From contig NC_092567.1 of assembly GCF_037975245.1 (NCBI RefSeq), positions 21,178,876-21,242,875 on the forward strand: a stretch of 64,000 nt of DNA, given 5' to 3'. Numbering within the stretch: position 1 is the stretch's first letter; each line of letters starts with the position of its first letter. Of this stretch, positions 1-64,000 are shown in pieces. The notes beneath the pieces were generated by a model, which saw only the letters and a program-made list of their open reading frames with translations, had not been told where the DNA came from and ran no database searches. Source of the DNA: Apostichopus japonicus. Taxonomy: Eukaryota > Echinodermata > Holothuroidea > Aspidochirotida > Stichopodidae. Position numbers and translations under genes: made by a program.

Positions 1-36
1 TGGCTCCAATTATAGCACGCCATAGCTAGGAAAGTT

Positions 37-291
37 TTGAGAATACGTAATCGACCTGCCACTGTCGTAAATCGACCTCAGGCTCCACAATTAGCCTCCA
101 TAGCTTCTTAACACCATCAGGCTCTTTGTGTAAACACTGTGTGGAAATATGTTCATGTCTACAGTGTAGTTAATCATACAGTGTTCACACAAAGATCCTC
201 AAATACAAGAAAAAATATGTGGCAGGCGTTGCAGACTAATTTGTAAAAAGAGGACATTTTACGACCAAGACAGGTCGATTACCTAATCTCA
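37..291. mobile_element. Foldback (long inverted repeat) element
   Basis: The two halves are imperfect reverse complements around an axis near 165. The outer arms pair TTGAG..GTAATCGACCTG (about 38-60) with its complement near 267-291, and the inner arms pair CTTTGTGTAAACACTGT (about 123-140) with its complement near 178-195. No coding capacity is visible. This is the structure of a non-autonomous foldback MITE. No clear target duplication was found, and the left part could run past the window edge. Confidence 0.65.
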
Positions 292-323
292 AGCATTATT
301 GGATAAAAACGTTTAATGGTTGA

Positions 324-374
324 CAGGGGGTAGGAGCCGGGGGCCCCACTTTTTGGAAGCTTCCTACCCCCCTG
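324..374. mobile_element. Minimal hAT-type MITE remnant, 51 bp
   Basis: The segment starts CAGGGGGTAGGAGCC and ends TTCCTACCCCCCTG, so its ends are inverted repeats of the CAGGGG class used by many hAT elements. It is flanked by ATGGTTGA (316-323) and ATGGTTAA (375-382), a 7/8-matching 8-bp target duplication. There is almost nothing between the terminal repeats, so it is either an extreme internal deletion or a very small MITE. Confidence 0.65.
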
Positions 375-382
375 ATGGTTAA

Positions 383-1570
383 CCTTTTTTGATATGTTTG
401 TAGATGGTTAATAAACGACGGCTGCTGTCTGTTCCTCGGATGGCACAATAGAAAGACGTAAGACGTTTATCATTTCACATAAGAGGGTTACAATGCATAA
501 CAAATTCTAGGCTATTGTTAAAAACAAAAACAGTTTAATATCATTCAATGGTGTCCTGTCGTATAGGGTTGAAGTTAAAAAAGAGCCGCTTTTTGTATAT
601 ATTATCAGAATTTATCAATCAATAGATCAATATTAACATTCCAGTCCCGCACTGCGAGGAGCCAATATCATCATCAATTTAGCGTTCAAACAGCATTCCA
701 TGGTACAAGTATATATGTGTAAGGTGTATATTTTGTAAAAACAGAAGAGCAATATAAATACATTAATGACACCTTCGATTTCTTGTTGGACTATAACATA
801 TCAGTATTAACCACCCAGGGGTTAAATGGTTACCTGTGAGGTAACTTGTCATTGGGCGCAGTATATAACTGCTGCCGACTGGAGGGATTGTCTCTGGGAC
901 AGGTTATCATTGATCAGGGGTGATACAACGTATGTAGAAGCGCTTTGAGACCTATCGCTGGTATAAAGCGCTATATAAAAAAAATATAAAAAAAGCAAAT
1001 AAATTAACAAATCTGTCATCATGTTCCTTCTCAACAGGGTTTATTTATTTGTTAATTTTTTTTTAGCAACGGTATTATTTTTTTGCGAAATGTATGTCGT
1101 AAGTACAATGTCATGTGAAAGGCAAAACTGAATACAGGTTTGTAAATATATCTATTAAGTATCATAGAGGCTACTTCGGTTTTAACAGGCCTTTCAACTC
1201 ACTGGTCAAAGTGAGAGGAAATAATTGACTTTATATACATTGTTGATCATTCTGTGAGCATATATATATACATTTATTGTGCCGTCAAAATGTTCCAAAG
1301 ATCTTTCTCTGAAAGTTTGATGCACGTTATCAGTTTCCTGCAAGTTGTTGAAATAATGACTTTCTGATGTGAGCATAATTAATCATGTGTTACAAATTAA
1401 CCATGTGTGTTACAGTTTCTTGAAGCATTATTTTTTTACTTTGTGCAATAACAATAATAACTGTTTAATGACAGTCTTTCCTTAATGCAAGAATTTAATT
1501 TTTCTGATTTAACGTCTGGAAAGATTGAAGCTCATGCTAAGAGAGGTGACTATAGCATTACACGTGATGA
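383..1570. other. Non-coding stretch, nothing recognised
   Basis: AT-rich sequence without a convincing reading frame. It has short A and T runs near 977-1000 and 1059-1085. No gene, RNA or repeat family was recognised. Confidence 0.5.
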
Positions 1571-2550
1571 ACAAATGAGTCATTTGATGGCTATATGAGT
1601 CATTTGATGGCTTTGTGAGTCATTTGATGGCTATATGAGTCATTTGATGGCTTTGTGAGTCATTTGATGGCTATATGAGTCATTTTATGGCCACGTGAGG
1701 AATTTGATGGCCACATGAGTCATTTGATGGCTATTTGAGTCATTTGATGGCTATATGAAACATTTGAAGGCTTTGTTAGTCATTTGATGCTATCTGAGTC
1801 ATTTTATGGCCACGTGAGGAATTTGATGGCCACGTGAGTCATTTGATGGCTATTTGAGTCATTTGATGGCTATATGAAACATTTGATGGCTATATGAGTC
1901 ATTTGATGGCTCTGTGAGTCATTTGAAGGCCACGTGAGTCATTTGATGGCCACGTGAGTCTTTTGATGGCTATGTGAGTCATTTGATGGCTATATGAAAC
2001 ATTTGATGGTTATATGAGTCATTTGATGGCTATGTGAGTCATTTTATGGCTATATGAGTCATTCAAAGGCTATGCGAGTCATTTGATGGCTATATGAGTC
2101 ATTTGAAGGCTATATGAGTCATTTGAAGGCTATGCTAGTCATTTGATGGCTATGTGAGTCATTTGATTGCTATATGAGTCATTAAGAGCCTATGCGAGAC
2201 ATTTGATGGCTATATGAGTCATTTGTTGGCTATGTGAATCATTTGATGGCTATATGTAAGTCATTTGAAGGCTATATTAGTCACTTGATGGCTATCTATG
2301 TCATTTTATGGCCACGTGAGGCATTTGATGGCCACGTGAGTCATTTGATGGCTATGTGGGTCATTTGATGGCTATATGAAACATTTGATGGCTATATGAG
2401 TCATTTGATGGCTATGTAAGTCATTTGATGGCTATGTGAGTCATTAAAAGGTTATGTGAGTCATTTCATTGGTATGTGAGTCATTTGAATGCTATGTGAG
2501 TCATTTGATAATCACGTGAGTCATTTTGATGGCTACGTGAGTCATATGTT
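1571..2550 (+). repeat. Minisatellite, 20-bp unit with TGAGTCA core
   Basis: About 48 imperfect tandem copies of a 20-bp unit close to TGAGTCATTTGATGGCTATA. I count about 31 units that keep the exact heptamer TGAGTCA, the AP-1 (TRE) consensus. Several units read CCACGTGAGTCA, which adds a CACGTG E-box overlapping the heptamer. Single-unit length changes occur near 1790 and 2255. Whether the motifs bind anything is unknown; the repeat itself is obvious. Confidence 0.95.
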
Positions 2551-2555
2551 CCTGG

Positions 2556-3127
2556 CTCGTTATGTGTTGTTTTTACTACGACGTGTGTACATAAATATTG
2601 TAATCTATTTACGCCTCTCATTAATATACAATATCTCAATATTTTTTTTCGTTTTTTCTTCGTGAGTCTATGTAAGCTATCAATAACCACTTCAAAAATA
2701 CAGCCCGCCCCCCCCCCCCCCACAACCCTCCCCCACCATCACTTTTGAGAATTGAACGACATACATGGTCATGTCGTCAATGAACAAAGTTTGTCAGCCC
2801 TTCTATTGTCTCGTGGCATGACGTCATACTGAATAAATTTTGCAGTCTTTTTCTAGGTTTTAGCTTTTTGTTATATATCACTGATTAACTGTGTTACGCA
2901 TGGCTAAAGAACAGAATCTGGAACCCCATTCCACACTCTGGTTGGACACCGTTCTCCACCCTCCTCCCCTCACCTCCCTCCGTCCCCTCCCTCCTTATAG
3001 AAGAATACAACTACTTACCTGACGGTAGTGATATGTTAACAGTTGCCTATGTCACAGACATATACGAATAACCAACCAACACCTCCACCACCGACCTACA
3101 CCCGACCTCCCAAAAGTAGTCCGAAAG
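2556..3127. other. Non-coding stretch with poly-C tract
   Basis: Unique-looking AT-rich DNA with a C-rich tract near 2704-2735 and a pyrimidine-rich block at 2945-2998. No gene recognised. Confidence 0.5.
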
Positions 3128-3523
3128 TATGTATGTATGTATGTATGTATGTATGTATGTGTGTATGTATGTATGTATGTATGTATGTATGTATGCATGT
3201 ATGTATGTATGTATGTATGTATGTATGTATAGATGTATGTATGTATGTATGTATGTATGTATGTATGTATGTATGTATGTATGTATGTATGTATGTATGT
3301 ATGTATGTATGTATGTATGTATGTATGTATGTATGTATGTATGTATGTATGTATGTATGTATGTATGTATGTATGTATGTATGTATGTATGTATGTATGT
3401 ATGTATGTATGTATGTATGTATGTATGTATGTATGTATGTATGTATGTATGTATGTATGTATGTATGTATGTATGTATGTATGTATGTATGTATATATGT
3501 ATATGTGATCCTCCCGCAAGCAA
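3128..3523 (-). repeat. (ATGT)n microsatellite ending in a SINE 3' end
   Basis: About 93 almost perfect ATGT units run to about 3500. They are followed at about 3508-3523 by GATCCTCCCGCAAGCA, which matches the 3' end of the tRNA-derived SINE copies at 20712 and 38531 (GATCCTCCTGCRAGCA). The copy at 38531 also abuts a short TATGTATGTATTT tail. This is therefore best read as a severely 5'-truncated minus-strand SINE whose ACAT tail expanded. The open frames that cross it on both strands are products of the 4-bp repeat. Confidence 0.85.
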
Positions 3524-5239
3524 AGTATATGTTAGTCCCATTAAATTATTCATTGGCTACTCTGTAGGAAAAAACACGCCTTAATTTTAGTTTTGAGTTT
3601 TTTTAATTTTATTTCATGTTACAGTACACATGCGCAGTACCTCTCAACAATATCACAACGAGTCTGAGGTTAAGGTACATTCATATTTTCCTTCAAAAGT
3701 CAAGTTTTATATCATCAAACCGCAGTAATATCAAGAAATACTGCATCCATATAGGAGAAACACATGTTCTTTCCGAAAGTACAACAAATTGAACAGTTAA
3801 CAATAAACACCAAATTAGTGACCATTCTAACCAGATTTGAAAATAGTTGAAAATTCACTTGTAGGGAATTAGAAAAAAAAAGTAACGGAGATACGGGAGG
3901 ATGGCCTACCGGATTACAAGCCCGGAACCGGTGCGCGACCTGCTCCGACTCAAAAGTGCGGCCAGATTGTGAAGCCAAAAGCGTCGATTAAATCTTTATC
4001 TCGAAGGGTGTTAGTTCCGTCCGAGCTTGGAGGCTCTGTTTATAGCTCCATGGTCCGAGGCACCAGATTTGTTGAATTTTCCAAGGCCACAACAGCGCCG
4101 CCAGTTGGATCACCGAGTCGGTTGCAATATGTCACAGACCGTCCTTGTAAAATCTGCGACATTGTACTCTCACAGCCTATTTATTTCTTTAGAGTTCTGT
4201 CGATCATCTATTTTGAAATTTGTTGCGATCTTTTTGATGACATTTTGTGGGTTTTTTTCGGGGTCCTTGAGATACTTCCTAGTCTCTGTTTTGTTTACAC
4301 TTCTTTAGAGTCTTGTTTGGGGGGGGGGGGGGGTAAAATTATGAGGAATGTTAAGTTTTGCAGGGGTCTTTTTGCCCATTTTGGTCAGATGGTCTTGTAC
4401 GGTCTGAGGACATTTCATTGCGGGTCTTGTCTTGCTCTTTGGACATTTCGTTTTGCTTTTGTCTGGCTGCTAGGAAGTTTGTAGAATAATGTTGAGTGTC
4501 TCTATATAGAAACCAATAACATATTACCATGATAAAAGAAATAGGACAGTGCGCAATAAAAGTTCAACCCAAGTTGAAATAGAAAGATATTGCCAGCCTG
4601 GCGCCGTTTACAAGCTAATGCATCCGGAATATTATGTCATTACACAGTGTTTTTGGCATTAATGAGTTCATGGACTTACAATGGGTGAATGTATACCAAG
4701 TGGTAAGACACAATGAAATGAAAGGTCGGTGGTATAACGCAATAGTTTTCTCAATTGCCAGACCCGGTTAGTCACATTTGACCATATATCGGCCCACAAT
4801 CATATATACACCAGTACTGAGTGGGATATGTGGAACCCTGAAAATGGTCCATATACAGACTTGCATGGCACTCTCCTATATCTTACTCTGTCTTTTGTTC
4901 AATCTATGTTAAATATAAGGTTTGAATTATGTGTCTGGTCTTTTGGGTTAAAGTACTACGGACACCATAGTCAATTTGCCCCATATTCAGTACATCTGTT
5001 GTGTGTGCGTGTGTGTGTGTGCGTGTGTGTGTGATAATTACATTCAAAATTTGTTGAATTCTTTAATAAAGCTCTTTTCTTATCCATAAATAAAGGTATA
5101 AACACATATACCCATCTGAAGTTTTGATAAATCTGAGAAACTCATGAAATATGTGCAGACTATGACTAATATGGAGTGTTACGCTCATCCAGTTTTGCTG
5201 CTATTTTCATGAATTTTATGTAATGCCTATTAGAGTGAT
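3524..5239. other. Non-coding stretch, G-run and short TG repeat
   Basis: No supported gene. A G homopolymer lies at about 4319-4333 and a GTGTGTGCGTGT tract at about 5000-5032. The open frame at 3969-4484 has biased, repetitive composition and no recognisable domain. Confidence 0.5.
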
Positions 5240-5423
<184 letters not shown>

Positions 5424-5575
5424 TGGTTGGTTGGCGTCTATCTTGGCGCAGAGTGCCCTATGTCCAGTGGACAGAGCGGAAAATATCTTGATACTCGTTG
5501 AGACTAGTGGAACACTAGTAGTTGTAACTCGGAGTTTCACTCGTTTTAGCGATCGTCAGACAATGAGTTGTATAA

Positions 5576-5614
<39 letters not shown>

Positions 5615-5616
<2 letters not shown>

Positions 5617-5952
5617 AGGGCGTAGGAACCGGGGGCTGGGGCCAGCCCCCCCCCAGTGAAAAATATGGAGGGGCGGAAGTATCATTCCGCCCCCCACTTC
5701 GCAAGTCAGAAAACCCCTTTTTCATTTCCAAATGAGAAAATAATCTCATTTGGAGCAAATTGCATCTAAGGCCAGGTGAAAATGCAAAATTATATACAAA
5801 ATGGAGTGGGTGGGTTGAAGTGTGCTATATTGCATCAAATTGCATCTGAGGCCACCTGGAAATGCAAAAAAAATCCAAACCCCTCCCCCAGGCCGGCCAT
5901 CAGTCTTCAGCCCCCCCCCCCCCCCACTCAAAAGTACCTTCCTACGCCACTC
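5615..5952. mobile_element. hAT-type MITE, CAGTGGCGTAGGAA class
   Basis: Left end CAAGGGCGTAGGAACC; right end, read in reverse, GAGTGGCGTAGGAAGG. These are the imperfect inverted ends of a common invertebrate MITE type. TATATATA flanks both sides as a possible 8-bp target duplication, but it lies in AT repeat and so is weak evidence. The interior has C-rich tracts just inside both ends and two near-copies of a GAAATGCAAAA segment. It has no coding capacity. Confidence 0.7.
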
Positions 5953-7360
5953 TATATATATAACAATTTTAACACGAAATCCATGATCTTTTAAAAGTGA
6001 AATTTTGGCTTTTGGATATTTACTCAGTTTTACGCCATTGAAGGACAGTATTGCATACTTTCACTTATATTATTCCGTCTGGAAGACCTAAAGGAATTAA
6101 TAAGGCAACGCCCAGCGTTGAGGCCACTCAGCCTAACTGCCAGCCTAAAGCAATGGCCGATATACAACTATCACAGGAACGTTCTTTTGATATGGAGCCG
6201 GAAAAAATATTTTGACTTCGTCATTGTGAGTGAGGACCGTGGAGAAAGTGGCCTCGGACTTGAAGGCAATGAAAAGTGAGTTCATATATGGGCCCTAAAT
6301 AAGCATGAGAAAAGAATTAAATCATTGGAACTGGACGATCAACGCCTTAAACCTTTAGAACGAAGAATTATCGAAAGAAGTTCAAACGTTAAAGAAATTA
6401 GGAGAGTCACCATCCGCAGATATAAACAAGCCTCGAGCGCTTCCCTAGCCTAAGAAGCAACATTAGAATTATCGGTTATCAAGAACGTGAAAAGGAAAAT
6501 TGCGACGATATTGTAACAGAAGTTCTACATAAAGTTGGTATAGAACATAAATAGAGCTAGCCCATCGAGATGGAAGACGCCTAGATGGGAACCCGAGCTT
6601 TCCTTCTACGAGGACAAAACGTTCGAGATGACAAACGCACGAAGAATGCTAGCCAGAGCGCCTTACTTCATCGTCGATGATTTATCTTTACTAGATCTCC
6701 ATGAAAAACGAAGAAGTCACCAGACTGTTCAGCAATGGCACGTTTTTACACTTTTTTGGAAGTTGTTGGAGAAGCCAAAATGGCCGCCCTTTATGACTAT
6801 CAGCATCTTAGCCTAGGAAGTTAACTCGAGTATGGATTCCTCTATACTTGAGAAGAAACTGTATTTGTTCGCCGCAAACATTCTCGTCCATATTCCACCT
6901 TTTATCTGGACTTTCGGCTGCATCCCAGTAGGTATGGCAAGTTCAGTTGACTTTAACTCTTTTTTCACTTTTTTATTGTAGTTTTCACCTCATGGTCACT
7001 ACTCAATCACATATATTTATCAACAATTGCACTTCATCTTGTATACTGCTTATAATCAAGAATATAGTCAACTTGTATACAAGTTATCGTATACGATAGC
7101 TCTTTTACAGTATACCTTTACCCAAGGTTCAAACATTATTCTTAGGTCTTAGGCAGTCTCCAAAGCGGCGGCAGGTATTCGCTTTAGTTCATGCTAAAAA
7201 ACGCGACGTCATTATCTTCAAGAGACGAATAGTTCGCCAGACGATGACAAGTATTGGAGGAATGAATGGGGAGGTAAAATATTTCTCGCTCATGTTTTCT
7301 ATTCGTAGTAAAGTGTGTATAGTGTGTGTGTATCTTGTTTAAACTTTCTCTTTTAATAAA

Positions 7361-7401
7361 CTTCTCGGCCTTTTGGCTAAGATCATGTGTAGTATCTGTT
7401 C
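7361..7401 (+). pseudogene. U2 snRNA 5'-end fragment
   Basis: The 41 bases from CTTCTCGGCCTTTTGGCTAA to GTAGTATCTGTTC match nucleotides about 5-45 of U2 snRNA with one visible mismatch (ATCATGTG for ATCAAGTG). This covers stem I and the branch-point-pairing GUAGUA. After GTTC the sequence no longer follows U2, so the Sm site and the 3' stem-loops are missing. It cannot encode a working snRNA. It could be a truncated retropseudogene, the head of a U2-derived SINE, or target-site DNA carried with a LINE. Confidence 0.8.
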
Positions 7402-8652
7402 CCTTTCGAGGGGAATGATGATTCACACCTGACGATGATCACACAGTCACAGTCCCGATGCAAGGGGACTGGGGTTCGAAGCGGATCAGTCGTTCGGTAG
7501 TTTGGTTTTCGTGCCCAGGTTCTTTCCTGGGCGACTTTTTCTTAAAAAGTATCTTTCAATAAACATTATTAAAGCTGAGAGTCATATAGGGATGGTCGGT
7601 ATGGTATTCTCGATGTTATAATAGCTGATCGTCTTTTTACTCTAATTTTGTCTCTGACGGGCCAAACCTATAGATCGACATTCTTTTCTATCAAGATTTC
7701 ATTCATTTAGTGAATGCATTTCATGGGGAGAATATTATCATTGGGGGCGACTTTAATTTCGTTTTCTAATTTAGATTTGGATAAGCAGCAAGGGTAATCG
7801 TCATACAACTACAAAAGCCTGTCAGGAATGTACTAATACCATGCGATTATTAAGACTGATATCTTTCGAGAGAGAGAAACCCCCTATCTTTTTTTCTGGT
7901 CTGTGCGGAGATCTTTGCGCTGCAGACCGAGGCCCCCTCCATATCAATAGTGTTCGGGGTATCAGTATCTCCAATTGTGATCGAAAATCCTATGCGGTAA
8001 ACAGTACAGTAAACTGAAATGCTGTGTTATAACATTATGTGTGCATGGGTACGGGTTTGTTACGCATACGATTGCCTGTGCTATTCACTGATCTAAATTT
8101 GCCACCGAGGTCACGTGATTAATCGGGGTCCCAGTAAACCTCGCTGAAACCTCGGTAATGCCAGCGCCCTCAAAATAAAGTCTATGAGCGATATCGCCTT
8201 TAAACTTTTGCAGAACGCATATCATGATATCACTCTCTTTATAGATGGAAATGCCGGTTCCCTTAGGGAAGATGTACGTATTCTTGAGGAATTTCATGTC
8301 GTCTAAGATCTGAAGGTTAACTATGATAAATCTAATCTTTTCACATTAGGCCCTTATGTTGATAGTAAGCCCGCTTTCGTCGACGACTTTGCAGTTACCT
8401 GGTCCACGGTGGCCCAGTCAACATGTAAGGAGTTTCTTTCACAACTAATCGCGAGGACCTGTTCTCCTTTTCCGCCCAAGCTTTCTCGCCTTAAGCAGGT
8501 GCTCAATTTGTGGTCCGCTAGGGACCTAAGCCCCCCCCCCCCCCCCCGTTAACAAAAACATCATCGGAAAGACTTTTGCCCTATCCCAACTTTGTTTTCC
8601 TCCCGATTATTTTATTCGTACGAAGATTGTAGAGGACTGGTTAAAAAAAATG

Positions 8653-9246
8653 TATTGCGTACGTACGTAATAATACTTCGTACGTACTTATATAGTGATT
8701 ATCACGTATATTAAATAATAATAACGAATGTAGGCCTATACGTATACGTTTATTGTAGCCTATGTTAACACTTGTCTAACGTAAGGGAGCCTACGTTATA
8801 TACTGCCGGGTACATCTTCATATCAAAGACGGAGAGGGATGAACTTGTTCGTATGTACTTTAATTTAGGGTTTAGCCAGAAGGAAATCCTTTATTACTTT
8901 GACAGCAAAGCATCGGATAATAGTTAGCGAAAGAGCTCTCAGACGCATTCTGAGGAGCCTTTTCTTGTATCGCAGGAAACATTCAGACATTGTGGATGTG
9001 GCCATGTTTATATTGTGGCAAGCCTATAAGCACAGGCATACCTGTGGTGTTAGTCAAACGAATGTACCTTGTCTGACTCCGGCATCTTTTAGTAAACTAT
9101 AAGCTTGACTTCTGTGGTGTACGTATCTTGCATGAAGACAAATATGTTACAGTATGTACGTATATTACGTATACGCTATAGATATTACGTACGTGCGTAA
9201 TAAATATGACATACGTGCGTAATAACTATTACGTACGTACGTAATA
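8653..9246 (+). mobile_element. DNA transposon remnant with integrase-type HTH fragment
   Basis: TATTGCGTACGTACGTAATA at 8653 and TATTACGTACGTACGTAATA at 9227 bound a 594-bp insertion into the LINE, with A-runs on both sides. The end repeat is itself near-palindromic, so the exact ends are uncertain. Inside, about 8808-8910 reads TERDELVRMYFNLGFSQKEI and, one frame over at 8907-9010, SERALRRILRSLFLYRRK. This resembles the N-terminal helix-turn-helix of integrase-like transposase proteins of invertebrates and fish (phrases of the type ERDDLVRYYFNLG). The catalytic domain is absent. Confidence 0.6.
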
Positions 9247-11424
9247 AAAAAAAATACCATGCCTTCTCTAGATCTTCGTATATGCGTAACCTTCATGGCG
9301 TTATTTTAAAGTTTATTTGGGGAAATAAGAGAAAATTAACCGTCGTACTATTATAAACCCTATCTGTCTTAGGGGTTTAAATGTTATTCACTTGGATTCA
9401 TTCATTGCAGGGTTAAAATGTACTTGGATCCGTCGTTATACCAACATAGGCCTGGTGACTGGAAATTGTTTTTGATGGTTCACTCGCCCGTGTTGGTAAA
9501 AGCTTTCTTTTTAGATGTAATTGCAATTATGCAGATATTCATAATATAAATAACGTCTTTTTTGCGGACGTTTTTCGCTATTGGCAAAACGCTTCTTTTA
9601 AGGTCCCGGACAGAGAGTTCGGAAACCAAATTATTTGGAATAACTCCTATATCAAAGTCAACAATAAATATTATTTTTGTACCGCTTTATGTTCGAGGGC
9701 GGGGGGGGGGGGGGTTATTTATGTAGAAGATATTCTGAATCCCGATGGGATGGTCATTCCCTATGCAACTTTCCTTCGTAGATTTAATTTAAATACGCGT
9801 CCATTTTCTCTTTACTGAGGTATTATTTCGGCCATTCCAGCCGGCTGAAGGGTATACTGTCTCCCTATACTTCCAAACGTGGCTGGGACTCCCTACAAAC
9901 TCATGAAAGGGGTGTCTAAATTTGTTTACATTTTTTATATTTCAAATTTTGGGAGCAACTCAAAAGCAGTTGCAAAATGGAACCGCTTCATTTCATTTTT
10001 GACGACAAAGTGTGGTCCTCAATTTTTTCTAGTGTCAATGGTATTCGGTTTGGGAAGCAAAACTCTAATATTTTCACATTTGTTTTACTCACCGGATATA
10101 TTAGGGGCGAATAGACTATTATTTCTTATGAACATAGTTGAGAGCTTTTATGTACTTTTTAGAGAGGAGCAGACGTTGTATCATTTATTTTGGAAATTTC
10201 ATATTGTTTCTTCATTTCTTTTAGATGTTGAAGAACGTTTTCTGAACCGTCAGTTCATTTTCTCGAAAGAAGACATTTTTTTCTTTGATTTACAATAGAT
10301 TTATAAAGCATCCTTTCAACTTCTTGATTTTTCACGCAAAGTAATTATATTTTCAAATGTAAGCAAACTATAACATGAGTCCGAATATTGATCATGAGTT
10401 CTTTTTATAACCTTTCATTCTTGTTAAAAGTTGAAAAGTTAGTTTCAAAGAAAAGTAAAAATAAGCGTTTCTTTCAGTATGAAAAGCTGCACAAGTCTTT
10501 AAATTAATAATTCGCTGGGGTTTATTTTTGCTAATGTATATCTGCCGTTATACAGTATTCCATGCAGGGAATTAAAATTAGAACGTATGTATATTTGTTT
10601 TGTTATCTCTGTTTAAGCTCACTAAATGCACTGTAGCTATTGTTACCGTTTGTACAAATGATGAATTGGACAATAAATGAGGTGGGGGGAGGGGGGGGGG
10701 TTCATTTGCTTCTTATATATGAGCAAGCAGGCATGCATGTTTTATCAGATATTCACAGGCCTAGCCGGTGGTATAGACCTATATTAGTCACCCCACGCAG
10801 GAAAAGAAGAGGTCTCTTCTCATACAATGATCATTTCCTCTGTTAAGCTCTGTTACCGGTAAATTGTGTTTTCCTTTACTGCGTGCTCATTGTAATCGAT
10901 AACATACACGAAGGAAACAAAGGAAGTTGTGCACTTCTGTCTGGACGAAGCTATTACCTTGAGCACAAAGGCTTGCTTGCTACCTCAACAAAAACAAGAA
11001 TACCGTTTACTCTGGATTATAACGCCTCCATAATCATTGGATTCGATATTTTTTGGCATTCGTCGGCTGTGAAAAAAGGAAGAGAACTCTCAGAAGTAAG
11101 CATATCCTTTTCTGAACTTAATTTCATATGATTCATTCCATTCTAATTTATTATTTATTTTAATTGTTTCAGTTGACCATATGTAATGTCAACACAAATT
11201 GAGAATTCTTCATTCAACATTTGGGAACTATTTCCAAATTAGCCTATCAAAGGGCAAATTAAACATTTTGCCTTATTGTCTATCTGGTTAATTTTACAGG
11301 TATATTCTTATACTGGTATGTGAGACTTACGTTTGATTTAGGTCACGATTACTATACGGTGCAAAGATATTTAGCATGTACACAAAGACATGAATATATT
11401 ACGCATTAACAACAATAGAATCAC

Positions 11425-11540
11425 TTTGGCCGAGTTGTACTGCCTCATGTCTGTGACGCGAAGGCCCGAGGTTGGATTCTGACCTCAACCTGATGACCAA
11501 GTTCTAAAAGGACGAAACCGGTTGTGAAGTGGAATTTGGT
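11425..11540 (+). repeat. tRNA-like SINE fragment
   Basis: A box-A-like TGGCCGAGTTGTAC and a box-B-like AGGTTGGATTCTGAC occur at tRNA spacing, followed by a short tail (ACGAAACCGGTTGTG) and an AT-rich end. The acceptor stem does not close convincingly, so this is a SINE or tRNA pseudogene rather than a working tRNA gene. Confidence 0.45.
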
Positions 11541-11600
11541 GTATTGAATTTTATTAATTTAATATTTATCTGTCATACCACTTGCGACACATTCTTTTCA

Positions 11601-11603
<3 letters not shown>

Positions 11604-11672
<69 letters not shown>
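11604..11672. repeat. (AT)n microsatellite
   Basis: About 69 bp of uninterrupted AT dinucleotide repeat. Confidence 0.95.
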
Positions 11673-11677
<5 letters not shown>

Positions 11678-12680
11678 CTGTGGGAGCTGAAACACAAAAT
11701 GAACAAAAGGGATCATCAAAATATTTATCTTCCTGTCGTATTTTTGTTATCTTCCCGCTCGCCTGAGAGATTACCATCTTTTCAATGACCGAGGCCGCGG
11801 TTACCATATGCTTGGTAGCATTGGCTATAGCAGCTCCCTGGTTTATTCGTGTCAGTGAATTGCAATGGACCACGTATATGTGGACGGTAGTAATTAAGGC
11901 CATTTAACAAAGATATTGTTGGTGTATTATATAGGCATGACTGGACATTTATGCAGCAATATTATGATTAACTTATAAAGAACTGGTCAAGTGTATTTAT
12001 GATTGACACTCGGAGAGGTTTTTGAACTTTGAAGCATGTAAAAAATGGATGAGGGGAGGAGTCGCATCAGGACTTTCACTTACAACTTTGAAACAGACAA
12101 GTCACTATTTTCCGCCGAATTGCATCGAATTTTGAAAGAGAATCATTGATTCATTTCATGTATGGGTCTATAATCTTAGCTCATCAGACAAAACTGTCTC
12201 GCGTCGATTAATGTACCATTATATACTACGAGACCAGTTATCTATATTTTGAACAAAATTCCCACAATTTTAAAAATCTTTGAAATAGCTTAATAGTCTA
12301 TAAACAAGAGAAAACAATAATTCTCTATAACAATTAAGTAAATTGCCATATGTACAACATTAATAGGGTGTAGTCGGAGATTACTGGTTCCACGAGTCAT
12401 TTCCCGTGCCTGGAAGCCATCATCCACACTCATTGCTTACAGATGAGGGGCAAACTATTTCACTGAGTACAATAAGCTTAAATAATACAGATATAGCTTA
12501 CATCGCTAAAACAGCTGTATACAGTTCACTCATCTGTTACTAAATACTGCAGTGCACTCTTTTGGGTTATATGTGTCTCGTACGGCCTCCTCTAGTGTGG
12601 GATTAGTCTAGTGTCACCAGCAACATTCATTATAGCTGTTTAAAATGAGCGGCGAAACCAACAGGCATGATATTTAACTA
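11673..12680. other. Upstream flank of first sulfotransferase gene
   Basis: No open frame or repeat family recognised. A 5' untranslated exon of the sulfotransferase at 12964 may lie here, because a splice acceptor precedes that gene's start codon, but I could not locate it. Confidence 0.35.
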
Positions 12681-12686
12681 TATATA

Positions 12687-12740
<54 letters not shown>

Positions 12741-12826
12741 CATATACATATACATATATATATATATCATATACCATATCATATACCATATACATATATA
12801 TATCATATACCATATACATATATATA
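12681..12826. repeat. AT-rich microsatellite with CATATACCATATA minisatellite
   Basis: An alternating AT tract grades into three or more imperfect copies of CATATACCATATA with ATATAT spacers. It lies just upstream of the first coding exon of the sulfotransferase. Confidence 0.9.
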
Positions 12827-12963
12827 TCGAGATCCCGCCTTAGGATTCACAAATGATTTTGAGTTGGTTAGCACGAATAGTAAATTGACTGAAAGTTACT
12901 TACTCATATTTTCGTGTAATTCCTAGGCCTTTTATTATGTTTTTATTTTTAAAATACGCAGCC

Positions 12964-14174
12964 ATGGACATGAAGAGTGCGACACAAAAGATCACCAAAT
13001 ATTCTTGGACAGGGCTATTTCTTATACTCTTCATGCTTTACATCGTTCGAAATACTCATCCTGATCTATCCGACCGTCAGAGTCGACCAATCAAATTTCA
13101 ACGAGACACCGTTGTCTATGACGTCAGTCCCAAGGAGAAGAAAAGAAAGGGAAGTACAAACAGCGGTATGTTGTTTTGAATATTAATTTTATTCATTAAT
13201 TTGATTTTCCCTGTGATAGTCATGTCTCCCCAGAGGTGTACATATAGGACGCTTCAGGTGGTTCATTGAACCAGCCCCTCCCCAATCATCTCCGGGGGGG
13301 GGACACTTCTAGGGTTGGTTCCGATATTTTCAGCCAATGAATCATAGCTGTCAGCGAGAAAGATCATTATTGCTTATCAAATTATGGACGTCGTGTCAAA
13401 TGTAATTTAGATAAAAGGACAGCGAAAACCCCGTATCTCACTCATGAACCGGGACCCCTGTGTTACCCTAGCTACGCGCCATAGACACTCACTCCCTTAC
13501 TCTCCATCGAACCCCCCCCCCCCTCCACAGCCTCTCAACCATCCCACAATCTATATAGTCAAAGGTGTCTCACATGATCAATTTTTATGGAAATAAAATT
13601 GACCTTACTTATCTAAGAAAAACACCTTTGCTCGAAATGAGCCGTCTCAATTTGACGTGAAACCTTATCTGTAGCATCCTTCATATCCGATATCGAAGGA
13701 CAATAAACCCACTCTGCTAGGCCGCCAGGGTAGTAAGAAAAATATACGTAACTGCTATATGCTGTCTCTGGTTAGTTTTATGCTTTCGATTATCATGAAT
13801 TAAGATGGCCACATAACGTCCGTTGATATCCAACCTTTACCACGTTCCGGGTAAAGTGTGTGATCTCTCATTTTACAGTTCCTGACAACTGGATTTCCTT
13901 TTTAGGACAGAGCTGTTGAAGTGGTGTCTAGCTCCCTTGCTCATGTGCTTAACACAAATGATGCAGGATAAAAACCATGGAGCAATGACTATAATAGTAA
14001 ACTATTGTTATGGGTATTTCATATTGTTATCCACTGAACTACGAAGCGTGTACCCATATACGTAGTACCAAACCTACAAGAACAAAATCACTTAAATAGG
14101 CCCCGGTTCGAATCCCGGTGGAGGCTGGAAGTCTTATCACTGTTTTGGATTTTTTAACTCACTACAATATCAAT

Positions 14175-14257
<83 letters not shown>

Positions 14258-17200
14258 ATATATGCAAATTCGAACATGAAAGTTAAATGTTAGTAACGAG
14301 TGATTAGTCCGTTGTTTTCATACTTTATTTTCGCTTGGCATGTAAAGAAAGTATCGATTGTCCTTTACATCAATGTCTTATCTTGTCTCTTCGTCTTCCG
14401 ACAGGGGTAGCCATGCAGCGTAGAGGGAACTTGCTGTATCCAATGGTCAACGTGACAAACTTTCCACGAATAGGTAATGTTTACTTTTCCGATTCCGTTC
14501 TTTCGTGTACCTTAACACTGACCATATACTTGATCAGCAAGCTAGCATTCTTATCGTTTCCTATATATAAACTTAAAAACTGATTTTTAACTACAACCTT
14601 TTCCCAAATAAATGAAAGAAAAGAAATTATCATGGGAGCAGAAAGCAGTGGGCAAATAAAGACAGACCTGATGTGCAACTCTTTTTATATACGCTTGTCA
14701 GAGGAAAGGCTTGCTCACCTCCCTCGACATTTGAAGAAGAAAAATATGTATCATGTAGGTAGACAAAATGCCGTCCGTCGCATAACGTGCTTTTTGTTTT
14801 CTTTTAAACTTTGATAAACCCCTGGACCAGGATGGAGAGAGAAAATTAACACGAATACTTTACACATACAGTCATGTCCAAGAAAATACATACTTGATAT
14901 AAACTGGTGTTTATTCTCAACATCCATCAATCGAAATGGTATAACCATCGAGCGAAATGATATAACCAGGGAATTGGTCCATAGCAACTCCCTGGTATAA
15001 CCATTAAGCGAAATGGTATAACCATCAAGCGAAATGGTATAACCAGGGAGTTGTTTCATAACATCTCCCTGGTATAACCACCGAGCGAAATGGTATAACC
15101 AGGGAGTTGTTTCATAACATCTCCCTGGTATAACCACCGAGCGAAATGGTATAACCAGGGAGTTGTTTCATAACATCTCCCTGTTATAACCATCAAGCGA
15201 AATGGTATAACCATCAAGCGAAATGGTATAACCATGAAGCAAAATGGTATAACCATCAAGCGAAATAGTATAACCATCAAGCGAAATAGTAAAACCATCA
15301 AGCGAAATGGTGCAATCTTAATCGCTGTGTCAGTTCATGATTCTTTGATATCCCTAATCTAAACTAAGCTGAGCTTCCTTAAATGAACTAACATCTACAT
15401 CTAGTTCTACTTACTATTCCGATTCCATTCTTTTCTGTTCATTGGTCATTTTTCGTTGGTTATAAATGTTATTTTGTTTTATTCGTTATTGCCGTTCTAT
15501 AGTACTACTTATAAATACTGTCCTTGTTGTTTCAAAGATGATTTAGATGAAGAGGAATGCCAAGCCATGATGGATGACGTCATAGTAGCACCAGCCTATT
15601 CCATGCCCCTTACAGCCCTGGCCAGCTTTCCTCGTTCGGGTAACACATGGACGAGATCACTTTTACAAGTAGCGACGGGTTATTCCACTGGAAGTGTGCA
15701 CTGGGAAAGTGAAAGAAACAGACAACGCGTTCAGGAGTGTAAGAAACTTTTCTTGAAAAAATAATTATTCCCGTCTGATCTAGGTAAAGGGGGCATGAAT
15801 CTTAATGGAAGGGTCAGACGCGAATTAAGAATATTATAAGAGAGGTGACGTAGCTTCTAGGTCCCCTCCTCCCCCGTCCCATCGACTTCGCCCCCCTCCT
15901 CCCCCCCCCCGCATCCTTCGGTATATTTAAATCATTAATTAATTCTATAATTAGGTCTAATTGCAAAGTTGAGGTAATAAATATTCTTGATTTTTTTGTA
16001 TGCAGTTGAATGGGGGTTAGGGGTATTTGCCAGCATCTGATGATGCACGACCCCCTGGTCCCCCCCCCCCTCCTTACATGCACGCACGCCATTTGACATT
16101 TTTTAACCATAATCGATGTCTATATAACATTGAAAACCTTTCCGATGACTTATAAATCGAAAAGGAACTTCTAAAGTGATTCGGAAAGCCTAAGTTTTAA
16201 ATTAACCCTTACAATCGACCTTTGGAAAATATGTAAGTTAATAATGATGTTCATATTAGAGCTTCATGTTTCGTTTTTCTTCTTCTTCTTCAGGGTTTCT
16301 AGCTGGTACAGAAGATTATATGCGCCAGACAGGCGTATGTGTCAAAACCCACGAGTTTTCAATTGATCACATTCCTATCTTCAATAACGGTGCAATAATA
16401 TTAATCAGGAATCCATACTACTCCGTGGTTTCCGATTATTTCCGATTCTTTGGCGGTCTGAAGAATATTTCCCGGAACCAGTTGGTGGAATCGATGGAAA
16501 GTAGAAACGGTAAGCCTGTCATGGACTCAGAATATTGAAAATGAAGGAGTGGCTTTGATGTCGTTGGAGCCGACTTCCACTCATTTGGGGTTTGGGGTAC
16601 TCCCCCCCCCCCCACCCACCCCCTTCAAGCAAAAACAAATCAAACTCTAAACGTGAAATGAATGCATTTTGAGGAATATAATTATTTAGGCTATGTGTTA
16701 GGTCTACACGCAAGCTTGTGCTAATAAAGACTGTTAGTTTAGGGGGAGGGGAGGGGAGGGGGAGGGGAAGGGGAGGGGGGTTCGCCCTGTATCTGTGCCT
16801 GATTAATCACGAGCTTAGGTGTCTCTTGGAATCCTCTGGCGGGGGGGGGGGGGGCTAAAGTTCAGTGTGTAGAGCAATTGCTGGAAATTCCCTGCACCTT
16901 TTGGTCAGCATCGCATCTTATCATAGTAGCATTTTTTTTAACTGTTAGGGATACAAATTTATAAAACTTTTGGTAAAATTTTGATAATGCACCTGGCAGC
17001 AGCAGCAGGGTTAGTGACGTCATCACGGTACTTGAGCTGTTTGTTTATTTTAATTTTTGGTAGCTGATTAGTAATGGTCAATTTCTTTCTTGTTTCTTTC
17101 AGATCACTGGACGAAAGTGCTTCTCCCACAATTTCAGAGATGGAAATTGACAAACATTAATTGGATAAACAACTGCAAAAGACTATTAGTCGTCTTTTTT

Positions 17201-17458
17201 GAGGATCTGGAGAGAGATCCTGTTCGTGAATTAACCCGAATGGTTACGTTTCTTGGTCAGCCTCTCTCACCAAGACGAATCATGTGCGCCATATACAACT
17301 TTAGACCAATGGAAGCACATCGCAGTCATATGAACTTTGACCCATACACACCAGAAATGCACGCTATTTTAGACAGTTATATTCAAGAAGTTAATAAAAC
17401 GCTATTACAGAAAGGCGGAAATCCGTTACCTACGTATGAGAAATACGCACTGACATGA
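12964..17458 (+). CDS. WSCD-type sulfotransferase, paralogue 1 (complete)
   Basis: Five coding exons with GT-AG borders: 12964-13165, 14405-14473, 15538-15738, 16294-16509, 17103-17458, giving 347 aa. All four introns are phase 1. Residues about 13-28 form one membrane segment (type II anchor), followed by a variable stalk and a sulfotransferase fold. The 5'-phosphosulfate loop is SFPRSGNTW (120-128); KTHEF follows at 175, and RNPYYSVVSDYF (from 196) fits the 3'-phosphate-binding segment. It most resembles the catalytic part of WSCD1/2 sulfotransferases but has no WSC domains. It should transfer sulfate from PAPS to a glycan in the Golgi; the acceptor is unknown. I chose ATG 12964 because an acceptor (TACGCAG) lies directly before it and paralogue 2 has the same arrangement; an in-frame ATG exists at 12937. 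Confidence 0.88.
14099..14265 (+). repeat. tRNA-derived SINE with (AT)n tail, 5'-truncated
   Basis: Begins at a box-B-like GGTTCGAATCCCGGTGG, continues GAGGCTGGAAG, CACTGTTTTGGATTTTT and ACTCACTACAATATC, then ends in about 95 bp of AT repeat. The same order occurs in reverse at 17470-17690 and as a 3' portion at 22636. It lies in intron 1 of the sulfotransferase. Confidence 0.7.
14935..15310. repeat. Composite minisatellite, 21-bp unit
   Basis: Tandem units of the form AAGCGAAATGGTATAACCATC. They alternate with a longer variant carrying a pair of inverted blocks, AACCAGGGAGTTGTTTCATAA and CATCTCCCTGGTATAACC. It lies in intron 2 of the sulfotransferase. The long minus-strand frames across it reflect a period divisible by three, not a gene. 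Confidence 0.92.
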
Positions 17459-17469
17459 AATTACCCATT

Positions 17470-17690
17470 TGTATCTATTTATCTATATATATATATGTAT
17501 ATATATATATTATATATATATATATTTATTTATATTTATATGTATGTATATATATATAATTGAAATTGGAGCGAGTTGGAGAATCCAGAACAGTGAAAAA
17601 ACTTCCAGCCTCCACCGGGATTCGAACGCGGGCCTCCTGCTTTATATGCGGACACTTACCTTCATAAGAGATAGAGATTCTTATATCTAA
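17470..17690 (-). repeat. tRNA-derived SINE with (AT)n tail, minus strand
   Basis: Read on the minus strand: GTTCGAATCCCGGTGG (box-B-like), GAGGCTGGAAG, CACTGTTCTGGATTC, CAATTTCAATTATAT and then an AT tail (17478-17560). Upstream of the box-B-like motif about 60 bp extend the copy further than the one at 14099. It sits just after the stop codon of the first sulfotransferase and could lie in its 3' UTR. Confidence 0.7.
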
Positions 17691-17699
17691 GGGTGCTCT

Positions 17700-20600
17700 A
17701 GATATCAAATTGCTCGAAACATATTTTCTGAATTATGTTTTTAGTCCTGCCGAGCAGGGGGTTTCAAGGTTTCAAGAAGGAAGGATGAATATTTCTAAAA
17801 AAAATTAAAAAAAAGTTTGGAGACATAATGGTTTAGGCTACTATGTGTTAATTAAGTTATTAAATTATAAATTGTAAATGTTAATTGTAAATTAAGTTAT
17901 AATGACTACAATCCCTATAATTATTGCACTTGTGTAATGACAGTTTCTCGAAATACAATAATTTTTGTAGCAGCTGATCGCATGTATACTTCATGTACGC
18001 AGGCTTTTAAAAGAGGAGAAAAAAAGAATAATAGTGTAACAAATAATTTCTTAAAACGGAGGACTAATTTTGATCGCTGTTTTGTTTATACTGAGGTATA
18101 TACGGGTAATTTATTTTTTATTATTATTTTTTTTTAAATATATATATTTTTTTCATTATTGTCATCTTTAATGAGGAAAGTCCTGCTCAGTGCAGAAACA
18201 CTGCTTTCCCATAGGAGCCCTCAATTCATATACCATACTCTTTAGTGAAATAAGTTACTAGTAAGTGAAATAAAAAAATAGAAACAAAATGTCATTAGAA
18301 AAATGTTGACAGTGTCCGCCACAATGTAGTACTTTTTTTCGTCTTTGTAAAATATGATGGCAATAATGAACTTCCTTTGTCTCATTGAGCTCTAAGGTTG
18401 TCGACCAGATGACCCTTTAGGCTTCCACGGACCCTCAAACAAAGGTATAATCACTAATGATCTCAGTCCCCCCATGATTACGGCTGGCGTCAGAGAAATA
18501 ATGTTTGTCACGTGCTTGGGATTTTTCTTTTTGGCCCAAATTAACAATCTTGTATCTGTTCTCACTTTGAAAACATTGACGAATCGTTTGCCCTCATTGA
18601 CCCTCGAAATCTTCACGACCCCTCCCCCTCCCAATCCCCCCTCTAGGGGTCTGCATATACCCTAGAATGAGAGATATAATTATTTAGCTATTACAGTATA
18701 GTTCTCTGTTGACCAGTTGACAAAATCAAAGAAACATGGTATCACGCATACATGGCGTGGTATATATGGTTCGTAACATTAGTCGGCGTAGCGTACATAC
18801 GCCTTTCACACAATACCACGAGACCTCATGCTTGTAACAGTGTGACCGTTCGTGCGGGGCTGAAAAAAGGGCAGTGCCCGACTATAACCTTCGAACTCTC
18901 TCGATATCAATATTCTTCCCCTCCCCTTCCAAGGTATAAGATATGTGTTCATATGTAAGAGAGATGTTCAACAAAACTGGGGTGGGGGAGGGGGTCTGTA
19001 GGCCTACTTCACTACAACTTCCCTTTGAAAAATTGTAATACATAGGTACACCATATATACATATACGTTGTTAGGTTGATAAAGCAAAACAGATGTTAAG
19101 AACTTGTGGTAGGTACTCCATATAAATGTCCCATTGACTTTAACACTAAATCATCAAAGTAATGTGGCCTCTATAAGCCCTTATAAAAGTTCTCACTAAT
19201 TAAACCATGCCACTCACTGGATAGCTGACAAAGTAGACCATTCATGGCATCTTCAGTTTTCCGTATCATGAGTACACAAACCTCTTTACTCAGTAGGAAA
19301 CAATGTTCGTACGCTGCTCTTGGAAGGACTATAAGTGGTCTAAAATTGCCTCACTTTCCCTGAATTTTTTTCACCACATTTTTTTCCATTCATGCTCTTT
19401 AACATCCAAGCCACTAAAGGTCAGATCTTGATTTATAGCATATCGTTAAAGATGTTCTCCTGTTGTTGTTGTTGTTGTTTTGGGGGGCTCTTAGAACATT
19501 TAGGCGGATTGATATAGACTCTATGTGGAATATACCACCTTGTGCGTGCATACTTGATATGACAGAACAAAAACATGCTCTCCTTTTCTTTGGAACGCCA
19601 AAATGACTGCAAAAGATGCTACCGGAACCATAGCGGTAATTGGAGTAATGTAAACTCTCAATGGGGGAGATTATCCAATGTATGAGACCATGCAGTTATA
19701 AGGCTCGGAAAGTGTATAATTTAATAATCATTCTTTAACTATAAATTCAAAAGGATTCAAACATTTGGAAAAATCGCCTGGTGTTACAAAGCCTCCGCGA
19801 TCACGTTTTATGTTAAGAGAGGGGGAGGGGTGCACATGGGGAAGGTTGAACATGCAAGTTGAGAACTTGCATGTGTGCTGTGGTGCCATACATGTATCAA
19901 ACAATAATTGGACAATAAATTATCGACACTTGATTGAAACATACGTTTGGTACGATGGTACATTTGTTACGTAAATAAATTCCAGCACAACGACATGTGT
20001 ATACCAGGCGTCCATGATCTCTCTTGGCATTTTCGGCATATAATTTCGTTAATTGGGGTTGAGACGTGTTCGATTCCTGGAGGACATTCCTTCAGTAAGA
20101 CGAAGAAATATTTTGTAATCGATCGAGGTACTGTTAGGTTTGGTCGTGACCGATGCTGTCGTGTGCGAGGGAATACTAATTTAATTGTATGAGCCATATA
20201 GGAAAACATGGTTATAAGGGGATCCTGTAAGGAGAAGAAACAGTATTAAGAGAGCCAGGGGGAGGGAGGAAGGGAGGGGCGGGGCAAGTGTTGGGCTTGG
20301 TAACACATAGAGCACGTAATGGATTTTTATTTGGAATGGGATAAACGGTAACTCAGTTGATCTCTGTGGAATGAAATACACATTGAATTTAGTTGTAAGA
20401 GACATGTAGAAAAGAAAATATAGGTAAAGATGAAAGGAGAGAAGAATGAGACAGAGGAAGGACAAAGGAAAAGGAGAAAATAAGAAATATTAGTTTAACA
20501 ATAGTAGGGAAGAGAGGCATCGTGCGAAATCTTGGTAAACTGTGAGCATTTTGTGGAGGGGTTTTGTTCGGACAGTAATGAAGGGTTTTGTTCGGACAGT

Positions 20601-20711
20601 AATGAAGCTTTTGTATGTGTGTTACCGTATTTATTTGTTTGCCACAAAAGTACAAAGTGGAGGGAAGTCTTCCATAAAGCTTAAAAGCTTAACAATGTTT
20701 GTTTGTATTTT
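17700..20711. other. Intergenic spacer, no gene recognised
   Basis: AT-rich DNA with short C- or G-rich tracts (18618-18650, 18978-18995, 20257-20285). The open frames here (for example 18392-18665 and 19947-20209 on both strands) overlap each other and show no domain or splice pattern. Nothing coding is supported. Confidence 0.5.
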
Positions 20712-20951
20712 AGATCCTCCTGCGAGCAAGAACTCGCGTAGAAGCCATCATTGGCTTATCAAAGCCGCGAGCTGACCGAAGTCAGTCTCTTGGATTCATA
20801 TTTAACGTCCATGATTATTATAAATTGTATGTCAATTGTCAATAACTCTGTAACTGGACGACATAGTGATTATTACATTAATCTTGGAGTGACTCGAACT
20901 CGGGACCTTATGATTAAGAGGTACCGGCGTTAACCACTGAGCTAACACTCC
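20712..20951 (-). repeat. tRNA-derived SINE, minus strand
   Basis: On the minus strand it starts with a 66-bp tRNA-like head (20886-20951): GGAGTG..., box A TTAGCTCAGTGG, box B GAGTTCGAGTCACTCC, closing with CACTCC. A body of about 170 bp follows, ending TGCTCGCAGGAGGATCT, then a short T-rich and GTTTGT tail. A second copy lies at 38511-38752 in intron 8 of glycogen synthase, and its 3' end recurs at 3508. Confidence 0.8.
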
Positions 20952-20959
20952 TGTAACTG

Positions 20960-22635
20960 TATAGTAAAGGGCCGAGATCGTTAATACGTTTTTATACTTA
21001 TTTTTCTTTCAATCAGTCTTATAGTAGGGAATTCATTGATATCTCCAACCGGATACTAAATAAAAAAGAATTCATTCCGGATTATGCATCAGAACTGTAG
21101 CATTTCCCTATCAGCCAAAATATACAACACACTGTTTGTACGCTGATAAGAGATTACGTAAGAGATGTCTGCAGTGTAGTGATATGTCTCCCCTTTGTTA
21201 GTTTTGGACGGGTGGATTTGAAGATGTACGCTGGGTGTAAAGGCCCGCTTATAACAAGGGTCAGGTATCACCTTTAGTTACACGTTAAGCTTTATCACGA
21301 CGGAAACGTGCATATCGAAGTAAAAATAACAGGACGGAGGGCCACCTGACCAAACATGTTATAAAGGTCACCATATAACTATACCACTTTAGCGCCCTAG
21401 TAGAATCACTAAGAGTTTAATAATTCCATGAAGTTCTCACATCCTATCATATCCCCCTCCCCCCCCAACCCTTACCCAATCCACCGCCACCCACCGCCAC
21501 CACCATAAACATACATTCATTCACCAGGGGTTGTTTAAACTGTGCATTCACATATTTAGGCAAGGCATATATTATTGAGGGTCACGGTGAAATGATTGCT
21601 GAAAGTTCAACAACATTTGTTTAAACCTTTTTATTGTTTTTATTTGACTTTTAGTTATTTATTTGACTTTTCAGTGATTTTATTTTCTTGTGGGAGGGGT
21701 GGGTGGAGGGAGGGAGAGAGAGAGAGAGGAAGAAATGAAGGGGAGGAAGGGGAGGAGTAGTACTGACAACATTAAACAGGTGTTAATATGTAAAAATACA
21801 ACAAAAAAATGTGAATAAGAACGAACAATCAATGAATAAAGCAAAGAAAGTTAATAGGTCGAATGGCGGGCTCTGTCTGTAAAACAGGGGGGGATTGGAT
21901 CTGGTGCTTAATAAAGGCTCCAGAAGTTGTTACTCTTGCACTGGTTGGCACATGCAAAATTTTGCCTGACTACATTATGAATTCTAAAAAAAAACGAACT
22001 AAGAATGATTTTTAAAGGATTCTTCCACACTTATCTTTTTCTTTATCTCCTCCACCGCCCGTTTTTTGTTCGTTTTAACTTATGAATATTCATAGATTTG
22101 AATATGCATAAGATGTACACTGCAACATGAGATAAGTATCTCTGCCCGGAATGTGCTGGATAATAAACCTTGGTCATTCCCAGTCGAGATGTTATTTTTA
22201 GGATTTGAAAGGCCAGATTATTTGAGGAAGTGTTTTGAAAGTAACTATTGACAAGGTGGACGGAAAAATTAAGAATTCACTATAAACGATAGATCCTTGC
22301 ACGAACCAGCTGAACGTTACTCGGAAATATAGCCAACATTCGAGTCTCTGCAAAACAATGTAAGTGATATTTCCTCACTGTATAAATGATTAATTAATTA
22401 ATTAATTAATTCTTTTTTAAATCGTTAATGTTGCATCATAATAACCAGTACTTGGATTTTACGTCATTCTTTTATTCTTTTAATTTGTAAGTTTCCTCAC
22501 GTTAATGTTTCTCTTAAAGTATTGGCGTGTTACGGTATTCTCTTTTTCTTTAGCTTGTAATACTTTATATTGATATTATTATTATTTTTGTATTGAAGTA
22601 TGTTTTCTGTGATGTATAATTGTTTTATATTAGGC
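20960..22635. other. Intergenic spacer, no gene recognised
   Basis: Low-complexity pieces only: C-rich DNA at 21452-21505, a GA-rich tract at 21703-21760 and (ATTA)n at 22388-22411. Confidence 0.5.
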
Positions 22636-22713
22636 TAGTTTTTCACTGTTCTGGATTTTTCACTGTTCTGGATTTTAAAACTCATTACGATTTCAATTAT
22701 ATATATATTAGGC

Positions 22714-22745
<32 letters not shown>
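22636..22745 (+). repeat. SINE 3' portion with AT and GT tail
   Basis: Carries TTTTCACTGTTCTGGAT twice in tandem, then AACTCATTACGATTTCAATTATAT and an AT then GT dinucleotide run. This matches the 3' half of the SINE copies at 14099 and 17470. Confidence 0.65.
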
Positions 22746-22750
<5 letters not shown>

Positions 22751-24866
22751 ATAATATGTGCCTCGGGAATAATTTTTGGACTTGTAGTACGAATACCAAA
22801 CTCATGAGTAAGAGTACACGCCGAGTTCTCATTGTTATGAGTACAAGCGAGTGCGGGTATAGTTCACCTTGCACTTCTATCTATAATAGCTTCACAAATC
22901 CCCCGAGTACTAAGTCTTATAACAGTCATCACCAATGCTTTCCTAAACACATTCCCCGTCACAGTCAAATACAGAAGCGTGCGTTCGCACGTGAGTACGA
23001 GAGGGGTGGGTGCAGGATAGGGCCCAAGTGCCTTTCCAATTCAATTGTCATTCGGAGCCAACAAGTTCAGTTGGGTGACTTTTTTTATACATTTAGTAGA
23101 GAGAGCACTCAGCCACTACGCGGATCCAAGACAATCGGAGTGTCCTCGCCTCCCCACCCCACCCCTTCAACTTCACACAAAAATTCTAAAGTATAGTTAT
23201 TAGCACAAAACTGCAATATGCGTGTGGACCTAATTTGTATCTTAAAAATGCACAGGATGCACAATTTCAAGGCTAACATTTTATTTCTGGAGGTGGAATC
23301 CTGTACGTTGGATGTTTAAAAAAACTGTCAATTCCAAACTCGTTTACATCAACTATATAATAAATATATTAAGTTTTTTGGGGGGTAAGGACACCCGGCA
23401 GTCGGCTTCAATGATCCCAGGGCCGTACTCTGTCCCGTATCTACCCCTGGATACCGGGAATTGGTACAAATTTGATTTTTTTTTTTTCAAAGCTAGTTAG
23501 ATAATGTGATGTCTCAAATAAATTCAATTCAAGTTAGAATGATATGATTTAAGTCAATTCGATGGACATTTTAATCAAACCTAAAAGTAATTATTCATTT
23601 ATCAAAGACGATGGTAACTTTTCCGCCGTCCCACATGGCTAATCCCTGTATACAGCAACAAGGAGGAGCCTGCGGCGATAGCAAACCGGTTATATATGAA
23701 TCGAGCAACCTTGCATTTTGGCAGACTATATTGAGATAGATAAAATAGTTCATATACAATAGTAATAATCTCCATTAAAAACGGCTTTGTTAAGTCTTTC
23801 AAAGGCGGGAAATGGATGCCGGATATGAGATACCGTCTGCTTGATGTTTAGTTAGACTTGATCCTCCAGTCGTATCAGTTATTTGGCGACGGAAAACTGA
23901 TGTTTCTCTAGTGTTGAATAGACATCCTGTCCTTTGATAAAAATGTGATATGGAACTTTACAGATTTTTTCTGTTTATGTAATAATGGCCTTCTGAATGA
24001 TAAGGGGCTAAGAGTGACCGGAAGTGTGTCATTTGGATTTTCGTATCATAGTCAACGTCTTTATACAAGGACTAGCTCAATGCTAACTATAAGTTAGACA
24101 TCGATGAGTTTTGTTTCAGATAAAGTCACCATGATAACAAGAAAAGGGAAATAATTTTCTGGTGATCTAAGATAACCATTGTCTGTATATATAGATAGAA
24201 TTTAAGACAAAGAAAATTCCAGAAAAGCGAAAAAATTGCTACACTAACTAACGACATACGAAGGCGCCATAACAAAATTCAGAACAAAACCCTTGACGTT
24301 CGTGGCAAGAACGGTTGGTATTCATTTCTTTGAATATTTCATATAATACACCGGTATAACTTGATCGCAGTATGTCTATTGTGATAATTTTTCTTTTTCA
24401 TTGTAACAACTTTGGTTGGAGACCTATAAACATGTAACACTGAAAACGTATGCACCAGTGCGTAGTACTCGAAAAGTACTCTGTACTCGGGTACTCGAAA
24501 CACGGATATTTTAACAATTAATCGATACTTGCACTCGATGTGAAGTATTCGGGGTGTTCAAGTGTTCGTCCTCGATATAAAGTATTCGGTACTCACCCTC
24601 GGACGACTACTGCACATTACGAGTCCCAACAAGCAGTACTTGGATTATGGTACTTTGGTACCCGAAACTTACGTACTCCGAAGTATCGTACTTGGTGATT
24701 GGCATAAAGACCTCTACTATACGTAACTTTGAAAAATACAAATACCTAGTTTCACTTATTTTGCAGGTATTCATATATTTGAAAATATATTTACAAATAT
24801 TATGTTACACATGCAAAATACCTGAAAGGTATTTTTAACCTGATGATGAATTTAGTACCCTGTTTT
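22746..24866. other. Intergenic spacer with TACTCG-rich blocks
   Basis: The segments 22780-23000 and 24450-24690 are unusually rich in GTACTCG/CGAGTAC-type words, suggesting decayed copies of one simple repeat. The 153-aa frame starting at 22735 begins inside a dinucleotide repeat and has no domain, so I do not call it a gene. Confidence 0.4.
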
Positions 24867-24983
24867 GCATTTAACCGCTGAGTAACTCTGGGTAAACCTT
24901 ATCAAGTCACGTCATGAATATTGTCAGTTATATGGCGTGGTTCGATAAGGTTTACCCGGAGTTACTCTGCATGTGAACGCATG
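24867..24983. mobile_element. Short foldback element
   Basis: GAGTAACTCTGGGTAAACCTT is answered about 60 bp later by AAGGTTTACCCGGAGTTACTC. Arms of about 30-45 bp with a short spacer form a strong hairpin. It lies about 200 bp upstream of the second sulfotransferase. No target duplication was recognised. Confidence 0.6.
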
Positions 24984-25181
24984 ATAAGTCTCAAAATCAT
25001 CATGTTAACAATGACATATCTGTGAAGTGATTTGAGATTGCATAGTTTACTGTATGGCGCTATATAAGAATAAATTATTGTATGATTATTATATCAAAGT
25101 TTTGTGTTTCACCACGAGATATTAATGTTAGCTCCTTTCTTTCCTTTACCTTCACATTTATCAGAGAATCCTTTATCAGCT

Positions 25182-28100
25182 ATGAAGTCCATTCGTGTTA
25201 TACCATTGACCTTGTTTACCATATGGTTAGTCATCTTCTGCTGTTACTATGCTAAAAGTGTCTTAAAAACAGATGAAGTCGCTGGATCAAAAAGAATGGC
25301 ACCACCAAGAAATGACGTCATTTCCAGCCGAGGTTCTAGACCAATCAAATACAACAACCGAACTGACGATACGAGTAAGTTAAGTATACATGAATTGTCC
25401 GCGTGCATTTACGTTATAGTCATTATAAAATAAAATGAAAACGTGTTTTGTTTATACTTTCAAAATCTCCATGTTTGAGTACAGGCCGATGGCAGGCAAA
25501 TGGGGACACTAGCTTCATAAGGATCAAAGAGATCCTCGCAGCGGTATCATTAAAAGAAAATGTAAGGATATAACAACTACAAAGTATTACGTTTTCCTTC
25601 AGCGTCTGCCTGTGATCCTGTGATCCTGCTGGGATTTTAATTGTTTTTTCTTCTCTTTTTTATTGGACTATAACATGTCAAGACAGATATTCGTCTCTAG
25701 GTCATCCTGTGAACAAATATTTAAGACAGAACTTCAGTCTCGATGACATATTCTAACAATGGAAATACTGAGAACATATTAGTGCTAGTATTTTTTTTTC
25801 AATAGCCTGAAATTTCATTTGAATATTCAGTTTGCATCAGCAATTATAAATATCGACTTGAAAGTTTATCCATGCATGATAACACTCAACAAACAGCGCC
25901 TATAGACCTATTAACGAAATCAAAATTGTACGCATTTTCTTGTTTCCAATGTTACTAATAAAACCAACAACCTTTTGAAATCAATTCAAGAATATGCCTG
26001 CTATATAAATCAAGATTTTTTGCTAAACACAACGAACAAAGTATGCTTTCTTTCATTTTTCTCTCTCTTTTGTTCCTATTACTCAGAAATCAACAATGAA
26101 TCAAGAACGCTAAACAATATATTACATGTTCGAGTAGATACTTCTAAATTCCAAAAAATCGGTGAGTTATAAATTAATTAATCATATCATTAAAATTAAA
26201 ATTAAAATATCTGAAAAATATCATTATGAAAGCTGGTTTCATTTTTTTTTTACATTTGTTGATTTTATTACGATTCTCGCTTTAAAATAGGTCATGTCAC
26301 ATTTCTACATCTCTCCATACATTTTTTACTTTGCCTTGGTAATGACGTCATCTTCCCTATGTGACCCAATTGATAACGATAATTTAAATGTTTCTTGTAT
26401 ATTTGATGAGGATATTAGGACAATAAATGTACAGTTAGACCGTTGAATGTTAATGAAAGCTATTAACGATATAGAGGTCTACCGCCGTCATATTGTTATT
26501 TAGACATTATCCAGATGTTATCAAGACGGTAATCGCTGAATAAGGATCTATGACCTTTGATCTCTCCGTATACAGAGCTAGATTTTTATCGTTCTAAAAG
26601 TCGGCCTTATTGCTTGATTCCTGTATCGCCCTACACAAAAAATACAATGGTTCAAATTGCGCTTAAAATGTCTTTCCTCAGATCTCCAAAGTTGCAAGAG
26701 TACACTATTGGATATCGAGGTAGCACCAGCGTATTCTATGCCCCTTACCGCCTTAGCCAGCTTTCCGCGTTCTGGTAATACATGGAGCAGATCACTCATA
26801 CAGATCGCTACCAAATATTCTACAGGAAGCGCCCATTGGGAGGCAGAACGAAAAATAGATTTAAAGAATTGTAAGTATACTTCAGAACCGATTTGTGTGT
26901 GTATGTGTGTGTGTGATATTAACAAAGGCAGCAAAGACGAGGGCGGGGAAGAGGGCACGTGCCACCCCCTTAACCCCCTCCCTATTCCGTTTTGTGGAAA
27001 AGACACTTCCCCTCCCCCCTACAAAGAAGTACACTAGGGTTGGAGATATAAAGGTGGTGGGTGGGGTGGGTTGAGATGGGAGCTTGAGGCTGGTTTAGTG
27101 GATATTAATTTGCTGATGGCAAGCGGCAGGTGACAGATGGCAAGGCAGCAACCGGCACATATTGTAATGATGTAGGGTGTAGGGTGTCGGGTGTAGGGTG
27201 CAGGGTGTAGGATGCAGGACGCAGGGTGCAGGTATTTTTCTTTTTCGAAGTTCGTTGAAGTAGTTGATTGGTTTAGGCGATTACTTTATCTCTGGGGTTT
27301 TTTTCCGTCAGGGTTCAAAGCTGGTTCGGAGGATTTCAAACTTCGAAAAGGCGTCTGTGTGAAGACTCATTTTTACGGGGAGAATCATATACCCAACTTT
27401 GATAATGGAGCAATCCTTCTGTTACGTAATCCATATTACTCACTGGTTTCTGAGTTTATGAGATTCTACAGCCGACTGCGAAATGTTTCTATGCCTGAAA
27501 TAATACGAAGCATGAGAAACCGGGATGGTGAGTATATACTTCTGAAGGGACATTCTTTCGTTACTTTGTTTGTAAACTTGACTCTTGTTTGTTCGTCTGC
27601 TTCCTCTTTTCTAGTATGTTTATTGTCAACAGTTTTAATCTTCAGCAGAAAGATTCTTATCAACACACCCCCCCCCCCCCTTTATTATATTTATTTAATA
27701 AGTCTATATGTGCTTTGACTGAACTTATATACTATGTAAACTAAGTTGTGACAGTGCTGCATACCACATACATAAGGACAGAACAATACTACATGGTATC
27801 AATTCCAAGGCACTGTTCACAGAGTTACGCTCATTTGTAGTACATGAGTCAACAATAAGTCAAACATAAAGATTGAGCGTAACTCTTAATGCAACGGGCG
27901 CATGTTGTGTAAACCACAATAGTATAAGGTAATAGTTACATAGTTTACATCAGCTTAAGAGTAACTTGTTGTTTTCACAATGCTGATACATTTGCAATTT
28001 GTGGTCTAGTTTTTTGTTTTTCTTTCAGAAAATCGAAAAAGAAATATTAGTTTTAAGAGACAGGTGCCGTTATGCATTCTATGAAGCTAATTGTGAATAT

Positions 28101-28511
28101 TAAAGACTTAAAATATTTGACAATTTTTTTTTTGGTCTAACAGAAAGGTGGACAAAATTTCTACCAACTTACGCTGAAAAGTGGAGAGATACTGCCATAA
28201 ACTGGATCACTCTCTGTGAACGACTGATGATCGTATTCTACGAAGACTTAGAAGAAAATCCAATTCATGAGTTAACGCGTATGGTCAAGTTTCTGGGTCA
28301 ACCAGTACTACCTCGTAGAATACAATGTGCTGTTCATTTTTATGCACCAATGAAAGGACGGCAAGATCATGCTAGTCAAATGACCTTTGACCCATACACA
28401 CCGGAAATGCATGGTATAGTTGATGGATACATAACGGAAGTCAATCGAACACTTTTACAGAAAAATGCTAATCCTCTTCCCGTTTACGAAAAATATTTAT
28501 TATCGTCGTAG
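25182..28511 (+). CDS. WSCD-type sulfotransferase, paralogue 2 (complete)
   Basis: Five coding exons: 25182-25374, 26087-26161, 26682-26870, 27312-27527, 28144-28511, giving 346 aa with the same four phase-1 introns as paralogue 1. ATG 25182 follows a splice acceptor (TTTATCAG) by two bases. Residues about 4-24 form a single membrane anchor. Exon 3 repeats the phrase AYSMPLTALASFPRSGNTW almost exactly, containing the PAPS 5'-phosphosulfate loop. Exon 4 has GVCVKTH and LLLRNPYYSLVSEFMRF (3'-phosphate region). Exon 5 shares LTRMVKFLGQP and MTFDPYTPEMHG with its paralogue. Exon 2 (stalk) is hardly alignable between the two. A Golgi glycan sulfotransferase role is inferred from the family; the substrate is unknown. 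It is a clear tandem duplicate of 12964-17458. Confidence 0.88.
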
Positions 28512-29661
28512 CTCAAATTAAGTGTTTACTATACGAAATCGCTTGGAATTTTTTATAACGATTGTATTTTTTGTAAGGTAAATTGTATAAAAACAAGAGG
28601 CAAAGTAATATGAAGATGTACCATGTTGGACGAATACAAATTGGTATATATCATATATCATCACGCGGTAAAGAATATTTTAAGGTATTCCCGTCAATTA
28701 AATCTATGGTAATCCAGTTTTACCACGTGGTAATAAACGTGATTAAAATATCTTAACGTATGTTCTGATTCACCATAGCAGGTACTTTGAAACTGTTATC
28801 AGTGCTCTTGTAGGGTCAAACAAGTATCACAATAAAGATACTATTTTGAGAACATTTTTTCAAGTTCAAGTCAAGGGACCTCCCTAAAGCTTCTATTTCT
28901 TTCAGAAGCTACATCCGACCCTCATCGACGCGATGGAAAATATATAGGCTATTATAACTTATGTCCTCATTGAAAAATCCGTACTCTTCAATTTTGCACG
29001 TTGATACAGTTTGTGCAACTAAACCCAACCCTGTATTAATATCATTAAAAAGGAAAATTCGGAGCTATACGACAACACACAGGATAAAGCTATAGATACC
29101 ATCATCTTCATACACTTGCATAGTTGCATGGTAATATCGTTTGGCTACCTTACAACTTAGCAATGTCGTATTATTGACAAATTTACAAAAGATAAACTCA
29201 GACGCCAACATCTGCAACTTGCATATTTACATTGAAAGATATCTTTAAAAACTAAGTATATTTTCCAAAAAATAAATTGCATAATTGAAAGAGTAGTCCA
29301 AAAAGTAAACTTAGGGGACATCACTTATGGAATTCATGGGATATTTGAATGAATTTAGGGACCGAACTCCGGCTCGCATTGTATTTTGTTTTTGTGTAGG
29401 GGGGGGGGGGCGTAACCGAGGGGAGTTATTTTTTTCCCCAAAGATCGTAACAGAAAACATCTTTCTGAGGTCAAAATTAGGTCATGCACATTGAGTATAA
29501 GAGATGTATTTCATCAGTGACTCGAAGGTTGTTTAATTAAGGTTTGAGAGGGTTACGAATTGTTTCACATGATCATGCAGACTAGTTCTTTGAAAAACAT
29601 AACATTGCTCCATTAAAATATGCAAAAGTGACCTTTACCTTCATCCCCTTTACAAGCTTTT
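28512..29661. other. Intergenic spacer, 3' flank of sulfotransferase 2
   Basis: AT-rich, with a G-run followed by CGTAACCGAGG near 29399-29420. That string resembles the end of the GCGCGTAACC-type element at 52184. No gene recognised. Confidence 0.4.
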
Positions 29662-29797
29662 GGGACGGTGGGGCTAGAAGAACATTTTGTTTGCTTTTAT
29701 AGATAACACACCAGGAACTATCATCTACATGAGTGTCCAATGTTTTTTCATCATTAATGGTAAAAGATAATGAATGTATCTATTGCCCCACCGCCCC
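29662..29797. mobile_element. Small MITE with GGGRCGGTGGGGC ends
   Basis: GGGACGGTGGGGC at the left and GCCCCACCGCCCC at the right are inverted repeats 13 bp long with one mismatch, enclosing about 110 bp of AT-rich DNA. No target duplication is obvious. Confidence 0.5.
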
Positions 29798-30403
29798 GGT
29801 AATGTCTAGGTATAAGTGACGTATCTTTAATAGTCTTTGTTTCTTCAGTGAAACTATCTTATAAGTGAAAGCGCTATTGCCCTGTGGAGTCACGCATGCG
29901 CCCACGTTTTAATTATTCAAATGATATACTAGAATTCTATATCCTCTGTAAAATATATTTTGTTGGATCTTGTTTAATGAGAGGAGTTTGTAATTTCATG
30001 ATCCGAAAAACTTAGTATCAACTTGAAAAGGAACTTGCCGCCATTTTACGTTCTTAGTAAAATATAGAGCAGTCTAAACTACAGTAAAACAACTTATTTC
30101 TTTAGGACACTTGATTTGTTAACATATTTTGATTGAGCCCTCTTAAAAATCGCCCCCACCCCCTCATGTACTAACACTTAATGGTCACATTAGGGGGTGT
30201 CTTCACTGTTACTTTTAAGAAGGTATATGGTATGAGTTTTTTGTATGATTAACAAAGCAGACATTCTGGACTACCACTGCAGAGGTTTTGGAGTCTGTGT
30301 CATGTTCTTGTAGGTTTGAGAGGGAACTGCTATAATATTACAATAAGCATTTTTGAAATGAAACATTCCAATGTCGCCGTAATTAAGTGTTATTTTATGC
30401 TAT

Positions 30404-30451
30404 GTCACCCTAAGTGTTTTGAAAAGAGTTAAATTCACTTAGAGTGACATG
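30404..30451. repeat. Hairpin, 14-bp arms
   Basis: TGTCACCCTAAGTG and CACTTAGAGTGACA are inverted repeats with one mismatch, separated by about 20 bp. It lies about 450 bp upstream of the glycogen synthase start. No function is claimed. Confidence 0.55.
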
Positions 30452-30908
30452 TACATGTGCCACTAATTAATTAGTTAATGAAATACTTTACATTGCAACA
30501 GGGGTATTATACATAGCACCCACACTGAAATTTTTTTGACTGCTCTTACTTGCAGCTAGCTTCAAGCCGGTTCAGTAAATTTCGATCGAAGTCTGTACAT
30601 GTGTACATGATACTGAATTTCTGCGATGTGTGTATGTTCGAGCCAATTAGGGGCTTACGCAACTTCACATAATCTGTTGACTGTGGACATGACCTTTAGC
30701 ATATCAGCTCAAGTGGTACGACGCGGTTCTGAAAGTATCATGTGAAGTTTATCACAGAATTTATGTGATCACAGCATAGCCTACGCCTATAGATTTACAA
30801 TATCCAGGGTAGTGCCTCGGTCGTCTGGAGGAAAACCTTGATTACAAGCCTACTGCATGCTTCACTGTCTCCATACCCCACAGCAGGTCCTTTAAAATAG
30901 TTTAAACG

Positions 30909-33783
30909 ATGGCTGCGAAATCACGTTCATCCCGCTTGGCACGGATTCAGAAAAGCCTACCGGCATTAAAATTGGACGATATTCATGCGTTCGGAGAACT
31001 GGATCATGGGCTGTCCGCAAAGGAAGAGAACCGATGGGTTTTTGAAGTGGCCTGGGAAGTTGCCAACAAGGGTGAGTGGCCGTGAGCCTGTCACACTCAT
31101 ATTTTAGCCTAGGCCTAAGTCAGTGTATAATAATGGGGAAAGTTCATTGCCAATAGCCTAGTTACATTGTGTATATGTACATTAAGTACCAAAGTTAGTA
31201 TAACCACCAATGGCAACGTGTTCGATGTAGCCTGAACTAGTAGTAGTACAGGGCTAGCCCAGAGGCCTACGGTATAGGGAAGTATGCAGCAACTTCTGGT
31301 GCCCCCCAAAATTACTGTGTTGTACATAATAATAAGCCTAGGCCTAGCTGCACATAACTAGACATGCAGTGCCCAGTTGCCAGTGTTGGTAAGTCATTTT
31401 GTAACCACTGTTTCAATCTACAAAGCTTTAACATACAAAACCAAAATGTGTACAGTGGAACAATTAAACATCAGTTTTAGATTATTTCACCCATTTAGCA
31501 GACTAATGCAGTAAACTTCAATGCACACACGAATTTAGACTAGGCCTAGAGACATTTTTGCTTGCTTCAAGCAGCTTGACTTCCAACCTTTAGGCTTTAC
31601 TATAGTTCTGCTATTTCTGGTGGAATCTGGTCAAATCATCAATAAAATCACATTGATGAAGGATACAACGAGAAACAGTTGAGCAAACTCAGCGAGATCA
31701 TCACCACTTTCAGGTTTTAGAAGAACATTAATGCCCTTTATAGCGAATTTACTGTATACCAGGGATTCCCTATCTGGGGTGCATGAACCCCAGGGGGTGC
31801 GTGAGTCCATCCCAGGGGGTTCGTGAGACGTTTCTGAAAGTCAAAACTTGGTGTACTTTTTGTTGAACTACAGTAAGTCCTTTAGTTTGTATAACTTAAC
31901 TAGTAAGGAAACGTTCGGGAATTGTTAACATGACGGGATACGAACCGAATATTAAGGAAACTTGAGGATGGATCAGTGTTTTAGGGGTTAGGTTTGATAG
32001 GTTTTTATGGAGACCGATTCCCCTTTGTTTTTATGACATTAGATTAACAGTATGTAGAACTAGATTAACACCTAACTGCTATGAGCAAAATAAATCAAAT
32101 TGAACTAGTGAAATAGAAACGGTGATATTATGCCACACCGATTCCCCTTTGTTGGAATAATAATGTAACTCCATTGTATGCATAACCGCCTAAAGTAGTG
32201 TAACCAACCCTTTTTAATTACGGTTGCCATAGTCGCACTGGCGACCACAATTCTTGGCTGGCGATAAGAATTTCTGGAAAAATTAATGCTAGTCGCCAGC
32301 CCTATAATACTGTGGCAATCAGTTTTTGCAACTGAAAATTTCACCAATGCTTACAAAAAACTGAAATGTACTTACAGTACCAGTTGACTAAACGCACGTT
32401 GCTATAAAATTAATATTGAATGGATTTCCCATTCCAAATTTTCGCAAAGTTCAGGGCAACAATAATTTCCTAAGACTGCTGTACACACATGTCTTAGTGG
32501 TCTGCGTACCATACCGTTGTAACATGCATCTAATTCCCATTGACATTGGTCACGGAACATAAGTAGGGCATCGACAATTGAACTTGCCCAAGTTCATCGC
32601 ACCACAGGAACAACCGAACGACACAACAACAACACATTGAACATTTTCCCGCCATCTGGACGCCGAGTGTAAATTTTGGTGTAATATGCAAATTATTGTA
32701 CTGTGCGGTTAAAACTTAACCTATTGCGACACACAAAAATTTTGGGAAGCTGTTGTAGAAGCAACTTTTGTATCAAATGTAAAGTACTGTAAGGTACTAT
32801 AATTTATAAAAGACGGTTTTCTTCAGGTGGTAAGGAAAAGGGGTGTTTCGGTGAACTGAATCTCTTTGTATACGGTTTTCTTCAGGTGGTAAGGAAAAGG
32901 GGTGTTTCGGTGAACTGAATCTCTTTGTATAGTATTTGGATACTTAAAATGACCATGTACATGCAGTTTCTATTTCTCTTTAAGTAAGCTCTACTTAGCA
33001 TTTTTATCCTTTGTGGATCTTGATTGGAATAAATACGAAATGTATTGTTTAATGCCAGTATTTAACGGTAAGCATTTCTTAAATTGTTGTACGTGTTTAT
33101 ACGTCTTTATACGATTCTGTGCGCGTATACACATGTCCAGTTATACATGAGTGGTACTGTAGCTATCGTTTACGTTACAGTATTGTCCCATACATGTGTG
33201 TACACACAGGCCTTATATTGCCACAACTATCAAAGCGCGGGAATTAGAACTTACAGTAATTATACTATAGTTCAACGTTACTGTAATCAGTACTGACAGT
33301 AGTGCTACTCGATGTTGAGCCTAGGCCTAGTGTTTTTTGTACTAATATTTAGCATATCAAAGTGGCGATCACAGTTTCATTCTGGGTGACCAGAATTTGG
33401 GAAAAATAAAGATCTAGTCGCCACAGGATTTTCCTCCTGGCGACCTCATTCACTGGGGAATTAAAAAGGGTTGAGTGTAACCCTCCCATTATACCCGAAA
33501 TAACTGCTCAGACTCCGATCGATATCGAGTGGACCTCACTTTATTTACCTACCACGAAGTAATATAACCCAAAATATATCAAATTGAACCAGTGAAATAG
33601 AAAAAGTAATAGTATTCTGATTGAATATTAGTAAAAAAAACGTTGGGCGAAATGACCAACAAGGTTGGGCGAAATGACCATGCTGGTTGGGTGAAATGAC
33701 CAGGCTGGTTGAGCCAAATGACCAGGCTGGTTGGGCGAAATGGCAGTTGGGCGAAATGGTTGTTGGGCGAAGTGACCAGAAAG

Positions 33784-33818
<35 letters not shown>

Positions 33819-36800
33819 GGCGCAATGCCAAAGTGTTTCACAAAACGTTTAGGTGGGTTGCAGGTTTTTTTTCAAGGATTGATATCTACGTCTGATGGGA
33901 CGTACAGTAGGTCAACCCCGCATGAAAGCTGCTAGAATGTGAGCCAGTAAAAATTGTTGTCAGCCTTCAAAGTTTGTGGACCACTTCTTTGCACCATCTG
34001 TGAAATGCAAGAATTTTACTTTTGTTCTTTTCTACAGTCGGTGGGATATACACTGTCCTGCGTTCCAAGGCAGGCGTGACCACTGATGAATTGGGGGACC
34101 AGTACTGCATGCTCGGACCATACAACGAAGCCACAGTCAGGACAGAAGTCGAAGTCTGTGAGCCCGAGAACGAGGTCATCAGGAGAGCCATCAAGAAGAT
34201 GACAGATCAAGGCTTAAAGGTAGAGAGTATAGAATTATGTCAACTTGTCCAGAAAGAATTCTCTTTCACTACACGTGACTAAAGAACGATGAAATACAAG
34301 AGAAAATTACAGGACATGAAATTCACTCTTGTCTTGGTCACACGTCCTTTATAGAATTCTCGATCACCTCTGGTCCATTATAATGGGTCATATCCCTAAT
34401 TAAATCTGTCAGAGAGGTTCAGAATTTTACCGTCCCCCTCCCCCGACCCGCACCATACCTTTCCGATCCTAAAGTGATGTCTTTAATCATCAAATCCAGT
34501 GTTTTTCAAGTTGCTCTGCATATATATATATTTTTTTTGTGGGGACGGGGGTAAAGTCTTGAAGTTCTTCTAGCTTCTGTCTGTGTTAATATTCCAGTTA
34601 CCTATAAGTGTAGCCCTTAAGTGGATACAGAAAAGAGAATTATGCTATCAGCTAATTTAAATAAGTACTAAACTAATTTTCTTTCCTTAAGGTGGTTACT
34701 GGAAAGTGGCTGATCGATGGTTCGCCCAATGTCATCCTCTTTGATATCAGTACCTCCGCGAGGTTTTTGGAAAACTGGAAGAACGAGCTTTGGGATTTAG
34801 CTCACATCGGCATTCCCTGGCACGACAAAGAATCCAATGACGCCACCATCTTTGGAAACCTGTGCACTTGGTTCTTATCGGATGTAAGTTCAGCACGAAT
34901 TAAACATTATTCGAGAAATTCATTACTGTACAGAGTTGGTTAAAGACTTTGAACATCTTAAAAAAATATATATTTAAAAAATGAAAAAGAGAAATTAAAA
35001 AAGGAGAAGAGAAAGGAAAGAAATATACTTCATTTGAGGGAAGGGGTGGGAGTGGGTTGGGGGGGAAGTTGTTGTGTTTAGGGGGAGTTGTAATTCAACA
35101 TGTTGTTCCCTAGATGCAAGTTTAATATCTATCACAAATATTAAGAGAACTCGGGTTATTTACAAATTCATCATTCCAGTAACAAGTAGCTTTGACAGCA
35201 ATTGATATAAAGGTGCTGTCTCTTTTTTTTTGTTCCCCCCCCTCCCCTCTCCCCAATCCAGTTTCGAAGTGTCTTTGAAGAATGGGAATCCCCTTTAATC
35301 ATAGCTCATTTCCATGAATGGCTGTCAGGGATCGGTTTACTCCTATGTCAACTCAAGAGGGTGGATATCTCGACGGTGTTTACAACTCATGCGACTCTGC
35401 TGGGCAGATATCTCTGTGCGGGAAACGTGGATTTTTACAACAACCTTGATAAGGTAATCTTACTCTCCATGAAACAGCTGGTTGTAATTCCATTTTTTTA
35501 TTGTAGTTATAAAAGATTTCAGGATTGGGAAACCTTTAGTATCAACCATCCAAATCTGGTTTGTGGGACATTCAGGATTGTTTGCTGAGAAATTACAATG
35601 CAGAAATATAAAAAAAAACAGCAAAATACACAAAACATGAGAGGTGCTAAGAAAATAATTTAGAAAAATAAATAAAGAGTGAACATCAGTTCAGTGTTGA
35701 ACATTTTATTTTCATTCATTGTTAAGTACCCTTACTGTATGTATCAGGAGTGTGTTGGCAACTTTGCAAACAATGGTGGGAACTTGCATATATAATGAAC
35801 CTTTTTATGGATAATTCAGGAAAGCTTTCCAACCCTGAAATGGCTTATCAAGCCCCAGGCGATAGCTAGTCTAGGATGTTGGGTTTGTGGCCTAACATCT
35901 TTAATTTAATATGATTCAAATTAGACAAAAAAGGGATCAATGACTTTACAAGATACTCAATATTTAAAAATGCAAATAAACTCATCCAAGGCGTATGCGA
36001 TTTATTTCTTAGTTTAATTTGGACAAGGAGGCAGGTGATCGTGGAATATATCACAGATACTGTATCGAGAGGGCAGCCGCCGCTACGGCTCACATCTTCA
36101 CGACGGTCTCCGAAATTACAGCCGACGAGAGCGAACATCTACTTAAAAGGAGGCCAGGTAAAAATTATAGAACTCACTAGTTGTATTTATACTAAGTAAG
36201 TACTTAGTATAAATCATTTCAGGCAGTGATTCTTCTGTTTTGAATTCCTCTGTCGGTTTGACATTTTTCCGACTTTAGCCGGTCCACAAACCCCCGGCCT
36301 CTCCCACCCCCCTCTCCCACCCTCTCACCAAGAACTAGAGAGAAACATTATTTGGAGCAGAGATCCACACAATTGTTATACTCATTATACCAAGATTGGG
36401 CAGTATGTAAATTAGGTCGGTACAGTGCTCAAACCTAAGGCCTTAAAGGCCCACATACCCGAACAAAGTTAGCTTGCTGGCCAATTTTTCTGTTATGGGC
36501 CAAATGAAACTCTCTCATTTGTTGGATCTTGGCAGGGGGGTGGGGGGTGGGGTGGGCGCTTGTAGGGAACCACTGGTATAGATGAGAGAGCCATGATTTA
36601 GAGATCAAAAGTGTTGGCAATATTAGACAAAATGAAAGAAAGTCATGTCTGAAAGATGGTAAAATTGTTAAACCCAACAAAGCAATATGGACATGGGCAT
36701 AAAATGCGAACATTTCTTTTTACAAAAAGTTGGAATAATCTACTAAAGATGATGAATTTATGAGTGACAATTTTTGTGTATGATTACATTTGTCCAAACC

Positions 36801-39800
36801 ACTTGTCAATAGTATAAAACAACTGTAAGTTTTTCTTTTCTTTTCTTTCTGCTAGATCTGATCCTACCTAACGGTCTCAATGTGGTTAAGTTTCAAGCTA
36901 TGCACGAGTTTCAGAATCTTCACGCCAAGTCAAAGGAAAAGATTAATGACTTTGTCAGAGGCCATTTTCATGGGTAAGTGAACTTGAACAGGTGACCATT
37001 AAATAGGCTAGAAAGTCAAATCAGGCGTTGGAAAACCTTGCAGGATTTCCCACAGACGTGTGTGATGTCTGCGATCGCTGGATATTGCTTGGGAAGTGGA
37101 CCAGAAGTGAGCCATCAGAATCATAAGGGTACCGAACAAAATGAAAGAAACTTCAAACCATCATCTGATCTTTCATTTAGTGTGTTGTTAACACCGCTCG
37201 GCATTTTTCTTATTTTTATTTGTAAGATTCTCTCTTTCTGTGTGGGTGTGTGTGGCCATGGTTGGTTGACAATACTTTGGTTTTGCAGGTTAATAGGTTA
37301 AAAGGTCTTATGCTACCCACGGCTATTAAAACCCCAGTCCAAGTGCAGTAATCTTCTAATCAGTCGTGTTGGTAAATAGAATATATTTACCATTCTAGGA
37401 TATTCGACCCATCTTTTTTTTTAATCTCTTTGCATACCAAAAGAGGTTTACTTGTGTAGTAAAAATGTGGCTACCTCTATTACTGTGTGTGTTACAAAAG
37501 GCAGCTTTAAAACTAATATAATGGTGTATCTTTTACCAATTTCCACTACTTGTGCTCCTGAGCAATTGTAAGAAATCTTTTGCATCTACAATTTTCTATT
37601 TTCATTTTTATCCGCTAGCCATTTTGATTTTGACCTTGACAAGACGCTTTATTTCTTCATCGCCGGCCGCTACGAGTATTCAAACAAAGGTGCTGACTTA
37701 TTTTTAGAATCTCTGGCCAAGTTGAATTACTACTTAAAGGTAAACCTTTGACCTGTTCCATTAAAGCAGCCCCACCCCAAAAAAAATATGGAAGGGATTA
37801 GAGATAATATTTCACACAATATTATGAAATGGTTTTTTTTGTCCTCTTTGAAATATATGTTAGGCACATACATAGCAAACCTTTTTGAAATTTTCTGTTG
37901 AAAAATTTGGACAAACAAGGTTATATCATATCTTGCCCACAAGTCATCAAATCAACTGAAAATTATGTTGCAATGAAACCTCAACATGGGATATAATAGT
38001 TCTAGTAAGGCTAGTTTCTCTTTTTCTGTTTCTCTAGTTTCTGGATTCTTTGTTTTTTGTTCTTTCGGTAATTTTTTAAAGCTTTACTAATAACCTTGTT
38101 TAAAGCGTGGATAAAGTTCAAGACAGAACATAGCAAGACAAAAAGTGAATCCATTTTTACTTTCAACAGGCTTCGAAGAGTGAAATGACTGTTGTTGCGT
38201 TCTTAATCTTCCCGGCCAAAACGAATAACTTCAACGTGGAATCACTGAGAGGTCAGGCGATTTGTAAACAGCTGAAGGAAACTGTCGCCGATTTACAGAA
38301 GAAACTCGGCAGCAGAGTCTTTGAAATGGCTTTAAGGTAAATAGAGGGATCTTTAGATGGACTTTGACTGGTTATGTGTTGATCTGTTTGGTTAAGATTC
38401 AGTTTATAGCCTGTATTTTACATTTGTGTTGGGTTATTATCCCTTTGTACCATTCAGAGCAAGCCGTATGTATTACAGCGACTAGGCATGGTGAAGTGTT
38501 TACAATGTATGTTTGTATGTATGTATTTTAGATCCTCCTGCAAGCAGGAACTCGCGAAGAAGCCATCATTGGCTTATCAAAGCCGCAAGCTGACCGAAGT
38601 CAGTCTCTTAGATTCATATTTAACATCCATGATTATAAATTGTCAATTGTCAACAACTCTTTAACTGGACAACATACATTAATCTTGGAGTGACTCAAAC
38701 TCGGGACCTTATGATTGAAAGGCACCGGTGTTAACCACTGAGCTAACACTCCCTGTCAGTCCAACAATCGTTACCATTCACAGCAGGAACAAGATTCGAA
38801 TTTGCTGCCATGCGGTGTTGTTGAGAAAGGTCTTCCCTGAAGTTTTGTGTTTTTCTGGTTTGCTTTATATTGGGATTTCAAAATGACTTCGTTCACCAAA
38901 GCTGCTCTGCAGTGATGATGAATGCCAAGGGAGGTGTGCCTTCACCTCCCTTGGCATTTGAGAAAGTGGTAAAAATGTCTGTCGGACAGGGGCGGTTGGT
39001 GGCGGTCTTGGCAGTAGAAGTGGGTGGAACACAGTTACAACACACTAGTGTTTGCAACCTGCCCAACGCGATACTACCCAGCTCCTAATTTCCCTACGCA
39101 AAGTGTGATTTTTTGTTTTGTTTTGCAAAGCGATGGTTAGGCAAGATTTTCCCATTGACTTAGTGTGATGTTAGGCTACCATGTGGTCGAAGATATGTTA
39201 CTTCTTGAAAATCGCGATACACAAGGGTAAACAACTTCTCTCAGGTACCCGGTTCCCAATTTTTGGACCCCTGTAAACACTACAACACACCATGCCCTCA
39301 TTCTCTGGACACTCATTAAAGAGAGAATGCTTGGTATGAGCCGGCCGATGTTCATCAAACGATCATTACATGGAGAAGGTTTCAAATGAGCTTGTGTTGG
39401 CTTACTTACCTTCGGGAAAAAAAACTGAACTCGACAAAACTAAACATTTATTGCAAAATTAGATATCCCTCTTTCTGAATATCTATATCTATCAAAAAAA
39501 GTTTACATTCAAAAACCTTATCTAGAAGTAAGGTAAGACGGCATGTTTTTAGCTATGAAGAGAATTGGAATATATTTTTCTTTAATTATGATTCTCAAAC
39601 TGTCTGCATTTCTGCAACAGGAATACCACTTTAACAGTATCATGTATAGACACAGAGCTATAGATATTTAAGTTCTCGCATATCTTGTCAATCTAGTCTC
39701 TGATTATTGCCGATGGTGGTAATTATTTTTCTCATCTCAGAGGAGAGATCCCGAGGGGTGAAGACCTTCTTAATTCAGAGGATCTAGTACAACTCAAGAG

Positions 39801-42800
39801 ATGCATCTATGCTTCCCAACGGCCCTCGTTACCGCCCATATGCACCCATAACGTCATCGACGATCAGACGGATCCCGTCTTGGGAAACCTTAGAAGAATT
39901 CAGTTGTTCAACAAGAAGACTGATCGAGTCAAGGTGCAATAAATATTTTATAATTCGAACACAATTTCATTTCTTGATTTAAGTTGTATCCCTATAGGAT
40001 GTTGTACTGCATCAATTGTGAGAGGGGAGGGGGTAGGGTAGGGTATCATTGAAACTCCCCCTCTACCCACATGTTAGTTTAAATATTGCACTCCCCTTTC
40101 TCTACCTTTGGGTTTGAGGTTCATTGGATGAAACATTCTTTTCAGTTGTCATAAGATATATATATACATGGTGTACTGTATACTTTAAAGTTTGACTATA
40201 ATTCTATTTTGTGTAGACAGATTTGTTAGTGTATTTGGTAGTATTGGGAACAGATATCTTGATATTTCATCCTTTGATCACAATGTTTTGTCCCTCCCAC
40301 CCCCCCCCCCCCTCATCATGAATGTTGGTAGTTACCGATCATTGGACCCGACGATGAATTGGAAATTGGTCAGAAGAAATGAGATTCTTTTTGTTATTTT
40401 CTGGCTTTGTAAAGGTCATCTTTCATCCAGAGTTCTTGTCGTCAACCAACCCTCTCTTCGCTTGCGACTATGAGCAGTTTGTCCGCGGGTGTCATCTAGG
40501 TGTCTTTCCTTCGTATTATGAACCCTGGGGATACACACCTGGTAAGGTTATTATCTCAATCTATACACATGGACATATTATGAACCCTGGGGATACACAC
40601 AGAGTAAGTGTGTGTGTGTGTGGGCAAAGTCCAGACTCTACACTTTCCTCAATTCACCCAAAGTTTGAACTAACATACGGTGGTTTTCACCACTCATGAC
40701 TAGCACATTCTAGCAACAAAATGTTGCCCACCATTCGCTTGGCAATGTAACACACGTCTGGTCATCAATCAATCACAGAATCTTCTCAGGGGAAACCTCA
40801 ATCACATCCCATTACACTGAGGTTAAGCATAAAGTGGTACCCAAGTCTGCGAAATGGATTATACTGGACTTATATTCTGCGATTCTTATCTTAAAATTAT
40901 TGATGACGAGATCTTTTTGAAAATTTATTTTACACAACGAGCATCACATAGATTGAGATATGTTACAGCACTTTACACAATATTTGGAGACCTGTAAACA
41001 GTATAAAGATCACACACAGGTAGGACCCAGAGTTACACCGTATCTATTGCTCCGTTAGGACTGATATAACAGCGCCCTCTGTTGAAACGCTGAAGTTTCC
41101 CATCGGCATGGCCAAGGGGAGATTCCGCCATAAAGATATGTCTGTATCTAGTAGATCTATTATACTGGATGGTCTTTGATGTCATCAGGGTAGATGATCT
41201 CCATATAATTACGTTCCGATGATAAATTTCCTTGTTGATTTATTCTTGAGGTCTGATACATTTGGAATGTTTGCTTAGCTGTCAATATTTTCTGTATTTA
41301 CATTTCTATAAAAAAGTGATAATTCTATTTTTTTTTGGGGGGGGGGGCTAGAAATATTATTTTCCTCTCTATGGCAAATGATTTAAATATTGTAAAGAAA
41401 TTCACAGGCCAATTCCATTGCCATAATGGCATCGTTCACACTACTGTGTTACCAGATGCCTTCACCAAATATCATCAAATTTTGAAACAATTGCATATCT
41501 CTGCTGCAGGCAAAAGAATGTGGATCTCGCTTTTTAGTCTAAAGATGAAAAAAGTTTCCACAAAATGAGTAAAGAAATGAACTTCAACCACCCAAATATA
41601 TCCCTTTAACCTTCATTTAGTGAGTGTCCCTTTCAAATAGCGTGATTAATTGTGCGATTTTTTTCCTTCCGAGTAACATTTGGTAGGTTAACATCCTGAC
41701 ATCAGCTTTTTAATGGTTTAGTTGCCAAAGCTAAATTGGTATTTTAATCAAAGGCAAACACACAAGATAAATCAACCAGCATTTGTATCCCCCTGAGTGT
41801 ACAGACGTATCAACGGACTTATTTCACTATACAAACAATACAAAATATTATTACTTTGTTTAATCGGTAAGATATGAGTACTGCTAAACTGTACCTTCAT
41901 CAACTGTCCCCAATATTATCTCTACATGATTGGGTTTAATTTGGGCTGGCTATACAATGAATTCGAAAAGGTATAAACTTTTGCATTTAGTGTCTTTGGT
42001 CATGGTATCATTTCATTTTGCCAAGATGGCAAAATACTTTATAAGGAAAGCTAATGTGGTTACAAGCACCGTACTCTCATTTGTGGGATGTTTTGAATCG
42101 ACCGAAGCCAGAAAGGATGTTAAGTGGATGGAAGTCCTCCTGTCTTGTATTACATTGTCATGCCAAGATTTTTATCACCCTTTATCTTCTCACCGATATA
42201 TATATCTATATGTTTATATATGTTAATATATATATATATATATGTTAAGAGTATCAATTAGTTAATGTGAGGAACTCTGGAAGCGCTAGCCAAGATTTTA
42301 GTAGGGCCACATTCTGTTCTCCAACCCAGGCTCTTTCCAATTTGGTTAGATGCAACAGCTTCAAATCTTTTGTTGTTATGGGATTTTATACAACTAAAAG
42401 CTATTCACACACCAGCCACATTAGTAAGGAAACTAAACCCTCTGAAAACTGTGGAAAAAGAGATATGATATGATAAGAGGTATAATATGAACAAATATTT
42501 ACCCACACTCAAATTCAGAGATAAACACTGCTTAGCAACTCTTGTGTCCACTTTTGTGTGTATCGTTTAATATCTATTTGCCAAGTTGTTCCCCCCCCCC
42601 CTCCCCCTTTAAACTTTCTAAACAGAACTGGCCATGAATTTATTCAATAGTAGATAGACATTGGAGAAAACCTGTTGTTTAGACGCTTTTTTTGTCACTA
42701 TATGGATTTGACCAACAGCCGAATGTACAGTAATGGGTATACCCAGCGTCACAACCAATCTGTCCGGGTTCGGTCTCTTTATGGCTGAACACGTCGCGGA

Positions 42801-45061
42801 TCCCACTTCTTATGGAATATACATAGTGGACAGACGTTTCAAGCGGGCCGATGAATCAGTCCAGCAGCTGGCCGGGGTGAGTCTACCTTAAACCTTGTAT
42901 ATTACACCCTCCCTTACTCAACGTGTAAACCCCAGGTGTGGAGATCAGGCTTTGGGATCAGGTCTGGGAATCAGGCCCGGGAATCAAGTCTGGGGATCAG
43001 GCCTGGGGGATCCGGCCTGGGGATCAGGCCTGGGGGATCAGGCCTGGGGTGAGTGAGTTGAATATTGAATGAAGAAAGCAGAAAGTGATGTTTATAATAC
43101 CTATGAAGCTTGCACCACACTGCGGTGCTCAACTCATGATGTCACCTGTCCAGCATTGGGGGTATGCGGCTATTGAGGTTTACATGTGGGTTTACATTAT
43201 ACAGCGTTCTGCAACTGTCTCCGACTCCACCCTATCGCCGTACCGTAATTTAGCCACGAGTGGGCTATTCCTGTCATATCTCCATGACTTTGCCTTTCTA
43301 CCTCTGAACAGTTTTCCATTCCCTTTCGATGATGGGGTGCTTTTAAAATACTGTCTTCCACCACATATTCTTCCCTTGGTCTTCCCCTCCACCGTTTTAA
43401 CAACCCCTCGTAGTTTATTTATTTTGCATAACTTAATGAAACTTCAGTGCACCACTGAGACTGCCCCCCCCCCCAGTTTTGGTCCAATGTAAACCAATCA
43501 CAGGGTAATAATGAATTTTACATGTGACCTTTAAAACGAACACCGGCCGTTTACAGAGAGCAGTACGTTGTGTGCGAGCATCTGTCGTTTGTAGTCGTGA
43601 GACTGTATCCTGACAATATTGAAAGACTAGGTCACTCGTCTCCCGTAGAGTCAGGTGGTGGGTCAGTTGGAACGGTCAGCCGTCAGTTTTGAGCATCACT
43701 CTTTATCTTTTGATTCTGCCCGCAGTACATGTTTGACTTCACGAGGCTCACCAGGAGACAGCGAATACTGCAGAGAAACCGTACGGAACGCCTCAGCGAA
43801 CTTCTGGACTGGAGGAATCTGGGCATCGTGAGTATTAACCTACGGAGTCTTTAAGACTCGAAATATCTCGACATTGGACATCCCTGCTGGATGCAGTCCA
43901 TCAAAATATTGTCAACACTTTGTTGCTTGCTTCCTGGATTTATAGATGCCTTCTAGTTGTTCACCAATAACTTAAATTATTACATATTAAATACACTTTT
44001 ATCTTATTTTTTGGTTACTTTGAAACATTCCAAAACAGTATAAACACCTCTTCTCCCTCTGATAGTTCTTGGAAGAACTTGTGTGCTGATTGATAACCAT
44101 GAAATAGTCCATATATGCAGTTCAAAGTATTTTTTTTGGTTCATTCTCTCACAGTTTTACAGGAAGGCTCGTTTCTTAGCTCTTCACAAAACTCATCCGG
44201 AATTTTTTCAAGAAGAAGAAGAAGAAAGAGATATGGTAATGAAAAAAAAAAAAAAAAAATTGGGGGTTGTTGATGTCAGTTTTTACGTTTTACTGTGGGT
44301 TTGATATTCCAAAATGTATCACAAAAAGATTATTCTAGGAAATTTAAAGCTTTTGAAGAGCATCTACCCTGATGGCATTATAGACCACCCACTGTGTTCA
44401 CTTTCTGGAGTAAAGATTTTAGCCAATCAAAATAGTTCAAATTCAATCAATGAATATCTAGAGTTTAGCGGACAGGATATTGAGAGGGGCTTGGGGGGGG
44501 GGGGGGTTTCGACAGTTTGAAGCATTTTACCCTTGATCAAGATCAGTGCTCCATTAAAACAAACAGGAGGAATACCCAAAATTAAAAATCCTATAATGAA
44601 CATTACATCTACAGTCAGGGGATGCCGTTTTCAAGGACTTTCAAGCATGTGAACCAAACAACAATTTACGACTTTTAAGCTGAGAATTCTCAATACAATG
44701 TTTACAAAACTTTTCAAATTCCAGAAAATCCTTCCCCACCCCCCCCCTCACTCTGGCTACCTCCATAAATGAAAACCATAGAAAATTCAGAAAATAGAAA
44801 ATGGTGGTAGCTGCCTTTTTAAAGTACTATAGAAACTTATGTCATGAGGTAAGCAAATATAGTGGAACCCTATATTTATGGGATCTCTTTAAACGTTTTT
44901 TTTAATTTTTTTTTACTCCTCTCATGTTTATCTCTGTACAGCCTTTCCGGTATCCACGCCCACCGTCAGCCCCACCCTCACCAAGCAGTTCTCGAGCATC
45001 CACTCCCATCCCTGGATCAGAGGAAGAAGAAGAAGGTGCAGAAGAGGGAGAAAAAGATTGA
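30909..45061 (+). CDS. GYS: Glycogen [starch] synthase (complete, 14 exons)
   Basis: Exons: 30909-31071, 34038-34219, 34692-34883, 35262-35453, 36013-36157, 36856-36973, 37619-37739, 38170-38336, 39741-39933, 40415-40541, 42719-42876, 43726-43827, 44155-44235, 44942-45061. All borders are GT-AG and the phases close to 686 aa, near the size of animal enzymes (about 700-740). This GT3 enzyme adds glucose from UDP-glucose to glycogen in the cytosol. [18 protein letters not shown] opens the first Rossmann half. [10 protein letters not shown] supplies the E-x7-E pair (E527, E535). The cluster [13 protein letters not shown] (596-608) is the glucose-6-phosphate-sensing arginine helix. The C-terminal tail [16 protein letters not shown] (653-668) corresponds to GSK3 sites 3a-c and 4, followed by an acidic stretch after S673. 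The tail is shorter than in vertebrate GYS1. Confidence 0.96.
31763..31830. mobile_element. Possible hAT end fragment in intron 1
   Basis: CAGGGATTCCCTATCTGGGG followed by GGGGGTGCGTGAG and GGGGGTTCGTGAG resembles the CAGTGGTTCCCAA-type start of hAT elements with their characteristic GGTTCGTGAG phrase. No matching right end was located nearby. Confidence 0.35.
32205..33473. mobile_element. hAT-like DNA transposon, 1269 bp, in GYS intron 1
   Basis: The ends are a perfect 15-bp inverted repeat, CAACCCTTTTTAATT at 32205 and AATTAAAAAGGGTTG at 33459. The flanks carry an exact 8-bp target duplication AGTGTAAC (32197-32204 and 33474-33481), the size used by hAT elements. The subterminal parts also pair: GTCGCCAG-type words and an ACTAG-TCGCCA block occur inverted at both ends. 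No transposase is readable, so it is non-autonomous. A 59-bp segment is duplicated in tandem inside it (about 32813-32930). Confidence 0.88.
33647..33780. repeat. Minisatellite, 22-bp unit
   Basis: About six imperfect units of TTGGGCGAAATGACCAGGCTGG, the later ones shortened to 16 bp, followed by a short AT tract (33785-33815). It lies in GYS intron 1. It shares the GCGAAATGR..ACCA word with the minisatellite at 14935. Confidence 0.85.
36185..36214. repeat. Perfect 30-bp palindrome in GYS intron 5
   Basis: ATTTATACTAAGTA and TACTTAGTATAAAT are perfect 14-bp inverted arms around a 2-bp centre, 27 bp after the exon 5 donor site. Confidence 0.8.
36540..36580. mobile_element. Possible hAT right-end fragment in GYS intron 5
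   Basis: A G-rich tract runs into GTAGGGAACCACTGGTA, which resembles the right terminus (reverse of CAGTGGTTCCC) of hAT elements. No left partner was found. Confidence 0.3.
38511..38752 (-). repeat. tRNA-derived SINE, minus strand, in GYS intron 8
   Basis: Second full-length copy of the SINE at 20712, nearly identical through the body. Its tRNA-like head on the minus strand spans 38687-38752 (box A TTAGCTCAGTGG; box B GAGTTTGAGTCACTCC). The 3' end GCAGGAGGATC is followed by TAAAATACATACATACAAA, a short ACAT-type tail. Confidence 0.82.
38921..38958. repeat. Perfect hairpin, 16-bp arms, in GYS intron 8
   Basis: AATGCCAAGGGAGGTG and CACCTCCCTTGGCATT are perfect inverted repeats separated by TGCCTT. 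They would form a stable stem-loop in DNA or pre-mRNA on either strand. Confidence 0.85.
40576..40600 (+). repeat. 25-bp copy of GYS exon 10 end within intron 10
   Basis: TATTATGAACCCTGGGG plus ATACACAC occurs at 40514-40538, where it encodes the YEPWGYT part of the catalytic E-x7-E region, and again exactly at 40576-40600, 35 bp after the exon 10 donor site. The copy is followed by AGAGTAAGTG, which looks like a splice donor. It is a short local duplication of coding sequence. Confidence 0.85.
42956..43049. repeat. Minisatellite, about 15-bp unit
   Basis: Six or seven units of GGGGATCAGGCCTGG with length variation of one base, in GYS intron 11. Confidence 0.85.
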
Positions 45062-45707
45062 GCATGGACTTGACATTGGGTCAAAGATCATGAGGGCGAG
45101 AACCGGGGTGATGAGTCTTTAAGGTCAAACATTTTGTAGAGTGATCCGACCCTTCGTTTATAAAAAGGGTCGGCTTCCCCAACTTTCACTTTAACGTAAC
45201 CCTTTCATTTGTTGGTGAGAGACCTTAAAGAGCAGTTTGACTTATTTTGACATTGTATAATAAGAATAGAAATAACTAATAATTTTTGAGAGAAAAAAAA
45301 AGAAGCAAAATAAAAAACACAGACACAGTGAAACCAAACGTGGAAAAACAAGGCAATTTGATTTGAATCATTGTTTCCCTATTACAAAGCACAATATTAA
45401 TATGTTTTCAATTCTTGCCACAGAAATACCATGGAAGGCATCATAATTTCATAACTTTTTTTTTTAATAGTTAGGTAGTTGGTTACTCAATTTTCCAAAC
45501 AAGTATCATTAGCCTACAACAATTTTTCAAACCAGGGCTTTGATTATTCTACATCCATAGTTAATTGTTTACTACCATGTTTTTGTTTTTTGCTTATTTA
45601 TCAACCTTTTTGCCCGCTATTTGGACAAACCAAAATCTTTGATGGCATTGCATCAGTTACTGTGGAGAGCAGGCATATGATATAATGCTCATATCGTATA
45701 TGAGATG
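45062..45707. other. Probable 3' UTR and flank of glycogen synthase
   Basis: Begins directly after the TGA at 45059-45061. AT-rich, with an AATAAA-type word near 45305. The exact cleavage site cannot be chosen from sequence alone. Confidence 0.4.
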
Positions 45708-46033
45708 CATTAGCTATTGACATCGATGTTTCAAAATACCTGCGCATTTAGCAGTGTTGAAACTGCACAGTATCTCAAAGGTGGCTATTGTTGTGACTCT
45801 GGGAAGAGAATACAAACATGATAATAAAAAGATGATATTTATCCATAATGAAATGATGAAGCTATGATGACATTAGCTATCGACATCAACGTTTCAAAAT
45901 ACCTGTGCATTTAGCAGTGTTGAAAACTGCGCAGTATCTAAAAGGTGGCTATGGTTGTGACTCTGGGAAGAGAATACAAACATGATAATGAAAGGTGATA
46001 TTTATCAGTAACGAAATCATGAAGCTATGATGA
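45708..46033. repeat. Two tandem copies of a 163-bp segment
   Basis: The copy starting CATTAGCTATTGACATC at 45708 recurs as CATTAGCTATCGACATC at 45871. The similarity continues through GCATTTAGCAGTGTTGAAA and GAATACAAACATGATAAT. The copies differ by scattered substitutions and a few indels. No coding role was seen. Confidence 0.85.
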
Positions 46034-48038
46034 TAAGAACCAAGGACTTCTTGACCTACTCGTACGAAACCTACTGTAGTCGCTATAAACAAACACCGAC
46101 CCCGCTCTCAATGTCCAAATGCTACAACAAGTTCAGTCGATTTGGAACCTTTTCATTATTTTGATCGACGACCAGGAAGTTTGAAGTTTGTTTAATGCCA
46201 GAAGAAAAGCCGCGAAAGTATAAGTCATGCGATGTACAGTGCTGTCATCAACTGCTCTCACTTAAATAACCCTGTGAAAGGAACGCCAATGACATAGTGA
46301 AAGGTTAACCCATGGATCCCAGCATCAACCCAGAGCTCCGTTTACATTTGCACAAAATTGATCACCGAAGTTCTATTTCTTTTCCTGATGCTCATCTCTT
46401 GCGATACGCGTTTGCAGTACAATACGAAGCTGAAACAGGTGTGCAACACACAACTCTTTTGTATTGTGTAAACGAGGCTCAAGTCCCCAGCAAGCAAATT
46501 ACATTAGGACAAAAGTTATATACAAGCAAGCAGTATTGTTAATGTGATATTTACAACATATTGTAGAAGATATTATCCCACCTCCAAAAAGTCCTATAGC
46601 AAATACCAAATCACCAACCTCTGAATGCAGCCAAATATGTCATACTTTTTCATGATTATACCACACAACTCAAGAATAATATTGCCTTGATCTATATATA
46701 TTTTTTGGTTTAAATGTAAAACAGTGCTATCATCTCCATTATTTAAACTACATTTTTGAAGTACAGTACAAGGTTTTATTTCTGAGCATATGATAAATGA
46801 AAATCTAAGCCTTTGGGAAGGTTGACACGATTTGGCTACGGCCCCTGGGTTCGGTATAAATGTAGTTAGTTTAGTAACCCAGATAAGAGTTTTCCATTTA
46901 CGATCTTATCTTTTATCTTTTATCTTAGTACCTTCCATCATTTATCTTAGTTCCTATCATTTATTTTAGTACCATTCATTCAATAACCAGTGTTCCTTTC
47001 CTAATGTTTGTACAACCAGCGTTTTATTCAAAAGTTTCAAAGAAATTCAATGATTTTTTTTTCAGTTTTGCCTGCTCTTTAAATTGAAGGAAAAAAAACA
47101 TAAGGTTAATTAATACCATCTTTTTTTTTCAAATTTTAAATTGGTTTCCTAATAGTTTTTAAAATAGATAAGTCAAATTAATAAACTTTTATGAAGTTTA
47201 ATAAGGTCAGGTTATTAACTGGTGATTTGTGGGAAAGAATGAAGTTTATTCACATTTTTCATAATATAGAACCAAAAACCAAATTAAGAGTGCAAGATAT
47301 TGGCCCCCAGTGGTGTTATCGTCCCCAGGCCTAAACTGGCTCACTACCGTCAAGAGGACTACCCACAAAAGATTTTTGAATTTCTGGAGTATCGTGTAGT
47401 TACCCTGTCTCTGGTCCAGGTTAATATCATGAATATTCATCGATCAGGACCCTTCATTGCTAGTCTAGTATCATCTACAAACGTGTGACTTCACACCTGA
47501 CAGGCATGATGATAGTGAGAGAGGTCCCCTTCATTAACACCCCCCCCCCCATTGACCCCATGCCTTAGTCTGGATAAGGATGGAACAGGTTATGTCTTTC
47601 CGCCTATCGGAAAATTCTTCATGAGGCCCATGAATGTACATCATGGGTTCATGATGACTTTAAATATTGGACCTGGTGACATAGTTATCCTCACAGGCCT
47701 GACATGGCTGTCAACGCCGCTTCCTATAGATGGCTTTATTTTATTGAAAGGTCCAAGAGGGGGTGGATGGAAGGAGGGGGGGTGGAGAACTCCCCTCTGT
47801 TTATTTCGGAACATTTGCTTTTGTGTGCAATCATAATTGATTTTAAGGACTAAAAAGTGTGGCCCTTGGTGTGCTTGATAATGCCATGGTCTTTGAAGTG
47901 AAGTATGCTGGCAACTGAATTTAAGTTCTTTCTGACACTGTTTTAATTACTAGAGGTTTATGTATGTCAAGCATCATTACTGTATATGTTTAACTTACTT
48001 GTCGTGCGCATAACTCGTAGACAGGATTATATTATGAT
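46034..48038. other. Intergenic spacer, no gene recognised
   Basis: AT-rich DNA with TATCTTTTATCTT-type simple sequence near 46905-46960 and a C-run at 47540-47550. The open frames here are short and lack domains. Confidence 0.45.
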
Positions 48039-48042
48039 TTAA

Positions 48043-48609
48043 AGGATTGGTTCATGTGTTTGACATGTCTATTTTGTATGAAAGAGCACAAAAAGAACAG
48101 TGAAGAAACTACCATGATAGCATGCTCTGTTAAAGATATATGACACTTTGAAGATATCAAAATTTCTTTGAAAACGACTGGTGTAGAAAGACTTACTGTG
48201 AGGGTGTGACGTCACATCCTCACTTCCTTAACATTTCTGAATATATTTCTTTAAAAATTATTTACATTTTTGAACACATTTGAAAATAATATAATCAAAA
48301 ATTCTTCAGATGTTTAATCTTAAATACTTCCTTTGACAAATATGAGATCTCCTGACATATCTTTTGGTTGAAAGTCATGAAATCTCACAAAATATTTAGA
48401 GAAAAAAACAAAGACTTTTCAGGAATGTGAGGATGTGACATCACAGCTAGTCAGATTTCAGCAGTGTCTACACAATCTGATAAAACTTTACACTTAAATA
48501 TCTCTTTAACCGAAGAAGATATTTGAACAGTTTTTTTTTTCCACCATTGTGTTTCTTTTATTGTCCTCTTTCATATAACATAAACATGTATGACAACTGA
48601 ACCAATCCT
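48043..48609. mobile_element. Foldback MITE with TTAA target duplication
   Basis: Starts AGGATTGGTTCA and ends TGAACCAATCCT, with TTAA on both sides (48039-48042 and 48610-48613), the target used by piggyBac-type elements. The arms continue to pair deep inside: GTATGAAAGAG near the left answers CTCTTTCATATA near the right, and TGACGTCACATCCTCAC answers GTGAGGATGTGACATCAC. So most of the 567 bp folds back on itself. No transposase is present. Superfamily assignment is tentative. Confidence 0.75.
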
Positions 48610-48961
48610 TTAACACTGTCACACTGGCTATGACATAGGCTATTAGTATTTACTGAGATGATGTAATGATAGTGTGTGACTGACTATATAACAGCGACAA
48701 TTGGTGGATGTTAAATACTTTCAAGAAATTCTGTAATATTCTGAAGTGTTAATAAAGTTAATATGATAACGCCTCATGAAGAACAGTAAAAGAAATTATA
48801 TAGAAATATACATATAAACTACACAAATATTTGGCGATTTTGTTGTCTTTGGGTATATATACGAGATTTGAATTAACAATAGATAAAAAGAGGAGAGTTT
48901 GATTCTGGTTGAGATGTGACTATACAGAAACGAGGAAACTGTTCAAGCGGGAGAGATGATT

Positions 48962-49981
48962 CTACTCCAGGATAGGAGTTTTCTCCTCAGTGTCTTGTGC
49001 CAGGAGTTCTTCTTCCTTCTCCTCGTCTTGAGCTGCAACTTGTTCTCTGTGTCGAGACATCGTGACGCCGACACATGACACCATAATGAGAGCTGATCCT
49101 ATACCAATGGTCCAGTGGAATGGAAAAGTGAAGAAGATGTATTGTCCCGCGTAGGCAAACACAACATGGAGGGTGAGAATCACCGAAACGGTGACTGGAC
49201 TCTCGAACGAGACGGCAAGGTAATGCAAGGCCATCCCACAAAGGCTTATCAGACCAGTCGCTGAAAGCGCAATGATGGTCTCCGTTTGACGCGGGATTCG
49301 CCATGCGTTTAATACGGTACACAGGGTAATAGAGACTACAGAATACTGTGATGAATACGACAATACAGTAACAATTGTATCTGTCTCTAACTCGGCTAAT
49401 TTCCTCCCGGCAAAGAGCGCTCCGGAGAAGGCCATAGCTCCGATGATTCCGCAGACGACACCTACGACTTTCACGAAGAAACGTCGTTGAAGGTATTCGT
49501 CTTCTTCTTCGCCAGTAACGAACGATGGTCTGGACACGAGAACTACTCCAACGAAGGACAAAATAGTGAACATAAAATTGATCTTCATGCATCTCTGACC
49601 GACGCAGAGAACGTCAAATAGAGTAGCAAAGATTGGCATCGTGAAGAAAATGGCGACTGCGTTGCCTGGACCAAGAATGACAATGGCGATTGTGATGGTG
49701 ATCTGTGTGATGCAGCTGAGCATGCCATGAAGTAGCACAAGTACGAAGTGAACACCAGACGAAAGGAAATTGAGTCTCGGCTTCAAAACCGCAAAGAAGA
49801 AGAAGGCGGATATCAAAAAAGCGATGACAGAATTGAAGACGAATATCAAAGCTGGGTGAGTAACTTCGGAGGTACTGTAGAGAAGCATGTCCTCGCAGCC
49901 GAATGAGAGAGCACATAACACCGCACAGGAGATCCCCATGAGTGGGGAAAGATGTGTCGCTGTGTTTCGTAAGCATTCCAT
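48962..49981 (-). CDS. SLC35G-like EamA/DMT-family membrane transporter
   Basis: An uninterrupted 339-aa frame on the minus strand. It contains about ten hydrophobic helices in two EamA-like halves, beginning MGISCAVLCALSFGCEDMLL and ending in an acidic, probably cytoplasmic, tail (EEKEEELLAQDTEEKTPILE). Length and topology fit SLC35G/TMEM20-type members of the drug/metabolite transporter superfamily. In mammals SLC35G1 is an ER and plasma-membrane protein linked to STIM1; whether that applies here is unknown, and so is the substrate. The coding part is a single exon; non-coding exons could lie upstream. A damaged partial copy lies inverted at 51590-52835. Shorter open frames on the same strand are frame shadows. 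Confidence 0.88.
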   Translation of the reverse strand: MECLRNTATHLSPLMGISCAVLCALSFGCEDMLLYSTSEVTHPALIFVFNSVIAFLISAFFFFAVLKPRLNFLSSGVHFVLVLLHGMLSCITQITITIAIVILGPGNAVAIFFTMPIFATLFDVLCVGQRCMKINFMFTILSFVGVVLVSRPSFVTGEEEDEYLQRRFFVKVVGVVCGIIGAMAFSGALFAGRKLAELETDTIVTVLSYSSQYSVVSITLCTVLNAWRIPRQTETIIALSATGLISLCGMALHYLAVSFESPVTVSVILTLHVVFAYAGQYIFFTFPFHWTIGIGSALIMVSCVGVTMSRHREQVAAQDEEKEEELLAQDTEEKTPILE

Positions 49982-51589
49982 CGTAGATCATTCCGTTCAG
50001 CCACTTGGTAAGTAAATACACCAATAACAGTTTTGTCACATTACTTGCATGTTTAATATTGCATAAAGCCTACGATGAAAAGAACAATCATATATACAAC
50101 GATGTAATTAAATTTTTATTGCGCAGTTATAAAGCATGGTTGGTAGAAATTATATATAATTAGTCTGTTATAGCCATGCATGCGTTATACATGCAGAATA
50201 AACAATAGTCTTGAACGAACAAACCCTCTCTCTTGTAAAGAAATTACGTGCAATGCCACACATTTGTATAGGCACCAATGAATCAATATTTAAGCTAGTA
50301 ACTATTTGGAAAAATGATTTGTGAGGGTGGCTCCTTGGCGGTAACTTTGTAAAAAAAATAAGTAAGATTTGTTTTTTGTAATAGAAAAGGATGACAAAAA
50401 ACCGACATTGCCCTTGGTGGTTCCGTTGAGTAGGTGAAAGGTTAGAAGAAGTCAGCAAACGTTTAGGGTTGAGGGCGGGTTGCCGAAGTGATAGTAGAAG
50501 GACTCCTTCAAAAAAATACTAGAGAGAGGTGGGTCATCTTTAAAGGCATTGCAGACTCGCCCCAAACCGCGTTCCGCGCTCTGAAAAAGTTAACTTTCTG
50601 TTGCTTGCAAGTGAAGTTTTCTTCTTATCGCTACGAAATGTAGACAGGAATGAAACGTGATACCTTGTTATCTTTTATCTAGACCTGAGATGTCCACGCT
50701 GCTATGTACACTGTGTTGTGGGTATTGACCGTAGCTGTATGTATTGACTGTACACTAGTGCTGAATTACCCACGGTAGCAAGCTGTGTGTGTATTTTCTG
50801 GGATCGATGGTGGTGCCTTACACTTCTATTACACCTCATTCGAAACTAGGTAAGATTACCGGCATGAGACGTTTCTTTGTGCGCGAGTCTTCACACCATT
50901 TAAGCAAACAGAAAGCGAACAAGAGAGAGAATAAAGGGGTGTAGTCGAACGACCATGGAAATACGTTAATTTAAAGTCTTCTTAACTGTCATATTGCTTA
51001 CAGCACACCGCTGCCACCACCTGCCATAGGTTCGAATCGTTATACTACACCGCTGTGTGGGTCATTGTGGAACACGAACACTCCGATATATATTGCCACT
51101 GAGTGACACGAAACGTTCGATCATCTTACAGGAATTAACTCAGTTGTGGCAGAAGATTTTGTACTCTACGACGTTGGTAAGTATTTCCATCCAACCTTTT
51201 GTTTTCTCTGAAATTCCGTGGTATCCGAGTCATTTAATATGTCTATGCATGGTGATTGCTGTGGCTTCAAAACGTCAATAGCGGCCCGAGTACTATCTCC
51301 AGTTAGCCTAATTAGTCATCCTTCACTGGCATCGTTAATTGTGTGTCACAAATTGGTATTTCATTCGCGATATTCAGCATAGGGCCTGGCAATGGCGTAT
51401 AGCTCTCTTTGTTAGTCTCACACGTTTTTCATTAATTTTTAGCGTATACTATTTCTGAGAAGTAAACCTCAGATTAAAGACTTGTTCTTTGTGATTTATT
51501 GTTCGATGGGCGGAGTATTTTTTAATAACTATGACACTTGAGGATAAAGAGATAACCGGAAAAGTGTTTAGCCTGTTTATTCCGGCCGC
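49982..51589. other. Spacer between transporter gene and its damaged copy
   Basis: Probably contains the promoter and 5' UTR of the transporter. A GTTCGAATCG word near 51030 looks like a box B but has no tRNA partner. No further gene supported. Confidence 0.4.
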
Positions 51590-51798
51590 GTATACGGTAT
51601 CATCGCAGCCATCGCGGCAGCCGTGGCGTTCTCCTAATCTCTTATAGTTGGAAAAATTCTATTGTTAATGTGCTTTCTTATTCATGTCAGTATTCACTGA
51701 TGTCTCTCATTTTGTGCTCCTTTGTGATCCTTATGTGGTGGATGGTCTCTACCAAACACACCCAAAGAAGTCATCTTACTCTCAGCAACGGGCGTGAC

Positions 51799-52727
51799 CT
51801 TGGGCGGCGATCATGGGGGGGGGGCATGTCCTCCCCCCAATATTTTAGGTTGGGAAATAGTATCTAATATCCCCAATATCTGGTGGCATAATTTTGTTTT
51901 TGGTGGCTATAAATAGAAAATAATGCGTGAGATCATTTATCCAAATCCTATTTGGCGGTGGCTAAAACTGCATCCAGCACATGCTGTATGAGGTTAATGA
52001 CTCTTCGTGGTCGTTTCTGTGACCTGTGACCGTATAGCAAGTTGTCACTCATGATTATGATCATAATGTCTGTACATCTCTTGTGTATGAGTGTAAGTAC
52101 GTACAATCATATATATGATCCTCATCGATATGGGTTAATTAGGTTTCCATTTGGCCTGTTTCCTACAAGATTTCTAACCTGAGCAGGCGCGTAACCAAGG
52201 GGGGGGGGGGGGGTGGGCGAAGAGGGCGACCCCTTGAGCATATTTTTTTGTAGTTGTTTTATGATATCGCTAGTAATATCAAAATAGAAAATAGATGCAA
52301 CTTACAAGGCCTGGGAAGTGCCATTTCCAGCGATCTGGGAGACATTTTCGGGCAAAAGTTTCTTCTACGCTTCGCGCCAATTCATGGTGGCGCTACGCCA
52401 AGATAGTTTGCCTAATACATTCGCCCCTCCTTTGGCAAATTCCTCGCTACGCGCCTGTCTGACCGTGTCATAATTTGTTGCTAAATATCACCAAAAACGT
52501 CACAGACTTTCACCGAAAGTAGTTTTTACTTTTTTTCGAAATAAATTAGCTAGACGGACCGCATCCGTAGTGAAATTTGGTTTGCCGATAATGAAGGAAA
52601 TAAGGCTGTAGCAACCAACCAGTAACCATCACGAAGCGCGCGAACAATTTTGGGGATGAAAGTTGCTACGCGCCTGCACCAAGCAAATGCCCCCCCCCCC
52701 AATATTTGAAACAAATCGCCGCCCCTG
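51799..52727. mobile_element. hAT-type element inserted in the transporter pseudogene
   Basis: Left end CTTGGGCGGCGAT; right end, read in reverse, CAGGGGCGGCGAT, the CAGGGGCGGC class of hAT termini. Flanks GGCGTGAC (51791-51798) and GGCGGGAC (52728-52735) are an 8-bp target duplication with one mismatch. Removing the element and one copy restores the alignment between the pseudogene and the intact gene, which confirms both ends. G- or C-runs sit just inside each end. It has no transposase, so it is non-autonomous. Confidence 0.88.
52184..52457. mobile_element. Nested MITE-like repeat with CAGGCGCGTA ends
   Basis: CAGGCGCGTAACCAAGG at the left and CCTCGCTACGCGCCTG at the right are inverted repeats. 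A third, similar inverted end, TTGCTACGCGCCTG, lies at about 52663-52676. This suggests one MITE inside the hAT element plus a second partial copy, or variable use of ends. No clear target duplication was found. Confidence 0.55.
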
Positions 52728-52849
52728 GGCGGGACTATTTTTGGTGGGATGGTATTTGGATACTTAGCCGTATGCCAGGAAAAACCTACCACAATCTCTG
52801 TCATATTAACATCGGAAGTTGTGATGTACATCTACATTAAAAGTGAACA

Positions 52850-52970
52850 GCGCCGTCAGCATCAAAGGAGACATGTGCAGCACCAAAGTAGACAACAAAA
52901 TAAAAGGAAACAACAACATCAAAGGAGACAACAAAATCAAAAGAGACAACAGCATTATAACAGACATCAT
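52850..52970 (+). repeat. Short ACAACAxAATCAAAGGAG tandem repeat
   Basis: About five imperfect units of roughly 18 bp (GGAGACAACAAAATCAAA and variants) directly after the transporter pseudogene. They produce a Q/R-rich open frame by composition only. Confidence 0.7.
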
Positions 52971-53159
52971 AGAAGTAAAGTATATAAACATCACACTATA
53001 TGACAAACTTATAAAAAGATTTGAATAGTGCAAAATTTACTCGTTTACATTCGCTGTGAAATTCTCGGCATTGTAAACTGACAGTTTACACGGATCTCTC
53101 AAATACACCAAGTAAAGCTTTCCACGAGACTGACAGAGCACCATACAGCAAATACCCAG

Positions 53160-54300
53160 TAAACATTTTGACGTCGGATCGACGTTGGGTTTGGGTCGCG
53201 TGAAATGGTCGGACCGACGTCTCCCACGTTTCCGTTTGCAAAGTGGGGCAACGTCGATTCGACGTCGATTCAGACGTCCAATATTCGTTGGTCCGACGTT
53301 TGGCCGACTCTTCGGTATACCGTTCAAACGACGTTCATTGGACGTCTTTCCAACAATTAATGTCGACGTCAATTCGACGTCGATGAAACCGTCCAAAATT
53401 CGTTGGTCCGACCTTTTGCCGACTCTTTGGTATACCTTTCAAACGACGTTCATTTGACGTCTTTCCAACATTTAATGTCGACGTCGAATCGACGTCGATG
53501 AAACCGTCCAATATTCGTTGGTCCGACGTTTGGCCGACTCTTCGGTATACCGTTCAAACGACGTTCATTGGAAGTTTTGCCAACATTTAATGTCGACGTT
53601 GATTTGACGTCGATGAAACCGTCCATTAATCGTTGGTCCGACGTTTGGCCGACTCTTCGGTATACAGTTAAAACGACGTACATTGGACGTCTTTCCAACA
53701 ATTAATGTCGACGTCGAATCGACGTCGATGAAACCGTCCAATAATCGTAGGTCCGACGTTTGGTCGACTCTTCGGTATACGTTGAAACGACGTTAACTGG
53801 ACGTCTTCCCAACATTCAATGTCGACGTCGAAACGACGTCGATAAAACCGTCCAATAATCGTCGGTCCGACGTTTGGCCGACTCTACGTTATACCGTTCA
53901 AACGACGTTCATTTCACGTCTTTCCAACATTTAATGTCGACGTCGAATCGACGTCGATGAAACCGTCCACAATTCGTTGGTCCGACCTTTGGCCGACTCT
54001 TTGGTATACCTTTCAAACGACGTTCATTTGACGTCTTTCCAACATTTAATGTCGACATCGAATCGACGTCGATGAAACCGTCCAATATTCGTTGGTCCGA
54101 CGTTTGGCCGACTCTTCGGTATACCGTTCAAACGACGTTCATTGGACGTTTTTCCAACATTTAATGTCGACGTTGATTTGACGTCGATGAAACCGTCCAT
54201 TATTCGTTGGTCCGACGTTTGGCCGTCTCTTCGATATACCAAACGACGTTAAGTGGACGTCTTTGTAACACATCATTTTAACGTCGGATTGACTCTGGCT
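53160..54300. repeat. 115-bp satellite rich in GACGTC palindromes
   Basis: About nine head-to-tail units. Successive GTCGAC landmarks at 53362, 53477, 53592, 53707, 53821, 53936, 54051 and 54166 are 114-115 bp apart. Each unit contains GACGTCGAATCGACGTC, itself a palindrome, plus CCGTCCAATATTCGTTGG and TTTGGCCGACTCTTCGGTAT. It is CpG- and ACGT-rich against AT-rich surroundings. Both borders carry a shared phrase (ATTTTGACGTCGG and ATTTTAACGTCGG). The several minus-strand frames across it are repeat artefacts. Confidence 0.93.
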
Positions 54301-57010
54301 TGGTTTATAGTTTACTAACAATGTATGGTAAGTTTGTTTTAAATCGAAAAATGAAAAACATGAGTTGATTGAAATATTTCGTTTTAAAAGAAAACGGCCC
54401 TTTTATATTTGATTTCAATAATATGATAAAGTCACAAGAAAAGTCTACTATAAAGTTAATAGAGGTAAAATGCGCTACATAGCACAGACTATATGTTACT
54501 ACAGCTGCATGTTTATTAAAAGGCAATGGAAGTTGTTGACTGTTGTTCCCAACTTGTCAACATAAACCGTTGTGGTAAAAAGGAGCGCTCTACATGTACA
54601 TTGTCGTACGAGTTACACCCCACCGCCGATGAAATGCCATATGTTAAAGTCCCATTCATAGTTTCCTTATGAATTTCAGAAAACAAACTTCCGAATTAGA
54701 TTCCAACGTTTCTTAACCTAAATACACTCTGACCAGGTGGGTTTTATGGAGAAAAGCTGTCGCAATCGAAAGAAAGAAAAAAAAAAAATTCTGTCGCCCT
54801 TATGGCGGTAACGATTTACCGTAATATCACTGCAACCGCCTACGGTTCATTACACAAATGTAAAGAAAATAGTCCATGCAGTCCTATTGGTATCGCATTT
54901 TACAAGTAGAATAGGTTTGACACCGCTAGGTCACGGTACTAATCTCCCACCAAAATATGCCTTCTCGCATTCACTACACTAGAGGTAGGGAAAATCCCGA
55001 AAACACTCGAGAAGTACAAAAAGGAAAATTACCAACAAAATAAAACAATCTAAAAAATAAATATTGAAAGCCACGAGCATTTTCCCATAACAGCAATCCA
55101 AAACAAGTAGTGATTGCCTAGTCTGTAATACAACTGAAATTTCGAAATATAAATATTTTTACATCAGTTCTGGAGTCGTTACTAGACACGTAGATTGGAA
55201 ATGTCGGTGCCTTTGTGCATATACCACATTCTGTCTATCTACAAGATGTAAGGTCATTAACCTCGTTGCACTTTTGACATTCCCTTGGTTCCCACAATCC
55301 CTTAAAAAGAAAAACATAAGAAATTGCTTGACCCGCTATTTCAGACGTCTAGTCAATTCAGAAAAAAACAATAAAAAGATAAACAGCACGTGACGTTTCT
55401 TTCTCACTCTTGGTTGGTCCTTTCAATGACAGATTTGATGAATTAGGTAACATTGAACCAATGAGTGACCAGATGCCCGAACATGAGTGAGCCCAAGAGT
55501 TGTTATTTCAGAGGCATGTCAGTAGGGAAAAGTTAGTCGAAACAATCGCTCTTAGCTAGTGATCGTTGTTTGCGGACGTACAGGCTATTTAAGTAAACAT
55601 GGTTTCTTATCAGTATCTTGAAGTAACTTAACAACGCTAATTGGACTTTAATTTAGAGACGAGAGAGGTAATCTTATAATCAACGGAATATTTAACTCAT
55701 TTACTTGAGCAAGGGCGAGAAATCGAGATACCAGTTATACCGAGCTCACAAGGCGTCGTCACACTCGTAGCAGTAAACCGCCTCATAACACTTGTATCGT
55801 GCTACCAAAAACACGGAATGAGCAGTATCGATAGAGTTGATAGGTAAGAACATATTTATCCCATCAGTTGTTTAATTATCATGTTACTCGTTCTCAGTTG
55901 CTTAGTCAATTACTGCAGAGTAGAAATAAGATACCGAATTGATCATGCCCTGGATAACACTACAGTCTGTACAGGAAGGGCATATGCCGTGGACCTATCA
56001 AGTATCAACCGATGTTTTCAATAGCAGTTGGTATATAGTTGCAGTACAATATTTGTATATACTATTTTTATTTGTAGCATATTTGGCTAATGCCTGAATC
56101 CCAACACCCTCTAACTTAGATTAAAGTTCAGGCCGGGATTTCCTTTGTAAGAATTTTTTTTTTTTTTGTAAAGTCGGTCTGCGTATCGACCAGCATGTAG
56201 CAGTGCTAATTTTAAAGGTATGCAGTATTTCCGCGAATTATGCCAGAAATTTAAATATGGTCACCTTTGGTCATAATTCTTAAATTGTTTTTATTACCGC
56301 CTTCGAAGAAATTTACCCCACTGAGAAATTCTTTCGTCTTGGGTGTTCATTAAGAAAATGTCCGAGAACAATTTGGAGAATAACGACCTCCAGGAAAATA
56401 CTTTTTGAAAATGTCTAGCAATTATAAAGTGCTATAATTTGGGGCCTATGCAGACTACTTTTAAACTGGGGGTGGTAACTTGATAATAGTCACCAAAAGT
56501 ATGGTGGGATAAGAAAATTGCCAGAATGGCTTCTGGTCACTACCAATCTTATATAATAACTCACCATTTTGTATTTAAGCACTCTTAATTTGTAAGAAAA
56601 AAAGTAGCACCATCCTCTGGGAAAGGCACTGGAGGAACCAGGAAGCAAACAGAATACCACCAGGCTCCAGCATGTAGTTTATATGTCATGCAGGCACTTT
56701 GGGCTGATATGAGGCTAAGGACTACTTTGAATTGTAATAAAATATCTTTCACTAGGAGAATGGAATTGCATTTGATGCAAGGATGTAGACCCTGCAAGAT
56801 TTTTTTACTGATTACTTTTACTGCTATAGTCTTCAAAATGTGTTAGAAGACTATAATATAGCCATTACTATTTACAAGGCATGTTAAGTGAAAGGAACAG
56901 TTTAATGACAGTTCAAAAGTATCACACTAAAGTTAAACAATGGGAAAGCAGTCTTGATATTGATAATGGAAAGATGATCTAGGCTTATGTTGAATTTAAA
57001 GTATTTGACT
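54301..57010. other. Spacer between satellite and DUF4806 gene
   Basis: No gene recognised. It probably includes the 3' UTR of the DUF4806 gene and may include the left terminal region of the CACTA-like element, but I could not find a CACTA-type end or a target duplication here. Confidence 0.4.
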
Positions 57011-60000
57011 TTAATCAAGCTGACAATCTGGCTGTTGTGCCTGCCTGTCCTTGCGGGCACCAGTCCGGTCTGCAGCATGTTTTAGCCATAATTTAATGAC
57101 TGCTTCCACCTGTGACTGGGTTGCTGTTTTTGTCAAAGGGTTTCTTGAGATGGCCCCTAGGGACAATAGGAAAAAACGAAGAGCAATTATAAGTATAATC
57201 ACATGAATAAACCAAGAGAAAATGTAATCTAATGACTGACCGCATGGCTTAATTGATATTATGTTGTTTATTTCAGGCAAGTCTCATCCCAAATGATTGG
57301 AGGGCATTGATGATACTTATCAACTTGGTCCAATTTTACTGCTCTGCTCAGCGCTTTGCAAAGATGAGTACATTATCTTATATGAATTACAGTCACACAT
57401 TGCAGTCTGACAAAACCATTAAATCTACACAAAGTTGCTTGATGGTTAAAATATGGGCCTTGGCCTTTTGGGAAAGATGTATACAATGCATAATGTTTGT
57501 GTGTAGTTCAGTGTGAAGCTTTTCTACATGTAACATGATGCATCATTGAAGCACTGTTAGTTTGTCACAGTATATATACCATTTGAACAACTGGGACGAT
57601 TTTATTTTTTTTATTATAGGCATTTGTATACTTACTAAAAATCAAATCTTTCAGAAGAAGGGTAGAAAAGGCTTTCTTTTCGGCACTCCCCCTGCCTAAC
57701 CAGTTGAATTTTGTGGCCAAGGCACTGCTCATTAGGAATGATAAAATCCTTCTCACACTACTATCCAAGTTGGTCCCACCTATCATAGACAGCTTCTGGA
57801 CCTATATAAGGAGGTGATTGCGAAAAAAAAAATGAAATTTATTAAGGAACAAAGTTTATGTTATCCAGTTGTAATAAGTTATGAATTGTTTACTTGTTAT
57901 TTACCACCACACTACTATTAGTATTACATTAGTTGTAATTAATTTATTTTCTAAAAATATGTATTTCGTAAACATTACTACAAGAAGTATAATTAAAAAG
58001 TAATATATTTCAAAATGTATGTAGTTAACAGAGATACAATTTTTTCAAAAAAATAATGCAAATATATCTCAGATAGAGGTATGACTTATGACATACCACG
58101 TATGACAGGAGTGGGGTCACTGGGTGCATAAGTATCTAAGAGTTTGGCAAGATTGTTTAAAACTGTAAGACTCCTACCACTCCCAGTTGAAAAAAAAGTA
58201 GTGCAATTTTTAAAGCAATATGCAATTATAAGGCTCATAGAGCAAATTTTAAACTGTGCCATCTACACTTATAACTTGGGTTGAAATATGAGACTTATAG
58301 ACCACATAGCATCATATGTCTATTTAATATGGCTGTGAAAAGGTTTTCATTAAGTTTATATTACAAATTGATGGAGCACGAAATTACAGCAAGTTACATT
58401 TAGTCTAAAACTCAATCATAGAACGCTTACACTACTGGTTTCTTTAAAAACGTGCAATCAAAAACACACAAAAAACATTTCTTACCAGTTTTTTCCTTGA
58501 TCCTGTGTCATTTTTAAGTTTTTCCTCCAAAGAAGTTATACCTTCAAGGGACTTTAGAGGAAATTCATTTAGCCAATCGTCTTCTTCACTCTCTGGTAGG
58601 ACGTTTGCCTCAGTCAGTGTTTTTAGCAGCAACTTGTTGTGCTGAACCTCCGCCTTAATCTCCGTCAGCATCGAGATTACCCTTTTTTCAAAATCTAATA
58701 AAAGTTAACAACAACAAAATAAACTTAGTTACATTCCTATAAACTCCATATGTCATAGTAAAACTGTGTTCCCTTAAAAATTATACTGTACATTAGGTCT
58801 TTCATTTTTTGTTGTTGCATATTTAGCATCAATTTAATAATAAATAACAATTCACAAGAATATAAATAAATAATATTAAATAGTAACAAATATTACTTTG
58901 TCTTCATACCTTAGCATTTTTGGTTTCGATGATAATCGTAACATTTGCAATCATGCGTGTGTGTGTGTGCGTTTGTGACGCCCAGCTTGTAAACACGATA
59001 TCTCAAGAAGGGAAGCTTGGACAGTTCTCATATTTGGTACATAGGAGTACCTTATTGAGTACAAGAAGCCTATTGTTTTTGGTGTAGGTCAGAGGTCATT
59101 TAAGGTCACCAGGGGTCAAATAGTGAGAAGCTTGTAAACATGATATCTCAAGAAGCAAAGCTTGGATTGATTTCATATTTGGTATGTAGGTTGACCACAT
59201 TAAGTACAAAAAGCCTATCGTTATTGGTGGATGTCGAAGGTCATTTAGGGTCACCAGGGGTCAACTTGTAAAAACCTTTTCATAATATAGGTATCTCCCA
59301 TCGTCCAGCCTATAAGTAGATGACATGGGCGATTCGCCTCATAAGAATAGGAGAGCCTATTGACAATTGAAAATGATCTTACGGGCATCCGTAGATTTGA
59401 ATCCGAACTCGCGACAATATCCCCATTGACTTAAGTGTGTCGCTAGAAGTCCTGAATTACTATGTACATAGCTACATACATGTGTGTGTGTGTGTAAAAC
59501 AGTGTCTTCCAAGGCTTGCTTGCAGACCATAGATATATAAAAGTGCTAGAGCTACTGCAACACTTGTCACTCATCCGTATGGATATTTTGCTAAAAAGTT
59601 GATGTGATTTTGATGGAATAGTGCATTTGAATGGCGAAGCATGCCTTCTCTAGAAAATATTTGTAGATCATTGGTAGTTCTGGTTGGATGTAAGTTGCAC
59701 AGGTACCACGAATTTCAAAACATTTCTTGGCCAGATGCCATGAAGAAACTAGGTCAAGCACCTGTGAACTTGAGATTTGTTTTCACTTCATGGAGTTGGC
59801 TGTAATGTTGGCCTAGTTTTTCTCAACTTGTGAAACTACCATTGACAGGTTCCAACAAGGTTGATATTTTGGGACTAGTTGTGAATGGGGTAAGGGATTG
59901 TTTCAAAACATAACAGTCATGTGATCCAATGTCAACAAAGGTCAATCAGGGGTCAAAAACTAGTATTTTTGCAATAACTTGAGAACCAAATGTCCATCAA

Positions 60001-61659
60001 GGTTGGGAGTTACGCTATTGTAATACAATAGTCGACCTGCATTTGGGTGACCTTTGACCTCAGGTTGACCTCCAGTGCCCTGTGTTAGCTTCTTTCAAGT
60101 TGATTCTTTCAAGTTTCGTGGGCATATTCCAATCTAAATTGCCCATAAGTGGACTCCTCTGCAACCTTAATGTGCAAAGTTATTAGCGATTTGGTTTGGT
60201 TTGTAATACTTGGTGTGCGGATTCATAACATTGAGTACAAGAACCCTACTGTTTTTGATGGAGGTGTGTATAACCACGTACAGACTGACCTGTGTTAGCA
60301 TGCCATAGTGTTATTGTAACAGCTAGTTCTGGTTATATACTAACAAGCAGAAGTCTAGTGCATTGAAGTCATCGAAACCTCAATGCATTTTGCATTCTGG
60401 TTTTAATTGAAACAATTCAAACATGTGTCAATTGCTTTAATTTAATGAAGCTGAAAATTCTGTAAATCAATAGAGCTAATGTACAATGCTTGCAAATAAT
60501 TGAAAAGAGTTAAAAGAAAATTACCAGGGCAATGGAAAGAAGAGGCTGCACTATTGTCCAAAGTTTGGTTGGGGAAGCAAGGTGGGGTTGGAGAGCGTGG
60601 TGGGGCAGGAGATAGAGCAAGCGGAGTTACAGGTGTTGAAGTTGATGGAAATGATGGTGGTCTGGGTCGCTTTGGTGAGGCAGGAAACTCCTCATCACTC
60701 GAGCTTTCAACCATATAACGTTGATTAGGTCTGCAATAAAATAAAAAAATAAAATAAAAATTAAATTACCATAATACAATAATGATAACCTAAAATCTAT
60801 CTTACTTTGACCACTTTTACGCTAACAAATCACCCTCCCACCCCAGTTGAAAAGAGAAACTTGGTGATAATTATACTTTGGTGCTTCACTGCTTGTATAC
60901 ATGTGTGACTCTATCAGTCTTTTTGCTGTGTTGGGACTTACTTTCGTTTTCTTCCTATGGTTACTTCCTCATCTCCTGTCTGCAGGTCTGACTCATCTTC
61001 AGCCTGCCTTAGTTTGGAAACTGCCTTGTCATATGAATCTGTATGGAATAATATAAAATATGCCCCATGTATTTGAATACCTTTACTTTGAATTTGTGAA
61101 GTTACATTTTTATTTTATTCCTTGGTAAATTGAAAAATATCAGGAAACAGTTGGATAACCCAGCCAAAATGAGAAGGATAAACAAAGGGCATGAGACAGG
61201 GTGGGGGGAGGGGGTCCTTATAGATTAGGTAACCACTGGACAGAGCACTTGTGAGTTCATAGCCCATCGTGGTGAAACAGTGCGTTCAATGGTAGTTACT
61301 GCATTAATTTATTACTGTTCTCCAACATTTCATCTCAAACTTCTGGGCTGGGCTGTGTAGCATATTAGCAACAAGTATTAAAACCAGTACTTAGAAATGG
61401 GGGCAAATAGAGAGTATGAAGACACACCCTTCAATTATATTTAACATAATTTTTACTTACTTGTTGCATATAGTTTTCTTATTTTAAAAGCCTTCCAACT
61501 TGTCTCGGGCTCTGTGGTAGTCTTCAGAGCCTTTGCCAAACTTCCTGAAGATTTGAAGGGGGGCCACAAACAAGTACCCTCAGAAACCATCCATTTCTCA
61601 TTGATGATGGCTATCTCCTTAGAGTCCGTAAACTCCACAATGTGATACAATGGGTCCAT
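57011..61659 (-). CDS. DUF4806 domain protein, six exons (complete)
   Basis: Minus-strand exons 61659-61461, 61038-60942, 60730-60525, 58694-58486, 57801-57636 and 57156-57011 join through GT-AG sites in consistent phase to 340 aa plus stop. Residues 1-66 (MDPLYHIVEF..., CLWPPFKSSG..., ETSWKAFKIRKLYA) form the small N-terminal module usual in animal DUF4806 proteins. Residues 67-167 are acidic, then S/P/T-rich and probably disordered (SSSDEEFPASPKRPRP). About 168-195 is a possible coiled coil (DFEKRVISMLTEIKAEV). Residues 200-325 fit DUF4806: FPLKSLEGITSLEEKL, SVRRILSFLMSSALATKFNW, VEAVIKLWLKHAADR. Biochemical function is unknown. ATG 61659 lies just after the transposase stop, so it may be an accessory protein of the same transposon. 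Intron 3 (1.8 kb) is full of repeats. Confidence 0.82.
58960..60280 (-). repeat. Tandem repeat family with AGGTCA half-sites, in DUF4806 intron 3
   Basis: Units of about 120 bp share GATATCTCAAGAAG, AAGCTTGGA, TTGAGTACAAGAAGCCTA and a closing block AGGTCATTTAAGGTCACCAGG followed by GGTCA. Two good copies lie at 58985-59265 and further decayed pieces near 59930-60270. The closing block strings together AGGTCA half-sites at 1-bp and 4-bp spacing. Confidence 0.7.
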
Positions 61660-61802
61660 GCTAAGATTGAGTAATATAATTTTTCTAATTTATGTTAAAG
61701 TGATGATCATATATGTAAGTAAATGAAGTGTTAAAATGTATTTAACATTAAACTTAAACTAACAGTAACTGGCCTCAAGTCTCCTTAATATAAACTTGCT
61801 CT

Positions 61803-63878
61803 TTAATGAAGGATAGGCATAGCAATGAACCAATTTCTATGCGGTAAAAGTACATATTTTTTGAAAATTTCCCTCGAATGTGATACCTGTAGATTTTCAC
61901 TTATACTGTCAACTTGTAAAATTCCTATACACTTTGATTCACAAGGATAGCTAAAATAATTTTCCTTGTGAGTGAATGATCGATAAACCACATACAAATC
62001 ATCATTGGTAACAAAAAAGTTTTGCACTAGGCACACATCATTCCCTATTTGAACACAATTGTCCCCAGTGCAAAGAGTTATATGGACATTCAAATCTTTG
62101 TGATAAAAGTAGGCATACTGTGACATAGCTAAATGTCCTTCTGGCACTGGCCCATTTGAATGTTCTTGTTTGAGGATAGTGCACTCATTGTTCTTCATGC
62201 TTTTCTGAATTTCCCCCTTTCTCAACAGATGCCCAACTACTTGCCGCAGTGGCAGTGATGGCTTTTTCACCATTTTCTTCAATGTGCCCAAATAACTTTC
62301 AAATGGAAATGCAGAAACATTATCTAGTGGACCATATTTACGTGCATCATCAGCAAGATGAAGCAAACAATGTACATTGTACACTACCATTTCCTTGCCA
62401 TACAATTTGGAGAAATGTGCAACAAACAGTTTTAATAATTCTTCAGAATAATCAATCAATGATGATTGGTTACAAAGCCTTGGTGACAACAGAATTTGAA
62501 CTGCAACGGAAAGCAGCATGAAGTTGTGGTAAAGGTTCACTGGTATTTGGCTAGAAAGGGCTAATGGACCAGTGTAGACTAAGAATTGACGGAACTCCGT
62601 AGCCTTCCATCTATCAACTTCTCGGAGTGATCTAGGTTTTCTTGAAAACTCTCTTGGCATGAACTCTCTAAGTGAAATCATCTTCTCAGAAATTGCATTG
62701 ATCACTCTGGTTGGCATTCTAGTTTTGAGCGGACCTTTCATCCACAAACCCAGCAGTTTACGAGTAACACCCAGACACACCAGATGCATATAATCTAATG
62801 GAAATTGGGAAACTAATCCTATAGAAGTAGATGAAAATGGAGATTGTTCAAGGTGGTGATCTTCGTCAAGCATTTGTTGGAAACTTTCGTCAGTTCTTAA
62901 ACTATCTGCACTTTCTTTGTACACCATTTTTCCCATCCAAGTTCCAGTTTGTATGCACCGATCACAGCCTTTGTAGGAGGAATGCCCTTTTACACGCTTT
63001 ATTAAGGCACGAGCCGGGGCATCACAAATAACAGCAGATATTGAAAATTGGTATTTTGCCCCACAATGCTCAATACCATGTTCTTCGAGACTTGTAACCT
63101 CGTCAATTAATGGTTTTAAGAATTCATTAACTGGAGATGGTTTCGACATTCCAGAAAATATTCCAATTGGAAATGGTGTACTGTCAAAAATTTGATCAGT
63201 GATCCCCAAAATTGGCCAGAACTGCATATTTGAACTGCGAAACAGGGGTAGACCATCAATGTTAATTTTAATTGAGATAGATTCTTTACATGGCTGTGAT
63301 AACTGCATTTGTGATTTAATGTAGTTAGCAATGCCAAAGTGATAGTACTTGCCCCCTGCTATGTTTTCAAAAGAAATGTCTTTAATGGGCTTTAGAAGTG
63401 ATCTTGGATCCTTTGGCAAATCTATGTGGTATGGTTTTAAAATGTTTAACAAACTAGATACTGCTGTTTGTGATATGTTGTTTGATGTAGCCCATTCCCC
63501 CAACTGATCAGAGAGGCTCATTTCATCAACATCTGACTGGCTACTAGAACATTGTGAAAGCTCTTCAAATTCACTTTCAGAATTACTACTAGGCCTGTGG
63601 GTAACTCCAGGATTGTTTAATGTATTGTTGAAGAGGTGTTTGCTTTCAGAAGGCCTAGTGCTAAGCCTAACATTGTCATGGCCTGTTTGTGATACTGTGG
63701 GGCTAGAAGTAAAATTTAGTGCAGTATTTGTGACTGGAATGTCTAAGTTGCTGGGCTCTTGAATCTGTTTAGGAACTTTACTCTTATCTATTTTGAGATA
63801 GGGGTGGTGCTTTAGTTGAAATTGTACATTACGTCTTATTTTCCAATACGATATTGGTTTTACAATAAGCCATAGCAA
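61803..63878 (-). CDS. CACTA/EnSpm (Tnp2-like) transposase, N-terminus unresolved
   Basis: A 691-codon uninterrupted frame. Upstream it stays open to a stop at 63909-63911 with no ATG; the first codon at 63878 is TTG. The true start is therefore probably in an upstream exon, with a possible acceptor near 63835-63850. Recognisable blocks, numbered from 63878: INIDGLPLFRSSNMQFWPIL (about 206-224) with a candidate catalytic D208; CDAPARALIKRVKGH (285-299) followed by a C-x2-C pair (C305, C308) as in Tnp2 proteins; FPLDYMHLVCLGVTRKLL (359-376); and FPFESYLGTLKKMV (524-537), which could supply the acidic E. The order and wording match animal proteins annotated as transposase-domain (Tnp2/DUF4218-like) proteins. 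The acidic, Ser-rich N-terminal third is probably disordered. The family would cut and paste the element in the nucleus. Confidence 0.78.
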   Translation of the reverse strand: MLWLIVKPISYWKIRRNVQFQLKHHPYLKIDKSKVPKQIQEPSNLDIPVTNTALNFTSSPTVSQTGHDNVRLSTRPSESKHLFNNTLNNPGVTHRPSSNSESEFEELSQCSSSQSDVDEMSLSDQLGEWATSNNISQTAVSSLLNILKPYHIDLPKDPRSLLKPIKDISFENIAGGKYYHFGIANYIKSQMQLSQPCKESISIKINIDGLPLFRSSNMQFWPILGITDQIFDSTPFPIGIFSGMSKPSPVNEFLKPLIDEVTSLEEHGIEHCGAKYQFSISAVICDAPARALIKRVKGHSSYKGCDRCIQTGTWMGKMVYKESADSLRTDESFQQMLDEDHHLEQSPFSSTSIGLVSQFPLDYMHLVCLGVTRKLLGLWMKGPLKTRMPTRVINAISEKMISLREFMPREFSRKPRSLREVDRWKATEFRQFLVYTGPLALSSQIPVNLYHNFMLLSVAVQILLSPRLCNQSSLIDYSEELLKLFVAHFSKLYGKEMVVYNVHCLLHLADDARKYGPLDNVSAFPFESYLGTLKKMVKKPSLPLRQVVGHLLRKGEIQKSMKNNECTILKQEHSNGPVPEGHLAMSQYAYFYHKDLNVHITLCTGDNCVQIGNDVCLVQNFFVTNDDLYVVYRSFTHKENYFSYPCESKCIGILQVDSISENLQVSHSREIFKKYVLLPHRNWFIAMPILH

Positions 63879-64000
63879 AGAAGAAATGTTGAAAATTCGA
63901 GACTTAAGCTACGGGCAGTTGTGCTCAACTGGCCTAAAATATCCTCTTAGTCTCAGAGGGAACTATATTCAGTATTCAAGACAGGTGTGGGGATTTTGTC

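Follow-up and report, generated by a model that had tools for sequence, protein, structure and literature searches.

Two genes lie in tandem on the minus strand of the window, by which we mean the whole 64-kb stretch of DNA that was analysed: a transposase frame and, after it on the common strand, a spliced gene with a DUF4806 domain. Do they make up a single transposon, or do they adjoin each other by chance? The answer depends on what each gene encodes, on the DNA between and around them, and on how comparable elements are organised.

The transposase frame and the DUF4806 gene

The features of the locus, from 5' to 3' on the minus strand, are:

61803..63908, minus strand: predicted CACTA/EnSpm (CMC)-type transposase, a 701-codon stop-free frame with a natural stop at its end (from the frame, Pfam, and the length simulation)
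63246..63263, minus strand: NIDGLP motif, residues 216-221, with the putative first catalytic D (our own assignment)
63012..63026, minus strand: CDAPA motif, residues 295-299, with the putative second catalytic D (our own assignment)
62955..62966, minus strand: CDRC, residues 315-318, the C(2)C motif of the CMC/CMCT clade (motif definition from PMC12730594)
62781-62792, minus strand: a further H at residue 375 (YMHL)
62358..62375, minus strand: VHCLLH, residues 512-517, the H(3)H motif (motif definition from PMC12730594)
62286..62303, minus strand: FESYLG, residues 536-541, with the putative catalytic E (our own assignment)
61660..61802, minus strand: 143-bp gap between the transposase stop and the DUF4806 ATG
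61461..61659, minus strand: exon 1 of the DUF4806 gene, with the ATG at 61659
60942..61038, minus strand: exon 2
60525..60730, minus strand: exon 3, Ser/Pro-rich, with PKRPRP (basic stretches found by eye)
58486..58694, minus strand: exon 4, in which the DUF4806 match begins; alternative in-frame donors are present
57636..57801, minus strand: exon 5
57011..57156, minus strand: exon 6, including the stop codon

The longest stop-free frame, taken from each of 60 sequences of 64 kb simulated with a first-order Markov model of the window, never exceeded 254 codons (mean 150), against the 701 observed here. The product of the observed frame matches DUF4218 (PF13960; E=1e-6, 29 bits against a cut-off of 27) and, under the respective cut-offs, Transposase_21 (tnp2, PF02992; E=0.11, 12.1 bits against 28.6) and DUF1258 (PF06869; 0.0097). 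In keeping with what PMC12730594 reports for the CMCT clade, the frame has the D, D, E, C(2)C, and H(3)H residues, all in order, the D/D/E triad having been assigned by order and context rather than by alignment to relatives. These observations support an animal transposase of the CACTA/CMC type in which the motif residues are kept. The frame has no Met before residue 130 (63521; an in-frame stop precedes 63908), so the 5' part of the gene probably lies beyond the window, in one or more exons past 64000, the other option being translation from residue 130. AlphaFold2, run on the single sequence of the core (436 residues), gave a model too poor to use (mean pLDDT 34.4, pTM 0.24). Searching the PDB by sequence gave three matches; one of them, to spermine oxidase (E=0.0059, residues 41-185), was set aside by judgement, the stretch being Ser-rich by eye. 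PHROGs held no match. No relatives were found among viral and genome contigs, either with the protein or with a degenerate pattern of its motifs, nor among the viral contigs with a second pattern; these collections are of viral and prokaryote DNA and have no bearing on animals.

The DUF4806 gene (61659-57011) has six exons and five GT-AG introns and encodes 340 aa, with a match to PF16064 (E=6.6e-11, 42.8 bits against a cut-off of 25) that covers positions 6-88 of the 90 in the profile. The gene model is a prediction from sequence, and the exon 4 donor at 58486 was picked by eye as consensus-like. The frame stays open for at least 200 codons in 120 of 3240 donor/acceptor combinations, and the eight longest chains (340 to 346 aa) vary around exons 4 to 6. 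The profile of the XamI restriction endonuclease also matches the protein, under its cut-off (E=0.00092), and no relatives were found among viral contigs, a collection without bearing on animals. By eye, a basic stretch, GRKRK, spans the junction of exons 2 and 3.

The initial annotation had described a Tnp2-type transposase and, 143 bp away, a DUF4806 gene that splices cleanly over six exons, both uninterrupted. The coordinates, the strand, and the gap (61802-61660) stand, as does the open DUF4806 frame, though its splice chain is one of several and the start of the transposase gene falls outside the view. The Tnp2 assignment now leans on the DUF4218 match, just over its cut-off, and on the D/D/E, C(2)C, and H(3)H motifs, Transposase_21 itself being under its cut-off.

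The gap and the ends of the putative element

The common strand, with the transposase first and a gap of 143 bp, is what a two-gene element predicts. Such an arrangement would seldom result from random insertion, that is, from a CACTA-type transposon that happened to land immediately 5' of a resident, multi-copy host DUF4806 gene to which it is unrelated. An insertion of this kind should also have left the 3' sequence of the element and its terminal repeat between the genes, for which 143 bp is short. We regard chance adjacency as rather unlikely.

The minus strand of the gap lacks AATAAA, and a single ATTAAA overlaps the transposase stop. AATAAA occurs three times in intron 1 of the DUF4806 gene, so that a separate end of the transposase transcript is possible, a point against the two-gene element. 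An AG (61662-61661) directly adjoins the DUF4806 ATG on its 5' side. It might serve as the acceptor for a leader exon upstream of the transposase, yielding the DUF4806 mRNA from one long, alternatively spliced unit in the manner of tnpA in En/Spm. This would be a sub-case of the two-gene element, not its contrary, and we hold it tentatively: an upstream exon is probably required for the transposase frame in any case, and the animal element SmTRC1 is alternatively spliced (PMC1636069, in the portion available), but the stretch before the AG is unexceptional in its pyrimidine content (0.62, a level that 18% of the 402 AGs scanned attain) when compared with the five inferred DUF4806 acceptors (0.69 to 0.88).

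The ends of the putative element were sought in several ways. The initial annotation expected termini that start with CACT; a search restricted to these would be too narrow, because those animal relatives whose ends have been described, three in number, begin with CCC and have 2-bp repeats (available text of PMC1636069). No convincing ends appeared among the longest 25 of 65 inverted-repeat pairs in 56000-64000, among the inverted repeats of 55200-57200, or among the candidate CACT/CCC starts listed within the window. A scan for paired ends between 50100-57013 and 63100-64000 (14-mers, at most 2 mismatches, first three bases equal) returned 20 pairs, compared with 27, 28, and 13 in three mononucleotide shuffles, and none of the 20 starts with CAC, CCC, or CAG. 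The lone pair with one mismatch, found in two registers, links 52645-52646 with a position inside the transposase frame and was set aside. Apart from poly(A), no exact 9-12-mer occurs at least three times in 55001-57013, as subterminal repeats would.

Neither terminal repeats with a target duplication around both genes nor a second copy was found in the window, and the right end of the element is probably outside it. The missing ends count in favour of chance adjacency. They would also fit a third history, in which an element captured or carried DUF4806 and both genes now serve the host as an immobile, domesticated remnant that has lost its terminal repeats. The two open frames and the preserved motif residues agree with it, and DeMarco et al. 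suggest that animal relatives lacking recognisable ends may have been domesticated (PMC1636069, as far as its available text goes). Yet the preserved catalytic residues would be expected just as much in a transposase that is, or recently was, active, and the search for terminal repeats covered the window only. We judge domestication the least probable of these histories, with a low probability of its own.

Known two-gene elements and the DUF4806 family

The closest precedent is SmTRC1 of Schistosoma mansoni (DeMarco et al. 2006), an animal CACTA-related element with relatives reported from sea urchin, Ciona, zebrafish, and Aedes. One of its cDNA clones holds two ORFs in tandem, a Transposase_21-type transposase and a downstream spliced second ORF (PMC1636069, available portion). 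Our locus is arranged similarly, with a transposase ORF ahead of a spliced second ORF. It differs in that SmTRC1 has known CCC-type ends and 2-bp repeats, none being seen here within the window, and in that the second protein of SmTRC1, PrA, is, in the text available, neither assigned to a family nor detectably conserved. According to the authors, the similarity of SmTRC1 to plant CACTA proteins was confined to the Transposase_21 domain, with no conservation detected in the rest of the encoded sequence; its second protein may therefore be unrelated, which counts against the two-gene reading of our locus.

In plant CACTA elements (En/Spm with TNPA/TNPD; Jozin of Chenopodium) DUF4218, which the transposase ORF described here shares, lies beside Transposase_21 in ORF1 (PMC8978399). 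Unlike at our locus, the accessory protein of plants is not identified with DUF4806 in the accessible part of that source, and the CACTA ends and subterminal repeats of plant elements were not found here within the window. Kolobok0 (KolX; PMC9587614) and Nuwa (Myb/SANT; PMC12730594), in the parts of these papers available, likewise combine a DDE transposase with a separate element-borne second protein; they belong to other superfamilies, and their second proteins are classified differently.

The DUF4806 gene resembles those of zebrafish chromosome 4, Hydra, Anopheles, and an ambrosia beetle in its Pfam match over the cut-off. The domain is multi-copy or enriched in three of these four reports: two Hydra species have 69 and 54 copies compared with 0 to 6 in five other cnidarians (PMC7642931), four genes lie within a single region of the zebrafish genome (PMC11075544), and DUF4806 is named with DUF5641 among the enriched domains of the beetle (PMC13270666), each statement resting on the accessible part of its source. 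The Hydra counts and the beetle enrichment, those of a gene that behaves like part of a mobile element, favour the two-gene transposon. The multi-copy state in several animals suits chance adjacency too, as do the cnidarian counts of DUF4218 and DUF4806, which do not track each other: 12 and 1 in Morbakka, 4 and 0 in Nematostella, 5 and 0 in Acropora (PMC7642931). Because these three species have DUF4218 with one or no DUF4806, the pairing is not obligatory. In the text available, the same paper counts both domains without linking them, and the zebrafish, Hydra, Anopheles, and beetle genes are not placed beside a CACTA transposase. Our literature search, weak because it ran without most subscription papers and Repbase, found no link between DUF4806 and a CACTA transposase.

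That DUF4806 is a subtype of the BEN DNA-binding domain rests on one statement in the available text of PMC11075544, which cites Pan et al. 2023. The protein returned neither a Pfam BEN match at E up to 1 nor a convincing relative of known structure from the PDB (two matches, best E=0.73), and we count this against the two-gene reading.

A probable two-gene transposon and its implications

On balance we lean towards reading the region as the 3' portion of a CACTA/EnSpm-type (CMC) DNA transposon of animals with two tandem genes; the initial annotation, which had paired the genes in one transposon, is partly supported. The CMC-type transposase with its motif residues, the intact spliced DUF4806 gene directly 3' of it, and the SmTRC1 precedent speak for this; the want of terminal repeats, target duplication, subterminal repeats, and a second copy in the window, which leaves a single locus, is counted against it. 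The DDE transposase would cut and join the ends of the element. The six-exon gene 143 bp downstream would occupy the position that TNPA has in En/Spm, an assignment that we consider somewhat favoured because SmTRC1 pairs a transposase with a tandem second ORF and because DUF4806 is published as a BEN-type DNA-binding domain. If DUF4806 is truly a BEN subtype, its product would be a nuclear DNA-binding protein, which might bind the element ends or the promoter and so assist the assembly of the transposition complex or control expression. Its role in transposition would then be an accessory one. What the sequence shows is two open genes with their order and spacing, the transposase motifs, and the domain assignment; membership of a single element, DNA binding, and the target bound are inferred.

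If the pairing were false, the locus would be an ordinary animal CACTA transposase adjoining a multi-copy gene. If it is true, it gives the orphan animal domain family DUF4806 a function-bearing context, and animal CACTA elements, like En/Spm, can couple a transposase with a separate, probably DNA-binding protein. We put forward, as a speculative extension, that DUF4806 genes across animals may be, or descend from, the TNPA-position accessory of animal CACTA/EnSpm transposons; they would then be DNA-binding proteins of the BEN type that spread along with the elements and were domesticated in places. With the pairing true, the lineage-specific expansions of DUF4806 in Hydra and on zebrafish chromosome 4 would document, in a form open to testing, how transposons spread or were domesticated.

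The transposase frame and the DUF4806 gene

The open frame of the CACTA/EnSpm (CMC)-type transposase lies on the minus strand at 63908–61803, where it runs for 701 codons without a stop and ends at a natural one. It is very probably coding sequence, because in 60 sequences of 64 kb each, simulated with a first-order Markov model fitted to the window, the longest stop-free frame reached only 254 codons. Its match to DUF4218 (PF13960, E = 1e-6) is just above the Pfam cut-off, and those to DUF1258 (E = 0.0097) and Transposase_21 (E = 0.11) are sub-threshold. The rule for the EnSpm/CMC clade, as worded in an excerpt of PMC12730594, is C(2)C plus H(3-4)H, with three acidic residues, two cysteines and three histidines in all. 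All of these are found in the transposase frame in the expected order, the putative catalytic acidic residues being our own assignment, made without alignment to relatives:

Residues 216–221: NIDGLP
Residues 295–299: CDAPA
Residues 315–318: CDRC
Residue 375: histidine
Residues 512–517: VHCLLH
Residues 536–541: FESYLG

The first in-frame methionine comes only at residue 130, and the gene therefore probably starts in an exon past the window.

The DUF4806 gene (61659–57011) begins on that strand 143 bp downstream of the transposase stop; its six exons, separated by GT-AG introns, encode 340 residues. Among the donor/acceptor combinations tried, 120 of 3240 stay open for at least 200 codons, with products of 340 to 346 residues from the eight longest; the donor at 58486 was picked by eye as consensus-like. 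The spliced protein matches DUF4806 (PF16064) with E = 6.6e-11 over profile positions 6–88 of 90. The initial annotation's observation of an open transposase frame beside a spliced six-exon gene stands. Neither gene has a second copy within the window, where the best other matches of the two proteins are at chance level (E = 0.88 and 0.81). Searches of viral and prokaryote sequence collections (both for the transposase, viral for the DUF4806 protein) gave no relatives, which is unsurprising if the element is an animal one.

Residues 217–319 of the DUF4806 protein weakly match the family of the XamI restriction endonuclease, below cut-off at E = 0.00092; this match overlaps that to DUF4806 and is probably due to chance. 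In the longest intron of the gene (60524–58695) a 145-bp repeat occurs twice in tandem (58984–59278; 81% alike over 150 bp), with AGGTCA-like runs visible by eye, and a related 36-bp piece lies at 60230–60265.

Surroundings, transcript and ends

The window has 27 ORFs of 115 aa or more, and a Pfam scan of ten of them yielded two sulfotransferase matches, which suggest two genes or pieces, and one glycogen synthase match. Taken with the spliced gene, this is consistent with an animal nuclear genome. The recognised host features are:

17075–17458, plus strand: Sulfotransfer_1 (PF00685) piece, just above cut-off
28104–28511, plus strand: Sulfotransfer_1 (PF00685) piece, just above cut-off
35211–35588, plus strand: glycogen synthase piece (PF05693), E = 1.8e-27
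48962–49987, minus strand: EamA-type transporter by Pfam, a long single ORF; no recognised host gene lies closer on the left

In a further set of ten scanned ORFs, none of the seven wholly within 50–57 kb reaches the Pfam cut-off; the compositionally biased ORF at 52710–53003 has eight sub-threshold matches. About nine 115-bp units repeated in tandem, alternatively read as 459-bp units, occupy 53251–54264, and most of this array is within the most G+C-rich 2-kb bin of the window. Further left are 48 copies of a 20-bp unit (1576–2545), 94 copies of GTAT (3127–3502) and, at 7357–7433, an Rfam U2 snRNA match (48.7 bits against a gathering score of 46; 77 bp of a 192-position model) that is perhaps a shortened pseudogene.

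A single transcript for both genes is possible. The 143-bp gap contains no AATAAA, although there is an ATTAAA overlapping the stop of the transposase frame, and intron 1 of the DUF4806 gene has three AATAAA. The AG directly 5' of the DUF4806 start is an unremarkable acceptor, its pyrimidine content being reached by 18% of 402 AGs.

No element ends are visible anywhere in the window. The genes, their shared strand and their spacing are as first annotated; terminal repeats around the pair were not found within the window. Since the transposase probably starts past the window, the right end of the element probably lies outside it too. In the excerpted text of PMC1636069, the three animal relatives whose ends are described (S. 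mansoni, Tribolium, Aedes) start with CCC and have 2-bp flanking repeats, so a search for CACT alone is too narrow. Between 50100–57013 and 63100–64000 there are 20 pairs of matched 14-mers, none starting with CAC, CCC or CAG; three mononucleotide shuffles give 27, 28 and 13 such pairs. Within 55001–57013 no 9–12-mer except poly(A) occurs in at least three copies.

One element or two neighbours

We judge it more likely than not that the transposase and the DUF4806 gene form one two-gene element, which would carry the transposase first and DUF4806 second. The precedent is the layout of SmTRC1, a CACTA-related element of Schistosoma mansoni. According to the same excerpts, it has alternatively spliced transcripts, and in one cDNA clone the ORF on the transposase side and a further ORF lie in tandem, an arrangement that the authors liken to maize Spm with its TNPD and TNPA (PMC1636069). 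Against this counts that the parts which SmTRC1 encodes outside Transposase_21 are described there as without detectable conservation (DeMarco et al., PMC1636069). The literature, partially covered, yielded no report tying DUF4806 to a CACTA transposase.

Cnidarian counts of DUF4806 and DUF4218, from excerpts of PMC7642931 (species order from the DUF4218 table header, assumed the same for DUF4806)
Hydra viridissima: 69 and 47
H. vulgaris: 54 and 13
Clytia: 6 and 16
Aurelia: 0 and 0
Morbakka: 1 and 12
Nematostella: 0 and 4
Acropora: 0 and 5

On these excerpted counts, the DUF4806 expansions in Hydra suit a mobile gene. The two domains are not always linked, because DUF4218 is present in Morbakka, Nematostella and Acropora, where DUF4806 is counted at most once; this speaks for a possible chance insertion of a transposon next to a multi-copy host DUF4806 gene.

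DUF4806 is a BEN-type DNA-binding domain according to an excerpt of PMC11075544, which cites Pan et al. The protein has no Pfam BEN match at E up to 1 and no convincing PDB relative, comparisons that neither confirm nor exclude BEN identity. Its basic stretches GRKRK and PKRPRP resemble, by eye, nuclear localisation signals. If the two genes form one element, the natural reading is that the DUF4806 protein would be its DNA-binding accessory and may recognise the element ends or promoter.
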